This document shows positions 1-45,999 of a DNA stretch of 45,999 nucleotides, in pieces; positions within the stretch are counted from its first letter, which is position 1, and the number at the start of each line of letters is the position of its first letter. Both the position numbers and the translations under genes were made by a program. The notes beneath the pieces were generated by a model. That model saw only the letters and a list, made by a program, of their open reading frames with translations, had not been told where the DNA came from and searched no databases. Origin of the DNA: a virus; the IMG/VR virus record IMGVR_UViG_3300015195_000009, positions 1 through 45,999 of that record. One strand, written 5' to 3'.

Positions 1-20
1 CCGCGCGATTCGGATGAGTA

Positions 21-251
21 ATGGCCGAGCAAACGAACCGCCTGTATGTGACGGTGGGTGATTTACGCGCCGTCACAGAACGCCTAAAGCCTGAATTGTT
101 CGTGTTCGTGGGCCAGTGTCCAGTCTGTGAGAATTTTATTTTATCGTTCTCTGGACCAAAACTCCACTGCCCGCGCTGTGACTCAGAGATGTCTATTTCC
201 CCACTAGCAAAACGTTCGGGCGCGATACCCCAGGCTCCCAAGAATGGCTAA
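21..251 (+). CDS. Small zinc-ribbon protein
   Basis: A 76-residue protein starting at ATG 21. Two Cys pairs, CPVC (residues 33-36) and CPRC (50-53), are spaced like a zinc ribbon, so it probably binds one zinc ion. The N-terminal half is polar with no membrane segment. The stop overlaps the start of the next small gene (ATG 244) by 8 nt, which suggests one transcript. Many small phage early proteins have such a fold and bind nucleic acid or host proteins, but nothing here fixes the target. The gene lies close to the window edge, so its promoter is not visible. Confidence 0.72.
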   Translation: MAEQTNRLYVTVGDLRAVTERLKPELFVFVGQCPVCENFILSFSGPKLHCPRCDSEMSISPLAKRSGAIPQAPKNG

Positions 252-393
252 ACCAAAAATCCCTGAAAATGAAACGCCTGAAGAAAAAGACATCCGCGAG
301 CGCGGCGATAAATGCAAAAAGTCGATGATGAACTGCGAGTGCCCAATTGAAATCCACCTGCCACGAGCGGTGATCCCGCCGATGGATTGGTGA
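244..393 (+). CDS. Small Cys-containing hypothetical protein
   Basis: A 49-residue reading frame, MAKPKIPENETPEEKD at the N-terminus, starting at ATG 244 and overlapping the stop of the upstream zinc-ribbon gene by 8 nt. It is rich in Lys, Glu and Pro and holds three Cys (a CKKSMMNCEC stretch at residues 24-33), which could bind a metal. The tight overlap and phage-like composition are the main support. No family is recognised. It ends 45 nt before the candidate promoter at 438. Confidence 0.5.
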   Translation: MAKPKIPENETPEEKDIRERGDKCKKSMMNCECPIEIHLPRAVIPPMDW

Positions 394-437
394 TTTTTGG
401 CCTGTGGAAAAATCTGTGGATTTGTTGAAAATTCCAT

Positions 438-467
438 TTGACGTTATCGCTTAATTTGAACTAGGAT
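438..467 (+). promoter_or_regulatory. Candidate sigma70-type promoter of the replication gene
   Basis: TTGACG (438-443, five of six matches to TTGACA), an 18-nt spacer, then TAGGAT (462-467, four of six matches to TATAAT). It lies in the only sizeable gap of this region (394-568), about 100 nt before the replication initiator. The gap also holds the interleaved inverted repeats at 480-554. The match is by eye; no transcription start is known. Confidence 0.4.
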
Positions 468-479
468 GCGCTTCGCGAT

Positions 480-554
480 TCTGGGCGGGTCCAGTTGGAA
501 CGAAAACCTTCGCGGGTTGCACCAACACCCCGCCCAGATATTGCAACCCGCGAA
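480..554 (+). promoter_or_regulatory. Two interleaved inverted repeats (leader switch or pseudoknot)
   Basis: Arm A, TCTGGGCGGG (480-489), is the exact reverse complement of 529-538. Arm B, TTCGCGGGTTGCA (509-521), is the exact reverse complement of 542-554. The order is A, B, A', B', so the two stems (10 bp and 13 bp) interleave. They can form a pseudoknot or, more likely given only 3 nt between A' and B', two mutually exclusive hairpins. B' ends 14 nt before the proposed TTG start of the replication initiator, so folding could control its translation, or the repeats could be binding sites near an origin. Confidence 0.6.
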
Positions 555-568
555 AAATTGGACAAATT

Positions 569-1468
569 TTGTTTAACGGTTTTGAGCGAACTCGACGAGG
601 AATTATCGAACATCTCCAGAGTGGGAGAATGAGTCTTCTGGAGTTGGGAGCGTTCGAAGTTTTGCGCCTTTTGGCCGACCATCAAACAGGGATTTGGTGG
701 GGGTGCGCGTTATCTTTACGGGCGACGTGCGGAAATGGTCAAATCACTCTTCGAATGGCCCGCAGAATACTCGAAAACCTTGAATCTAAAGGATATATTA
801 AGCGTTTTGCTAAAAAAAAAGGAAGGGGCAACTATGCGGTCATAATTAACAAATTTGAGTGCTCAGGCGGGGCGCAGTCTGGAAGTAGGGTAAATGCAGC
901 ACTTACAAAGGATTGGCGGAACGTTGTGTACGAGTTGTGGCCTAGAGATGGCCTAGTGGGGGGCTTAGTGGGGGGCACAGAGCGCGCCTCTATACAAGAA
1001 AGAGAAGTAGAAAAAGAGACTGAGAAAAATACAAACCCAAATTCAAAAACAAATACGTCGGAGCCTGCGGCTCCGGACTCTGAATTGGGACATCCGTTAT
1101 ATTTTATTTGGAAGCAGGAGCACGGAAATTTGCCGGACGTTACGATGCTCACAAAGAGCCGATTAAAAAAATGCCGTGACCGTGTAAAAAATCACGCCAG
1201 CGACCCAGAGCAATTTCTTGCCGATTTCCGGAACGCGGTAGTACAAGCAAATCAAAGCGCGTTCCTGACAGGGCAGACTTCGACCTGGAAAGCTACGTTC
1301 GATTGGTTTGTGAACAACGACGAAAATTATATAAAAGTTTTGGAAGGTAATTACAAAGGCACAGGGGTGAAGCGTGGACGAGAGACTGCGGAAGATCGAA
1401 TTAGACAGTCGGCAAAAAATTCAGGTCTTAATTCGGAAGGAACTCTTTTTGATCGGGGTGTTGTGTGA
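569..1468 (+). CDS. Phage replication initiator (winged-helix, O/DnaD-like)
   Basis: A 299-residue protein. The N-terminal part (about residues 10-95) reads as a winged-helix DNA-binding domain, with segments LGAFEVLRLLADHQTGIW and LRMARRILENLESKGYIKRF. A low-complexity Glu/Asn/Thr linker follows (about 140-170). The C-terminal domain (about 172-265) ends with W-K-A-T-F-D-W-F-V-N-N and Y-I-K-VLEGNY, a tail I know from phage replisome organisers. I keep the TTG at 569 because RRGIIEHLQSGR before the internal ATG at 629 appears to belong to the family; that ATG has GGGAG only 1 nt upstream, too close for a ribosome site. It overlaps the next gene by 95 nt. The resemblance to acidobacterial phage proteins is from memory. 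Confidence 0.72.
   Translation: MFNGFERTRRGIIEHLQSGRMSLLELGAFEVLRLLADHQTGIWWGCALSLRATCGNGQITLRMARRILENLESKGYIKRFAKKKGRGNYAVIINKFECSGGAQSGSRVNAALTKDWRNVVYELWPRDGLVGGLVGGTERASIQEREVEKETEKNTNPNSKTNTSEPAAPDSELGHPLYFIWKQEHGNLPDVTMLTKSRLKKCRDRVKNHASDPEQFLADFRNAVVQANQSAFLTGQTSTWKATFDWFVNNDENYIKVLEGNYKGTGVKRGRETAEDRIRQSAKNSGLNSEGTLFDRGVV
950..1078 (+). other. Candidate origin-like segment inside the replication gene
   Basis: Within the linker-coding part of the initiator gene lie two tandem 12-bp units (GGCCTAGTGGGG at 950-961 and GGCTTAGTGGGG at 962-973, 11 of 12 identical). An A-rich stretch follows (about 1000-1056), then a 7-bp perfect hairpin CGGAGCC-TGC-GGCTCCG (1059-1075). In lambdoid phages the initiator binds iterons placed inside its own gene, next to an A/T-rich unwinding region. 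The parallel is suggestive, but two repeat units are few and the repeat may simply encode the GLVGGLVGG linker. Confidence 0.3.
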
Positions 1469-2174
1469 CAAAGTTCCAAGTCCAGCAGTTTATGATCTAT
1501 GGACCGAAGCGTTATTGGCCGATCCTAGGACGCGCGATTTTACTGTGAACGAATTTCAGATCGCGTTTGCAAAAATAAAATCTTCATTCAAGCCGACCGC
1601 TGCTTGTCAATTTCCAACACCTGCGCATTTATTCGAAACTATCGACGAGCCGACCAAATCAGTGGACGCGCTGATAATCGAAGAGGCTTGGAATAAGGCG
1701 ATGGACTGGACGCGCAAATGGTATTTGGGGGAAGATTTGGGCGTTGATCGCCGCGCTCCAGCGATGGAAGAAAAACAATATCGCGCACTGATGGCCGCAG
1801 GCGGATACGAATACGTTATGAGTTGCACGCGAGTTGAGTTACAGTGGGCGAAGAAACGTTTCGCTGAAGCCTATGGGCATCACGTTGTACTCGAAAAAGA
1901 GGGCACGCTGATTGGTCGCGGAGAAGCGAAGAAAGTTTTAGAGCGGCTACAAACCACACACACGCCAGAGCCAGTCAATCCCGCATTACCCGCTGTGCCG
2001 CAAACAATCCCGCTAGAAAAAATAGAATCCAACACAACCACTACAGCGCCCGTTCCAGAAAAATCATTCACGCCACCGCTTACCGAGAAGCAATATCAAG
2101 AGCGTGTGGCGTTCCTGAAAAAACAACGCGAAGATTTATTGAAACCGAAAGTTGAGACCGTCGATGCCAAGTAA
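1374..2174 (+). CDS. Replication-associated protein, possible helicase loader
   Basis: A 266-residue protein with a GTG start at 1374, preceded by AGGGG, and overlapping the initiator gene by 95 nt. The N-terminal part (about 20-75) holds the pattern L-C-D-K-V-P-S-P-A-V-Y-DLWTEAL followed by F-x-x-A-F-A-x-I-K and F-PTPAHLFE. I associate this with phage proteins next to the replisome organiser that resemble helicase-loader or G39P-type proteins. The C-terminal third is a Pro/Thr-rich linker and a charged helix. Position directly after the initiator supports a replication role. The function is inferred from pattern and context only. Confidence 0.5.
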   Translation: MDERLRKIELDSRQKIQVLIRKELFLIGVLCDKVPSPAVYDLWTEALLADPRTRDFTVNEFQIAFAKIKSSFKPTAACQFPTPAHLFETIDEPTKSVDALIIEEAWNKAMDWTRKWYLGEDLGVDRRAPAMEEKQYRALMAAGGYEYVMSCTRVELQWAKKRFAEAYGHHVVLEKEGTLIGRGEAKKVLERLQTTHTPEPVNPALPAVPQTIPLEKIESNTTTTAPVPEKSFTPPLTEKQYQERVAFLKKQREDLLKPKVETVDAK

Positions 2175-2382
2175 ACGCTTGTCCGAAGAAACGAACCTGG
2201 CAATCCTGGATACGGAATCAGAAATCGTAACCCAATTTCACTGCCCGCAATGTTTTGCTATTTTCTGGTACGCCGACGATGCTGCCGTAGGGCAAAAAGA
2301 AAAACCTAAATTCTGCCCATTGTGCGGACGCCGCGTGAGTGGTATACAAGACATGACTTATTCACTTGACGCGAAAGAATAA
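2164..2382 (+). CDS. Small zinc-ribbon protein
   Basis: A 72-residue protein starting at ATG 2164, overlapping the upstream stop by 11 nt. It has two CxxC knuckles, CPQC (residues 27-30) and CPLC (51-54, followed by GRR), the classic arrangement of a rubredoxin-like zinc ribbon. There is no catalytic motif. It sits between the replication genes and a run of small hypotheticals, so an accessory DNA- or protein-binding role is plausible but unproven. Confidence 0.68.
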   Translation: MPSKRLSEETNLAILDTESEIVTQFHCPQCFAIFWYADDAAVGQKEKPKFCPLCGRRVSGIQDMTYSLDAKE

Positions 2383-2393
2383 AGGAATCTCAA

Positions 2394-2663
2394 ATGGCGA
2401 TTATCGACGAAAACACAGAATCGACGGTACGGGTTTCCATAACCCGCGAAGTGACCCTAAGCGAGCTTATTGAAAAAGGCCCGCAGGGGTTTGTGGATGA
2501 GCTTCGCGCGGCGCTCGACCGCGAGCTTGGGCCGATTATGGCGATGAATTGGGGGCAGGTCCGTGTGCAGCAAACTCCGCCCGCTCCGCCTGAAAATACG
2601 GCGCGGGAAGTTTATGCAGGCCCAAATCCGGCCTACAACCCACCGACCCGACCTACGCAATAG
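2394..2663 (+). CDS. Hypothetical protein with Pro-rich tail
   Basis: An 89-residue protein starting at ATG 2394, with AAGGA 9 nt upstream. Residues 1-60 look like a compact alpha/beta domain (strand VRVSITREVTLSEL, helix FVDELRAALDREL). Residues 61-89 are rich in Pro, Ala and Asn. No family is recognised. The spacing to both neighbours is about 10 nt, consistent with an operon. Confidence 0.6.
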   Translation: MAIIDENTESTVRVSITREVTLSELIEKGPQGFVDELRAALDRELGPIMAMNWGQVRVQQTPPAPPENTAREVYAGPNPAYNPPTRPTQ

Positions 2664-2672
2664 AGATTCGCA

Positions 2673-2951
2673 ATGAGTATTTTTAGATTCAGCGACAGGA
2701 TTGGCGACGTGCAAAACACCACGACCGTTGGCGTAAACCTCACTAGTGAGGAAGGGCAGTTGCTTATTTTGGCGATGGCCGAATTGGGTATCGCTCGTCC
2801 TGGTTGGAATGATGCACTTTTACTTATTGCGGATAAATTAAAATGCCGCGATATGTATGAGAAATTCCAGCAAACCAATCGCGACAAATTTCCCATAGAG
2901 CCAACTGATGAAAATTTGGGCATATACAAGCGGCAACGAAGAAATCTTTAA
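2673..2951 (+). CDS. Hypothetical small protein
   Basis: A 92-residue protein from ATG 2673. A central helical segment (EEGQLLILAMAELGIARPGW) is followed by a basic, Lys/Arg-rich C-terminus (YKRQRRNL). It has no Cys pairs, signal peptide or membrane segment, and I recognise no family. It lies 9 nt after the preceding gene and 9 nt before the next. Confidence 0.6.
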   Translation: MSIFRFSDRIGDVQNTTTVGVNLTSEEGQLLILAMAELGIARPGWNDALLLIADKLKCRDMYEKFQQTNRDKFPIEPTDENLGIYKRQRRNL

Positions 2952-2960
2952 GGGGGTTTT

Positions 2961-3665
2961 ATGCCTGTACGTCCAGAGTTGGAAGCACTGCCACCGCGAA
3001 TTGCCAGACTGCCGCTCGATGAGCGCGGGTATCCCGTGCCTTGGTTTGTCGCTTACGTCGATGGCAAGCCTGAATTTCGAGCGGCTGATGCTGAAAAATG
3101 GAAGCGCGCCGTTATAGAAAAATTGTGTTGGGTTTGCGGCGACCCGCTTGGAATTCATTTGGCATTCGTTTTGGGGCCTATGTGTGGGATTACGCGCACC
3201 ACTGCCGAGCCGCCGTGCCACCTGGAGTGTGCGCAGTGGAGTGCTCGCAACTGCCCATTTCTGAACCTGACCATGCAAAAGCGCCGCGAGGACGACAAGA
3301 TCAACAATGCGAATTTAGCCGAGCATAGCGCTGGTATCCCCATTGCGCGACAGCCGGGGGTTACGGGGGTTTGGATTACCCGCAGCTATAGGCTTTTCCC
3401 GGACGGGTCGGGGAAGTACCTGATTCGCGTAGGGGAGCCTGAGACGGTCGAGTGGTACTCAGAGGGCAAACCAGCCTCAAAAATGGCCGTAGAGGCGTCT
3501 GTGGCGTCAGGACTGCCCATTTTAGAGGACGTGGCCAGGCAGCAAGACGGTGGTTTGGCCGCCTTGGCCAAAGAATACGACAAATTCTTGCCATTATTGC
3601 CCCAGGAAGCGCCGTGGGAGCCGGACCATGCTGGCGACCGCCCCGCGCGATGCCCGGTTCGATAA
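2961..3665 (+). CDS. Cys-rich CWVCG protein, conserved phage hypothetical
   Basis: A 234-residue protein from ATG 2961 with GGGGG 6-7 nt upstream. The first 115 residues hold CWVCGDPLG, FVLGPMCGITRTTAEPPCH and C-A-Q-W-SARNCPFL. I recall this pattern (CWVCG, then GPM, then AEPPxHxxC, then CPFL) from uncharacterised phage and actinobacterial proteins. The Cys/His set probably binds zinc. The C-terminal half has a small beta domain (YLIRVGEPETVEWYSEGKPAS) and a helical end. A 12-bp tandem duplication repeats the stop region just downstream. The molecular role is unknown. Confidence 0.68.
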   Translation: MPVRPELEALPPRIARLPLDERGYPVPWFVAYVDGKPEFRAADAEKWKRAVIEKLCWVCGDPLGIHLAFVLGPMCGITRTTAEPPCHLECAQWSARNCPFLNLTMQKRREDDKINNANLAEHSAGIPIARQPGVTGVWITRSYRLFPDGSGKYLIRVGEPETVEWYSEGKPASKMAVEASVASGLPILEDVARQQDGGLAALAKEYDKFLPLLPQEAPWEPDHAGDRPARCPVR

Positions 3666-3679
3666 ATGGTTCGATAAAA
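3656..3679 (+). repeat. 12-bp tandem duplication at a gene end
   Basis: GGTTCGATAAAT (3656-3667) is followed directly by GGTTCGATAAAA (3668-3679), 11 of 12 identical. The first unit contains the stop codon of the preceding gene. Exact 12-bp tandem units also occur at 950-973 and 16973-16996, so this looks like a recurring slippage product. Confidence 0.7.
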
Positions 3680-3739
3680 ATTAGGGTGTCCCAAAAACGG
3701 AATACCTTAAATTTGTGATAACAAAATCAAGGATTGGCG

Positions 3740-4030
3740 ATGCCTGGACCGGAGTTAGTAAAAAATACTTGGGAAGACAAGGCTCTGCGCTCCATCGACT
3801 CCAGACGCCGGGCGATTGCAAAATGGAGCGCACCTGAAGATCGGGATAGACTCCAAAAAATTATCCACGACCGCGATATTTGGGAATACCTGGAATATTT
3901 GACGTGGCTGGAATCGTTTGTGCGCATGTCGATATGGGTCCGCGATGGAAAGCCTGAAGTACCTGAACTGGAAGAGTCGGATTCGGAGCCGGAACCGGAT
4001 TCAGATTTAGATACCAGGTTGGGAGAATAA
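3740..4030 (+). CDS. Hypothetical acidic-tailed protein
   Basis: A 96-residue protein. ATG 3740 is preferred over the TTG at 3734 because AAGGA lies 6 nt upstream of it. It is a mostly helical protein (PEDRDRLQKIIHDRDIWEYL) with Trp-rich segments and a strongly acidic C-terminus (ELEESDSEPEPDSDLD). Acidic tails are common in small phage proteins that mimic DNA or bind host factors, but that is speculation. No family is recognised. The upstream sequence ATAACAAAATCAAGG recurs before the gene at 38013. Confidence 0.6.
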   Translation: MPGPELVKNTWEDKALRSIDSRRRAIAKWSAPEDRDRLQKIIHDRDIWEYLEYLTWLESFVRMSIWVRDGKPEVPELEESDSEPEPDSDLDTRLGE

Positions 4031-4034
4031 TTCT

Positions 4035-4298
4035 GTGCTCTGCAAATACTGCGCAAGACCCATTGAGTAAGAATTAAATTCTACAACTTTTTATCATCCA
4101 CATTTGCGTAAAGGAAATTGCCGGGGTCGATTGTGCGAACTTGAGGCGACGCCATACAAAGAAAGAAGAGCAATTAACGTCGAGCCGAAACTTTCGAAAG
4201 AGGAAGAAAAGTTAGCCATGAAACTGGCATTCGATATGATAGAGCCTGGATACAACGAAAGAATTGAGGCAGCCAAGCGCAGGAAGGCCAGCCGATGA
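4035..4298 (+). pseudogene. Zinc-ribbon gene interrupted by an in-frame TAA
   Basis: Reading from GTG 4035 (GGGAG 9 nt upstream) gives V-L-C-K-Y-C-A-R-P-I-E, then TAA (4068-4070). The same frame continues without a break as ELNSTTFYHPHLRKGNC, C-E-L-E-A-T-P and on to 4298. The CKYC knuckle before the stop and the GNCRGRLC knuckle after it would make one zinc ribbon, so the stop splits a single domain. A TTG at 4104 could start the distal part alone (64 residues). Either this is a real nonsense mutation, a sequencing error, or the distal part is used alone. Other genes here end in TAA, so a changed genetic code is unlikely. The C-terminus IEAAKRRKAS resembles the ends of the next two genes. Confidence 0.6.
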
Positions 4299-4825
4299 GC
4301 GACACGAAGCGACCGACTTTTCCAAAGTGTAAATGTGGAGGCGTTGCGACTCCTAATGCCTCTGGCGACATAACGCGAACCTGTATTCACTGTGGTGGGA
4401 TTGTGCGTGCTGATGAGCCAACGATGAGCGACACGAAGCCGACGCCGGAAGAGGTTAAAAAAGCGCGAGAGATTCTTGAGATTTGGATGAATGACGAAAC
4501 ACCGATAAAAAGTTTCTCAAAATACTTGCGCGTCCTGCTCGTGGCCCCGTCGCCGCCACCGCAATCTGGCCCAGGGTCAGAAGAAGAGCGTGAGCACGAC
4601 CAGAAATACTGCATCATGCAAATCAGGGAAATCAACTCATTACGAAAACTCCTATGGCTCAATCACGCAAATTACTTGCCATACGTTCACATTCCCTACG
4701 GCGACGATGGCGAGATGCAATGTTGCGGGATAGATTTCAAGAGAGATTCCACAGAGAACATAGAAAAATATTTAGATTCCCGCGTTCGCGAAATCGAAGC
4801 AGCCAAGCGCAAGGCGGGGAAATGA
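4295..4825 (+). CDS. Hypothetical protein with N-terminal zinc ribbon and duplicated start segment
   Basis: A 176-residue protein from ATG 4295, overlapping the upstream stop by 4 nt. It has CKCGG and CIHCGG knuckles in residues 12-34, then a second in-frame MSDTK (ATG 4424) that repeats the first MSDTK. The DNA CGATGAGCGACACGAAGC occurs at 4293-4310 and 4422-4439. The second part has a KPTPEEVKKAREIL helix and YLRVLLVA, a module repeated in the next gene, and ends in EIEAAKRKAGK. The structure suggests fusion of two small genes by local duplication. Its function is unknown. Confidence 0.6.
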   Translation: MSDTKRPTFPKCKCGGVATPNASGDITRTCIHCGGIVRADEPTMSDTKPTPEEVKKAREILEIWMNDETPIKSFSKYLRVLLVAPSPPPQSGPGSEEEREHDQKYCIMQIREINSLRKLLWLNHANYLPYVHIPYGDDGEMQCCGIDFKRDSTENIEKYLDSRVREIEAAKRKAGK

Positions 4826-5094
4826 AGCCGACACCGGAACAGGTACAGATGGCGCGTGAAGAATTGAACGTCGTAATTCCGCCCGTTGATGTAATTGGCG
4901 TTAGGAAAACAATAAATTCGCGTCAAATAAACGCTGTGCGCGTCCTGCTCGCGGCGACGGTGCCGAGCGTGGTTCATGTGGAAGGCAAGGAATTTGCATA
5001 CGAAGTTTTCTGTGCCTATTGCGGAGCGTTAGAGAAAACCGTTTACAACGACCAGCCAGCCAAGCGCAAGGCGGGACCGAAGGGGGATCGGTGA
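4822..5094 (+). CDS. Hypothetical protein, paralogue of the upstream module
   Basis: A 90-residue protein from ATG 4822, with an ATGA overlap with the upstream stop. MKPTPEQVQMAREELNVV and V-R-VLLAATVPS repeat the KPTPEEVKKAREIL / LRVLLVA module of the preceding gene. A CAYCG motif follows, and the end is AKRKAGPKGDR. The DNA AGCCAAGCGCAAGGCGGG is identical at 4801-4818 and 5058-5075, pointing to recent local duplication. The role is unknown. Confidence 0.58.
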   Translation: MKPTPEQVQMAREELNVVIPPVDVIGVRKTINSRQINAVRVLLAATVPSVVHVEGKEFAYEVFCAYCGALEKTVYNDQPAKRKAGPKGDR

Positions 5095-5270
5095 TGGACG
5101 CTAAAACTATGGAGCAGCTTTGGAAAGACCCTGATTGGGAATGCCCACATTGCAAGTTTATGAATCGGGCCATCAGGGATAAGTGCCGCAACTGCGCTTA
5201 CGTTGGCGGTGAATTTATTTTGGCTGACGTTCGATTCGCAGCCGCCGCAGAACTGGCGAAGGGGGAGTGA
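5094..5270 (+). CDS. RanBP2-type zinc-finger small protein
   Basis: A 58-residue protein from ATG 5094, overlapping the upstream stop by 1 nt. The segment W-E-C-P-H-C-K-F-M-N...C-R-N-C (about residues 15-35) matches the RanBP2-type zinc finger pattern W-x-C-x2-C...N...C-x2-C. Such fingers bind single-stranded RNA or ubiquitin in eukaryotes; in phages they are mainly predicted nucleic-acid binders. The rest is a short Ala-rich tail. GGGGGATCG upstream supplies the ribosome site. Confidence 0.65.
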   Translation: MDAKTMEQLWKDPDWECPHCKFMNRAIRDKCRNCAYVGGEFILADVRFAAAAELAKGE

Positions 5271-5274
5271 TGAG

Positions 5275-6042
5275 ATGATATTTATTCCAAATGCTGATGA
5301 ACCTTACGGGTGTGCGCGACGCATGTACACCCAAATGGAAGTAGACGCGCTGGTTGCGGCGGAGCGTAAAAAATGGGGCAACATAATGTCCAAGCAGGAC
5401 AATGAAATCCAACAAATACTCGGAAAGGTACTCGGTTATCCGTGGTTCAAGGATGACCAAAAGAATTTCCCCGGCGCTACCGACGAAAACGGAGTTTGTG
5501 TTGGAGATAATGTTGCCGTAACGCTCGCAATGCAGGCCGCTCGACGTATTACTGAATCGGACGCGCTGATCGCTGCGGCGAAATACAAGTTTCACGCAGA
5601 CAGAATGAAGCCGATGAGTTGTGGGCATCCAGCCTACATGCTTTTTGACCACGACGAAGATGTAAAACCATATTGTTTGGGTTGTAAGAAAGACGAGCAG
5701 GCAAAAGACGAGGTAGACGCGCTGGTTGCGGCGGCGTATGAAGCGGCGGCAAGTAAAGCTGCTTCTTATACGTACTACGATTCTACAAGTATGAAGTCAG
5801 CAATCCTCGCACTCACTCCTGCCGACGCAAAAGCCGCGCTCGACCGCCGCATCGCGGTTGAAACGGCGAAAGCGCGAGAGGACGAAGCGCGGTGGTGGTG
5901 GCCGCGAGTTCATAGAGCGGGCTGCGACTGCAAATTGCACGGCGGCATTTGTAGCGATTGCGCACGTATAGACTCAGCCACAGCCGCACGCGAAGCCGCA
6001 GAACGGGGCGAAACGGGAGACACGACATGCCCGATACCGTAA
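5275..6042 (+). CDS. Hypothetical protein with repeated VDALVAA module and Cys clusters
   Basis: A 255-residue protein. ATG 5275 follows GGGGGAG by about 7 nt. The motif VDALVAAER (about residue 23), SDALIAAAK (about 98) and VDALVAAAY (about 147) mark an internal repeat. The DNA GTAGACGCGCTGGTTGCGGCGG occurs near 5341 and 5713. Between the repeats are SCGHPAYM and YCLGCKK (zinc-knuckle-like). The C-terminus has CDCKLHGG and C-S-DCARID. It appears to have grown by internal duplication around Cys/His metal sites. No family is recognised. Confidence 0.55.
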   Translation: MIFIPNADEPYGCARRMYTQMEVDALVAAERKKWGNIMSKQDNEIQQILGKVLGYPWFKDDQKNFPGATDENGVCVGDNVAVTLAMQAARRITESDALIAAAKYKFHADRMKPMSCGHPAYMLFDHDEDVKPYCLGCKKDEQAKDEVDALVAAAYEAAASKAASYTYYDSTSMKSAILALTPADAKAALDRRIAVETAKAREDEARWWWPRVHRAGCDCKLHGGICSDCARIDSATAAREAAERGETGDTTCPIP

Positions 6043-6224
6043 CAGTGCTCCTAAAAAACGGAGAGACGGTAAAATTTGGCCCACCGAACCGCGTGGGAAG
6101 TTACGGCCTTTCCGTGCAATACGAGGGCGTGTTCGTGACCATTACAGACGAGTGGGGAGCAAAAAGAAGTTGGCCAGCAAGTGAAGTTGTTGAAGTTAAT
6201 TCAACAGAGCGAGCGAGGTGGTGA
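6027..6224 (+). CDS. Small hypothetical protein, beta-rich
   Basis: A 65-residue protein from ATG 6027, overlapping the upstream gene by 16 nt, with GGGAG 6-10 nt upstream. The sequence alternates strands (TVTVLLKNGETVKFG, GLSVQYEGVFVTITDEWG), suggesting a small beta barrel. No family is recognised. Confidence 0.58.
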   Translation: MPDTVTVLLKNGETVKFGPPNRVGSYGLSVQYEGVFVTITDEWGAKRSWPASEVVEVNSTERARW

Positions 6225-6233
6225 ATAACACCC

Positions 6234-6572
6234 ATGCCTGAGACCATAAAACGCCGCTTCAAAAAATACTACATCGCCCGCGAATTTATCGAGAATTTCC
6301 TGTCCACCGGAACCATTATCCCGCAGACACTGGTATCGTCCGGATTCCCCAAAGATGCCAAGATTCGCTACGTTGAACTTGCCTCACCGGACTTCACCAC
6401 CATTACCGTAATTGTTGAATCCCAAACTTTTGAGGAAATCACACTAACTGTGTGCAATTTGCCGAAGTTTAGCGAAGATTTTTACTTCGAAGATGTCCCT
6501 CTCGCTAAAGAGATTTGGTTCAAAACACTGGAGCCAATGGCCGAGGAAACTGCCCCCATAATCCCTGGTTAA
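6234..6572 (+). CDS. Hypothetical alpha/beta protein
   Basis: A 112-residue protein from ATG 6234. It has a basic N-terminus (IKRRFKKYYIAREFIE), then beta-rich segments (RYVELASPDFTTITVIVES) and an acidic end. There are no Cys pairs, membrane segments or known motifs. It closes the first block of small genes, and a 122-nt gap with a possible promoter follows. Confidence 0.58.
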   Translation: MPETIKRRFKKYYIAREFIENFLSTGTIIPQTLVSSGFPKDAKIRYVELASPDFTTITVIVESQTFEEITLTVCNLPKFSEDFYFEDVPLAKEIWFKTLEPMAEETAPIIPG

Positions 6573-6617
6573 TCTTGGTTGAAAAAAAAGACCCCTGCTC
6601 CAAATATGCACAATTCA

Positions 6618-6646
6618 TTCCCATTTCAACTATCTAGCTGTAATAT
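6618..6646 (+). promoter_or_regulatory. Possible promoter ahead of the terminase genes
   Basis: TTCCCA (6618-6623), a 17-nt spacer, then TAATAT (6641-6646), each four of six matches to the sigma70 consensus. It lies about 50 nt before the terminase small-subunit candidate in an otherwise empty AT-rich gap (6573-6694). The match is weak, and position is the main support. Confidence 0.28.
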
Positions 6647-6694
6647 GAACCCTTTAGGCGAGAACCCAAAAAGCCGTAGAGGGAATCCAAGATT

Positions 6695-7501
6695 ATGTCG
6701 GTCGTAACCGAGCGACTCGAAAAAATGTGGCTGCTGAAATTGCGGCGGCTGGTTTGCTATCCCGAAATCGTAAAACGGTTGACCAATCACGAATCAATTC
6801 ATTCGGTAACCAGGTGGCTGGAGCGGAGCAATGCAGGCGGAAGACATCTTTGCAGTGAATCTTGGCGGCGCTATGTCACTGTGCTCAAGCGGGAGATCGA
6901 GAAAGCCCGGCCCAAAGTTTTAGAAGTCGAGCAACAGGCGACCGTTGCCGATATAAAAGAAGTGCAAAATATTATCGAGGAAGAAGTTGCGGAGATGCCG
7001 CTCTCGCCGCAAGGGCTGGCGTTATTTAAGCAGGTCCAGAAGGCGATGAAGACGTTGCACGCCGAGAATATGCTGAAATTCAGTTTCGTTATTCAGCAGC
7101 AACGGGTCCAGCGATTGCTCAACATGGAGAACGTTACCGGGGTGTTGGCGCGAGACGGCTACAAAGAAATCGAAACCCTAGCCAATCTCTCGGCCCAGGT
7201 ATTGCGATTCGAATTGGGAAATCTAGCGATCTTGCGCGGAACAAAAAATGGCCCACCGCCCTACGATGCGGTATACGAAAGCCAAGGACAGTCGGACTTG
7301 GCGTCGCGGGTGTCAAAATTAAGCGAAGCCGACCGGAATCTTCTAATTGCAGCGAGTTCTAAAGTCTATGACATGATTGAAGCAGAGGCGCAAAGTGAGC
7401 GTACTGAGAATCAAGGACTGGCATCTGACGCCAGCGGAGCAGAAGATTCGGCGGGCGAAGCAGGTGAAGGATTTAGTGAACCGGATGGGTCCGGACGCTA
7501 A
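6695..7501 (+). CDS. Putative terminase small subunit
   Basis: A 268-residue protein from ATG 6695 (GAGGG upstream). Residues 10-65 are basic and helical with a probable helix-turn-helix (IHSVTRWLERSNAGG, then CSESWRRYVTVLKREI). A long helical middle follows (ADIKEVQNIIEEEV; QKAMKTLHAENMLKF). The C-terminus is acidic and Gly/Ser-rich. Small terminase subunits have an N-terminal DNA-binding domain and a helical oligomerisation core, and are encoded just before the large subunit, as here. It overlaps the large-subunit gene by 107 nt. The assignment is by position and layout; sequence identity to a known family was not recognised. Confidence 0.55.
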   Translation: MSVVTERLEKMWLLKLRRLVCYPEIVKRLTNHESIHSVTRWLERSNAGGRHLCSESWRRYVTVLKREIEKARPKVLEVEQQATVADIKEVQNIIEEEVAEMPLSPQGLALFKQVQKAMKTLHAENMLKFSFVIQQQRVQRLLNMENVTGVLARDGYKEIETLANLSAQVLRFELGNLAILRGTKNGPPPYDAVYESQGQSDLASRVSKLSEADRNLLIAASSKVYDMIEAEAQSERTENQGLASDASGAEDSAGEAGEGFSEPDGSGR

Positions 7502-10500
7502 AGAGATTTTTGGCGAATTTTATCAACCCAAATTTTTCCAACCTGAATCCGCGCAATACGCGCTCAAGCAACTAACCCAAGCTGACTATCTACGCACGCC
7601 CGTAAAAATCGAACAATTTATTGACGACCCGTACTACATGGGTGGCGTGCTCCAGGGCGGCAATCTGTTTCCCCAGGTGCGCCAGGACCTGATTGATTTG
7701 TTCGACGGTGAATGGTCTGAAGTAGTTTTGGCAGGGGCAATCGGGTGGGGTAAATGCTTGAATCCAAAGACTTTAGTGTTAATGTTCGATGGCACAATAA
7801 AACAGATCGAAGACGTTTGTAAAGGCGAATTATTAATGGGTCCGGACAGTAAACCGCGCCGGATTCTTTCGGTTCGACGCGGGAATGGCCCGATGTATCG
7901 CGTGAATCCAATCAAGGGCGATTCGTTTGAGTGCAATGGCCCGCACATCCTTCCATTGAAACTTAGTCCAAGAAAGACAGGACAAGGGCACGCTGACATC
8001 GAGATGACCGCAGAGGATTTCTTGGCCCGACCTGTGTGGTTCCGCAAGAATATGGTCAAATTGTGGAAACCAAACGGAATTGATTTCGAGGATGTTAAGA
8101 CACTAGAAATCGACCCTTATTTTCTAGGGGTCTGGTTAGGCGATGGATCGAAAGCGTCGGCGAAATTTGAAATGTCTGAGTTTTGGAAAGCGGAAATCTT
8201 AGAGTGGTTACGTAATTTCAAAAGCGAAGACGTTGGCATTTCAGAAAGGTTAGAGCCGCGAAAAAAGAAAACAACCATTATTTCTTTTTCGTCAATGAAT
8301 AAAAGTTTGCGTGAACTGAACCTTCTGAACAACAAACATGTTCCACAACAATACAAAACAGCCAGCCGTCAGGCTCGCCTAGGACTCTTGGCAGGGTTAA
8401 TTGATACAGATGGCGAGTTACGGTCTTCTGGCGGCAAGGATGTCTCTGGCTACCGATACAGTTCTGTGATTAAGCAACTCTCAGAAGATTTTGCATTCGT
8501 GGCCCGCTCACTCGGATTCGCTGCATATATCCACGAAAAGAAAAAAGCGTGCCAGACTGGAGCCACGGCTATCGCGTACGAAGTAGAAATCAGCGGCGAC
8601 GTTGACCAGATTCCATGCAAAGTGAAACGGAAACGAGCGCCCAAACGACGGCAAAAAAAGAATCCACTGTACGTAGGTTTTGATATCGAGCCAATCGGCG
8701 ACGGTGAATATATTGGCATTGAACTTGATGGCGATGGGCGATTCCTGCTCGGTGATTTTACTGTTACCCATAACACCACCATGGCATATGTGGGCATTTG
8801 TTACGACCTGTATCTCGTAAGCTGTCTGCGCTCGCCTGCCAAGAAATTCGGATTGATTCCCGGAACTGGATTGGCTTTCCTAAATGTCTCTGTAAACGTG
8901 CGCCAAGCGCTCAAGATTCTGTTTGGTGGGATCAATAATTTAATAAAAAGCTCGCCGTATTTTCAGGAAAAATTCCCACCCGAGAAAAACATCAAAACCG
9001 AAATCAGGTTTCCACGCTCGGTGTCTTGCTATCCAGTAGCCGCGAACGAGCAGGCGATTTTGGGTGAGGGCGTATTCTCTGCCGTGTTCGATGAAATGAA
9101 TTTCTATAAGATCACCGAAAACTCATCGCTCAATCCGGACGGTGGAACGTACGACCAAGCCGTCATGCTCTACAACCGCATGAGCCGCCGTATCAGGAGC
9201 CGTATGAATCAACGCGGTCGCCTGCCTGGACATTTGTGGATGGTTTCGTCCTCGCGGTATCCCAACGATTTTACGGAACGGAAGAAACTAGAGGCGGTTA
9301 CCGATCCAAATATTTTCGTGCGCGAGTATGCCGCCTGGGAAACGAAGCCGACCGACAGTTTGATGAAAGAAACGTTTCGCGTCGAAGTGGGCGATGTACG
9401 TCATCGCACGCGCGTGCTTGTGCCAGGCGATGAAAATATAGACATGGAACGTGTCATCACCGTGCCCATGGATTACCGGGACGAATTCGTAAAAGACCCC
9501 GATGGTAGTGTGCGTGATTACGCGGGCATTTCGATTCTGTCCACGCATCCGTTTATCGGCAAGCGCGAAAAGATTCAGGCTATGTTCGACCGTGGAGCCG
9601 CAGCCGGACTCAAACATCCGTTCACGGCGTTTACAGTTACCTTGCAGGATGCCCGCGAATCGCTACTGGCCGAGAATCTGCATTGGATTAAACACATCGA
9701 GCGACAGTACGGCGATGTACCGATTGAAAAGAACATGCTGGCGAACGGGCCGTACTACGGGCATGTGGATTTGGCAAAAACGCAAGATGCCTGCGGTTTC
9801 GTGGTAGGGCACGTCGTTGGCTCGGTGCAGGTGGAGCGCGGGATCGGCAAAGACAGACGCAAAGAGACTAGGCCCATCATTCGCATAGATTTGGCATTAC
9901 AAATCGTAGCCCCACCCCAGGGCGAAATCGACATCGCGAAAGTGCGCGGTCTGTTTTATCAATTACGCGATTTAGGAATGCAGTTTGGAATGATTTCGTA
10001 CGACAGTTGGGGTTCCGAGGAAAGCATTCAGGCGCTGAAGAGTGAAGGATTTGAGGCCGAAGTGTTCTCCGTGGACATCGACCCTGGCGCGTACCAGGCG
10101 GCCAAGGACGCGCTCTACGACGACAGAATCGTCTCTTACGAAATGCCAATCCTACGTGACGAACTAGCAACAGTTATGATTGACATGAAGAAAAACAAAG
10201 TGGATCACCCGCCGCACGGTTGTTTTACAGGGGAGACACGGATTGCGTTACTCGATGGCACCTGCCCAACATTCAAAGAATTAGGTGAGCGATACGGAGA
10301 TGGCACTCCTTTTTGGGTTTATAGTATGGGTCAAACTGGCGTACGGCCCGGCCTAGCCAGGAATCCACGAATTACAAAAAACTCCACCCAAATTGTTGAA
10401 TTATTGTTAGATAACCACACTGTTGTGCGTTGTACGCCTGAGCATTTATTTTTATTGCTCGACGGAAATTTCAAAGAGGCAATAAATATTGGCCCAAGTG

Positions 10501-11213
10501 ATCGTTTGATGCCCCTGTATCGCAGTATTGGTACGCGGGGCGGATGGTACGATTACGAGTTTGTGTGGTGTCCGGTACGTCGCGAGCGAATTCCTACACA
10601 TCAACTAGTATCTAGGTATTTGAAGATTCCACATACAACCCCAGTTGGGCACATCATTCATCACAAAGACGAAAACAAGCAAAATAATGTTCCAGAGAAT
10701 TTAGTTTACGCAAAGCGTGGCGACCACGCCGCGTACCACGCTCGCAAACGGCACCAAGAAGACCCGGAATACGTTGCGGCCTTAAGAAAAGGGCATGAAA
10801 ATTATCGGTTGTCGGGCGGAAATGAAAAGAGCCGTGAAAATATGATGCGGTTGCAGCGCGAAGGTCGAATCAAGCCAGCGCGCGTGTCCGCACAACGTAA
10901 TCATAGAATCCTTTCAAAGCGTCTAATTGAAGTAGCAGAACCTGTCTGGGATTTAACGGTAGATAAATGGGAAAATTTCGCTCTAGCGAATGGGGTATTT
11001 GTACATAATTCCAAAGATGTTTCGGACTGCTTCGCAGCGGTTATTGCCCACGCAGAGGAAGGGTTCGCTGGCGGAGCCACAAGCCAATGGCAGGAAGTCA
11101 CGACCGTAACGCCCCAAAAACGGACGCCAATTGTCGATGAACAGGACGCATTGTGGGATAAAATAGCGCGTGGGATTCCGTTAAGCCAAGCTGAAATCGA
11201 GAAACTGAAATGA
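7395..11213 (+). CDS. terL: Terminase large subunit carrying two inteins
   Basis: A 1272-residue precursor; removing the two inteins (340 and 263 residues) leaves about 669 residues, normal for a large terminase. The ATPase Walker A, GAIGWGK-TT, is split by intein 1. Walker B is FSAVFDEMNF. The nuclease domain shows GHVDLAKTQDACGFV (first acidic motif), ISYDSWGS, and SKDVSDCFAAVI (last acidic motif), with intein 2 inserted just before the last. It cuts and pumps phage DNA into proheads. I chose GTG 7395 because AGAGG lies 6 nt upstream; TTG 7377 lacks a site. Both inteins keep the Cys and His-Asn ends needed for splicing, so an active enzyme is expected after splicing. The stop overlaps the next gene (ATGA). 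Confidence 0.95.
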   Translation: MSVLRIKDWHLTPAEQKIRRAKQVKDLVNRMGPDAKEIFGEFYQPKFFQPESAQYALKQLTQADYLRTPVKIEQFIDDPYYMGGVLQGGNLFPQVRQDLIDLFDGEWSEVVLAGAIGWGKCLNPKTLVLMFDGTIKQIEDVCKGELLMGPDSKPRRILSVRRGNGPMYRVNPIKGDSFECNGPHILPLKLSPRKTGQGHADIEMTAEDFLARPVWFRKNMVKLWKPNGIDFEDVKTLEIDPYFLGVWLGDGSKASAKFEMSEFWKAEILEWLRNFKSEDVGISERLEPRKKKTTIISFSSMNKSLRELNLLNNKHVPQQYKTASRQARLGLLAGLIDTDGELRSSGGKDVSGYRYSSVIKQLSEDFAFVARSLGFAAYIHEKKKACQTGATAIAYEVEISGDVDQIPCKVKRKRAPKRRQKKNPLYVGFDIEPIGDGEYIGIELDGDGRFLLGDFTVTHNTTMAYVGICYDLYLVSCLRSPAKKFGLIPGTGLAFLNVSVNVRQALKILFGGINNLIKSSPYFQEKFPPEKNIKTEIRFPRSVSCYPVAANEQAILGEGVFSAVFDEMNFYKITENSSLNPDGGTYDQAVMLYNRMSRRIRSRMNQRGRLPGHLWMVSSSRYPNDFTERKKLEAVTDPNIFVREYAAWETKPTDSLMKETFRVEVGDVRHRTRVLVPGDENIDMERVITVPMDYRDEFVKDPDGSVRDYAGISILSTHPFIGKREKIQAMFDRGAAAGLKHPFTAFTVTLQDARESLLAENLHWIKHIERQYGDVPIEKNMLANGPYYGHVDLAKTQDACGFVVGHVVGSVQVERGIGKDRRKETRPIIRIDLALQIVAPPQGEIDIAKVRGLFYQLRDLGMQFGMISYDSWGSEESIQALKSEGFEAEVFSVDIDPGAYQAAKDALYDDRIVSYEMPILRDELATVMIDMKKNKVDHPPHGCFTGETRIALLDGTCPTFKELGERYGDGTPFWVYSMGQTGVRPGLARNPRITKNSTQIVELLLDNHTVVRCTPEHLFLLLDGNFKEAINIGPSDRLMPLYRSIGTRGGWYDYEFVWCPVRRERIPTHQLVSRYLKIPHTTPVGHIIHHKDENKQNNVPENLVYAKRGDHAAYHARKRHQEDPEYVAALRKGHENYRLSGGNEKSRENMMRLQREGRIKPARVSAQRNHRILSKRLIEVAEPVWDLTVDKWENFALANGVFVHNSKDVSDCFAAVIAHAEEGFAGGATSQWQEVTTVTPQKRTPIVDEQDALWDKIARGIPLSQAEIEKLK
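7755..8774 (+). mobile_element. Intein 1 with LAGLIDADG endonuclease, in Walker A of TerL
   Basis: A 340-residue intein. It starts with Cys (CLNPKTLVLMFDGTIKQIED, block A) and ends with VTHN before Thr of the extein. Two endonuclease motifs, YFLGVWLGDGS and LLAGLIDTDGEL, are the paired LAGLIDADG helices of a homing enzyme. NGPHILPL resembles block B. Insertion lies between GK and TT of the ATP-binding loop, so TerL cannot bind ATP until splicing. Conserved active-site codons are a usual intein target because loss of the insert is then rarely neutral. Confidence 0.93.
10221..11009 (+). mobile_element. Intein 2 with HNH endonuclease, in the TerL nuclease domain
   Basis: A 263-residue intein. 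It starts with Cys (CFTGETRIALLDGTCPTF, block A), has VRCTPEHLFLL (block B, with the usual T-x-x-H), and ends with NFALANGVFVHN before Ser of the extein. The endonuclease is a different class from intein 1: GHIIHHKDENKQNNVPENL matches the HNH pattern H-H-x-D-x-N-x2-N-N-x-P-E-N-L. The insertion splits PPHG from SKDVSD, next to the catalytic Asp of the nuclease motif. All terminal residues needed for splicing appear intact. Confidence 0.92.
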
Positions 11214-12490
11214 TTAACATTGGCCAAGAACGAAGGTTGCGCCGCAATGGATCGGAGGTACGGTTTCGGTTTGGTTTTCCGCTCTCGCTCGTCGTCCCAA
11301 TGAGGTCAGGTGTTGAAGCTGAAAACGAGGCCGTGCTGGAAGCCGCTTTGCGTGGTCGTCCTGATATTGCCAACGATATGCGCTCTCACGGAGAAACTGC
11401 ATTTTTGGTTTCTTACAGTCGCCCATCTCGCGATTGGCTAGAAGTATCTATCGACGCTCGCCAGATTCGGGCACCACGACGAACCGCTATACCTGAAATG
11501 CCGCAAGTAACGCAACAGCCCCAAGAACTTATTGATATGATGCTACCGCCACTTGAACCAGGTACAGACCTGCGCACTATTGATATTCAGGCACATTTGG
11601 TTGATAACGCCGCAAGGGGTGGGCCGCTCGTTGAGCGACTGTTCGATTTTGCCGTAAGGAACGATCCATCGTGTGAGTCAATTCGACAATATTATTTGAA
11701 TACAGATACTTTGGCCTACCATGTCGTTTACGTTACTCGAATACCGTACAACCGCAATACTCATGTTTGGCAACAGCGGACTTTTACTGCAAGCCAAACG
11801 TCCATAAACCAAACCTGGCTTCCCGGCAATTTAAGAACATCCGAAGAGCGAGCGATCTACCTTTGTCGTCTAAATGATTTATATTTCCATCACATGATTA
11901 GCGTTGGCCATGCGCATAGTCATGCGAGCGGACACGGGGGCGAACTATACTGCGTGACCTATGCCGCACTTGTGCCGACGCGCATATCCGCTCCCGCTCC
12001 CGTACTTGCGCCGCCCAGTATGGTGACATCTACGGTCACGACTACAAATCTCCCACCGAATTACCCGAACACTTGGTTCATTCCCCCGCTGCCCTCGCCG
12101 CCTAACAACGAAGAGACATTGCGAGCTATGGGCGCTTTGGGGATGGACGTAGACGCAGCCAATTCCGCCCTGGAAGAGCTTTCGCGCTCCATGCGCATAT
12201 CCGGCGAATCGGTGGATGAGATGGCTAGGCGGGTGCGCGACCTGATAGAGAGCGAGCGCCCTGTCCCGTCACTATCCAGAGAGCATGAGGCTTTGGTTGC
12301 CGCCGACACCGCGCTCGTACTTTCCAGCCGCAGCAATAGACGCCAAGCTCGCATTGCAAAGGAAAAAGTTGCCCAGGAGTTAGTTGAAAAACTCAAGGAA
12401 AAATACCCCGTAAAAAAGTTCGACAAGAGACCCAAACTCTTGGAAGTCGAAATTCCGTTGCCCCGAAAGTCCAGGGGCGATATACTGTAA
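11210..12490 (+). CDS. Tagged protein 1 (EIPxPRKxRG C-terminal tag), multi-domain
   Basis: A 426-residue protein whose ATG 11210 overlaps the terL stop. The N-terminal module (MINIGQERR; RGRPDIANDMRSHGETAFLV; SYSRPSRDWLEVS) resembles the starts of tagged proteins 2 and 6. A second module ends in YHVVYVTRIP, like the YIRN ends of later members. A His-rich segment (HHMISVGHAHSHASGHGG) and a Pro-rich linker follow. A helical part, ALEELSRSMRISGESVDEMARRV, resembles a helix pattern I recall from phage proteins. The last 17 residues are LLEVEIPLPRKSRGDIL. It is the longest member of the array and lies directly after terL, so a late or virion role is possible. No function is recognised. Confidence 0.7.
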   Translation: MINIGQERRLRRNGSEVRFRFGFPLSLVVPMRSGVEAENEAVLEAALRGRPDIANDMRSHGETAFLVSYSRPSRDWLEVSIDARQIRAPRRTAIPEMPQVTQQPQELIDMMLPPLEPGTDLRTIDIQAHLVDNAARGGPLVERLFDFAVRNDPSCESIRQYYLNTDTLAYHVVYVTRIPYNRNTHVWQQRTFTASQTSINQTWLPGNLRTSEERAIYLCRLNDLYFHHMISVGHAHSHASGHGGELYCVTYAALVPTRISAPAPVLAPPSMVTSTVTTTNLPPNYPNTWFIPPLPSPPNNEETLRAMGALGMDVDAANSALEELSRSMRISGESVDEMARRVRDLIESERPVPSLSREHEALVAADTALVLSSRSNRRQARIAKEKVAQELVEKLKEKYPVKKFDKRPKLLEVEIPLPRKSRGDIL

Positions 12491-12529
12491 GCAGTTCATG
12501 CGTTTAGTGGTTGACAGGGATGGCTTACC

Positions 12530-12952
12530 GTGTTGAAAGTTGGCCAACAAAGAATTGTTATAGCCCGTGGCTGGATCACAACCCGTATATACGAATTCGA
12601 CATCCAACTACTCCGCGTGCGGCACGCCCTAAACCTCAATAGCGCCCATACACGCCAATTAGAGAACGAAACGGTCGAGCGGATTGCAGCACAGCAACGG
12701 CCTGATATTTTTAATCAAATCCGCGCCAATAACCGAATTCCAAAATTGTTCCGGTATCGGCGCAACGATAAAGCATTTATCTCTGTAAAAATTGGCGGAA
12801 TCAGCCCCCATGGCATCGCATCTATGATCTATCCCGACCTGAACCTAGACCGATCCGCCAAGAAGGCCGCATCGGTCAGAAAAGCAAGCAAGCCCAAATT
12901 TCTAGATGTTGAGATTCCGCCCGCGCGGAAGAGTCGAGGTTCCGTTCTATGA
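12530..12952 (+). CDS. Tagged protein 2
   Basis: A 140-residue protein with a GTG start at 12530 (AGGGA about 10 nt upstream). The N-terminus MLKVGQQRIVI and the central ERIAAQQRPDIFNQIRANNR are close to the first module of tagged proteins 1 and 6 (M-x-x-I/V-G-Q/E; R-PDIF-x-x-I/V-R). A basic Lys/Arg/Ser linker precedes the tag FLDVEIPPARKSRGSVL. It is separated from gene 1 by 39 nt, the only non-overlapping junction in the array, and overlaps gene 3 by ATGA. Its function is unknown. Confidence 0.66.
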   Translation: MLKVGQQRIVIARGWITTRIYEFDIQLLRVRHALNLNSAHTRQLENETVERIAAQQRPDIFNQIRANNRIPKLFRYRRNDKAFISVKIGGISPHGIASMIYPDLNLDRSAKKAASVRKASKPKFLDVEIPPARKSRGSVL

Positions 12953-13185
12953 ATCCCAGAAATGACGCAATGGAAGAACTAAATGCATTCCGAAGGCTAG
13001 ATATGGGAGTTTCCGATATTCAGAAACTTATCAAGGAACTGGATGGCGAACTAGATGACATGGTCGCCGCCATCGCTCATGGTATAGGCAAAAAACAAGA
13101 GGCCGCTCCGCCACCACCGACCGCTCCACCGTTACTTGAAATCGAAATCCCAGAGCCAAGAAAGCCACGGCACAGCATCCCATGA
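12949..13185 (+). CDS. Tagged protein 3 (short, helical)
   Basis: A 78-residue protein from ATG 12949 (4-nt overlap; GAGG of the upstream tag codons 9 nt before). Residues 5-48 are helical and acidic (MEELNAFRRLDMGVSDIQKL, then IKELDGELDDMVAAIAHG). A Pro/Ala linker and the most divergent tag, LLEIEIPEPRKPRHSIP, follow. It lacks the beta module of its neighbours, so the tag appears on unrelated folds, which argues that the tag is a separable unit. Confidence 0.64.
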   Translation: MNPRNDAMEELNAFRRLDMGVSDIQKLIKELDGELDDMVAAIAHGIGKKQEAAPPPPTAPPLLEIEIPEPRKPRHSIP

Positions 13186-13535
13186 GCATAACCACAAGTT
13201 GCAGGCTGAAAGAGGAATGGATTACGGGCTTTACGGAATTGCCCTTCGACCGCGCGGAAGTAAGGGTCGTTATTCCTGGGAAGGCTTTTGATGAGTTTTG
13301 CAATACAAGGGAGTTTTCGTCATACGAAGTACCGGAATTTATACAGTTCTACGATGATTGCTTTGAAGTATTAGTGGGCGTGAATTTCTGCACATATCTC
13401 GACGAGTCCATAAAATCATCGTCTATTGAGATAGAGTACGTTAGAAATCTACGTCTACTCCAGGCTCCAGAAACACCGACGACATTGGAATTGGAGATTC
13501 CCCCACCGCGAAAGAGCAGAGGCAACGTGCTATGA
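13182..13535 (+). CDS. Tagged protein 4 (beta module)
   Basis: A 117-residue protein from ATG 13182 (4-nt overlap). The module E-V-R-VVIPGKAFDEF ... EFIQFYDDCFEVL ... IEIEYVRNLRLL recurs in proteins 5, 6 (C-terminal half), 7 and 8. A Pro/Thr linker then leads to TLELEIPPPRKSRGNVL. There is no signal peptide, membrane helix or enzyme motif. Confidence 0.66.
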   Translation: MSITTSCRLKEEWITGFTELPFDRAEVRVVIPGKAFDEFCNTREFSSYEVPEFIQFYDDCFEVLVGVNFCTYLDESIKSSSIEIEYVRNLRLLQAPETPTTLELEIPPPRKSRGNVL

Positions 13536-13897
13536 TTCGCGACGTTCTGCATCCCGTGCTCGCCAAATGGGTTACTCACTACGAGGAAGTTCCCAATGGG
13601 GCGGAAATCACTCTTGTCATTCCCGATGGTTACTTTGATGAGTTTTTAACAAGATCAATAACGCTCGGTTTTACAGAAAACATAAAGCAATTCCTGTTGG
13701 GTTATGACCCATGGCTGGAGCGTATCCAAGCCGCGTCTGAGCACATGCTCAAATCCAACATCGCCATTTCGTATTTCCGGAACGGTCGCTTAAATCCACC
13801 ATTCAAAATGCCGTATAGAGACTTCGTTGGCGATGCCAATAAAATTTATGAATTAGAAATCCCACCGCCGCGCAAGGGCAGAGGAAGTGTCCTGTGA
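13532..13897 (+). CDS. Tagged protein 5 (beta module)
   Basis: A 121-residue protein from ATG 13532 (ATGA overlap; AGAGG in the upstream tag codons 9 nt before). It begins LHPVLAKWVTHYEEVPNGAE, then ITLVIPDGYFDEF, IKQFLLGYDPWLERI and IAISYFRNGRL, and ends YELEIPPPRKGRGSVL. LHPxLxKW and DPWxE also occur in the C-terminal half of protein 6, so these two are the closest pair in the array. Confidence 0.66.
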   Translation: MIRDVLHPVLAKWVTHYEEVPNGAEITLVIPDGYFDEFLTRSITLGFTENIKQFLLGYDPWLERIQAASEHMLKSNIAISYFRNGRLNPPFKMPYRDFVGDANKIYELEIPPPRKGRGSVL

Positions 13898-14901
13898 TTG
13901 AAATCGGAGAGCGTTGTGTCGTCAATACGGAGAGCCAAAACTCGCAATCTCGTCTTTTCGTATTTGGATTCAATTGGGAGTTTATTGAACGACGTTTAGC
14001 TATCCGCCCCACAAGGCTTCAACCAGGGACGCTGGAGCGTATTCAAATTATCTCTGATTGTGCGCATCAAGTGCGCCCCGATATTTTTGACGAGATCGTA
14101 AGAATTGGCCGCGAGCCAACGCTGCTCCATTATTCCAGACCCAGTGAACGTCAAATCGAAGTGGTCTACGAAGCCCGCGTACCTGCTCTCTTAAACCAAA
14201 TCGCGAACGAAGTATCACTGAATCACCTGGTCGTGCTTACCCGTGATGCGCTAGTGAACCCCGCCGACCGTTATATTGATTTTTCGTACTCTGAGTTTCT
14301 GACTCGCCGAAGGACGGAAAACACGCCAGCGGTGGTAGTCCTTGTTGATATTTGCAACGAAGCGTTTAGAGTGACGAATACTAGACCAGACCAGATTGTT
14401 AAATGTGTTTGGGCGAGCCACAGGCCAGATATATTTGGGGCCTTTGTACGCATACCTGATACACAACGCATACCTGCTACAAACCGACAATTAGGCCGAG
14501 ATTTCAGCGACCCGCCACGATGGCCTTTACATCCCGACCTTGAAAAATGGGCCGAGGAATGGAAACCATACCCTGAAAATCGTACCGAAATAACTTTCAA
14601 CATTCCTCGGAGCGAGGTCGCAGCGTCCGTTTGGCCATCAGGAAATCAGGAATTCAATAACGACTTTTACGAGCGATTAAAACAATTTATACGAGCACGC
14701 GACCCGTGGTACGAAACACTTATGGATTGTGGGATAAACCTGAAGATGGGTCGTGACGCATCCGAGATGATCTTTTATTTCCGCGTTATTTATATACGAA
14801 ATCTAAGCCTGATTCCCGCCTTTGAAATTCCACCACCGCCGCCAGGTAGATACGAACTGGAGATTCCGTTGCCGCGCAAAGGACGGGGGAACGTCCTGTG
14901 A
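13894..14901 (+). CDS. Tagged protein 6, fusion of both array modules
   Basis: A 335-residue protein with a GTG start at 13894, overlapping the upstream stop (GTGA). The N-terminal part, MIEIGERCVV ... ERIQIISDCAHQVRPDIFDE ... LLHYSRPSERQIEV, is the first-type module seen in proteins 1 and 2. A partial second copy (SHRPDIFGAFVRIPDTQRIP) follows. The C-terminal part, LHPDLEKWAEEW ... EITFNIP ... LKQFIRARDPWYETL ... VIYIRNLSL, is the beta module of proteins 4 and 5. The tag is YELEIPLPRKGRGNVL. It shows that array members recombine as modules while keeping the tag. Confidence 0.68.
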   Translation: MIEIGERCVVNTESQNSQSRLFVFGFNWEFIERRLAIRPTRLQPGTLERIQIISDCAHQVRPDIFDEIVRIGREPTLLHYSRPSERQIEVVYEARVPALLNQIANEVSLNHLVVLTRDALVNPADRYIDFSYSEFLTRRRTENTPAVVVLVDICNEAFRVTNTRPDQIVKCVWASHRPDIFGAFVRIPDTQRIPATNRQLGRDFSDPPRWPLHPDLEKWAEEWKPYPENRTEITFNIPRSEVAASVWPSGNQEFNNDFYERLKQFIRARDPWYETLMDCGINLKMGRDASEMIFYFRVIYIRNLSLIPAFEIPPPPPGRYELEIPLPRKGRGNVL

Positions 14902-15221
14902 CAAGGGAGCGTCCTACCGAAACCTACAAAGTCGTCCCTAATGATGGTTCATGTTCCGATAAAAACGTGGTTACCGTTTTGATTTCCGACGACTATATCG
15001 ACAATGTAATTATGGAACGGAACTTAAAAGGTTGGCTTGAAGGCTTAGTGTCCGTAATCCGAGAACACGATAAATTTTTCGACAAAGTTACGAACGTGAG
15101 CATAGTGTCTTACAGTGACCGCCACACTGTATCGAGAGCCGTGTATCGGCGGCACACATACCCACCGCCCGTAGGCGTAGAAATTCCGTTACCCAGGCGG
15201 AGTCGAGGGAATGTCCTGTGA
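14898..15221 (+). CDS. Tagged protein 7 (divergent beta module)
   Basis: A 107-residue protein with a GTG start at 14898 (GTGA overlap; GGGGG of the upstream tag 8 nt before). VVTVLISDDYIDNVI, LVSVIREHDKFFDKV and AVYRRHTYPPP align with the beta module (I-P-x-x-x-F-D-x-F; F-I-x-x-D-P-W; YIRN). The tag is VGVEIPLPRRSRGNVL. Its function is unknown. Confidence 0.65.
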   Translation: MTRERPTETYKVVPNDGSCSDKNVVTVLISDDYIDNVIMERNLKGWLEGLVSVIREHDKFFDKVTNVSIVSYSDRHTVSRAVYRRHTYPPPVGVEIPLPRRSRGNVL

Positions 15222-15544
15222 GCGTGATATACGATAGAAATTTCGAATTGCGAGCCATTCAAGCCGATAAGTTTCAGTACATCGTCACAGTTCACATATC
15301 GAATGCATCTAAATCACTGTTAGAGCTATGCCGATCACACGATTCCGAGTTTGTGGAAATAAAGGATTGGAAGTATTTGGGGAACGAAACGTTTAGCGTT
15401 ACGTACATTCGTCGCTTCTCGCCCAAAGGTACTTTTGAACACGATTGGACAGCCGTGCCCAACCCGCCCACCATACCCGATCCACCGCCCTTACTGGAAA
15501 TTGAAATTCCTTTGCCGCGTAGAGCGAGACGCAATATACTCTAG
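15218..15544 (+). CDS. Tagged protein 8 (divergent beta module)
   Basis: A 108-residue protein with a GTG start at 15218 (GTGA overlap; GAGGG of the upstream tag 8 nt before). FQYIVTVHISNASKSLLELC and ETFSVTYIRRFSP align with the beta module. A Pro-rich linker and LLEIEIPLPRRARRNIL end it. It is the last array member; a free-standing HNH gene starts 6 nt downstream. Confidence 0.65.
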   Translation: MSVIYDRNFELRAIQADKFQYIVTVHISNASKSLLELCRSHDSEFVEIKDWKYLGNETFSVTYIRRFSPKGTFEHDWTAVPNPPTIPDPPPLLEIEIPLPRRARRNIL

Positions 15545-15550
15545 CCGCTC

Positions 15551-16075
15551 ATGCCGCTCACGATTGACAATTCGCGACTGTGCCGCAACTGCGGATTATC
15601 TTTTCGACCGTCACGCGGATTTCTGAATTACCGATTCTGTGTTCGTTGCACCTTTAAGCGCCGCCAGGAGAAGCGCAGCGCCCGGCAACGAGGAAAGCGA
15701 GCCTATGACAAATACCCCAGTCGTGGCTTTCAAGCCGTTAGGAAGCAGATGTCTGTGCGAGGCAACAAGTGCCATTTCTGCGCAATTTCCGGCCCCGCTC
15801 ACCGTAAGCAATTCGGCAGTGACCTGGAACTTCATCACGTTTTACCCGCTAGATTTGTCGAGCAGATAGGCGGAAACCCCCACGATCCAGAGAATCTGAT
15901 ATGGCTCTGTGAGCGCGAGCATGGCCAAGCGCGGGCAGCCGAAGAGGCGCTGAAGGGCAAGGCAGGCATGTATGGATTCGTACAGGAGTACCGGACAAGA
16001 AATTGGGATTTACCGCTACTAAAGCGGACGTTTGCGCACTACAATCTGCCCATCAACCGTCTGCCCTGGGAGTAG
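15551..16075 (+). CDS. HNH endonuclease
   Basis: A 174-residue protein from ATG 15551. It has an N-terminal zinc ribbon (C-R-N-CG ... FCVRC), then a basic stretch. The HNH core is CHFC ... LELHHVLPARFVEQIGG ... H-DPENLIWLC-x2-EHG, with paired Cys for a structural zinc and His/Asn for catalysis. Such genes act as free-standing homing endonucleases; some near terminase genes help cos-site packaging. Here it lies 4 kb after terL, so a selfish element is the simpler reading. Confidence 0.82.
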   Translation: MPLTIDNSRLCRNCGLSFRPSRGFLNYRFCVRCTFKRRQEKRSARQRGKRAYDKYPSRGFQAVRKQMSVRGNKCHFCAISGPAHRKQFGSDLELHHVLPARFVEQIGGNPHDPENLIWLCEREHGQARAAEEALKGKAGMYGFVQEYRTRNWDLPLLKRTFAHYNLPINRLPWE

Positions 16076-16077
16076 AA

Positions 16078-16161
16078 ATGGACAACTGGATATCGCAGCC
16101 GAATCCCAAACCAGATCGCATCAAAGGAACGATAACTTTCAATCCGTGGGCGAAAGAATAA
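16078..16161 (+). CDS. Very small protein (27 residues)
   Basis: ATG 16078 follows the HNH stop by 2 nt and reads MDNWISQPNPKPDRIKGTIT to a TAA at 16159-16161. It lies in an otherwise empty interval, 5 nt before the next start. Its support is only spacing and a sensible amino-acid make-up. It may be a leader peptide or a remnant. Confidence 0.35.
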   Translation: MDNWISQPNPKPDRIKGTITFNPWAKE

Positions 16162-16166
16162 AAATT

Positions 16167-16307
16167 ATGAAGAAACTTAACCTAGAAGTCAAAGTCAGGC
16201 GCGGCAAACCAGTTGCCGACCAGAATTTTGCTGACGACATAAAAAAGCGCATCGCTAAGATATCGAAAACCAAAACCAAGAAAGTCAAAAAGAAGTCGCG
16301 TGGCTGA
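16167..16307 (+). CDS. Small highly basic protein
   Basis: A 46-residue protein from ATG 16167. About two fifths of residues are Lys or Arg, with a C-terminal KTKTKKVKKKSRG tail, so it probably binds nucleic acid. It overlaps the following GTG start by 8 nt. No family is recognised. I prefer this start because longer upstream readings run through the HNH gene in another frame. Confidence 0.5.
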   Translation: MKKLNLEVKVRRGKPVADQNFADDIKKRIAKISKTKTKKVKKKSRG

Positions 16308-16848
16308 TACCGCCAAACGGCTATGCGTTGTCATTTTTGTATTGGCGCTCATCGTGGCCGCACTTTTGCTTGATGTGTTTTTGATGGGGTATCACCGTGG
16401 GTCGCACGACAAACTGCAATGGGAAATACTACGTCCGAAGGGGAGTCTGATGAAAACCGAACAAACATTCGACATTGAGAAGATTTTCCAAATTGCCAAA
16501 GTCTGCCATGAGGCAAATCGCGCCTACTGTGTTTCCTTGGGAGACCTGACACAACTCCCGTGGGAAGGGGCACCGCAGTGGCAACGCGAGTCGGCCATCA
16601 ATGGGGTTAAGTTCCATCTGACCATGTACGCGCGTAAGACAATTCCAACTCCCTGGGCGAGCCATAACTCCTGGATGGCGGAAAAGGTTGCGGCGGGCTG
16701 GACGTACGGACCTGAAAAGAACGAGGCCACAAAAACACATCCATGCATTGTGGAGTTCCACAAACTGCCCATGGAGCAGCGCATGAAGGATTATCTGTTT
16801 ACGGGAATCGTGGAGTCGTTCCACCGCGCAGAAACGGCAATCGTGTAA
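16300..16848 (+). CDS. RyR-domain protein with N-terminal membrane helix
   Basis: A 182-residue protein from GTG 16300. Residues 7-30 (LCVVIFVLALIVAALLLDVFL) form one membrane helix. Residues 65-180 hold a RyR domain: WMAEKVAAGWTYGPEKNEAT, then HPCIVEFHKLPMEQRMKDYL, the usual order W-x2-x-K-V-A-x-GW-x-YGP and K-x-HP-x-(L/I)-V. An internal ATG at 16450 has AGGGGAG 4 nt upstream, a better ribosome site than the GTG, so a soluble 132-residue form may also be made. RyR domains in prokaryotes are linked by comparative genomics to NAD- or nucleotide-derived signalling; a counter-defence role is possible but only an inference. Confidence 0.78.
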   Translation: MADTAKRLCVVIFVLALIVAALLLDVFLMGYHRGSHDKLQWEILRPKGSLMKTEQTFDIEKIFQIAKVCHEANRAYCVSLGDLTQLPWEGAPQWQRESAINGVKFHLTMYARKTIPTPWASHNSWMAEKVAAGWTYGPEKNEATKTHPCIVEFHKLPMEQRMKDYLFTGIVESFHRAETAIV

Positions 16849-17033
16849 TGGAATATAAAGTCATCATCCTTGACCCATACCCAAAAGATGCCACCGAGAA
16901 ACTTAACCAGTTGGCCTTAGAGGGATGGCGCGTGGTGTGTTCGTATGAAGGAGACCGCATTGTTCTTTCCAAGCCAGACCGTAGGCCAGACCGTAGGCCA
17001 TTAAAGCCGCGAGAACCGAGACTTGGACATTGA
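16848..17033 (+). CDS. DUF4177-like small protein
   Basis: A 61-residue protein from ATG 16848, overlapping the upstream stop by 1 nt. EYKVIIL ... LNQLALEGWRVVCSYEGDRIV matches the DUF4177 pattern (Y-K-V, then L-N-x-L-A-x-E-GW-x-V). The family is small and its function unknown. The C-terminus carries KPDRRPDRRPL, encoded by a 12-bp tandem duplication (16973-16996). Confidence 0.65.
   Translation: MEYKVIILDPYPKDATEKLNQLALEGWRVVCSYEGDRIVLSKPDRRPDRRPLKPREPRLGH
16973..16996 (+). repeat. 12-bp tandem duplication
   Basis: GCCAGACCGTAG is present twice in exact tandem (16973-16984, 16985-16996), followed by GCC of a third partial unit. It encodes the repeated P-D-R-R in the DUF4177-like protein. 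The period matches the 12-bp duplications at 950 and 3656. Confidence 0.8.
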
Positions 17034-17037
17034 AAAA

Positions 17038-17205
17038 ATGGACGAGGACGATAAGCCCTACAAATTTCCCGACCGCCCTGCCAAGAAATCCAGCACCAAC
17101 GTGCTGATAGAAGCGCCTGGTAAAATTGCCTGTCAGGTGTGTGGATGCCGAGACCGTCAGCGGAAGGGATGTATCTGCAAATGCCATATCCCGTCAGGAA
17201 AATAG
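17038..17205 (+). CDS. Small Cys-rich protein
   Basis: A 55-residue protein from ATG 17038 (TTG 17023 is a weaker alternative). The C-terminal half has C-Q-VCGC ... GCICKCH, five Cys and one His in about 20 residues, almost certainly a metal site. The N-terminus is acidic. No family is recognised. Confidence 0.55.
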   Translation: MDEDDKPYKFPDRPAKKSSTNVLIEAPGKIACQVCGCRDRQRKGCICKCHIPSGK

Positions 17206-17546
17206 GTTTATTTCCAGAACCTAAAAGGCACCTTAGTTGGCAAGAGCGATTCAATATGTTTCATGCCAAGAAACCAGAAGTGTATACCCTGCTTGTGGCT
17301 CTAGCGCGTAACATTCGCCGAAGGTGGCCTAACCGAAAGGTGGGCATTGAATTACTCATCAACCGCGTACGTTGGGATTTCTCTTTTGATTATTCGAATT
17401 CCGGAGAAGACTTCAAAATAAATCAAAATTTCGCAGCGTACTACGCTCGCCTGATTATAAAACAGGAACCTGACCTACAAGACATGTTCGAACTGCGGCA
17501 ATTGGGTACAGAGGGTCGGGGAAAAAAGAATGAATCCCACGATTAA
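17181..17546 (+). CDS. Conserved phage hypothetical protein (RWDF type)
   Basis: About 121 residues from ATG 17181; starts at 17139, 17169 or 17256 are also possible. The core FHAKKPEVYTLLVALARN ... VGIELLINRVRWDFSF ... YYARLIIKQEPDLQDMFELR follows a pattern I recall from many phage and bacterial hypotheticals (F-x-x-N/K-P-x-V-Y, then R-W-D, then A-x-YARL, then F-E-L-R). The fold appears helical. The function is unknown. Confidence 0.65.
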   Translation: MPYPVRKIGLFPEPKRHLSWQERFNMFHAKKPEVYTLLVALARNIRRRWPNRKVGIELLINRVRWDFSFDYSNSGEDFKINQNFAAYYARLIIKQEPDLQDMFELRQLGTEGRGKKNESHD

Positions 17547-17844
17547 GTATTACGAGCCGCCCATCTCCGAGCACGACATGCCCACGAACACGCATGAGCA
17601 AACCACTACCCTAGACATTGGCGTGTACGGATTCACCCAAAAAGTTGGCGACGAAATATTTATCCCGTTAATCGTGGCGCTCCGCGAAGGCCGGGGAGAC
17701 GTGGGCCGTTTTCTCGACCATCTCTCCCCGCGCTGTGTGATCGTTTCGGTAACGAGCGACAAATTGCGTGGAATGCTGGAGCGTCGTGGGTGGAAAGTTA
17801 CATACAACGATGAGGCGATTGACTTTTGGAGACGCCCGGCATGA
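17530..17844 (+). CDS. Hypothetical protein
   Basis: A 104-residue protein from ATG 17530, overlapping the upstream gene by 17 nt. The middle has strands and helices (TLDIGVYGFTQKV; CVIVSVTSDKLRGMLERRGW). It overlaps the next gene by 4 nt (ATGA). No family is recognised. Confidence 0.58.
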   Translation: MNPTIKYYEPPISEHDMPTNTHEQTTTLDIGVYGFTQKVGDEIFIPLIVALREGRGDVGRFLDHLSPRCVIVSVTSDKLRGMLERRGWKVTYNDEAIDFWRRPA

Positions 17845-18053
17845 CACGCATTGAAATCCGCAGGCGCATCCGCTTGTTTATCTGCAACAAGCACGTCCGT
17901 CGCTACCTTACGGGAGTTCCGGTAATTTTATTTTCATGGTTGCTTTCATGGGCGATTTGGAACCATCTTTTCTTGGCAAGCATTATGGTATTTTCCATTT
18001 TTGCTTATATCGTAGGAACAATGATCCGTCTTTTTATGGACTGGGACGGTTAA
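17841..18053 (+). CDS. Small membrane protein with two helices
   Basis: A 70-residue protein from ATG 17841 (ATGA overlap). A basic N-terminus (MTRIEIRRRIR) precedes two hydrophobic segments, VPVILFSWLLSWAIW and FLASIMVFSIFAYIVGTMI, separated by a short turn. By the positive-inside rule the N-terminus should be cytoplasmic. It could be a small phage membrane protein such as a pinholin or exclusion factor, but nothing supports a specific choice. Confidence 0.6.
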   Translation: MTRIEIRRRIRLFICNKHVRRYLTGVPVILFSWLLSWAIWNHLFLASIMVFSIFAYIVGTMIRLFMDWDG

Positions 18054-18056
18054 GTT

Positions 18057-18893
18057 ATGGGATTAGGCATTGGCGTTTCGACTCAAAACCGCAAGGCGCT
18101 CCTACTGGAATGCCTCAACGCTGTATGGAATTTCTCTTCAGACGACGCACTAATAGTTATTGGGGACGATGCGAGTAGCGACGGGACTCATCAAGCGATT
18201 CAGGAATGGATCGACCAGCGCTCGTTTGTCAACAAGACGCCCATCGAAGTTCTAACCCACCCTGAAATATTGGGAATTTCCAACAACAAGAATCGCATCG
18301 TGAGCGCGTTGATGAAAGACCCTGCGATCGAGGACATTATCCTCATTGAAGATGACGTGATTCCAATTGCGCCGCAGTGGTGTGAGGCGTTTATCGAAAC
18401 CGCGCGAATTCATACCGAAGCGCACCTGCTTTTTATGCCATCGGAATCGAGATACGGACCAACTAAGGTCGCCCAGGAAGACCAGAAATATTCAATTGCC
18501 TGGCGAAGACATTGCGCGGGGATGTGCATGTATTGGAGAGCCTCACTTTTACGCGAGGTTGGGAATTTCGAAAAACGGTTTGGGCGATACGGTTGGGAGC
18601 ATAATCTGCAAACAGCAAAATCCCTTGCTGCGCAATGGCATGATCCCGAAGGGCCGTACCCGCATTGTGTCGCTGTAGAGCCAATGCTCAAAGCGCTGGA
18701 CATGGAACGCGCCGCAAAGGGAAAGCCAGAGCTTTCAACATGCGGAACGTTGTCAGCGAAGATGTTGATGGCGAGCCATAACCATCAGGTGTATTCCGAC
18801 TCAATTAGTGTACTGCGGGCAAAATATAGCGATGTTGAAAAAAAGAGCAATGAAGACAAAAAAATCCATAGAATGAAATATTTCCAGGATTGA
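18057..18893 (+). CDS. GT-A fold glycosyltransferase (GT2-like)
   Basis: A 278-residue protein. [15 protein letters not shown] and [13 protein letters not shown] (residues 3-44) are the usual GT2 nucleotide-sugar start. [10 protein letters not shown] (about 99-108) is the D-x-D-like metal site. FGRYGWEH (about 178-185) resembles the acceptor-side G-W-E-H/D motif. No membrane helix is present, so it acts in the cytoplasm. With the sugar enzymes at 25.5-31.3 kb it may decorate a virion protein, DNA or a host glycan. The substrate cannot be told. Confidence 0.8.
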
Positions 18894-18894
18894 A

Positions 18895-19404
18895 ATGGGC
18901 GTTTTTGTGGATTTAACGGGGTATCGTTTTGGCCGCCTTGTCGTTCAACGCAAGGCTACGTCGCCATCTAAAATGCTTCGATGGTCGTGCCTGTGCGATT
19001 GCGGCAATACCAAAATTATACAAGGTAGCAATTTACGCTCTGGGCATATTCGAAGTTGTGGGTGTTTGCGTTCGGAAAACTCAAAAGCGATTCACTTAAA
19101 GCATGGCCAAGCGCGGCGCGGGCAACACAGTCGAGAATATAGCTGTTGGATGGCTATGTCAGACCGTTGCGGCAATCCTAAACAACAGAACTGGCATCGT
19201 TACGGTGGGCGTGGAATAAAAATTGCTCGCCGATGGAGCGGCAAGAATGGATTTCAAAATTTCTTTGCGGATATGGGCGTGAAACCCACTTCTGCGCATT
19301 CGATAGACCGTATCAACAATAATGGAAATTACACGCCATCCAATTGCCGTTGGGCTACGGCACGCGAGCAAGCTCTGAACAGGCGAAAAAGGAGCAGGGC
19401 ATGA
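18895..19404 (+). CDS. Putative homing-type endonuclease (DRINNNGNY family), copy 1
   Basis: A 169-residue protein. An N-terminal beta segment ([14 protein letters not shown]) precedes a zinc knuckle set (C-L-CDCGN ... SCGCLRSE). The C-terminal domain has [13 protein letters not shown] and [21 protein letters not shown] recall this combination from phage proteins annotated as HNH or AP2-like endonucleases. A clear paralogue sits at 33666-34190. Both lie neatly between unrelated genes, as free-standing homing endonucleases do. The nuclease role is inferred from family memory. Confidence 0.68.
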
Positions 19405-19631
19405 AAACAATAACCGAGCAGACGTTTTATCAGGGACCTAATCAGGCAGGCATGGTTCTCACGGAACCGACGACGGTACTGCGGTGCCATTTTATTCAAG
19501 TCGGCTACAGCCTACTGCGATCATTAACTCAACTGGAATGGCCACATTCGCTGTTGGAAGTAAAAACAAACGGTGCCGAAATACGTTCTTGTGAATTTAT
19601 CGTCAAGGGCAACGGTCTCGCGATAGAATGA
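19401..19631 (+). CDS. Hypothetical protein
   Basis: A 76-residue protein from ATG 19401, with GGAGC 6 nt upstream and a 4-nt overlap with the gene before. It is beta-rich ([32 protein letters not shown]) with no known motif. It overlaps the next gene by 4 nt. Confidence 0.55.
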
Positions 19632-20101
19632 ATATCTGTACATTCTCGCCAAACCGGACGTATCGCTACAGTTGGCGAACTTCTTGGAACGAACTACCTT
19701 CTATTGCATTTGTGATGCTAAATCCAAGCGTAGCAGACGAGAATCATTCAGACCCAACTGTGTCTCGCTGTGTAAAACGAGCAAAGGCTTGGAACTTTGG
19801 GGCAGTGGAAGTGGTGAACATTTTTGGTCTGCGATCAACCAATCCAATCGAGCTTTACGTAGCAAACGATCCGGTTGGACCTGGCAACGATGAGGCTATT
19901 CTAAATGCGGTGCGGTCGGCCAAGATGGTAATTTGTGGATGGGGCAATCACGGTAAATTGTGCGAGCGAAGCACCCACGTTTTGGAATTGCTGCGTCGGG
20001 CAAATAGGCAGTTTTATGCCCTGCGTATCAATGGCAATGGTGAGCCTGGGCATCCCTTATACCTTCCGTACAATCTCACGCCGATTCCGTACATTCCCTG
20101 A
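19628..20101 (+). CDS. DUF1643 family protein
   Basis: A 157-residue protein from ATG 19628. TYRYSWRTSW, FVMLNPSVADENHSDPTVSR, VVNIFGLRSTNP, DPVGPGND, ICGWGNHG and GHPLYLPY follow the full DUF1643 order. The family occurs in bacteria and phages, and its reaction is unknown. The length is normal. It is the last protein gene before the tRNA region. Confidence 0.82.
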   Translation: MNICTFSPNRTYRYSWRTSWNELPSIAFVMLNPSVADENHSDPTVSRCVKRAKAWNFGAVEVVNIFGLRSTNPIELYVANDPVGPGNDEAILNAVRSAKMVICGWGNHGKLCERSTHVLELLRRANRQFYALRINGNGEPGHPLYLPYNLTPIPYIP

Positions 20102-20134
20102 TAGAATGTGGGTGCCACTTAGCGGGTACCTGTC

Positions 20135-20216
20135 AGCGATGCGGACTAGCCCACCGATAAGAGCGGGAAACGATTTGGGCAAATCGGCAGGTTGCACCTC
20201 CCGCTCTGGCATCGCT
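20135..20216 (+). ncRNA. Structured RNA element of unknown class
   Basis: Nested perfect stems can be drawn. P1 is AGCGATGC (20135-20142) with GCATCGCT (20209-20216). P2 is AGAGCGGGA (20060+100, i.e. 20160-20168) with TCCCGCTCT (20199-20207). Inside P2 are hairpins CGATTT-GGGC-AAATCG (20171-20186) and AGGT-TGC-ACCT (20189-20199, sharing its last base with P2). No reading frame explains them. It lies 4 nt before the broken tRNA-Thr. The right arm resembles a shortened T-arm and acceptor, so a decayed tRNA is one explanation, but the extra outer stem is not tRNA-like. Confidence 0.5.
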
Positions 20217-20220
20217 CAGG

Positions 20221-20284
20221 GCCGGGTTAGCTCAGTGGTAGAGCGGCTGTTTTGTAAACAGCGGGTCGGTGGTTCGATTCAACG
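20221..20284 (+). pseudogene. Truncated tRNA-Thr (anticodon UGU)
   Basis: The 5' acceptor strand GCCGGGT, a D-arm (GCTC/GAGC), a perfect anticodon arm GCTGT-TTTGTAA-ACAGC (anticodon TGT) and GGTGG-TTCGATT of the T-arm are present. The T-stem should then close with CCACC and the acceptor with ACCCGGC. Instead the sequence becomes AACGATGATGCTCC, which pairs with neither. The change falls exactly where the HNH gene (ATG 20285) begins, so the 3' end was probably replaced when that gene entered. Confidence 0.7.
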
Positions 20285-20728
20285 ATGATGCTCCAAAACT
20301 TTTCTTATATGCGCATCCGAGATAGGGCAAAATTATTAAAACTTCAAGCCGACTGGTATGTGCGTGTCGTTAAGCCACGACGGGCAGAGTGGATTTTGGC
20401 TAACGGGCCATGTGTTGATTGTGGCTCTTGGGAACACCTAGAGGTTGACCACGTAGACCCTTCGACTAAGGTAAGTCACAACGTTTGGACTTGGGAAGCG
20501 TCACGCCGCGCACAAGAATTAGAAAAATGTGTTACTCGGTGCCATACCTGCCACAGAATAAAATCAAATTCTGAGTTGGCTAGGCCGACTACACACGGCA
20601 CAAGGGCAGCTTATCAAAAGGGTTGCCGCTGCTCACCGTGCATAGCGGCGGCAGCCAAGTACCGCAACGAAAGACGATACTTAAATGGCACTCGGCGGAA
20701 AAGTTTCTATGATACTATTTCCCCGTGA
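20285..20728 (+). CDS. HNH endonuclease within the tRNA cluster
   Basis: A 147-residue protein; ATG 20285 or 20309 could be the start. CVDCG ... LEVDHVDPSTKVSHNVW ... CVTRCHTCHRIKS gives the HNH core with zinc-binding CxxC pairs. The C-terminus, HGTRAAYQKGCRCSPCIAAA, is a small Cys motif often seen in phage HNH proteins. It sits between the broken tRNA-Thr and tRNA-Ser and is probably a free-standing homing endonuclease that targeted the tRNA region. Confidence 0.8.
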   Translation: MMLQNFSYMRIRDRAKLLKLQADWYVRVVKPRRAEWILANGPCVDCGSWEHLEVDHVDPSTKVSHNVWTWEASRRAQELEKCVTRCHTCHRIKSNSELARPTTHGTRAAYQKGCRCSPCIAAAAKYRNERRYLNGTRRKSFYDTISP

Positions 20729-20759
20729 GCAACGAATCTTCATCAGCGCTTTCCAATTC

Positions 20760-20845
20760 GGGGAGCGCTACTGAATGGTCGGTAACTGGTCTTGAAAACC
20801 AGAGTACCCGCAAGGGTAAGGGTTCGAATCCTTCGCTCCCCGCCA
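20760..20845 (+). tRNA. tRNA-Ser (UGA)
   Basis: The acceptor GGGGAGC (20760-20766) pairs with GCTCCCC (20835-20841), followed by G and an encoded CCA. The anticodon arm CTGGT-CTTGAAA-ACCAG gives anticodon TGA. The long variable arm (TACCCGCAAGGGTA) and T-arm GGGTTCGAATCC are typical of serine tRNA. All stems look intact. Confidence 0.93.
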
Positions 20846-20899
20846 ATTTCCCTAAAGGCTTTCCACCACAACCATACCCGCAGTCGTAACCCATTTTTC

Positions 20900-20973
20900 T
20901 GGCAGATCGACTAACGGTAAGTCGTTGGGCTTTGAATCCAACTATGAAGGTTCGAATCCTTCTCTGCCATCCA
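20900..20973 (+). tRNA. tRNA-Gln (UUG)
   Basis: The acceptor TGGCAGA (20900-20906) pairs with TCTGCCA (20963-20969), followed by T and CCA. The anticodon loop CTTTGAA in the stem TTGGG/TCCAA gives anticodon TTG. The T-arm is GAAGGTTCGAATCCTTC. It appears functional. Confidence 0.92.
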
Positions 20974-20978
20974 GTTAT

Positions 20979-21054
20979 TCCGCGATAGTGTCAACGGTAG
21001 CACGGCGGACTTTTAATCCGTTCGGTACAGGTTCGAATCCTGTTCGCGGAACCA
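20979..21054 (+). tRNA. tRNA-Lys (UUU)
   Basis: The acceptor TCCGCGA (20979-20985) pairs with TCGCGGA (21044-21050), followed by A and CCA. The anticodon arm GCGGA-CTTTTAA-TCCGT gives anticodon TTT. The T-arm is ACAGGTTCGAATCCTGT. It lies 5 nt after tRNA-Gln, consistent with one transcript. Confidence 0.92.
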
Positions 21055-21056
21055 GT

Positions 21057-21132
21057 CGGGACGTAGGGGAGCGGCTACCCCACTTGCCTTGGGAGCAAGG
21101 AATCGAGAGTTCAAGTCTCTCCGTCCCGACCA
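21057..21132 (+). tRNA. tRNA-Pro (UGG)
   Basis: The acceptor CGGGACG (21057-21063) pairs with CGTCCCG (21122-21128), followed by A and CCA. The anticodon arm CTTGC-CTTGGGA-GCAAG gives anticodon TGG. The T-arm is GAGAGTTCAAGTCTCTC. It is the last of the cluster. Confidence 0.92.
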
Positions 21133-21153
21133 ATTTTGACATGCGTTTCATGC

Positions 21154-21183
21154 TTGACATTTCACACTTACCGGACGGATAAT
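21154..21183 (+). promoter_or_regulatory. Strong sigma70-type promoter after the tRNA cluster
   Basis: TTGACA (21154-21159, perfect), an 18-nt spacer, then GATAAT (21178-21183, five of six). A second TTGACAT begins at 21136, 18 nt upstream, making a direct repeat of the -35 hexamer. It reads into the small DNA-binding and HerA-like genes. It is the best promoter match in the window. Confidence 0.6.
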
Positions 21184-21219
21184 TTACTATTCCTAGATTG
21201 TGAAATGGAGCCTGGGATA

Positions 21220-21462
21220 ATGGACACCCCTCTAACCGACAGCCTTATCGCAGAAACCACTATCAAGCAGAGCCTCAACGTCGAGATGGCCAAAAAGCAC
21301 GGGGTTGTCATAACCCGCCAAGCAATAATCCTATTGAACGAAACCCCTAAAGGAAGCCCCGCCGCCATTTTGGCTTTCTTGAAAGATAATGCCCACCTGA
21401 GTCCGGCGCATAAATTGGCCATGGAAATGTTCCAAATGTACCTTTTGCGAACGCTACTTTAG
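21220..21462 (+). CDS. Hypothetical helical protein
   Basis: An 80-residue protein from ATG 21220, 37 nt after the promoter. It is mostly helical (MDTPLTDSLIAETTIKQSL; PAAILAFLKDNAHL; HKLAMEMFQMYLLRTLL). It is the first gene of the block running to the HerA-like ATPase. No family is recognised. Confidence 0.58.
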   Translation: MDTPLTDSLIAETTIKQSLNVEMAKKHGVVITRQAIILLNETPKGSPAAILAFLKDNAHLSPAHKLAMEMFQMYLLRTLL

Positions 21463-21491
21463 CTCACAAAGGATAGGAGCCTGCACAGAAT

Positions 21492-21722
21492 ATGGGAAAT
21501 GGTTACGTGCGAGTATTGAACGTAGAATTGACGCCCAAACAAATCAACACAATCAGGAGCTTAAAGGGTATCGTCCCGATCCGGCACATTGCTACGCGGT
21601 TCGGTATCGGGCCGGACATGGTTAGTCGAATCCTGAAAGGGGACGAGCTTCCCCAAAAATCATCCAAGGACCCGTCCCAGGTACGCGACTCCAAAAGGAT
21701 TTCAGCGACCAGTTATGAGTGA
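21492..21722 (+). CDS. Small helix-turn-helix protein
   Basis: A 76-residue protein from ATG 21492 (AGGATAGGAG upstream). IRSLKGIVPIRHIATRFGIG then PDMVSRILKGD has the spacing of a helix-turn-helix of the resolvase/HTH_7 kind. The C-terminus is polar. It is probably a small DNA-binding regulator, with the target unknown. Confidence 0.62.
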   Translation: MGNGYVRVLNVELTPKQINTIRSLKGIVPIRHIATRFGIGPDMVSRILKGDELPQKSSKDPSQVRDSKRISATSYE

Positions 21723-21990
21723 ACTGTATGCAGAGGCGTATAAGTTTGAGCAGTACGTAAATGTTTTGCTCACATATACGCGCCCGCCGAATCGCGTTGC
21801 CGTGTCAACGGTCGAGCGAGTCTTGCGTTGCGTGGTTCATTCGATGTATGTGGAGATGCGAAAGCATTGCTATGAGCAATATCCACGGGGCGAAAAGTTG
21901 GTCGCTACGTTCAAAAATATGGAGCAGGTCAAAAAGAGATTTGGTGAAATCGTTATCGAGCGCCTCTCGAAGAATGTGTGGAAACCATGA
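21715..21990 (+). CDS. Hypothetical protein
   Basis: A 91-residue protein from ATG 21715, overlapping the HTH gene by 8 nt and the next gene by 4 nt. It is helical and basic (VERVLRCVVHSMYVEMRKH; MEQVKKRFGEIVIERL). No known motif. Confidence 0.56.
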   Translation: MSELYAEAYKFEQYVNVLLTYTRPPNRVAVSTVERVLRCVVHSMYVEMRKHCYEQYPRGEKLVATFKNMEQVKKRFGEIVIERLSKNVWKP

Positions 21991-22307
21991 CTGTACAATC
22001 TGGCCGCGAAAAAAGCCGAAGAAAACGATTCGACGGGGAGACTTACGACGAAACCCGCGACGGGGACAGGCTCTACTCTCAACTTATAAAAGTAAAAAAT
22101 TTCTTGGTAAAGAGATACCCGCTATGGGTAGGCTTGAAGCAGATTGCCACTGCTATTCATGCGCCAGATTCCAGTATTCCGGCAATTAGTGCGCGGTTGA
22201 GAGATTTACGAAAACCGCATTATGGCGGCTACACCATAGAACGGCGCTATGTTCATCGTGGGCTATTTGAATATCGCCTTTTACTGAAAGAGCCTTCGGA
22301 TGTCTAA
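21987..22307 (+). CDS. Winged-helix-like small protein
   Basis: A 106-residue protein from ATG 21987 (ATGA overlap; GTG 21978 is possible). After a very basic N-terminus, YPLWVGLKQIATAI, SSIPAISARLRDLRKPHYGG and YTIERRYVHRGLFEYRLLL fit helix-turn-helix plus wing. It overlaps the HerA-like gene by 8 nt and may work with it, for example in DNA recognition. Confidence 0.58.
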   Translation: MTVQSGREKSRRKRFDGETYDETRDGDRLYSQLIKVKNFLVKRYPLWVGLKQIATAIHAPDSSIPAISARLRDLRKPHYGGYTIERRYVHRGLFEYRLLLKEPSDV

Positions 22308-23964
22308 AATAGTTTTGGGTACGAGCGACAACGAGCAAATTAAACTTGATTTGGATGTATTGCTGCGCACGCACTTGCTGATTTGCGCGAGCACTGGCGG
22401 CGGGAAAAGCTATCTCATTCGCCGCATCGTTGAACAAGCAGCCAGCAAGATTCCAATTATCATTGTGGACCGAGAGGGTGAATTCGCCACGCTCCGTTCC
22501 AAGTACGACTTCGTTCTGGTTGGGCCTGGGGGTGAAACGCCTGCCGACCCACGTTCTGCCAAACTGGTAGCACATACCCTTCTGGATATTGGCGCGTCCG
22601 CAGTGTGTGACCTGTTCGAAATGAAATCTGAAACACGGCACGAATGGGTGAAGAATTTCTACGAAGCGCTGGCTGATGCGCCGAAACGTCTATGGGGTCC
22701 GACGATTGTAATTTTGGACGAAGCGCATACGTTCGCTCCGGAAAAAGGACAGGGCGATTCGCCTGCCTATGGCGCGGTTACGGACTTCGCTGGAGTCGCG
22801 CGCAAGCGTGGCCATGGCTGCATCTTCGCCACGCAGCGGCTTTCGAAGTTGAGCAAGAACGCCACGGCGGAAATGTACAACCAGGCCGCAGGGCCGACCG
22901 CGCGGCAGGCCGACCGAGACCGAGCCGCGTATGAAATGGGTATTTCTGGGAAAAAAGACATCAACGAATTCGCGGATACGTTGCGCACGCTGGAGCCTGG
23001 AAATTTCTTTTTTCAAGGCCGCGCTATCGCAATGGACCGCGTATTGGTAAAGATCGGTCCAGTCGAGACCGAGCACGGACAGCAGGGCACGAAGTACACC
23101 GCAAAGGTTCCACCCACGCCCGAAAAGATCAAGGCACTCCTGCCAAAGTTAGCCGACCTGCCGAAGATGGCCGAAGAGAAGGCAAAAACCGAAGCGGAGT
23201 TGCGCTCCGAGATTCGTTCGCTCAAGGCGCAATTACGCGCCGCGCCCGTAGCTACAAAAGAGATAAAGGTAAGCGATCCAAAAGCCATTGAGCGAGCGGT
23301 AGATGCTGCCACGCGAAACTTACTGGGAACGCTCCGTAAAATTGGCACGCTTGCTGGAAATATTTGTGAATTCACTAAAGACAAAGTGTCCAGTGATTCA
23401 ACTGCAAAAAAGGTAGTCATTCGTGAAGACGTTCAACCAGTAAATCGCGTGCGCGTTCATGTAGATTCAGATGGCGATGCCCATTATTCAACTAGCAAGG
23501 ATCGTTTGGGGTCGGGAGCCAAGCGCCTGCTTGCCGCCGCCGCGCAGTGGTATCCAAACGGAATACCTGGCGGGCAGTGGCGTGCCCATGCTGGACTCAA
23601 GAAATCAGGCACGTTCACCACGTACGTGTCACGACTGGTATCGTCTGGGCTGATTGTGAAGCGGGATAATCTGTTCTACGCGACAGAGGCGGGAGTCGAA
23701 TCCGCAGGCGAATCGCGTAACATGGCTCCGTCCAGCACTGAGGAAGTGTTGGACATCTGGCGGCCCAAACTAGGTGCTGGACCCAACAAAATCTTAAATG
23801 TGGTATTACAAATGCAAGAACTGCCCAAGAAAGAACTGGCTGAACTGTCCGGATTTGCCGAAAGCGGAACGTTCACTACTTATTTGAGTCGTCTGAAAAC
23901 GGCACGCTTAATTCAAGTCAATCACGGAATCGTTTCGGTGGACCGGGAGACACTACTCTTATGA
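22300..23964 (+). CDS. HerA/FtsK-like ATPase (DUF87) with duplicated winged helices
   Basis: A 554-residue protein. LLICASTGGGKSYLIRR (about 27-43) is Walker A, IVDREGEF follows, and TIVILDEAHTFAPEKG (about 135-150) is Walker B. FATQRLSKLSKN is the sensor segment of HerA/FtsK motors. A coiled coil (AEEKAKTEAELRSEIRSLKA) follows. The C-terminal part holds two similar winged helices with KSGTFTTYVSRLVSSGLI and ESGTFTTYLSRLKTARLI, an internal duplication. HerA-type hexamers translocate double-stranded DNA. In this phage it might serve replication, recombination or counter-defence; TerL already covers packaging. Confidence 0.82.
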   Translation: MSKIVLGTSDNEQIKLDLDVLLRTHLLICASTGGGKSYLIRRIVEQAASKIPIIIVDREGEFATLRSKYDFVLVGPGGETPADPRSAKLVAHTLLDIGASAVCDLFEMKSETRHEWVKNFYEALADAPKRLWGPTIVILDEAHTFAPEKGQGDSPAYGAVTDFAGVARKRGHGCIFATQRLSKLSKNATAEMYNQAAGPTARQADRDRAAYEMGISGKKDINEFADTLRTLEPGNFFFQGRAIAMDRVLVKIGPVETEHGQQGTKYTAKVPPTPEKIKALLPKLADLPKMAEEKAKTEAELRSEIRSLKAQLRAAPVATKEIKVSDPKAIERAVDAATRNLLGTLRKIGTLAGNICEFTKDKVSSDSTAKKVVIREDVQPVNRVRVHVDSDGDAHYSTSKDRLGSGAKRLLAAAAQWYPNGIPGGQWRAHAGLKKSGTFTTYVSRLVSSGLIVKRDNLFYATEAGVESAGESRNMAPSSTEEVLDIWRPKLGAGPNKILNVVLQMQELPKKELAELSGFAESGTFTTYLSRLKTARLIQVNHGIVSVDRETLLL

Positions 23965-24227
23965 TAGTTCACGAAGAGGTACTGACCGACGAGGAAGCGC
24001 TGGTACGGTTGCGTGAAATTGCCCGAACATCTGGTTGGTGGATGCTGATAGACATACTCGGCGGATTTCTGTGCATTGTCTTGTCCGCAAAAATGATAGA
24101 TACCAACGAAATATTGGCTGCCCTTAATCTAGGCTCTGCCTGTTATTTTTTTTACAGCGCATGGGGCAATTTCGGGGCGTTGGACTACTGCATAACCTGC
24201 ATCAAGCACCTGCGGTATCACCAATAA
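23961..24227 (+). CDS. Small membrane protein
   Basis: An 88-residue protein from ATG 23961 (4-nt overlap with the ATPase gene). An acidic N-terminus precedes two hydrophobic segments, WWMLIDILGGFLCIVLSA and ILAALNLGSACYFFYSAW. The C-terminus has Cys, His and Arg. No family is recognised. Confidence 0.6.
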   Translation: MIVHEEVLTDEEALVRLREIARTSGWWMLIDILGGFLCIVLSAKMIDTNEILAALNLGSACYFFYSAWGNFGALDYCITCIKHLRYHQ

Positions 24228-24245
24228 GAATAAGGGAATTTTAGT

Positions 24246-24392
24246 ATGAAAATTATTGCTACCTTGTTGCATTTGATTTTTCCGTGCCGCGAGACACTGT
24301 ACGAGCGCTGGAGACGTTCACTTCGTGAACAGCGTATGCCCCAACAGCGCAAGCGCAAGCGCATTAAGACGTATTATTGGAATGGGCAATGA
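24246..24392 (+). CDS. Small basic protein (48 residues)
   Basis: ATG 24246 follows AAGGGAATTTTAGT. The protein starts MKIIATLLHLIFPCRE with a short hydrophobic stretch, then becomes very basic (RWRRSLREQRMPQQRKRKR). The stop overlaps an ATG (ATGA, 24389). It could be a small membrane-associated or nucleic-acid-binding protein. Support is from the ribosome site and operon spacing. Confidence 0.5.
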   Translation: MKIIATLLHLIFPCRETLYERWRRSLREQRMPQQRKRKRIKTYYWNGQ

Positions 24393-24430
24393 CTAGCCTT
24401 AATCCAGGCTCTGCTCAAAAAGGGGAAGTT

Positions 24431-24676
24431 ATGAAAAAGAAAATCTGGAAGTGGCTCACAATCGTAATATCGGCGATAGGCATCATTATTGCCGTGGATT
24501 ACATTTTTAAGCTAATCAGCGCCCCGAGCGACACGTCGTTTTACATTGGACTGTTTCTACTCGCCGGAATTGTGACAATTGCGATTGTAATCGTTGTCAC
24601 GATGTACGGGAAGTACCGCGACCAACTAGCCGAAGAGGCAAAGAAAAATGGAGTTGAACATGAAAAATTTCTGTAA
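24431..24676 (+). CDS. Small membrane protein with two helices
   Basis: An 81-residue protein. ATG 24431 is chosen over ATG 24389 because AGGGGAAG stands just before it. MKKKIWKWLTIVISAIGIII and FYIGLFLLAGIVTIAIVIVV are membrane helices, and the tail is charged. It overlaps the SPFH lipoprotein gene by 17 nt, so the two may act together at the membrane. Confidence 0.6.
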   Translation: MKKKIWKWLTIVISAIGIIIAVDYIFKLISAPSDTSFYIGLFLLAGIVTIAIVIVVTMYGKYRDQLAEEAKKNGVEHEKFL

Positions 24677-25511
24677 TTTCGCACTGCTATTGCTGGTAGG
24701 AGTTTTCAGTACAGGCTGCATGACTCGCATCGCCCCTGGACACGTAGGAATCAAGATAGATTTGGCAGGCTCGAATCGCGGAGCCGAGAATCTACCGATC
24801 CGCACGGGTTGGATTATCTACAATCCGGCATCCTCTCAAGTGGTGGAGTATCCCACGTTCGTACAGACCGCCGTGTGGTCACACAGCGTATCCGAAGGGC
24901 ATCCGGTAGACGAAGAAATCACGTTTACGACAAAAGACTCGATGGTTGTCAGTGTGGACGTTAATTTGAGCTACTCGTTGCTCCAGGAGCGTGTGCCTGC
25001 GTTCTATGTCAAGTTCCGATCCGATGATGTGGATTCGTTCACGCACGGGTTTTTACGGAACGTGGCTCGCGATTGTTTCAACGAGACTGCCGGAAAGTAT
25101 AGTGTCGAGCAGGTAATGGGCGATAACGCTCCGTTCCTACTGGACGCGCGGAAGTGCTTGCAGGATCGAGTAGCTGCCATTGGCGTAAGCATCGAGCAGT
25201 TCGGGATTATCGGTGCGCCGCGACCGCCGCAGGGCGTGATAAACGCCATCAATCTCAAGGTTCAGGCGCAGCAAATTGCCCTGCAAAAGCAAAACGAGGT
25301 GATGCAGGCCGAAGCGGACGCCAAAAAACAGATCGCTACCGCTCAAGGGCAGGCCGAATCTAACCGCGTCTTGACCCAAAGTATTACGCCCCAATTGGTT
25401 GAATGGCAGAAATTGGCCGTTACCGACCGCTGGATTAGTCGCTGGAATGGGAGTATGCCCCAGGTCTCAACCGGAGCACAGCCTGGCCTGTTATTGAATC
25501 TCGAAAAATAA
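24660..25511 (+). CDS. SPFH/Band 7 domain lipoprotein
   Basis: A 283-residue protein from ATG 24660 (GGAG 8 nt upstream). MKNFCNFALLLLVGVFSTGC is a lipoprotein signal with the lipid-bearing Cys at residue 20. An SPFH domain follows: GHVGIKIDLAGSNRG, WIIYNPASSQVVEYP, TFTTKDSMVVSVDVNLSYSL and ERVPAFYVKF, ending in the Ala/Gln-rich coiled coil QKQNEVMQAEADAKKQIATA. SPFH proteins form membrane ring scaffolds and control proteases such as FtsH/HflB. A phage copy may protect a phage factor from proteolysis or alter the envelope; this is inference. Confidence 0.82.
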   Translation: MKNFCNFALLLLVGVFSTGCMTRIAPGHVGIKIDLAGSNRGAENLPIRTGWIIYNPASSQVVEYPTFVQTAVWSHSVSEGHPVDEEITFTTKDSMVVSVDVNLSYSLLQERVPAFYVKFRSDDVDSFTHGFLRNVARDCFNETAGKYSVEQVMGDNAPFLLDARKCLQDRVAAIGVSIEQFGIIGAPRPPQGVINAINLKVQAQQIALQKQNEVMQAEADAKKQIATAQGQAESNRVLTQSITPQLVEWQKLAVTDRWISRWNGSMPQVSTGAQPGLLLNLEK

Positions 25512-25534
25512 ATTCGTGATAACCTCTCCGCACG

Positions 25535-26458
25535 GTGCGAGTAAATATAATCACGAATCTGGCCAATGGTGTGGGGTTGCAGCGCGATTATGAATTGCTC
25601 AAACGGATGCTGGAGCAGCGCGGGCACGTCGCTACCGGAGTAGCGTTCGACAACCCGCGCAACCCACCGCCGCCCGCCGACTACAATATTTTCATTGAGG
25701 TTTTGGTTCCTGAATTTATGCAGTTCGCCCCGAACAATTGGATAATTCCGAATTCAGAATGGTGGTTCGGCCATCTGTGGGACAGGCATCTGCCGCTCAT
25801 TTCCAAGGTGCTCTGCAAAACCAAGGACGGTCTGCGTATCTGGAGAGCCAAAGTCGGAGACCGCGCCATTTATCTAGGATTTGAATCGAGTGATTTTTTC
25901 CGGGCCGAGATTCCGCGTGAAAAGAAATTCCTGCATGTTGCCGGAAAGAGCCTGACCAAGAATACCGCGACCGTGATGGATGCCTGGCGCGGTTACAAGA
26001 TCGAAGCGCCGCTAACCGTGGTGAGTTTCCATCCTGACGCGCAGCGGGTCACGTACGGCGTGCCCAACGTGACGTACTACGGTCGCCTGGCCGAAGAAAC
26101 GTTGATCGGCTTGATGAATAGCCATCTGTTTCATTTGTGCCCCAGTAAGTCGGAAGGGTTTGGGCATTACATCCACGAAGCGCTTAGTTGTGGTGGCTTG
26201 GTCCTGACGACCAACGCGCCACCGATGAACGAGTTTGCGGGCATCGACAAGGAATTACTGATTCCGGTTGTGGCCAAAGAGCGGATGCGTGAAGCGATGG
26301 CCAACCTGGTAAGTCCTGCGGGGATTCAGCAAACCGTAGCGCGAGCCATGAGCTTACCAATGAATCGCATAACCGATATTCACAATGGGGCGCGGGCGGC
26401 ATATCTTTCCGAGCGAGACGAGTTTCGAAGAATATTTGACGAGGTTTTTTATGTCTGA
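25535..26458 (+). CDS. GT-B fold glycosyltransferase (GT4-like)
   Basis: A 307-residue protein with a GTG start at 25535. FLHVAGKSLTKNTATVMDAW (about 131-150) and LCPSKSEGFGHYIHEALSCG (about 206-225) with GLVLTTNAPPMNEF are the donor-binding motifs of GT4 enzymes, including E-x7-E-like spacing. The N-terminal half is short for the family but continuous. It is cytoplasmic and its substrate unknown. It overlaps the GIY-YIG endonuclease gene by 8 nt. Confidence 0.8.
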   Translation: MRVNIITNLANGVGLQRDYELLKRMLEQRGHVATGVAFDNPRNPPPPADYNIFIEVLVPEFMQFAPNNWIIPNSEWWFGHLWDRHLPLISKVLCKTKDGLRIWRAKVGDRAIYLGFESSDFFRAEIPREKKFLHVAGKSLTKNTATVMDAWRGYKIEAPLTVVSFHPDAQRVTYGVPNVTYYGRLAEETLIGLMNSHLFHLCPSKSEGFGHYIHEALSCGGLVLTTNAPPMNEFAGIDKELLIPVVAKERMREAMANLVSPAGIQQTVARAMSLPMNRITDIHNGARAAYLSERDEFRRIFDEVFYV

Positions 26459-27242
26459 AACATTTTTTATCTATGGACTATTTGATCCTAGGCAACCTTG
26501 GATGATCCAGTATGTCGGAAAGTCTGTAAATCCAGAATCGCGCCTACGGGTACACGTCCACGAAGCCACTAGCAATGCCTGTAAAAACAGTTCCAAGGAA
26601 CGTTGGATAAATTCATTGTTGGCGTCTGGAGTTAATCCAGGTATTCGTGTGCTTGAGACCGTGCAAGGCAGCGAATGGCAGGCGAGTGAAAAAAGGCATA
26701 TTTCGCATTTCCGCGTACTTAATCCTCAATTATTAAATATTTCCAACGGCGGAGCAGGAACCGAGATTGTTTACGAAGAAACTCGCAGAAGGATGAGCAG
26801 GGCGATGATATTGGCTCACGCACGCCCAGAAGTACGCGCCCTTAGAGCTAAGGTTTTTTCAAGGCTAGATGTCAAAGCTAGAAAAAGATTGGCCGCCAGG
26901 TTTGTGTGGGCAGACCCCTTATTTAGAGAGAAAATGATGGCGATTCGTGCGACCGCTGAATATAAACAAAAACAATCACTTTCAAGAAGTCGCCCCGAAT
27001 ATAAAAAGACAATGAGAGAGGTGGGTCGAGGCAGTCCGGAAAAAGGTACTAAAATTTCTGCTGCATTAACGGGGGGAGTTTTTACAGAATTACACAAACA
27101 GCACATCAGCGAGGGTCGCCGTGGGATTGGCCATCCGCACACCGCAGTATCACGGCAAAAAATAGGATTGGCAAACAAGGGCCGTAAGCGTCCCGATCTG
27201 GCCGAGCGTAATCGTAAAAAAGCGAGGGTCGCAATATGCTAA
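26451..27242 (+). CDS. GIY-YIG homing endonuclease with NUMOD3 repeats
   Basis: A 263-residue protein from ATG 26451. FFIYGLFDPRQPWMIQYVGK then S-V-N-P-ESRLRVH is the GIY-YIG nuclease module, with Tyr, Arg and the later Glu region. The C-terminal half has NUMOD3-type DNA-binding repeats (EETRRRMSRAM; FTELHKQHISEGRRG; HTAVSRQKIGLANKGRKRPD). These are typical of phage segD/bmoI-type homing enzymes. It is inserted in frame order between two glycosyltransferase genes and overlaps both by 7-8 nt. Confidence 0.85.
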   Translation: MSETFFIYGLFDPRQPWMIQYVGKSVNPESRLRVHVHEATSNACKNSSKERWINSLLASGVNPGIRVLETVQGSEWQASEKRHISHFRVLNPQLLNISNGGAGTEIVYEETRRRMSRAMILAHARPEVRALRAKVFSRLDVKARKRLAARFVWADPLFREKMMAIRATAEYKQKQSLSRSRPEYKKTMREVGRGSPEKGTKISAALTGGVFTELHKQHISEGRRGIGHPHTAVSRQKIGLANKGRKRPDLAERNRKKARVAIC

Positions 27243-28093
27243 TAGACGCCTTTACTTTTTTTGATGAATTAGATATCGCCGAGATTCGTATGCATGAGAT
27301 GGATGCTATTACAGATAAATTTATTGTTTTGGAAGCAGGTGAAACGTATGGCGGAAAACCAAAACCTTACAATTTTGAAAACAACGCAGGTCGTTTTGAA
27401 AACTTCAAAAATAAAATTATTTACGTTAAAGTACCAAAACTGATACCGATTTGTATGGATCGAACGACTGGACGGCTCCGCGAAAAGTATCAACGCGACA
27501 TGATACTTCCTGCCATTAAGGCTCTTAAGCCCCCACCCGACGCCGTGATTAGTTTGAGTGATTGTGATGAAATTCCAAGAGCAACGGCAATTACCGAAAA
27601 TATAAACAAGCTCAATGATATCCATCGTCTAAAACAAGAGTCCTATTATTATAATTGCCAATGCCAGGTAGACTACGGCCACGACTGGGCCAGCCGGGCA
27701 CGCATCGGTTTAGTTTCACAATTGGAAGAGATTGGCAGTATTTACGATTTCCGGATGTACAAAAAAGACATTTGCCCGGCCATTGAAAATGGCGGCTGGC
27801 ACTTCAGTTACTTTGGCGGAGTCCAGAAGGTTAAGCGCAAAGTCGCGGCGCTTTCGCCATTTCTGCAAGAGTACAAATTATTTGGGGATGACCGACTGTA
27901 TCAGGACATTCTCAACCGCAAAGACCTGCATCATCGCGACTGCGAGCTACCCAAAACGTTCTCATGGCTCCCGTTTGGACAGAGCTTGCCGCGCTATCTA
28001 GCCGAGAATCTGCAAACAAAATTTCCGCATTTTACGGAAAAGCACATCGAGCAGGAGTATATTCAGCAACTTAAAGGCGGTCACCATGAATGA
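27236..28093 (+). CDS. GT17 family glycosyltransferase
   Basis: A 285-residue protein from ATG 27236. MLIDAFTFFDELDIAEIRMH, DKFIVLEAGETYGGKPKP, YQRDMI and ISLSDCDEIPRA (about 108-119) give the whole GT17 signature, whose eukaryotic member is the N-glycan bisecting GlcNAc transferase. WHFSYFGG and SLPRYLAEN fit the C-terminal part. Bacterial and phage relatives are uncharacterised but assumed to add a hexosamine or hexose. It sits in the glycan module. Confidence 0.85.
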   Translation: MLIDAFTFFDELDIAEIRMHEMDAITDKFIVLEAGETYGGKPKPYNFENNAGRFENFKNKIIYVKVPKLIPICMDRTTGRLREKYQRDMILPAIKALKPPPDAVISLSDCDEIPRATAITENINKLNDIHRLKQESYYYNCQCQVDYGHDWASRARIGLVSQLEEIGSIYDFRMYKKDICPAIENGGWHFSYFGGVQKVKRKVAALSPFLQEYKLFGDDRLYQDILNRKDLHHRDCELPKTFSWLPFGQSLPRYLAENLQTKFPHFTEKHIEQEYIQQLKGGHHE

Positions 28094-28583
28094 CATTGAA
28101 GCAATGCAGGTATTTCGATTTTTGGTCGAGCGAAGTATGGCCGACGCAATGTTTTATGGAATTAACGATGGATCGCTCTGGGTTGCCGTAAATTGCAATG
28201 ATTTGTTTTATTGGGCATGTGCTGACATGGAAGAAATCACGCCTGAGCGCCTGCCACTCCTGGAGCAATGTATCGCTGACTGCGACAAAGCATACGTGGA
28301 CCATAACGGCGAGCATCGAGAGGGATATGGCCACATTTTCGCTGACCTGCTCTACGCCTGTCGCGTGCGCGAAATGAGGCCGCAGACGCCGTATTACGAA
28401 CTCATTGCCCCTTGGCTACGTCCACTAATTGACGCATGTGGTCCGCCGCGTGACACCGAAGCAGAGCGGATACGCGCCGAACAAAAATACGAAGAGTACC
28501 CAGCCAAAAATAAGGACAAAAAAATCTGCTCACAGTGTAAGGGTACGGGGCGACTCAAAGAGGCAGTTGCCAATGTCGGGTAG
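28086..28583 (+). CDS. Hypothetical protein with C-terminal DnaJ-type Cys motif
   Basis: A 165-residue protein from ATG 28086, overlapping the GT17 gene by 8 nt. The body is helical and acidic (LFYWACADMEEITPERLPLL; EHREGYGHIFADLLYACRVR). The end has ICSQCKGTGRL, half of a DnaJ-like zinc site. It overlaps the next gene by 11 nt. The role is unknown. Confidence 0.62.
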   Translation: MNDIEAMQVFRFLVERSMADAMFYGINDGSLWVAVNCNDLFYWACADMEEITPERLPLLEQCIADCDKAYVDHNGEHREGYGHIFADLLYACRVREMRPQTPYYELIAPWLRPLIDACGPPRDTEAERIRAEQKYEEYPAKNKDKKICSQCKGTGRLKEAVANVG

Positions 28584-29850
28584 CATCGTCGTAAGCGTAC
28601 TCGACGCCCTGTACGTTAAAACGCATCGGCCATTTACTATCGTGGAAACGGGAACGCTTCGCGACGCCGAACCAGAACCGAATTATTTATCCGAAGAGCG
28701 CAGCACCTTGGCTATCGCTCAATGGATAGAATCTACTGGCGACCCCCACGTTCTGCATTCCATTGATTTATCCGAAGAGCATATTGTGCGGAGCAAGGCG
28801 GTGCTCGCCGCGCACAAGCTGGAACATCTGGTCCAATTCCACCAAGGGCATTCCGATGATGTTTTGAACACTCTGAAGTTCCCTGTGGATTTTGCGTTTC
28901 TCGATTCGGACACCGACCCACTGGTTATCTTGAGTGAGTATTCCATCGTCAAGCAGAGAATGCGCGAGCCGGGCATCATTTTGATCGACGACGTGTTTAA
29001 GGAAAATATTGGAGTCAATAAAGGGCGGCTGGCGCTACCTGTCGCCGCGAACGAGGGGCGCAAGTATTGGGGTATCCGTAAACAGGTGGCCGGAATTGCC
29101 TTTGGCGACATTGCCGAGCAGGTGCTCGAAAGCCAATCCCACATGGATTGGAACGGCCAGCGAGCCGCCGTATCCCTCACCTTCGACGATGGCCTGCCAG
29201 TACAGATCGAGCACGCTATTCCGGAATTGGATGCTCGCGATATCAAGGGCACATTTTTCGTAATCCAAAACTCCATGTACGACACCGAATTCCGCCGCGA
29301 CACCTGGCTTGCGGCTATTGCCAATGGTCACGAAATTGGCTCGCATTCAGTGAATCATCGCAAGCCATCAGAAATTAGCGTCGAGGAATCGCGGCGAGAT
29401 GTGATAGATTCCAAAAGATTTCTCCAAGATAAATTGGGAACGGATATTGTTTCGTATGCGTACCCGTACACCCATGTGACCGATGCGAACCTTGCCGCTG
29501 CCCGAAAGACATACCTACAGGCTCGCGGCGGACGCGCGGCGCGGGCGGATCGGTACATCGTGCAAGGCGATGGCGTGAACATGCACAACACGCCATGCTT
29601 GCATGTCGGTCCCGGAGCTTTGCATGAAGTGCCCGGCTGGATTGAAACTGCTTTGGAACGCGGCGCGTGGCTCACGTTGATGTTTCATGGGATTGGACCC
29701 GATGAATCCAATTGGGACAATATTTCGACCCCGGATTTTATTCACATTCTCGATATGCTCAACGTGGCGCGGCAACGCGGATTATGGGTGGCTCCCTATG
29801 GAGTAGTAGCCAAAAGTCTGCGTTTTCAGAATGCTCGGAAAAATGGCTAG
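28573..29850 (+). CDS. Methyltransferase - NodB polysaccharide deacetylase fusion
   Basis: A 425-residue protein from ATG 28573. Residues 1-185 are a class I SAM methyltransferase-like domain: FTIVETGTLRD, HSIDLSEEHIVRSK, VDFAFLDSDTDP and GIILIDDVF. Residues about 195-415 are a NodB/polysaccharide deacetylase domain: VSLTFDDGLPVQIEHAI (metal Asp), KGTFFVIQN, HEIGSHSVNHRKPSEI (metal His pair), SYAYPYTHVTD and a late L-M-FHGIG. It could both methylate and N-deacetylate a surface glycan. No signal peptide is seen, so it works in the cytoplasm or on a lipid-linked precursor. I know no standard family with this order. Confidence 0.8.
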   Translation: MSGSIVVSVLDALYVKTHRPFTIVETGTLRDAEPEPNYLSEERSTLAIAQWIESTGDPHVLHSIDLSEEHIVRSKAVLAAHKLEHLVQFHQGHSDDVLNTLKFPVDFAFLDSDTDPLVILSEYSIVKQRMREPGIILIDDVFKENIGVNKGRLALPVAANEGRKYWGIRKQVAGIAFGDIAEQVLESQSHMDWNGQRAAVSLTFDDGLPVQIEHAIPELDARDIKGTFFVIQNSMYDTEFRRDTWLAAIANGHEIGSHSVNHRKPSEISVEESRRDVIDSKRFLQDKLGTDIVSYAYPYTHVTDANLAAARKTYLQARGGRAARADRYIVQGDGVNMHNTPCLHVGPGALHEVPGWIETALERGAWLTLMFHGIGPDESNWDNISTPDFIHILDMLNVARQRGLWVAPYGVVAKSLRFQNARKNG

Positions 29851-30745
29851 GGACATCGTATGCGTCCCTAGCTACTACCGCCCTGAATATTTGTATTTGA
29901 CGCTCGAATCTATCGCTAATGCTGTTACGGGACTGGAAAAGCATGTGGTAATCGCCCAGGACCGACATACGTACGATTCTCCAGAACTGATATCAGAGCT
30001 TCCGGAGATTGAGAAAGTGGTCCGGCACTTCGAGCGCATCTTCCCGTCCCTGCACTACATCGAGCGAAGACCTCATGCGTATCTTGGAAATCCCTACAAT
30101 TTCTTGGAATTGTACAAAGATGCGTACGGACAAAAAGACGTGCGCTACGTGTATCTTATTGAAGATGATGTCCGGGTCGCCCAGGATTTCTTCCTCTGGC
30201 ATGAGGCAGTCCAAACGCGAGCCAACTATTTTTGTACCGTGGGCTGGCACTGCATCCGCAATCGCGAAGTGCAACCTTCTACCGATCCCACAAAGTACGT
30301 CGAGACCGCAGTGGACTTTTCCTCAATTGGAGTTTGCTGGAAGCGAGAAAATCTAGCTCCAGTAGTGAAGCACGCTGTTCCAACCTATTATGCCGACATG
30401 ATGTCGTACCTGCATCAAGCGTTCCCCAAAAGCCCAATATCACCCCGGCAGTGGACCGAGCAGGCTGGTTTAATTATGCGCATCCTGCTCGATGCGGGTG
30501 GGCGTCACGTCGTGGCGTGGCCCAGTATGAGCCGCTGTAGCCATATCGGAATATCGGGGTATCATCGGCGCGATGGACATAAATTTTCCGGAACGCTCGC
30601 AACCCGCGTATGCTTGCTTCGTGAAGCGGCCAAAAACACCGACGCGATTTTGTCGCTTTCGAGCGAGCGATTTGATGACATTGCGGCATTGGAATTTATT
30701 CCGGAGTGGAAACCAGAGGATTTGCACGTTGTCCAAAGGTTCTGA
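29843..30745 (+). CDS. GT-A type glycosyltransferase
   Basis: About 300 residues; the start is ATG 29843 or 29831. IVCVPSYYRPEYLYLTLESI and HVVIAQDRHTYD form the N-terminal sugar-nucleotide part. VRYVYLIEDDVRVAQDFFLW (about 104-123) holds the acidic metal motif IEDDV, shared with the transferase at 18057. TVGWHCIRN and SIGVCWKRENL follow. It is related to GNT-I-like or GT2 enzymes. Cytoplasmic, substrate unknown. Confidence 0.74.
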   Translation: MARDIVCVPSYYRPEYLYLTLESIANAVTGLEKHVVIAQDRHTYDSPELISELPEIEKVVRHFERIFPSLHYIERRPHAYLGNPYNFLELYKDAYGQKDVRYVYLIEDDVRVAQDFFLWHEAVQTRANYFCTVGWHCIRNREVQPSTDPTKYVETAVDFSSIGVCWKRENLAPVVKHAVPTYYADMMSYLHQAFPKSPISPRQWTEQAGLIMRILLDAGGRHVVAWPSMSRCSHIGISGYHRRDGHKFSGTLATRVCLLREAAKNTDAILSLSSERFDDIAALEFIPEWKPEDLHVVQRF

Positions 30746-30748
30746 AAA

Positions 30749-31309
30749 ATGAATATCGACAAGGCTCTCAAGATTAACGGCTGGATGTACGATGTTGAGT
30801 TAGGATTTTTGGCCGAGCAGGCAGTGAAACATGCAGCCATTGCGGAAATCGGGGCATGGATGGGGCGCACGACTCGCGCACTGGCCGACAACACCCAAGG
30901 AACCGTTTATGCCGTGGATACGTGGCAAGGCTCTGCCGAGCACGGACAATTCCTAAAAACAAAATGGGCCAATTATCTGTTCGAAGAATTTCAGCGCAAC
31001 CTGAATGACCACATCGCGAGCGGAAAAGTATTTCCGATACGCGAGCCTTCGCTTGAAGCGGCAGAGAAGTTTGCTGTGATGGGAATGACCTTCGATATGA
31101 TTTTCATTGACGCCGCGCACGATTATGTCAATGTTCATGCCGACATACTGGCGTGGCAGAAATTACTGTCTCCAAGAGGATTATTGTGCGGACACGATTT
31201 TGATGCCGGGCGCGATGGTGTGGTACGTGCCGTAAAGGAATTAGTTCCCGGATTCGAGAAAGGCCCAGGTTCTATTTGGTACAAAGATGAGCAACTACTG
31301 CAAGGGTGA
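30749..31309 (+). CDS. Class I SAM-dependent methyltransferase
   Basis: A 186-residue protein from ATG 30749. IAEIGAWMGRTTRALADN (motif I region), TVYAVDTWQGSAEHG (acidic end of strand 2), FDMIFIDAAHDYVNVHADIL and LLSPRGLLCGHDFD follow the Methyltransf_24 pattern seen in sugar or O-methyltransferases. It is the last gene of the glycan module and overlaps the next small gene by 23 nt. Confidence 0.82.
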   Translation: MNIDKALKINGWMYDVELGFLAEQAVKHAAIAEIGAWMGRTTRALADNTQGTVYAVDTWQGSAEHGQFLKTKWANYLFEEFQRNLNDHIASGKVFPIREPSLEAAEKFAVMGMTFDMIFIDAAHDYVNVHADILAWQKLLSPRGLLCGHDFDAGRDGVVRAVKELVPGFEKGPGSIWYKDEQLLQG

Positions 31310-31619
31310 CCGAGCTTGCGTCTTTCCCGTAGCGATCAATGGAATGTGCGTGTTTCATTATCGGGACTATAAAGATACAGAGCAGCGGTACGACGTTTCG
31401 CTCACAGATGATATTATCCCGTTTGACGTACTCGACTCTGCGCCGCAGGAAGTAAACACCACTAACCACCCTGGACGTGATGCACATTCACTCTCTACTG
31501 AAGTCACCCAAAAAAATAAAAAATATGCTGAAAGCCGGGCATGGAGTGCAAGCCATCGCGGCACAGGTGGGCGTAAAAAGAAATCGCATTGCGCGTATTC
31601 GGAAAAATATACTACCTGA
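31287..31619 (+). CDS. Small Cys-containing protein, possibly the front of a frameshifted gene
   Basis: A 110-residue frame from ATG 31287. The N-terminal segment YCKGDRACVFPVAINGMCVF then HYRDY looks like a small zinc motif. The last 50 residues overlap the gene at 31480 in another frame and are low in structure (SASHRGTGGRKKKSH), so they may not be genuine. A run of seven A then T then six A near 31509 lies at the crossover and could have gained or lost a base. Confidence 0.45.
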   Translation: MSNYCKGDRACVFPVAINGMCVFHYRDYKDTEQRYDVSLTDDIIPFDVLDSAPQEVNTTNHPGRDAHSLSTEVTQKNKKYAESRAWSASHRGTGGRKKKSHCAYSEKYTT

Positions 31620-31785
31620 CTTGCCGTTGAACTGTCGGTGCGGAAAACCGCTAACCCATCGCGGTTGGTGTCCGATTCGCTTCAAATTAACCCGCCAGGC
31701 CCGCGCTCGATACGCTGCGCTTAAGGCAATGCAGGATAGGATTGCGCTCGCCAAGAAAAACGCCACTGCTATCCCTACCATTTAG
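31480..31785 (+). CDS. HTH and Cys-motif protein (GcrA-like end)
   Basis: About 101 residues; ATG 31480 (GTG 31477 also possible). MLKAGHGVQAIAAQVGVKRN then RIARIRKN is a clear helix-turn-helix. CRCGKPLTHRGWCPIRF resembles the C-terminal zinc-like motif of GcrA-type regulators. It may be a small late regulator just before the portal gene. It overlaps the frame at 31287 by about 140 nt, and the two could be halves of one gene. Confidence 0.6.
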   Translation: MHIHSLLKSPKKIKNMLKAGHGVQAIAAQVGVKRNRIARIRKNILPDLPLNCRCGKPLTHRGWCPIRFKLTRQARARYAALKAMQDRIALAKKNATAIPTI

Positions 31786-31865
31786 AATCCCATATTTTAG
31801 ATTGACAGTTTCTGGGCTTGCGGCCATGCTTACCCCGCATCCCTAAAGCGCGTTCCAAACTTATT

Positions 31866-33662
31866 GTGAGCGTAACCAACACGAATCCGCTACAAGACCC
31901 CATCAACCCACAAACGGGCGGCACTACAGTTTTCGGAAAAGTCATCAACAAGATTAAGGATTTATTCACGGACGATCCGAGCGTTGAACAAGTTCCGCTC
32001 GAAACTTCGTTTGGTACGGACGCTGAATCACGCGGATATGGCGGGGCTGACTGGAAAGCGGACAGCCGCAGCTTGTCCGCCTGGGCGTATGACAGGATGC
32101 GCCTTGAAGCAGGCCGCCTTGCCGCATACACAGATTACGATTTAATGGACTCCGAGCAGCCGGAAGTCAGTGCCGCGCTCGATGTCATTGCCGAATTCTC
32201 AACCCAGAGCGACGATCCAAAAAGCGAAACCTTCACGATTCATTCCGAAGACGAAGAGCTTGCCAAATACCTGAATGAAAAAGTGGGGCTGTTAGGTTTG
32301 GATCGTAAGGTGACCCCGACCTGCCGCGAAATCGCCAAGTACGGATGCGCTTTCTGGGAAATGGTAGCCGATGAAAACGGCGAAGTAATGGACGCGGAGC
32401 CGCTTTCGGCAACCAGCATGAGGCGCAACGAGGACCGCTATGGACGCCTGAAAGACGAGGCGTTTACCCAGGTGGACCCGCAATCGAGCCAACCCATTGC
32501 CAAATTTGCATCCTGGCAGATTGTTCATGGGCGCTACGACAAAATCCATGGACGCATTTATGGGAGCAGTTTGCTGGAGCCGGGCCGCGCCGTTCACAAG
32601 AAACTGCAAATGCTCGAAGAGGGTTTGGTCATTGGACGCATGTACCGCTCGCACATGCGGTACATCTTCAGCATTCCGGTTGATGGTATGTCCGCCGAAG
32701 CGGCCAAGATTTATCTCAATGACATGCGCAAGCAGCTTCGCAAAAAAGAGCGCTTCAATCCCACTACCGGAAAACTGGAAACACAAAATTCCCCCATCAA
32801 CGCTGAGGAAGATTTCTATATTGGCGTGCGCAAAGAAGGCGTCGCGGGCGGAGTGCAAGCCATTCAAGGCCAGGGAAATCTCGACCAGATTGCCGACGTG
32901 GAATACCTGCAAAATAAATTATTCGCCGTGCTCAAAGTTCCCAAGGCGCTGCTTGGATTCGAGCGAGACGTGAATGCCAAGGCGACACTTACCGAGCAGG
33001 ATGTGAATTTTGCGCGTACGCTGCGCCGGATGCAGCAAGTCGTGGGCGATATGATTCACGAAACGTTACGGCGCGTCATGGTCTTGGATGGCATTGACCC
33101 ACTGACCGCGCCTGCATGGGAAGTGGTGATGCCGCCTGTCTCGACTACGGACGAACTGCGTCAATGGCAGACAGAGGAATTGAAGGCGAACGTGGCGCTC
33201 ATCTACGGCCAGAAATTGCCTATCGTGGATAAAGAATACATTTTCAAAACAATTCTTGATCTTTCTTCCGAAGAAATATCCAGACTCATGTCGTTGCCGC
33301 CAGAGTCGGTGGGTATAGAAACAATGCCTATCCCGGCACCTAGTGGGTTTGGCACCGCTGGCGGCGGTTCGGTTGGGATCACGCCAGGAACCGAACCTAA
33401 GCCAGCTTCACCACAAGCCAATACACCTTTTGCCAAAACACAACAAGAAATTGAAATTCCTGAGCACGAAAGCGATGAAAGATTCGTCATACGGATGCGT
33501 GAAGCGCTCAATCTAAACATCCATGAGCATATTGGCGAAGGTGAGTTAAAATTGGCACGGATGGTCCGGGAAGCCCACGACATGTTTGGCGAGATCGAAT
33601 TGGATCGCGATTCTTTTGTGGGTGCGCTACGTAAATCCAGAAACGGGCTGGAGCGTAAGTAA
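31866..33662 (+). CDS. Portal protein
   Basis: About 598 residues from GTG 31866 (a TTG at 31818 would add 16 residues; neither has a clear ribosome site). YTDYDLMDSEQPEVSAALDV, FWEMVADENGEVMDAEPLSA, IVHGRYDKIHGRIYGSSLLE, FSIPVDGMSAEAAKIYLNDM and VLKVPKALLGFERDVNAKAT, then LTEQDVNFARTLRR, follow the T4-type portal pattern (gp20-like; wing, stem and crown). The portal is the dodecameric DNA channel of the capsid vertex and docks TerL. Genes of other kinds separate it from terL by about 20 kb, which is unusual. Confidence 0.86.
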   Translation: MSVTNTNPLQDPINPQTGGTTVFGKVINKIKDLFTDDPSVEQVPLETSFGTDAESRGYGGADWKADSRSLSAWAYDRMRLEAGRLAAYTDYDLMDSEQPEVSAALDVIAEFSTQSDDPKSETFTIHSEDEELAKYLNEKVGLLGLDRKVTPTCREIAKYGCAFWEMVADENGEVMDAEPLSATSMRRNEDRYGRLKDEAFTQVDPQSSQPIAKFASWQIVHGRYDKIHGRIYGSSLLEPGRAVHKKLQMLEEGLVIGRMYRSHMRYIFSIPVDGMSAEAAKIYLNDMRKQLRKKERFNPTTGKLETQNSPINAEEDFYIGVRKEGVAGGVQAIQGQGNLDQIADVEYLQNKLFAVLKVPKALLGFERDVNAKATLTEQDVNFARTLRRMQQVVGDMIHETLRRVMVLDGIDPLTAPAWEVVMPPVSTTDELRQWQTEELKANVALIYGQKLPIVDKEYIFKTILDLSSEEISRLMSLPPESVGIETMPIPAPSGFGTAGGGSVGITPGTEPKPASPQANTPFAKTQQEIEIPEHESDERFVIRMREALNLNIHEHIGEGELKLARMVREAHDMFGEIELDRDSFVGALRKSRNGLERK

Positions 33663-33665
33663 GCC

Positions 33666-34190
33666 ATGCGTACAATTGATTTGAGGGGGAAGAAATTCGG
33701 ACGCCTGACGGTTTTACGGAAGACTGGATTTTTAATATCAGGGAATCAACGGTGTATTTTATGGTCGTGCTTGTGTGTTTGCGGTCAACGTCGCAGACTA
33801 AGAGGGGATAGCCTGCGCGCAGGGCTAACCAAAAGCTGTGGATGTTTGAACGTAGAACGCACTCGTAAAATGGGACGCGCTAACACGATCTTAGCACGTA
33901 CGCACGGACATTGTAGCAAGGGGCATTATTCTCCAGAATACTTCTCTTGGCGTTCGATGATTCAACGATGCACTAATCCCAAATCGCGTAGTTGGAAAAA
34001 CTACGGCGGGCGTGGAATCAAAATCTGCCAACGCTGGCTTAAATTTATCAATTTTTTGTCCGACATGGGAACACGACCGCGTGGTACAACACTAGACCGC
34101 ATCAACAATAACGGAAATTACAAACCACCTAATTGCCGATGGGCAACGTGGGTTCAGCAAAATCAGAATCAACGAAAGCGAGCAGCATGA
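33666..34190 (+). CDS. Putative homing-type endonuclease (DRINNNGNY family), copy 2
   Basis: A 174-residue paralogue of the protein at 18895-19404. Shared blocks are L-x-G-x-x-FGRL-x-V, SCGCLNVE, YFSWRSMIQRCTNPKS ([15 protein letters not shown] in copy 1), [12 protein letters not shown] and [20 protein letters not shown]. It lies 3 nt after the portal gene and overlaps the following gene by 4 nt, inserted between two genes that probably work together. This fits a free-standing homing endonuclease. Confidence 0.7.
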   Translation: MRTIDLRGKKFGRLTVLRKTGFLISGNQRCILWSCLCVCGQRRRLRGDSLRAGLTKSCGCLNVERTRKMGRANTILARTHGHCSKGHYSPEYFSWRSMIQRCTNPKSRSWKNYGGRGIKICQRWLKFINFLSDMGTRPRGTTLDRINNNGNYKPPNCRWATWVQQNQNQRKRAA

Positions 34191-37100
34191 ATGACATCTT
34201 GCTGCGTACGTCCCGCCGTCCCAAAAACAAACTGAAAATTATTCGCCGCGCCGTGCCGCCCAATCTTTTTGTGGGTATCGAGCGCAAGACGATTACGTTC
34301 CGCCGTGTGTTGAACGAAGAAAAATCCTATGTAATCGAAACCGGACCCGAGGGGATTGAACTGGTCGAAGATGAGGCCACTGGCCATTGGATTACGACCG
34401 ATGGCCATCACATCCTCATCGGCGGAGATGGTCGCTGGATAGACAAAGAGGGCAGGCACGTATTCATTGGTGCTGGCGTATTCCGCAACAATAACGTGGA
34501 TGATGTGTCCAAAGTTGCGGCGATGTTCAACCAGCCCGAAGTAGCCAAATTCCAAAGCTCCATTGATCCACTATCGCGCCAATTTGAAGGACTCCTGGTA
34601 GATCACATCAATCAGACCGCAGGGGTGTGGCAATCCAGCCGTGAGCCAAGTTTCCTTATCGAGCTTCATGCGACCAGCGATTATGCACTGAGTGCGTTCG
34701 CCGCGAAGTTGGCGCAGTCCGCGCCTGAGCAGCAAATGGCCGCAGCTACGTTCGCGGAAAGTAAAACTGGCAAAGGTTTCGCATACGAATTAAGCGGCGT
34801 AAAGGACGCAGAGCACGCGGTCCAAACGCTGATGCACAACGGATTCGACGGACAGTCGGTTTTACTGAATCAAGGACGTGTAGTGTTGCTCGACGAAGAC
34901 GGTTCTAAGGGCAGTGGCATGAGGACCGCCGCGCAAACCCTGGGTCTGAAATTTACATCCACTCCAGGCGATGTGAAATTTATAGGAGAGGAAGATTATG
35001 GCAAAGTCCAAGAAGAATACGCCTTCGCCGTCAAAAGTGGACGAATCCCGCCTATGGGACACGCCACGGAAGTGTTTCGTGGCATTACTACCAAAGAAAA
35101 AGAAATCCTAGAATATTCTCCGGACCAACCGCGCGATGACCACGGTAGGTGGGATGGTGGCGGGGGCGACGAAAATCCACCACTAGCGCCTACGGACGAC
35201 GACCCGCCAGAGGGCTACATCCGTATCTATCGTGGCGTAAATCCAGAACGCAATAAAATCTCGGCAAACTCAGACACGCACGGAAACTGGTACACCACGA
35301 CTTACGAAGACGCAGTCAGTTATGCGAATTGGGACGACTTGGGCGGCACAGGCGAACTTGGGCCAGATCGCGCAATCCTTGCGGTCGATGTGCATCTCGA
35401 TAAGGCGTTTGAATTTGCACAGTCAGGTTCGCGGCGACAGATACGAAACAAGGAAGAATTATTAAACCCAGACCGTCCTGTTGAAATGCTCGTAGATGAT
35501 GAAACAGCCCACGCTGCAAAAGTTGTTGAAGGCGATGTCGGACAGGGTGCTCTCGGTATGCCTAAAGTTAATCCAAAAAAAGAAGCGCAGCGGCTGAGTA
35601 TCGCGGACGTGAACGCTATCATCGCCGAAAAAGAACGTTCCGCACATTGGACAACCATCAGTGGACACCCGATGTTAATCGAGGATTTATTCGAAGATGA
35701 TAACGGACCTGGGAATTGGGTAACGATCAACGGGCACCACGTTTTCATTGCTGATAAAGGCGTAACCACGAAGCAGTTGTTTTATGACGAAGCAACTAAG
35801 AAATGGAATCCAGAACGCCGCGCGATGCACCAAGCGGGAGCCGAGCGCGTCGTTGCCGGAAAGGTAGCCGCAACGGGACGCAAGCCCATCGCCATCATCA
35901 TGGGCGGGGGCACTGGCGTCGGAAAAACCACAGTCTCTGATGCGCTGCTCGCGGGCGACCCCAACCGGGCCAAAATAAACCCCGACGATATGAAGGGGCT
36001 ATCTCCTGAATTCGAACCCTGGAAAGCTACCGATCCAATCAACGCCGCTGGCCGAGTCCATTTCGAATCGAAAGCCATTACGCACTTGGCGCTGGCAAAA
36101 ACCATGGCGCGAGGGTTGGATTTCACGTACGACTCGACAACGAGCGCGAACGGCGGCCCGGCGCTCATTAAGCTACTAATTAAACAGGGCTACGATGTGC
36201 GGGTGATGTTCGTGGACATCCCACTATCTGAAGCCATTTCGCGTGCCGACAGCCGAGCCAAGACTTCACCCAACCCGATAGACCGCAATCGTCTGGTTGA
36301 CCATGGAATTATCAAAATGTCCCACGTTGGGTCCGCAGAAAAATTCTTCATAATTAAGGACATTCCTGGGCTTACCAGAGTGCAGTTGTACGATAATACA
36401 GGAAAGGTCCCGCGCCTTATCTACGAGCGCATTCACGGCGGGCCAGAGAGGATTTTAGACAATGCCCGATACGAGCAATTCAGGAAAAAAGGACAAGGGC
36501 TTTCCGAAGCTGCGCCCAGAGTTTTCACACGACCAGGAAGTCTTCCAGACACAAGAGGACGTGGACGAACTGGAGAGGTTGATAGAGGAAGAGAAAGCGA
36601 AGTTGGAGAAGTCGAAGGAATCCAACAAGAGTTAAACGAAGTCAGCGCACGCTTGCAGGACATCTTGACCGAAGCGGAGCAGATGTCCTTCGGGTTTGGA
36701 CACTGGATCACGCTCGACGGCGACCACATTTTCATCAAAGGCCCACGTCCCGAACCGGGCGCGAAAGCAGTACCCGGCGATCCCGCAGCCGCGAAAGTCG
36801 CATCGAAACATGCGGCTATCGAAAGCCACTTAAAAAATACCTCTATTACTTCGGCGGAAGCACTTGGCGAAGGAATCAACAAATCACAGAAAGTTCTGTT
36901 TTCGAATGGCGAAATGGGAATATTTAAGGCCGCAGAAAACGAATTCCACGATTTCATGGGCAATGGAGCGCGGGATAATATACAGCCAGGCCAGCAAACC
37001 GAGCGTGAGGTTGGCGCTTGGGAAGTTGCTAAAATTGTAGGACTGGACGAAATGGTCTCTCCAGCCATCGCTCGCGATTTTGGTGGACAGCCCGGCGTAA

Positions 37101-37630
37101 TGTTGAGTTGGCAAAATGGAACCGTTGCCAAAAACGTCAGCGACTCGGTGCGCTATGACGGCAAGGAAGATTTAGCCAAAGCGGCAGTATTCGATTACAT
37201 TATAGGAAATGAAGATCGGCACGGTGGAAATTGGGTTGTGAGCCATGGCGGAAACCTCAAACTTATTGACCATGGATTAGCTTTTCCAGAAGGCAAGTAC
37301 GATCCATATTCAAATCAAAAAATGCTCGACAGAGCGGCCTATCGGTTAGCAGGCACGTCGCCGCACGATTATGTGCAACCTTATGTAAAAAACACAGGCG
37401 CTATTTTGACGGCCTTGGGTAAATTGGGTTTGCCACAAGAAGCTATTGCAGGAGTCGAGCGCCGCATCACCCAAATCAATGCGGTTGATAATTTCGCAAA
37501 TTTAATGAGGGGTGAAGTTCCGATTGCCAACGTTCGCGTCCCAGTTCCAGCGTCCGGAATAAAAATTGGCAGCGGCGGAGCGGTTGGCAATACTCAATTC
37601 AATGCCTGGGGCCAACCGTACCATCCGTAA
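34187..37630 (+). CDS. Giant multi-domain protein: ART-like, zeta kinase and PI3/4-kinase-like domains
   Basis: A 1147-residue protein from ATG 34187 (ATGA overlap). Repeated motifs H/N-W-(I/V)-T-x-x-GHH-(V/I)-x-I lie near residues 66, 83, 486, 510 and 839 and separate the domains. An ADP-ribosyltransferase-like part (about 335-450) has IRIYRGVNP, GNWYTTTYEDAVSYA and RPVEMLVDD. A zeta-toxin-type kinase (about 565-760) has IIMGGGTGVGKTTVSDALL, KINPDDMK and DFTYDSTTSANGG. A PI3/4-kinase-like part (about 890-1060) has FDYIIGNEDRHGGNW and LKLIDHGLAF. The N-terminal 330 residues are unassigned. The position beside the portal is where MuF-type capsid-carried toxins sit, so it may be injected with DNA. 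Activities are predicted only. Confidence 0.8.
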   Translation: MNDILLRTSRRPKNKLKIIRRAVPPNLFVGIERKTITFRRVLNEEKSYVIETGPEGIELVEDEATGHWITTDGHHILIGGDGRWIDKEGRHVFIGAGVFRNNNVDDVSKVAAMFNQPEVAKFQSSIDPLSRQFEGLLVDHINQTAGVWQSSREPSFLIELHATSDYALSAFAAKLAQSAPEQQMAAATFAESKTGKGFAYELSGVKDAEHAVQTLMHNGFDGQSVLLNQGRVVLLDEDGSKGSGMRTAAQTLGLKFTSTPGDVKFIGEEDYGKVQEEYAFAVKSGRIPPMGHATEVFRGITTKEKEILEYSPDQPRDDHGRWDGGGGDENPPLAPTDDDPPEGYIRIYRGVNPERNKISANSDTHGNWYTTTYEDAVSYANWDDLGGTGELGPDRAILAVDVHLDKAFEFAQSGSRRQIRNKEELLNPDRPVEMLVDDETAHAAKVVEGDVGQGALGMPKVNPKKEAQRLSIADVNAIIAEKERSAHWTTISGHPMLIEDLFEDDNGPGNWVTINGHHVFIADKGVTTKQLFYDEATKKWNPERRAMHQAGAERVVAGKVAATGRKPIAIIMGGGTGVGKTTVSDALLAGDPNRAKINPDDMKGLSPEFEPWKATDPINAAGRVHFESKAITHLALAKTMARGLDFTYDSTTSANGGPALIKLLIKQGYDVRVMFVDIPLSEAISRADSRAKTSPNPIDRNRLVDHGIIKMSHVGSAEKFFIIKDIPGLTRVQLYDNTGKVPRLIYERIHGGPERILDNARYEQFRKKGQGLSEAAPRVFTRPGSLPDTRGRGRTGEVDRGRESEVGEVEGIQQELNEVSARLQDILTEAEQMSFGFGHWITLDGDHIFIKGPRPEPGAKAVPGDPAAAKVASKHAAIESHLKNTSITSAEALGEGINKSQKVLFSNGEMGIFKAAENEFHDFMGNGARDNIQPGQQTEREVGAWEVAKIVGLDEMVSPAIARDFGGQPGVMLSWQNGTVAKNVSDSVRYDGKEDLAKAAVFDYIIGNEDRHGGNWVVSHGGNLKLIDHGLAFPEGKYDPYSNQKMLDRAAYRLAGTSPHDYVQPYVKNTGAILTALGKLGLPQEAIAGVERRITQINAVDNFANLMRGEVPIANVRVPVPASGIKIGSGGAVGNTQFNAWGQPYHP
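36462..36635 (+). CDS. Nested small coiled-coil protein in another frame
   Basis: A 57-residue frame inside the giant gene. ATG 36462 has GAGAGG 10 nt upstream. The product runs MPDTSNSGKKDKGFPKL, then FSHDQEVFQTQEDVDELERL and IEEEKAKLEKSKESNKS, a sensible charged coiled coil. Over the same bases the giant protein reads as low-complexity linker (RGRGRTGEVDRGRESEVGEV) between the zeta and kinase-like domains. It may be an overprinted gene, or a trace of an older gene boundary now fused. Confidence 0.45.
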   Translation: MPDTSNSGKKDKGFPKLRPEFSHDQEVFQTQEDVDELERLIEEEKAKLEKSKESNKS

Positions 37631-37648
37631 CTAATTGGAGAATCGAAA

Positions 37649-37903
37649 ATGCAGACTTGCAAAATCATGGTAACCGAACCGAAAGGCCAAGTGCTTGCGG
37701 GCACAATCACGTTCGACGGCGACAAATTAGAGCACACGATTACAAAAGGGTACGAGATATTGATGAACGATATTCTTGAAGATTCGGTCTACTCGAAACA
37801 AAAAGGCGGGCAGGTTTTTGCCAAAGACGACCCTCACACTTGGTTCAAAAATCTGCCGATGCAGTACAGCGGAAGCTATCTCCGCGCTGGAATTTCCGGG
37901 TAA
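37649..37903 (+). CDS. Hypothetical small protein
   Basis: An 84-residue protein from ATG 37649 (GGAG 8-11 nt upstream). MQTCKIMVTEPKGQVLAGTI and TFDGDKLEHTITKGYEILM suggest a small beta domain. KDDPHTWFKNLPMQYSGSYL follows. It lies just after the giant protein and could be a partner or immunity factor, but only position suggests this. Confidence 0.56.
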   Translation: MQTCKIMVTEPKGQVLAGTITFDGDKLEHTITKGYEILMNDILEDSVYSKQKGGQVFAKDDPHTWFKNLPMQYSGSYLRAGISG

Positions 37904-37946
37904 ACGCTTCTGAGCGTCCCCACTGCCCACATTACCTTGTATACAA
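37904..37946 (+). promoter_or_regulatory. Hairpin and TTGTATACAA palindrome in the intergenic gap
   Basis: The gap 37904-38012 holds a short hairpin ACGCT-TCTG-AGCGT (37904-37917) followed by C residues, not the T run of a terminator. It also holds a perfect 10-bp palindrome TTGTATACAA (37937-37946), a possible operator. The sequence ATAACAAAACCAAGG just downstream matches ATAACAAAATCAAGG near 3717 at 14 of 15 positions. Confidence 0.3.
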
Positions 37947-38012
37947 AATAACAAAACCAAGGTTATGATAAGCCCGCAACTTCAAAAGCAAAAACAAGAC
38001 AGAGGCCGCTCG

Positions 38013-38990
38013 ATGAAAAGTGCCATTGTGGCCATAGCGCTTCTTGTATTTTCACTTTCGGGAAGCCTTAAGGCGCAAGTAGTTACCGATACGGTCGCTG
38101 TGCAGATGGTTGTGCATGGGACAGGGTTCGTGCCTGGCACCGTCGTAGTCGTCAATGGGCAGGATTTAGTTACAACTTACGCAAGTCCCACATCGCTCGC
38201 GGTTTCCCTTCCTTTGTCGTTGGTATCGGGCGGAAAAATCAGCGCCAGAAAGCCACCGCCACCACCGCCGCCCTGCACCCAAAATGTCTTGAATACGCCG
38301 CTCAACAAAAGCATCGCATCGCAGGCCGTGCCATTTACATTCACCTTCGACGCGACGCCGAGTCAGGCCGCAGCCGATGGCGTGGTGGGTTTGTCGTTGG
38401 GGGCCATCACGGGATTTAGCGGCCTAGCCGTCATTCCGCGATTCAGCGCCGCAGGAGTTATTGACGCCCGAAATGCCGCAACGTACTCCGCTGATTCTGT
38501 TTTTCCGTACGTAGGGGGAGCGCCGTACCATTTTCGCGTGACGGTCGATCCGGTTGGAAAAACCTACAGCGTCTACGTCGCGGCTCCAGCGGGAACCGAA
38601 AAAACTATCGCGAGTAATTATGGATACAGGACCGAGCAGGTCGCTGCGCTGTCCTTGAACAATTGGGCCATCTTGAGCGATGTGGGTACGATCAAAGTCT
38701 GCAATGCGGTAATCAGTCCAGGAATCGCGCCTCTGCCGCCCGCGCCCGTGCATTCAGTGAACCTGAATTGGGTTGATCCTGATACGGGTGTGACGTTCAA
38801 CGTGAAGCGCGGCACAACGCTCGGTGGGCCATATGCGCAAGTCGCTGGAGCTATCGCGAGTAATGTGAAGGCGTACAAGGACACTGCCGTACAAGCCGGG
38901 GCAAGTTATTTTTACGTGATAACGGCGACGAATCCTAACGGTGAAAGCGCTCCGTCGAATGAAGTTGGCGCGGTGATTCCAAAACCGTAA
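38013..38990 (+). CDS. Secreted or virion protein with IPT-like, LamG-like and FN3 domains
   Basis: A 325-residue protein from ATG 38013 (AGAGG 7 nt upstream; ATG 37965 is a longer option). MKSAIVAIALLVFSLSGSLK ending AQ is a signal peptide. VVTDTVAVQMVVHGTGFVPG with VVVVNGQDLVTTYASPTSL is an IPT/TIG-like fold. A Pro run and a middle beta domain follow (PFTFTFDATPSQ). FNVKRGTTLGGPYAQVAGAI and ASYFYVITATNPNGESAPSN is a fibronectin type III domain. Such sugar- or surface-binding parts occur in phage adhesins. A signal peptide is unusual for a virion protein, so it may act at the cell surface. Confidence 0.7.
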   Translation: MKSAIVAIALLVFSLSGSLKAQVVTDTVAVQMVVHGTGFVPGTVVVVNGQDLVTTYASPTSLAVSLPLSLVSGGKISARKPPPPPPPCTQNVLNTPLNKSIASQAVPFTFTFDATPSQAAADGVVGLSLGAITGFSGLAVIPRFSAAGVIDARNAATYSADSVFPYVGGAPYHFRVTVDPVGKTYSVYVAAPAGTEKTIASNYGYRTEQVAALSLNNWAILSDVGTIKVCNAVISPGIAPLPPAPVHSVNLNWVDPDTGVTFNVKRGTTLGGPYAQVAGAIASNVKAYKDTAVQAGASYFYVITATNPNGESAPSNEVGAVIPKP

Positions 38991-40544
38991 ATGAAAAAAA
39001 GAATCACAATTGGAATGAGGCTATTACCTATCTTCTTGGCGGCTATCACATCAGGCGTCGTATCGCCGCCCCCGTCAGGTGGGGCAGGCGGAATTTATAT
39101 TTCACAAAGCGGTTCTGGTAGCGGAACGTCCTGCGTTGATTCACTTCCTGCGTCGTTCGTGAACAATAGTTCGAATTGGGGTTCTGGCACAACACAAATT
39201 GGACCTGGGAAATCAATCCACTTGTGTGGCTCGATTAGTACATCGCTGACAGCGCAGGCATCCGGAAGTTCCGGAAGTCCAATTACTTTCTATTTCGAAT
39301 CGGGCGCAAAACTCAGTCAAGCGTTTTGCCCAAGTACGGGTTGCCTGAATATTAGTAATCGGTCCTACATTATCGTGGATGGCGGCGGAAGCGGAATTAT
39401 CGAATCCACTGCCAATGGTACGGGCCGCGCAAACCAGCAGCTTAGCCACGGCATTGACGGCCATCCGTGCAATAACTGCGAAATCAAAAACATAACCCTG
39501 CAAAATTTCTATGTGCATTCGTCGCCAGCCGATGAGGGTTTCGACGAAGTGCAAATGACCTGCATTCTGATGTCGGGTTCGAACTGGCTAGTGCATGACA
39601 ATACGATGCACGACGCCGGATGGTGCATCAATGACTTTTACGACAACGGGGACACGAACGTCCGAGTATATCGAAACAATATCTATAATGTGAATCATGG
39701 ATTTGCGGCGGCTGGATACCCTGCGGTCTCAGCGTCGAATTTCTATTTTTATGAAAATCACGTTCACGATTATGCGAATTGGGATACGAACGGCGGTGGG
39801 TATCACCACGACGGGGTGCATGGATACGGCGACGTGGGAGCCAATCTCACTAACCTGCAAATTTACAATAATCTGTTCGATGGAAACACGGGCGCGAATT
39901 TCACTTCCCACATTTATCTGGAGCAGCCCACGCAACCGTCTGCCGCGCCAAGCCTGACAAACTGGCTGGTTTTTAATAACGTTTTGGACGGTTCCAATTC
40001 CATAGGCAGTTTCGGTGTCCTGGGAATCAGTGGTACGGTGGGCGGGCAAGCGTACAACAATACAATTTTTGGAGCGAACGTAAATGGCGATTACTGCTTT
40101 CTGACGAACGGCAGTAACGCCATTTTCATGAACAACATCGTCAGCGGGTGTTGGGCCGGGATATTCCAGTATCACGCATCGCCTGCGGTGGTTTTGAACA
40201 ACAACGTCTATGCCAATTCAGGCGCGTGTGGCGTGGCGTACGACTTTTCAGCGAATTGCTACGGCACACTCGCGGGATGGCAAGCGTATTCCGGACAAGA
40301 TGCAGCATCCCAAAAAGTAGCCAATGCAAATTTGGACGGTTCGTATAAACCCATTGCGGGATCGCCTGTAATTGGAGCAGGAGCAATCCTGTCCGGGTTG
40401 GGTATTAGTGCTCTCAACTCCGACAAAGCGGGGATTTTGCGGCCAACAAATTCGGCCTGGACGGTGGGCGCATATTCCTTCGGTTCATCGAGCGTGCCTG
40501 TACGACCCGCCGCACCAACGGGCGTAACCGTGATTGTGAATTAA
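38991..40544 (+). CDS. Right-handed beta-helix protein (spike or depolymerase candidate)
   Basis: A 517-residue protein from ATG 38991, directly after the previous stop. RITIGMRLLPIFLAAITSGV is a signal-like hydrophobic N-terminus. The body shows repeated beta-helix coils with Asn ladders: YIIVDGGGSGII, CEIKNITLQNFYVH, WLVHDNTMHDAGW, VRVYRNNIYNV, LQIYNNLFDG, WLVFNNVLDGS, AIFMNNIVSG and VVLNNNVYAN. These are typical of pectate-lyase-like folds that bind or cut polysaccharide. The C-terminal RPAAPTGVTVIVN may begin a lost or shared fibronectin-type repeat. Catalytic residues cannot be assigned by eye. Confidence 0.76.
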   Translation: MKKRITIGMRLLPIFLAAITSGVVSPPPSGGAGGIYISQSGSGSGTSCVDSLPASFVNNSSNWGSGTTQIGPGKSIHLCGSISTSLTAQASGSSGSPITFYFESGAKLSQAFCPSTGCLNISNRSYIIVDGGGSGIIESTANGTGRANQQLSHGIDGHPCNNCEIKNITLQNFYVHSSPADEGFDEVQMTCILMSGSNWLVHDNTMHDAGWCINDFYDNGDTNVRVYRNNIYNVNHGFAAAGYPAVSASNFYFYENHVHDYANWDTNGGGYHHDGVHGYGDVGANLTNLQIYNNLFDGNTGANFTSHIYLEQPTQPSAAPSLTNWLVFNNVLDGSNSIGSFGVLGISGTVGGQAYNNTIFGANVNGDYCFLTNGSNAIFMNNIVSGCWAGIFQYHASPAVVLNNNVYANSGACGVAYDFSANCYGTLAGWQAYSGQDAASQKVANANLDGSYKPIAGSPVIGAGAILSGLGISALNSDKAGILRPTNSAWTVGAYSFGSSSVPVRPAAPTGVTVIVN

Positions 40545-40556
40545 AGGAGAATAACC

Positions 40557-41297
40557 GTGAGCATTCTCGCAACCGAACTAATCTGCTATGCGCCTGCCAG
40601 CATCCCGACCGACGATACATCGACAACGGGGGGAGCGATTGATTTAACGCGGCGTCCTGTGTTTACGCAGTTCACTGCGGGCGCAAAACTCGCACTTATC
40701 TCAGACGGCACCGATGTCCGCGTGGCAACTATCGTTGGCCGCGACGCGACGGGCGCAGTGCTTACTGAAGCTGTAACGCTCACCAACGCGGTCGAAGTAT
40801 TGAGCGTGAATACCTATGAGCGCATTCAATCGGTAAACCTGGGTGCGACCAGCGGCTCGCGCACCGTTACCCTAAAACAGGGCACTGGCGGCACGACCAT
40901 CGCGACGATTCCGATCAACGAAGTCGGAATTTTCATGATGTTTCAGAACGCCTTCTCGACCACGGGCACGCAGACCCGTCACGAGAAATTGTTCTGGAAG
41001 AATACGACCGCCACATTGACGCTCACGTCATCGCAGGTGACACTCACCGCCGATGCGTCCGCGCTCATCACCATCGGCGTGCATACCGCGATCAACGATA
41101 CGTCAACCATCGCCAATCGCTTGGCTGTGCCGGGCGGAATCTCTTTCGTTGGTGTTGGCACCGCACAGAACGTACCGGGCGGCGGCAACCTGGCGGCAAC
41201 CGATAAAATCGGCGTCTGGATTCGGCAGTCTCTTGCTATCAACCAGGCGGCTCAAAAAAATTCGTTCACTTCGCAACTTTCAGGCAACACCACGTAG
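40557..41297 (+). CDS. Putative virion structural protein
   Basis: A 246-residue protein from GTG 40557 with AAAGGAG 7 nt upstream. SILATELICYAPASIPTDDT, then SLVNLGATSGSRTVTLKQGT-like segments and repeated T/V strands (VATIVGRDATGAVLTEAVTL; ATLTLTSSQVTLTADASALI), look like the all-beta proteins encoded in phage tail or neck regions. No family is firmly recognised. The stop lies within a 17-nt palindrome (41293-41309). Confidence 0.6.
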   Translation: MSILATELICYAPASIPTDDTSTTGGAIDLTRRPVFTQFTAGAKLALISDGTDVRVATIVGRDATGAVLTEAVTLTNAVEVLSVNTYERIQSVNLGATSGSRTVTLKQGTGGTTIATIPINEVGIFMMFQNAFSTTGTQTRHEKLFWKNTTATLTLTSSQVTLTADASALITIGVHTAINDTSTIANRLAVPGGISFVGVGTAQNVPGGGNLAATDKIGVWIRQSLAINQAAQKNSFTSQLSGNTT

Positions 41298-41333
41298 GAA
41301 TTTCCTACGCCGAGCAGTATACTACAGTGTAGT
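41293..41333 (+). promoter_or_regulatory. Paired palindromes and -10-like box before a homing endonuclease
   Basis: CGTAGGAA-T-TTCCTACG (41293-41309) is a perfect 8-bp inverted repeat around one base and overlaps the upstream stop. ACTAC-AGT-GTAGT (41321-41333) is a second. TATACT (41318-41323) matches the -10 box in five of six positions, but no good -35 box precedes it. They could end the structural transcript or control the endonuclease gene. Confidence 0.35.
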
Positions 41334-41352
41334 TTCACTAAGGAGACTCACT

Positions 41353-42102
41353 GTGGACGACAAATGGTTAGCAGGTTGGCTTGTTGGTTTAACGGATGGG
41401 GAAGGATATTTTGTACTAAGGGTTTTTAGGTGGAGCAAAAAAGGATACGCAGCGAAGGCTAAACCATTTCGAAGAATTGAATTTATGTTTGGTTTAAGCC
41501 TTCGTTGCGATGATTGGAGAACACTTCAACTTGCAGGTCAATTACTTGGAAATATCGGCAGGGCAACGATTGGAAACACGAACGGCCCGTGGCTTAAAAG
41601 CGGGAAGCGTGTTCCGGTTGATGCGTTGCGAATTAATGACCAAGAAGGTCTTGCGAAAGTTGTCGAGTTCTTTAGGGCTAATCCTCTACGAAGCAAAAAG
41701 GCTCGCGATTTCGAGGTGTGGGCAGAAGCCTTTGATGTGTTTTCGAAATCCGTTCGCGAAAAAATGGAACAGTCTAATGGACAGCGGTTTCGACGAATAC
41801 CGGAACCATTGTTCGCGCAAATGGAACAGTATGCCGAAAAACTTCGAAGAGTTCGTCTATTCAAGAAGCCTTCGAATAAAGAACGACGCAGTTGGGCATC
41901 TACCGGGGTTCGCGCTCAACGAAAAAGCAATTTTGAGTTGTGGGTTTTGGAGAATCCTGCCAGACCTTGCGCCTGCGGTTGCGGGAATTTAGTCGAGCCT
42001 AGACGAGTGCATTACACGTCACGGAAAGTTTTGCCACAATTTTTACCGGGGCATTATTGGAAAGTGCCGAAGAATGCAAAAAGGAAACACAAGCAGGCTT
42101 GA
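41353..42102 (+). CDS. LAGLIDADG homing endonuclease (free-standing)
   Basis: A 249-residue protein. GTG 41353 has AAGGAG 8 nt upstream. LAGWLVGLTDGEGYFVL (residues 6-22) is the LAGLIDADG helix with the acidic active-site residue, followed by RRIEFMFGLSLRCDDWRTLQ. Only one such motif is clear, so it may act as a dimer or have a degenerate second copy. The C-terminus carries CACGCGNLVEP, a zinc knuckle. It lies between two virion-type genes. Confidence 0.85.
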   Translation: MDDKWLAGWLVGLTDGEGYFVLRVFRWSKKGYAAKAKPFRRIEFMFGLSLRCDDWRTLQLAGQLLGNIGRATIGNTNGPWLKSGKRVPVDALRINDQEGLAKVVEFFRANPLRSKKARDFEVWAEAFDVFSKSVREKMEQSNGQRFRRIPEPLFAQMEQYAEKLRRVRLFKKPSNKERRSWASTGVRAQRKSNFELWVLENPARPCACGCGNLVEPRRVHYTSRKVLPQFLPGHYWKVPKNAKRKHKQA

Positions 42103-42161
42103 GGAAGTTTTGTGCGGCATCGTTGGTCTAATCTATTTTCTCTGGAAAGGTGTTGACTAAA

Positions 42162-42566
42162 ATGCCGGACTTCAATGGACCAGTGACCAAAGCGGAAGCC
42201 GAAGCAGAAATCCGTTCCGTGAAGCGGTGGTGTCGCGGGATGCCGTTACATACCCCAGAGGAGCAAAGCGATTATGTGAGCCGTAGAGATGCGGCTCACA
42301 CTCTCAAAGAACAGGTTGCTTTCAAGGAAGAACTTGAAGGCAAGTTGCAATTGGAAAACCTGGAAGTCAACACTGCCGAAGAGGCGATTCGACGCATCAA
42401 CGAGCTTATTTTTTCGTACAACGATACGATCCACAAATCGGTGTGCAGTTACGATATCAATGAACTGTTGCTCGCGAGCGTGTGGGATGGCGAAGATAAT
42501 TTTTTCAACTGCCCGCGCTGCGGCGTAGGCCACGTAGTCGCAGTCAAATTCACCTTGAAGGACTAG
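42162..42566 (+). CDS. Hypothetical protein with C-terminal zinc knuckle
   Basis: A 134-residue protein from ATG 42162. It is a helical protein (AEAEAEIRSVKRWCRGMPLH; EELEGKLQLENLEVNTAEEA) ending in F-F-NCPRCGVGHVVAV. Within the structural block it may be a chaperone or assembly factor, but no family is recognised. The 59-nt gap before it (42103-42161) shows nothing clear. Confidence 0.58.
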   Translation: MPDFNGPVTKAEAEAEIRSVKRWCRGMPLHTPEEQSDYVSRRDAAHTLKEQVAFKEELEGKLQLENLEVNTAEEAIRRINELIFSYNDTIHKSVCSYDINELLLASVWDGEDNFFNCPRCGVGHVVAVKFTLKD

Positions 42567-42585
42567 GAATTTAGGGGGCACGCTT

Positions 42586-43053
42586 ATGGCGGTAGGCCGA
42601 CGTTATGCAGTGGTATCGACTCAGGCAACACTAACAACCTCGATGAAAACCGTGGGCGTATTGACATCGGCGGCGACTGTGCGCCCCAAACTTGCTCACT
42701 TCATTCTTTCGACATTAGGTGTGGCGGCAGACGGTGTACTGGAATGGAAACTCCAGCGATTCACGGCGGCTGGTACGACCACGGGCGTGACTCCCGCACC
42801 CTTGGACCCGGCAGACCCTGCTTCGCTCGCTACGGGCGGTTCTAACGCCACGGTTGAGCCAACGTACACGGCGAACTTGATTTTTTTCGACAAAGGCTTA
42901 AACCAGCGCGTCACGTATACCTGGTATGCGCCGCAGGACGGAGAAATTGTAGCTCCAGCAACGGCGGCGAACGGTTTGGGGATGCAGGTACTCTCTTCGG
43001 TCGCTCCCGCGTATACGGGCGTGGCTGCATACGAATTTCATTTCACGGAGTAA
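42586..43053 (+). CDS. Putative virion protein
   Basis: A 155-residue protein from ATG 42586, with AGGGGG 7 nt upstream. It is beta-rich (RRYAVVSTQATLTTSMKTVG; ADGVLEWKLQRFTAAGTTTG) with a Pro/Ala segment and an aromatic end (YTWYAPQDGEIVAPATAANG). The composition fits a small tail or decoration protein. No specific match is recognised. Confidence 0.58.
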   Translation: MAVGRRYAVVSTQATLTTSMKTVGVLTSAATVRPKLAHFILSTLGVAADGVLEWKLQRFTAAGTTTGVTPAPLDPADPASLATGGSNATVEPTYTANLIFFDKGLNQRVTYTWYAPQDGEIVAPATAANGLGMQVLSSVAPAYTGVAAYEFHFTE

Positions 43054-43056
43054 TTC

Positions 43057-43314
43057 TTGCCTGTCCATTTGGGATACTCAACGGCGGATGGGCCGACTGG
43101 ACAGGTGGCCCATGATGCCTTTACCTGCTTTCATTGTTGCAGGATTGTCGAAGTGCAACATCGCGCACGTCCGGAAGAAATGGGCGGCTTGTGCAAAGTG
43201 TGCATGAGGCTCGTTTGTAAGGAATGTAACGCTCTTGGGCGTTGCACTCCGTGGGAAAAGAAATTAGAAAAGATTGAGGCTCGGGACCGTGCGCGGCGCT
43301 CCTATGGAATTTAA
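43057..43314 (+). CDS. Conserved phage zinc-binding protein (CxHC-CxxC)
   Basis: An 85-residue protein. TTG 43057 has GGAG 7-8 nt upstream. CFHCCRIVEV, MGGLCKVCMRLVCKECNALG and C-T-P-WEKKLEKIEARDRARRSYGI match a pattern I recall from small proteins in phage structural operons (C-x2-C, DMGG-x-C-x2-C, then P-x-E-K-x-L-E-x-x-EARDR). It probably binds two zinc ions. It may help assembly; the function is unproven. Confidence 0.68.
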   Translation: MPVHLGYSTADGPTGQVAHDAFTCFHCCRIVEVQHRARPEEMGGLCKVCMRLVCKECNALGRCTPWEKKLEKIEARDRARRSYGI

Positions 43315-44546
43315 TGGCCACCAAATTATTCATGAAGCAGCCCATAAACTCATTTTTGACGAGTTATGGCTACATGAATCCGACTGCTTCTGTTTTAGCC
43401 TTCACCACTTCTGTTACTAACACAACCGCTTCTGGAACCTCAATTCAATGTACTAAAACAGCCGCAGGTACGGCCCTTAAGTGGATTTCTCCAGAACTTT
43501 CTGCGCCCGTTACGATTGCCGGAACGATAACTCTGAACTGTTGGGCAAAAGAAGGTGCGATTTCTGCAAACGCTGGAATGAAGGCGACCGTCAGTAAGTA
43601 TTCTGCTGGCGCAGAAGGCGCAGCGTTTGCAACGGCATCAAAAGGCGTTGAATTAACTACTTCAATGGCAGTCCAGAACTTTACGGCCACTCCAACATCT
43701 ACGGCCTTTTTACCGGGAGATCGTATCGTTGTCACATGGTTCGTTGCCAACGTCGGAACGATGGGCGCAGGGACGGTCACCATGGATTATGGCGGCAAAA
43801 CAGGTGCAGCGGATGGAGATACGTGGGTTTCATTTACTGAGACGATTACTTTCAAAGCAGAGCCGGAATTTATCCAAGGGATTTATAGCAACGCAGGTGG
43901 AACAGGAGCAAGTGCCACGCTTACATTCCCTGGTGCTACAAAAGCCGGAAATATGATTTTTGCATGGGCTGCATGGGCTGACCAAACCAATACGCTATCT
44001 ATTGCAGATAGTCAGGCAGGCGGAAATTACACATCATGCAGAGCCTCTCAAAATTATACACAAAACTCAGTGGCCTCTAGTATCCAGGCTTTCTACAAAG
44101 CAAATATTATTGGCGGCGCTTCTACTATTGTTACGTTTACGTGGAGCGGTGCTGCGTCTCAACGAGCAGATGGCGCAGAAGAGTGGGCAGGATTAAATAC
44201 AACGGCACCCTTTGATGTGGCTAATTCTGGGTCTGGTTTAGCATCCGGTACAGATACAGTTACCAGCGGCACGATGACTCCATCCGTCGCGTATTCAGTG
44301 TTAATAGGGTGTTGCGATATAGATAATTCCGGGACGACAGCAGGTACGGGATTTGTTCTTCGTTTGACTACTACAGACGACAAAACTTTTACGTCTATTA
44401 CTACATCGGCAGCCCTGTTCACTATTGGGACAGGGAATTATGGATGTGTTGGGGTCTTTTTCAAATCTGCATACCAGACAATTTTTACTCCAGGTCCCCA
44501 TACGATTGTGGCTGGATACAGGCGTTCCATGATTTTGGGTTATTAA
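43314..44546 (+). CDS. Large beta-rich virion or fibre protein
   Basis: A 410-residue protein from ATG 43314, overlapping the upstream stop by 1 nt. It is Thr/Ser/Ala-rich with beta-sandwich-like stretches (VTIAGTITLNCWAKEGAISA; VTMDYGGKTGAADGDTWVSF; STIVTFTWSGAASQRADGAE). It ends in HTIVAGYRRSMILGY, and the next protein ends in THAVGYKQLIIESL, a similar G-Y-(R/K) close. It is probably part of the tail tip or capsid surface. Confidence 0.62.
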   Translation: MATKLFMKQPINSFLTSYGYMNPTASVLAFTTSVTNTTASGTSIQCTKTAAGTALKWISPELSAPVTIAGTITLNCWAKEGAISANAGMKATVSKYSAGAEGAAFATASKGVELTTSMAVQNFTATPTSTAFLPGDRIVVTWFVANVGTMGAGTVTMDYGGKTGAADGDTWVSFTETITFKAEPEFIQGIYSNAGGTGASATLTFPGATKAGNMIFAWAAWADQTNTLSIADSQAGGNYTSCRASQNYTQNSVASSIQAFYKANIIGGASTIVTFTWSGAASQRADGAEEWAGLNTTAPFDVANSGSGLASGTDTVTSGTMTPSVAYSVLIGCCDIDNSGTTAGTGFVLRLTTTDDKTFTSITTSAALFTIGTGNYGCVGVFFKSAYQTIFTPGPHTIVAGYRRSMILGY

Positions 44547-45638
44547 ATGGCCTACTCGTTTTATCGGACCATCACGATTGACCACACCAAAGTTCCGAAC
44601 ACGGATCAGTCAAACTTTCCTGTTCTTGTCTCTGGGACGTATACCTACTTGAAAACAACTGGCAATGGTGGTTCTGTAAGCAATTCAAATGGTTACGATA
44701 TTGTATTTTCATCAGACTCTGCCGGATTGACACTGCTTAATTGGGAGATTGAGTTTTATGATCCAGCCACAGGTATCGTTGTCTTTTGGGTAAGCGTCCC
44801 GACAGTCTCACATACCACTGACACTGTGATTTACATGTCGTATGGGAATGCCGCAATCTCCACATTTCAAGGTGGCACAGCCGGAGCCGCGTGGGATACA
44901 AACTACAAGGGCGTTTGGCATTTTCCAGACGGCACATCATTAGGTCTTTTAGATTCGACCACGACAGGTGGAAACGGAACAAATTCAAGCGCAACAGCGA
45001 CAGCGGGGAAAATTGACGGTGCTATAAGCATTAGCGGTTCTCAATATGCGAGCGTTGCCGATGCCACAGCATTTCGGCCTTCGGTTGTCACTCTCGAATG
45101 TTGGGTAAAATCAAATTCCATTCCCGTTGGCGGGTCGTACATATTTCATAAATTATGGAATTCATCTTTCGGTTCCTCTTATGCGTTGTATACCGCAGGA
45201 AATCAGACCGATATTTATTTCTACGTAATGGACTCGGGTGGCAGTTTCACTCGTTCGCCTGCTAGTGGAACGATTTGGGATAACAATTGGCATCACGTCG
45301 TGGGCACCTGGGACGGGACCAGCGCAGAGCTTTTCGTTGACGGTGTTTCCAAAGGAGCTACGAGTAACGCACGCACGATTGCGTACGCTGCAAATCCGAT
45401 ATATTTCGGAACCTTTGATACCACGAACGATCCCTACAGTGGCGGGCTGATAGATGAAGCCAGGGTTTCAAGTAGCGTTCGTTCCGCTGATTGGATTTCT
45501 ACCAGTTACGCGAACCAAAACAGTCCTGCGACTTTTTATACGATTGGGGCACAAGTTGGGGCGAGCACATCTCTTATTTTCAATGGTATTCAAACTCATG
45601 CTGTTGGATACAAGCAACTCATAATCGAGAGTCTATAA
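44547..45638 (+). CDS. DUF2341 - LamG adhesin-like virion protein
   Basis: A 363-residue protein from ATG 44547, directly after the previous stop. YRTITIDHTKVPNTDQSNFP, YDIVFSSDSAG and WVSVPTVSHTTDTVIYMSYG are the DUF2341 domain (about 1-115). GVWHFPDGTSLGLLDST, LECWVKSNS and WHHVVGTWDGTSAELFVDGV, then GLIDEARVSSSVRSADWI, are a LamG/concanavalin-like lectin (about 122-320). The pair occurs in surface-binding bacterial and phage proteins. It is a candidate receptor-binding component. Confidence 0.8.
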   Translation: MAYSFYRTITIDHTKVPNTDQSNFPVLVSGTYTYLKTTGNGGSVSNSNGYDIVFSSDSAGLTLLNWEIEFYDPATGIVVFWVSVPTVSHTTDTVIYMSYGNAAISTFQGGTAGAAWDTNYKGVWHFPDGTSLGLLDSTTTGGNGTNSSATATAGKIDGAISISGSQYASVADATAFRPSVVTLECWVKSNSIPVGGSYIFHKLWNSSFGSSYALYTAGNQTDIYFYVMDSGGSFTRSPASGTIWDNNWHHVVGTWDGTSAELFVDGVSKGATSNARTIAYAANPIYFGTFDTTNDPYSGGLIDEARVSSSVRSADWISTSYANQNSPATFYTIGAQVGASTSLIFNGIQTHAVGYKQLIIESL

Positions 45639-45639
45639 A

Positions 45640-45999
45640 GTGGCTGACTTAATATTTGATCCCCCAAATGCGCAACTGCCTGCCGCTGTATTTACGCTTC
45701 CCGTTCAATCCCAAATTGCGCCTATTTTGCCAATTGTCGCTTCCGTTGTTGCCACCGTAATCCCGATTGACCGTTGGTGGAACGAAACAGTTAGACCTTT
45801 CAAGGAGCGCGGTTTTCAGCTTGACACAAATACAGAAGCGCCATTTATTCCAATTTCAGTTGCTGTTGCTATCGTTGCCTCATGGAGCGAAACACAACGG
45901 TTAGCGCCATTCACTTATCGGCTCGCAGTCTTGACCAGCGCCGGACCTGTGTTTATCCCGTCTGCGGTGGTGGCAAGTCCGACACTAGATAAATGGAAT
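45640..45999 (+). CDS. Partial virion-type protein running off the window
   Basis: GTG 45640 follows the previous stop by 1 nt and the frame stays open for 120 codons to the last base. The product begins MADLIFDPPNAQLPAAVFTL and has repeated segments around R-W-W-N-E-T-V-R-P-F and S-W-SETQRLAPFTY, so it may consist of short beta repeats. The C-terminus lies outside the window. No family can be given. Confidence 0.55.
   Translation, partial: MADLIFDPPNAQLPAAVFTLPVQSQIAPILPIVASVVATVIPIDRWWNETVRPFKERGFQLDTNTEAPFIPISVAVAIVASWSETQRLAPFTYRLAVLTSAGPVFIPSAVVASPTLDKWN

Follow-up and report, generated by a model that had tools for sequence, protein, structure and literature searches.

Eight consecutive open reading frames on the plus strand of an uncultured phage (g1–g8, positions 11210–15544) end in one common C-terminal peptide. 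They lie within a 45,999-nt stretch of DNA, the whole of which is referred to here as the window, and six of their seven junctions are 4-bp ATGA or GTGA overlaps. A sequence-only reading of this DNA had reported eight neighbouring tagged genes; all eight were present where it placed them, with tags beyond chance resemblance. A terminase gene precedes the array and a T4-type portal gene follows it (Table 1). Because the terminase and portal genes are only 0.2–1.6 kb apart in 17 relatives, as against 20.6 kb here, the gene order assigns the array to an accessory stretch between the two. Other occupants of this neighbourhood are homing endonucleases, tRNAs, glycosyltransferases, a HerA-like ATPase and a Band-7 protein. 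Within the 46-kb fragment, no gene for a major capsid protein, a scaffold or a prohead protease was identified.

Table 1. Tagged genes, their C-terminal tags and the flanking terminase and portal genes (SD, Shine-Dalgarno site).
Feature	Position	Strand	Description	Support or remark
Terminase large subunit	7377..11213	+	Two inteins; 4-bp overlap with g1 start
g1	11210..12490	+	426 aa: family-A domain (aa 1–~90), two poorly predicted stretches, helical region, tag	AF2 confident for family-A domain only
g1 tag	12437..12487	+	LLEVEIPLPRKSRGDIL; no overlap with a next start codon	Leave-one-out 43.7 bits
g2	12530..12952	+	140 aa: family-A domain, tag
g2 tag	12899..12949	+	FLDVEIPPARKSRGSVL; g3's SD (GAGG) and ATGA start within its codons
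g3	12949..13185	+	78 aa: short body, probably helical; Pro-rich linker; tag	Unlike all other bodies
g3 tag	13132..13182	+	LLEIEIPEPRKPRHSIP; most divergent of the eight	SD for g4 weak (-1.7 kcal/mol)
g4	13182..13535	+	117 aa: family-B domain, tag
g4 tag	13482..13532	+	TLELEIPPPRKSRGNVL; holds g5's SD and ATGA start
g5	13532..13897	+	121 aa: family-B domain, tag
g5 tag	13844..13894	+	IYELEIPPPRKGRGSVL; holds g6's SD and GTGA start
g6	13894..14901	+	335 aa: family-A domain (aa 1–~97), weak partial A-like repeat, family-B domain (aa ~208–303), tag	AF2
g6 tag	14848..14898	+	RYELEIPLPRKGRGNVL; holds g7's SD and GTGA start
g7	14898..15221	+	107 aa: remote family-B member, tag	hhalign P 8e-4
g7 tag	15168..15218	+	PVGVEIPLPRRSRGNVL; holds g8's SD and GTGA start
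g8	15218..15544	+	108 aa: body without detectable relatives, Pro-rich linker, tag
g8 tag	15491..15541	+	LLEIEIPLPRRARRNIL; no overlap with a next start codon
Portal protein (Portal_T4, gp20-like)	31818..33662	+	20.6 kb downstream of the terminase gene	E 2e-51

The tags share the core E-[ILV]-E-I-P-x-P-R-[KR]-x-R, and E5, I6, P7, R10 and R13 are invariant in all eight. A beta-prone LEIEIP is followed by a Pro/basic segment (PxPRKxR) and then by a hydrophobic end; each tag carries four to five basic residues. The longer pattern first proposed holds for this core but not to its last residue: Gly14 occurs in only six tags and the final Leu in seven, the g3 tag ending in HSIP and that of g8 in RRNIL. 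When C-termini were scored with leave-one-out profiles of the eight tags, the tags reached 30–45 bits (z 9.2–11.8), whereas the background maximum over 17,869 other C-termini was 6.4–8.8 bits and none exceeded 9; chance similarity was rejected on these scores. The tag was found on no other ORF of the window.

The bodies had been described as different from one another. This is so for g3, g8 and the remainder of g1, but two paralogous families together touch six of the eight proteins. Family A comprises g1N, g2 and g6N (blastp E 1e-5 to 3e-4); family B comprises g4, g5 and g6C (E 2e-9 to 2e-4), to which g7 is linked at the profile level. In AF2 models of g1 (A) and g6 (A and B) these domains fold with confidence, both families being predicted as beta-beta-alpha-alpha-beta-beta, and N-terminal similarity among the eight proteins is confined to family A. 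Architectures ending in the tag are A-tag, A-x-helical-tag, A-A'-B-tag, B-tag, helical-tag and g8-tag. With two families and unrelated bodies in front of it, the tag is not the end of one domain common to all eight, and that explanation was rejected. None of the bodies had a significant match in Pfam, PHROGs, NCBIfam or PADLOC, and none resembled known internal or anti-defence proteins. Foldseek likewise returned nothing at E ≤ 0.001 for the g1 and g6 models; lambda gpU, trigger factor and collagenase domains came up as weak resemblances, which were set aside. The array is best read as an operon-like, tandemly expanded, fast-diverging family of accessory genes.

Synonymous sites in the tags are saturated (pS 0.82 overall, 0.81 and 0.84 in the two halves) as against a pN of 0.28, and the invariant Arg10 is written with six different codons. 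For the same gene pairs, pN was 0.46–0.60 in bodies and 0.07–0.32 in tags; the tag was the better conserved in 9/9 paralogue pairs, and tags are 56–88% identical compared with 20–34% for the family domains. Since saturated pS goes with low pN, and since bodies have diverged more than tags, the codons indicate that selection acts on the tag peptide, as the sequence-only reading had deduced from diverged synonymous codons, and that it is purifying and old. Recent gene conversion or spread of a DNA cassette was rejected in view of the saturated synonymous sites and a DNA identity of 41–69%.

The tag occupies the extreme C-terminus in 8/8 proteins, but the Pro-rich linker said to precede it is clear in only about half (g3, g6, g7 and g8, partly g4), that of g1, g2 and g5 being charged or mixed. 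In AF2 monomer models, tag pLDDT was ~52–61 in g6 and ~40 in g1. The tag is thus predicted to be exposed and disordered outside the folded domains, and a role as part of the body fold was rejected; such a tail fits the earlier suggestion of a docking, sorting or degradation signal. Two kinds of signal were rejected: membrane sorting, as the tag lacks a hydrophobic stretch, and a PDZ-type end, as the final residue varies. PEP-CTERM, LPXTG and T9SS CTD systems resemble the array in placing one terminal signal on many different proteins, but the tag has no transmembrane stretch, LPXTG-like or PEP motif, or 70–80-residue CTD. By eye, no signal peptide was seen on the tagged proteins.

Lack of recurrence in any related phage, which the sequence-only reading had named as grounds for refuting its claim, was the outcome in every collection searched. 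The tag profile detected nothing in the whole records of 41 terminase relatives, a result that is weak by itself, although the same profile does recover the eight genes from the record to which the window belongs. A 20-residue tag had no match in phages or plasmids, and degenerate tag DNA patterns gave 0 and 13 matches in viral_contigs, all 13 being chance or internal in unrelated proteins. The bodies fared no better: g1 and g6 had no tblastn match in phages, g6, the A2 alignment and family A had no relative in viral_contigs, and none of 148 pattern matches of the A2 alignment in genome_contigs was confirmed. Missing recurrence carries little weight, since the bodies are missing as well and even the closest relatives found share only ~40% identity in the terminase. 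A motif in the portal protein, QEIEIPEHE, was dropped as a clue to mimicry, being a single post hoc match that is missing in the relatives' portals inspected.

We tentatively interpret the array as an accessory family recruited by a docking tag, most likely to the assembling head. The 17-residue C-terminus would serve as an exposed docking peptide through which every product binds one shared partner. Docking of this kind seems reasonably probable; the tag is conserved over diverging bodies, occurs in several architectures and is disordered in both models. A partner in the head (scaffold or core, inner surface of the capsid, or portal) is the most likely candidate by analogy, though this location is itself put forward with reserve. 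It is favoured by the position of the array, which overlaps the end of the terminase gene by 4 bp and is followed by a T4-type portal gene. Against it, the bodies are unmatched to internal or anti-defence proteins, the tag does not recur elsewhere, and a pure capsid tag would not obviously need a conserved hydrophobic C-terminus. The tag would load the proteins into the virion, and they would enter the host together with the DNA, where each body might have an action of its own, such as countering a different host defence; delivery with anti-host activity is a more speculative step than the location in the head.

The sequence-only reading knew of no comparable array in any phage, but it overlooked the T4 internal proteins Ip1–3. 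These have no homology except an N-terminal leader that directs packaging into capsids (PMC12373910), and they inhibit GmrSD restriction systems, each a different one (PMC12373910; PMC3012670; PMC9026906). By this analogy, the tag is best read as a C-terminal counterpart of the T4 capsid targeting sequence (CTS). T4-type internal proteins (IPI, IPII, IPIII, Alt) and g1–g8 are both accessory sets with diverged or unrelated bodies and a short terminal peptide in common, and the present phage also has a T4-type portal. The two peptides differ in that the CTS is N-terminal and has ~10 residues, whereas the tag is C-terminal in all eight proteins and has 17; no sequence similarity between them is known. 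The CTS is cut by gp21 after [LI]-x-E, but the tags lack a conserved site of this kind, L/I-x-E occurring only at the start of the g1, g3, g5 and g8 tags; the invariant Glu5 alone is not diagnostic of a prohead-protease site. Unlike the T4 internal proteins, g1–g8 stand as eight genes in one overlapping row.

A second likeness is to the encapsulin cargo peptide, a short C-terminal sequence borne on a flexible tail, which docks diverse cargo in an HK97-fold shell (PMC8346489). The tag is also a short C-terminal peptide on a predicted flexible tail, but the encapsulin consensus SDGSLGIGSLKRS (PMC8346489) is unlike LEIEIPLPRKSRGNVL. Encapsulins are bacterial and carry enzymatic cargo, usually one or few per shell, in contrast to the eight tagged phage proteins here, and no HK97-fold shell or major capsid gene was identified in the window. 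The array may represent a new phage sorting system, in which a C-terminal docking code of 17 residues, with an origin separate from that of the T4 CTS, draws an open-ended, tandemly duplicating accessory family to a single receptor encoded by the phage. If the tag is a packaging or docking code, it would give a sequence handle on delivered protein sets in uncultured phages, as the T4 leader does for internal proteins, and would offer a portable peptide with which proteins could be attached to a phage particle or loaded into it. In that case a label of this type can sit at the C-terminus and persist in eight or more genes behind diverging bodies, a pattern suggesting that the bodies, not the label, are engaged in an arms race.

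Among other readings, self-assembly is unlikely. The tag would be a donor strand or clasp inserted into the neighbours' beta-sheet, joining the eight proteins in one hetero-oligomer or filament. The hydrophobic/acidic alternation of its first half is edge-strand-like, the predicted A and B folds have extendable sheets, and co-transcribed genes with overlapping ends favour joint assembly. However, g3 has no A- or B-type domain, and with acceptors as low as 20–34% identical beside tags of 56–88%, a conserved acceptor groove is doubtful. The AF2 models also leave the tag undocked, which bears on intramolecular docking only. Equally unlikely is docking to one host factor for all eight proteins, each body having its own activity. 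Terminal motifs that are short, disordered and strongly conserved often have a single partner, and the array is located in an accessory region; but no similar motif was found in 84,980 GTDB genomes at the sensitivity used, nor, by sequence, in solved structures in the PDB.

A degradation signal, by which the proteins would have short lifetimes or be handed to a protease, is improbable. The basic-plus-hydrophobic ends (PRKSRGNVL, RRARRNIL) do recall ClpX C-motif 2, in which basic residues precede a small or hydrophobic C-terminus: the last 6–8 residues resemble those of MuA (RRKKAI) and YbaQ (RAKKVA) (PMC9775585), they lie at the extreme C-terminus, and R-x-R-x-x-[VI]-L closes 7/8 tags, each with a terminal Leu. 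C-motif 2 needs only the last few residues, however, leaving LEIEIPLP unexplained, whereas the invariant residues of the tag are internal, in a core with EIPxP, and the g3 tag ends in SIP, with a terminal Pro. No better placed is a tail whose basic half binds DNA, RNA or the packaging motor and so concentrates the proteins on the phage genome. The number of basic residues suits it, as does an operon that runs straight on from the terminase gene, but the most conserved part of the tag includes acidic E5 with I6 and P7, odd for a plain basic DNA-binding tail, and the array is absent from relatives with a homologous terminase.

Least likely of all is a tag without a function of its own, being either a Shine-Dalgarno/ATGA coupling element that happens to be translated in frame or what is left of a gene end copied recently; the latter is excluded by the pairwise DNA identity. 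The Arg-Gly codons do double as the next gene's Shine-Dalgarno site, giving a good site (GAGG or GGGG; duplex energies -5.9 to -10.2 kcal/mol) at five of the six junctions where the stop overlaps the next start. Such encoding cannot, on the codon evidence, account for the tag core, and the by-product reading is largely refuted there: LEIEIPxPRK lies upstream of the site and is conserved as protein only, pS is ~0.8 throughout rather than reduced as a coupling element would have it, and g1 and g8 are tagged although their stops overlap no start. Gly14 follows the coupling pattern, being kept at all five junctions with a good site and lost in g3 and g8.

All eight products of the array (g1–g8, in order along the window) end in a version of LEIEIPLPRKSRGNVL. 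In this 17-residue tag, E5, I6, P7, R10 and R13 are identical in 8/8 copies, position 11 is always K or R, and position 4 is always I, L or V. Each tag, scored in turn with a position matrix of the other seven, reached 30–45 bits, versus ≤8.8 bits for the highest-scoring among 17,869 C-termini of other loci (z 9.2–11.8). The likeness exceeds chance, confirming the claim of a sequence-only reading that eight neighbouring genes share a C-terminal peptide, an unusual observation. No further ORF of the window carries the tag.

The same reading held that the bodies (the proteins minus the tag) differ, which is true in part: no match was obtained for g3, a short protein that is probably helical, for g8, or for the middle and end of g1, but the remainder includes two paralogous families. 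Family A is made up of g2 and the N-termini of g1 and g6 (E 1e-5 to 3e-4 by blastp against a small database). The C-terminus of g6 groups instead with g4 and g5 in family B (E 2e-9 to 2e-4), which hhalign extends to a remote member, g7 (P 8e-4). A second A-like repeat in g6 is truncated and weak (P 0.008). Pure paralogy as the source of the tag is contradicted by the existence of two families and by the unrelated g3, g8 and rest of g1. AlphaFold2, run on paralogue alignments, predicted beta-beta-alpha-alpha-beta-beta domains with confidence, for family A in both g6 and g1 and for family B in g6; this predicted topology is common to A and B, and homology between them is not supported (profile P 0.45). 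Foldseek with the models gave no significant match. Both models gave the tag low confidence (about 52–61 for g6 and about 40 for g1), which fits a tail that is exposed and disordered.

Selection on the peptide despite diverged synonymous codons, also proposed earlier, was borne out by Nei-Gojobori counts over 28 tag pairs (pS 0.82, pN 0.28), with similar pS/pN in the two halves of the tag (0.81/0.26 and 0.84/0.32); invariant Arg10 is written with six different codons. Synonymous sites of the tag are saturated; the copies are therefore old, and their likeness is explained by neither recent duplication nor gene conversion. In nine paralogous pairs with alignable bodies, body pN was 0.46–0.60 (identity 20–34%) and tag pN 0.07–0.32 (identity 56–88%), so that the tag, under strong and long-lasting selection, is the constrained part of these proteins and the fast-diverging bodies are the free part.

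Saturation and the tag/body comparison also contradict a pure DNA-element reading, but translation may account for part of the 'RG' conservation because the Arg-Gly codons (AGAGG, CGAGG, CGGGG) form the next gene's Shine-Dalgarno site at 5/6 overlapping junctions (duplex energies −5.9 to −10.2 kcal/mol). Only the g3 tag departs from this: His replaces Gly, and the duplex reaches just −1.7 kcal/mol. The Shine-Dalgarno site cannot account for LEIEIPxPRK, which sits further upstream, or for the g1 and g8 tags, neither of which overlaps a start. These two tags, the only ones without an overlapping following start codon, contain a sigma-70-like promoter sequence, TTGCC(C/G)-N17-TATACT, that uses the rare Ile codon ATA; these sites may be due to chance, since the region has 12 such sites versus 11.5 expected.

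The window, a complete IMG/VR virus record of 45,999 bp, is judged to come from a tailed phage because a terminase and a T4-type portal (Pfam Portal_T4, E 2e-51) are present. Most of its terminase relatives measure 80–95 kb, so it is probably a fragment. Stop and start codons overlap by 4 bp at 6/7 junctions of g1–g8, so translation of all eight as a single operon is almost certain. Of 80 terminase relatives retrieved, 17 had a portal located on the same locus; in these the portal starts 0.2–1.6 kb past the terminase match, versus 20.6 kb in the window. Families A and B and the tag were absent at the terminase locus of all relatives examined and were not found in 41 whole relative records. The array is thus accessory, outside the conserved head-gene core though placed among head genes. 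It is an orphan at present: searches of IMG/VR, GTDB genomes, and GenBank phages and plasmids, collections that may omit records almost identical to the window, returned no relatives of tag or bodies.

Features of the window in and around the tagged array
Feature	Coordinates	Strand	Remarks
Terminase large subunit	7377-11213		two inteins, one with LAGLIDADG, one with HNH endonuclease; directly upstream of g1–g8
g1–g8, eight tagged ORFs	11210-15544	+	directly after terminase gene
Promoter-like sequence, g1 tag	12458-12486		
Promoter-like sequence, g8 tag	15512-15540		
Terminase–portal stretch			tagged array, HNH gene, tRNAs, glycosyltransferases, HerA-like ATPase, Band-7 protein
Four-tRNA cluster	20760-21132		Ser(tga), Gln(ttg), Lys(ttt), Pro(tgg)
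HerA/DUF87-type ATPase	22300-23964		within terminase–portal stretch
Band-7/SPFH lipoprotein-like protein	24648-25511		within terminase–portal stretch
QEIEIPEHE in portal protein	33447-33473		71 residues before portal C-terminus
1165-residue protein	34133-37630		adjoins portal

The sequence-only interpretation of the tag is partly supported. Recruitment to a common site would leave a label constrained while the bodies diverge freely, and we infer that the tag, predicted to be exposed, is a docking motif for one partner. That partner could be the assembling head, given that the array lies among head genes, that the portal is of T4 type, and that this kind of arrangement has one good precedent: T4 Ip1-3 are homologous only in a leader, which directs their packaging into the capsid, and are injected, each inhibiting a different GmrSD restriction enzyme (PMC12373910). 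The array has the same logic at the opposite protein end and may work like the T4 internal proteins; unlike theirs, its peptide is C-terminal and has no conserved [LI]-x-E cleavage site, so it does not belong to that family. Possible alternatives to head docking are self-assembly, in which g1–g8 are joined by strand donation from the tag, docking to the host, or binding of nucleic acid or terminase. A degron resembling ClpX C-motif 2, exemplified by MuA RRKKAI (PMC9775585), is a further possibility; it loses weight from the internal position of the invariant residues and from the SIP terminus of g3.

The portal's QEIEIPEHE is the only [EDQ][IVL][EDQ][IVL]P outside the tags in long ORFs of the window, and was not seen among the relatives' portals inspected. 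The adjoining 1165-residue protein has a zeta-toxin kinase domain, a PI3/4-kinase-like domain, a stretch that by eye resembles an ADP-ribosyltransferase, and repeated GHWxTxxGHHxxI motifs; it resembles a packaged effector with several domains.

Each of 84 loci was also scanned generically for pairs of ORFs with a common C-terminus, and no array resembling g1–g8 appeared. Comparable scores among relatives came from only one pair, two adjacent phage ORFs (L062:7461-9750) that share the C-terminus NPATAAQWVLSEFNAAEFGVKRTL and are probably whole-gene paralogues. In an uncultured phage, the proteins at L055:6770-7484 and L055:12619-13510 carry PEP-CTERM-like sorting signals at their C-termini (EPASMMLLGSGLLAGARYARRRKK; EPTSMVLLGSGLALFARKLKARKQ).
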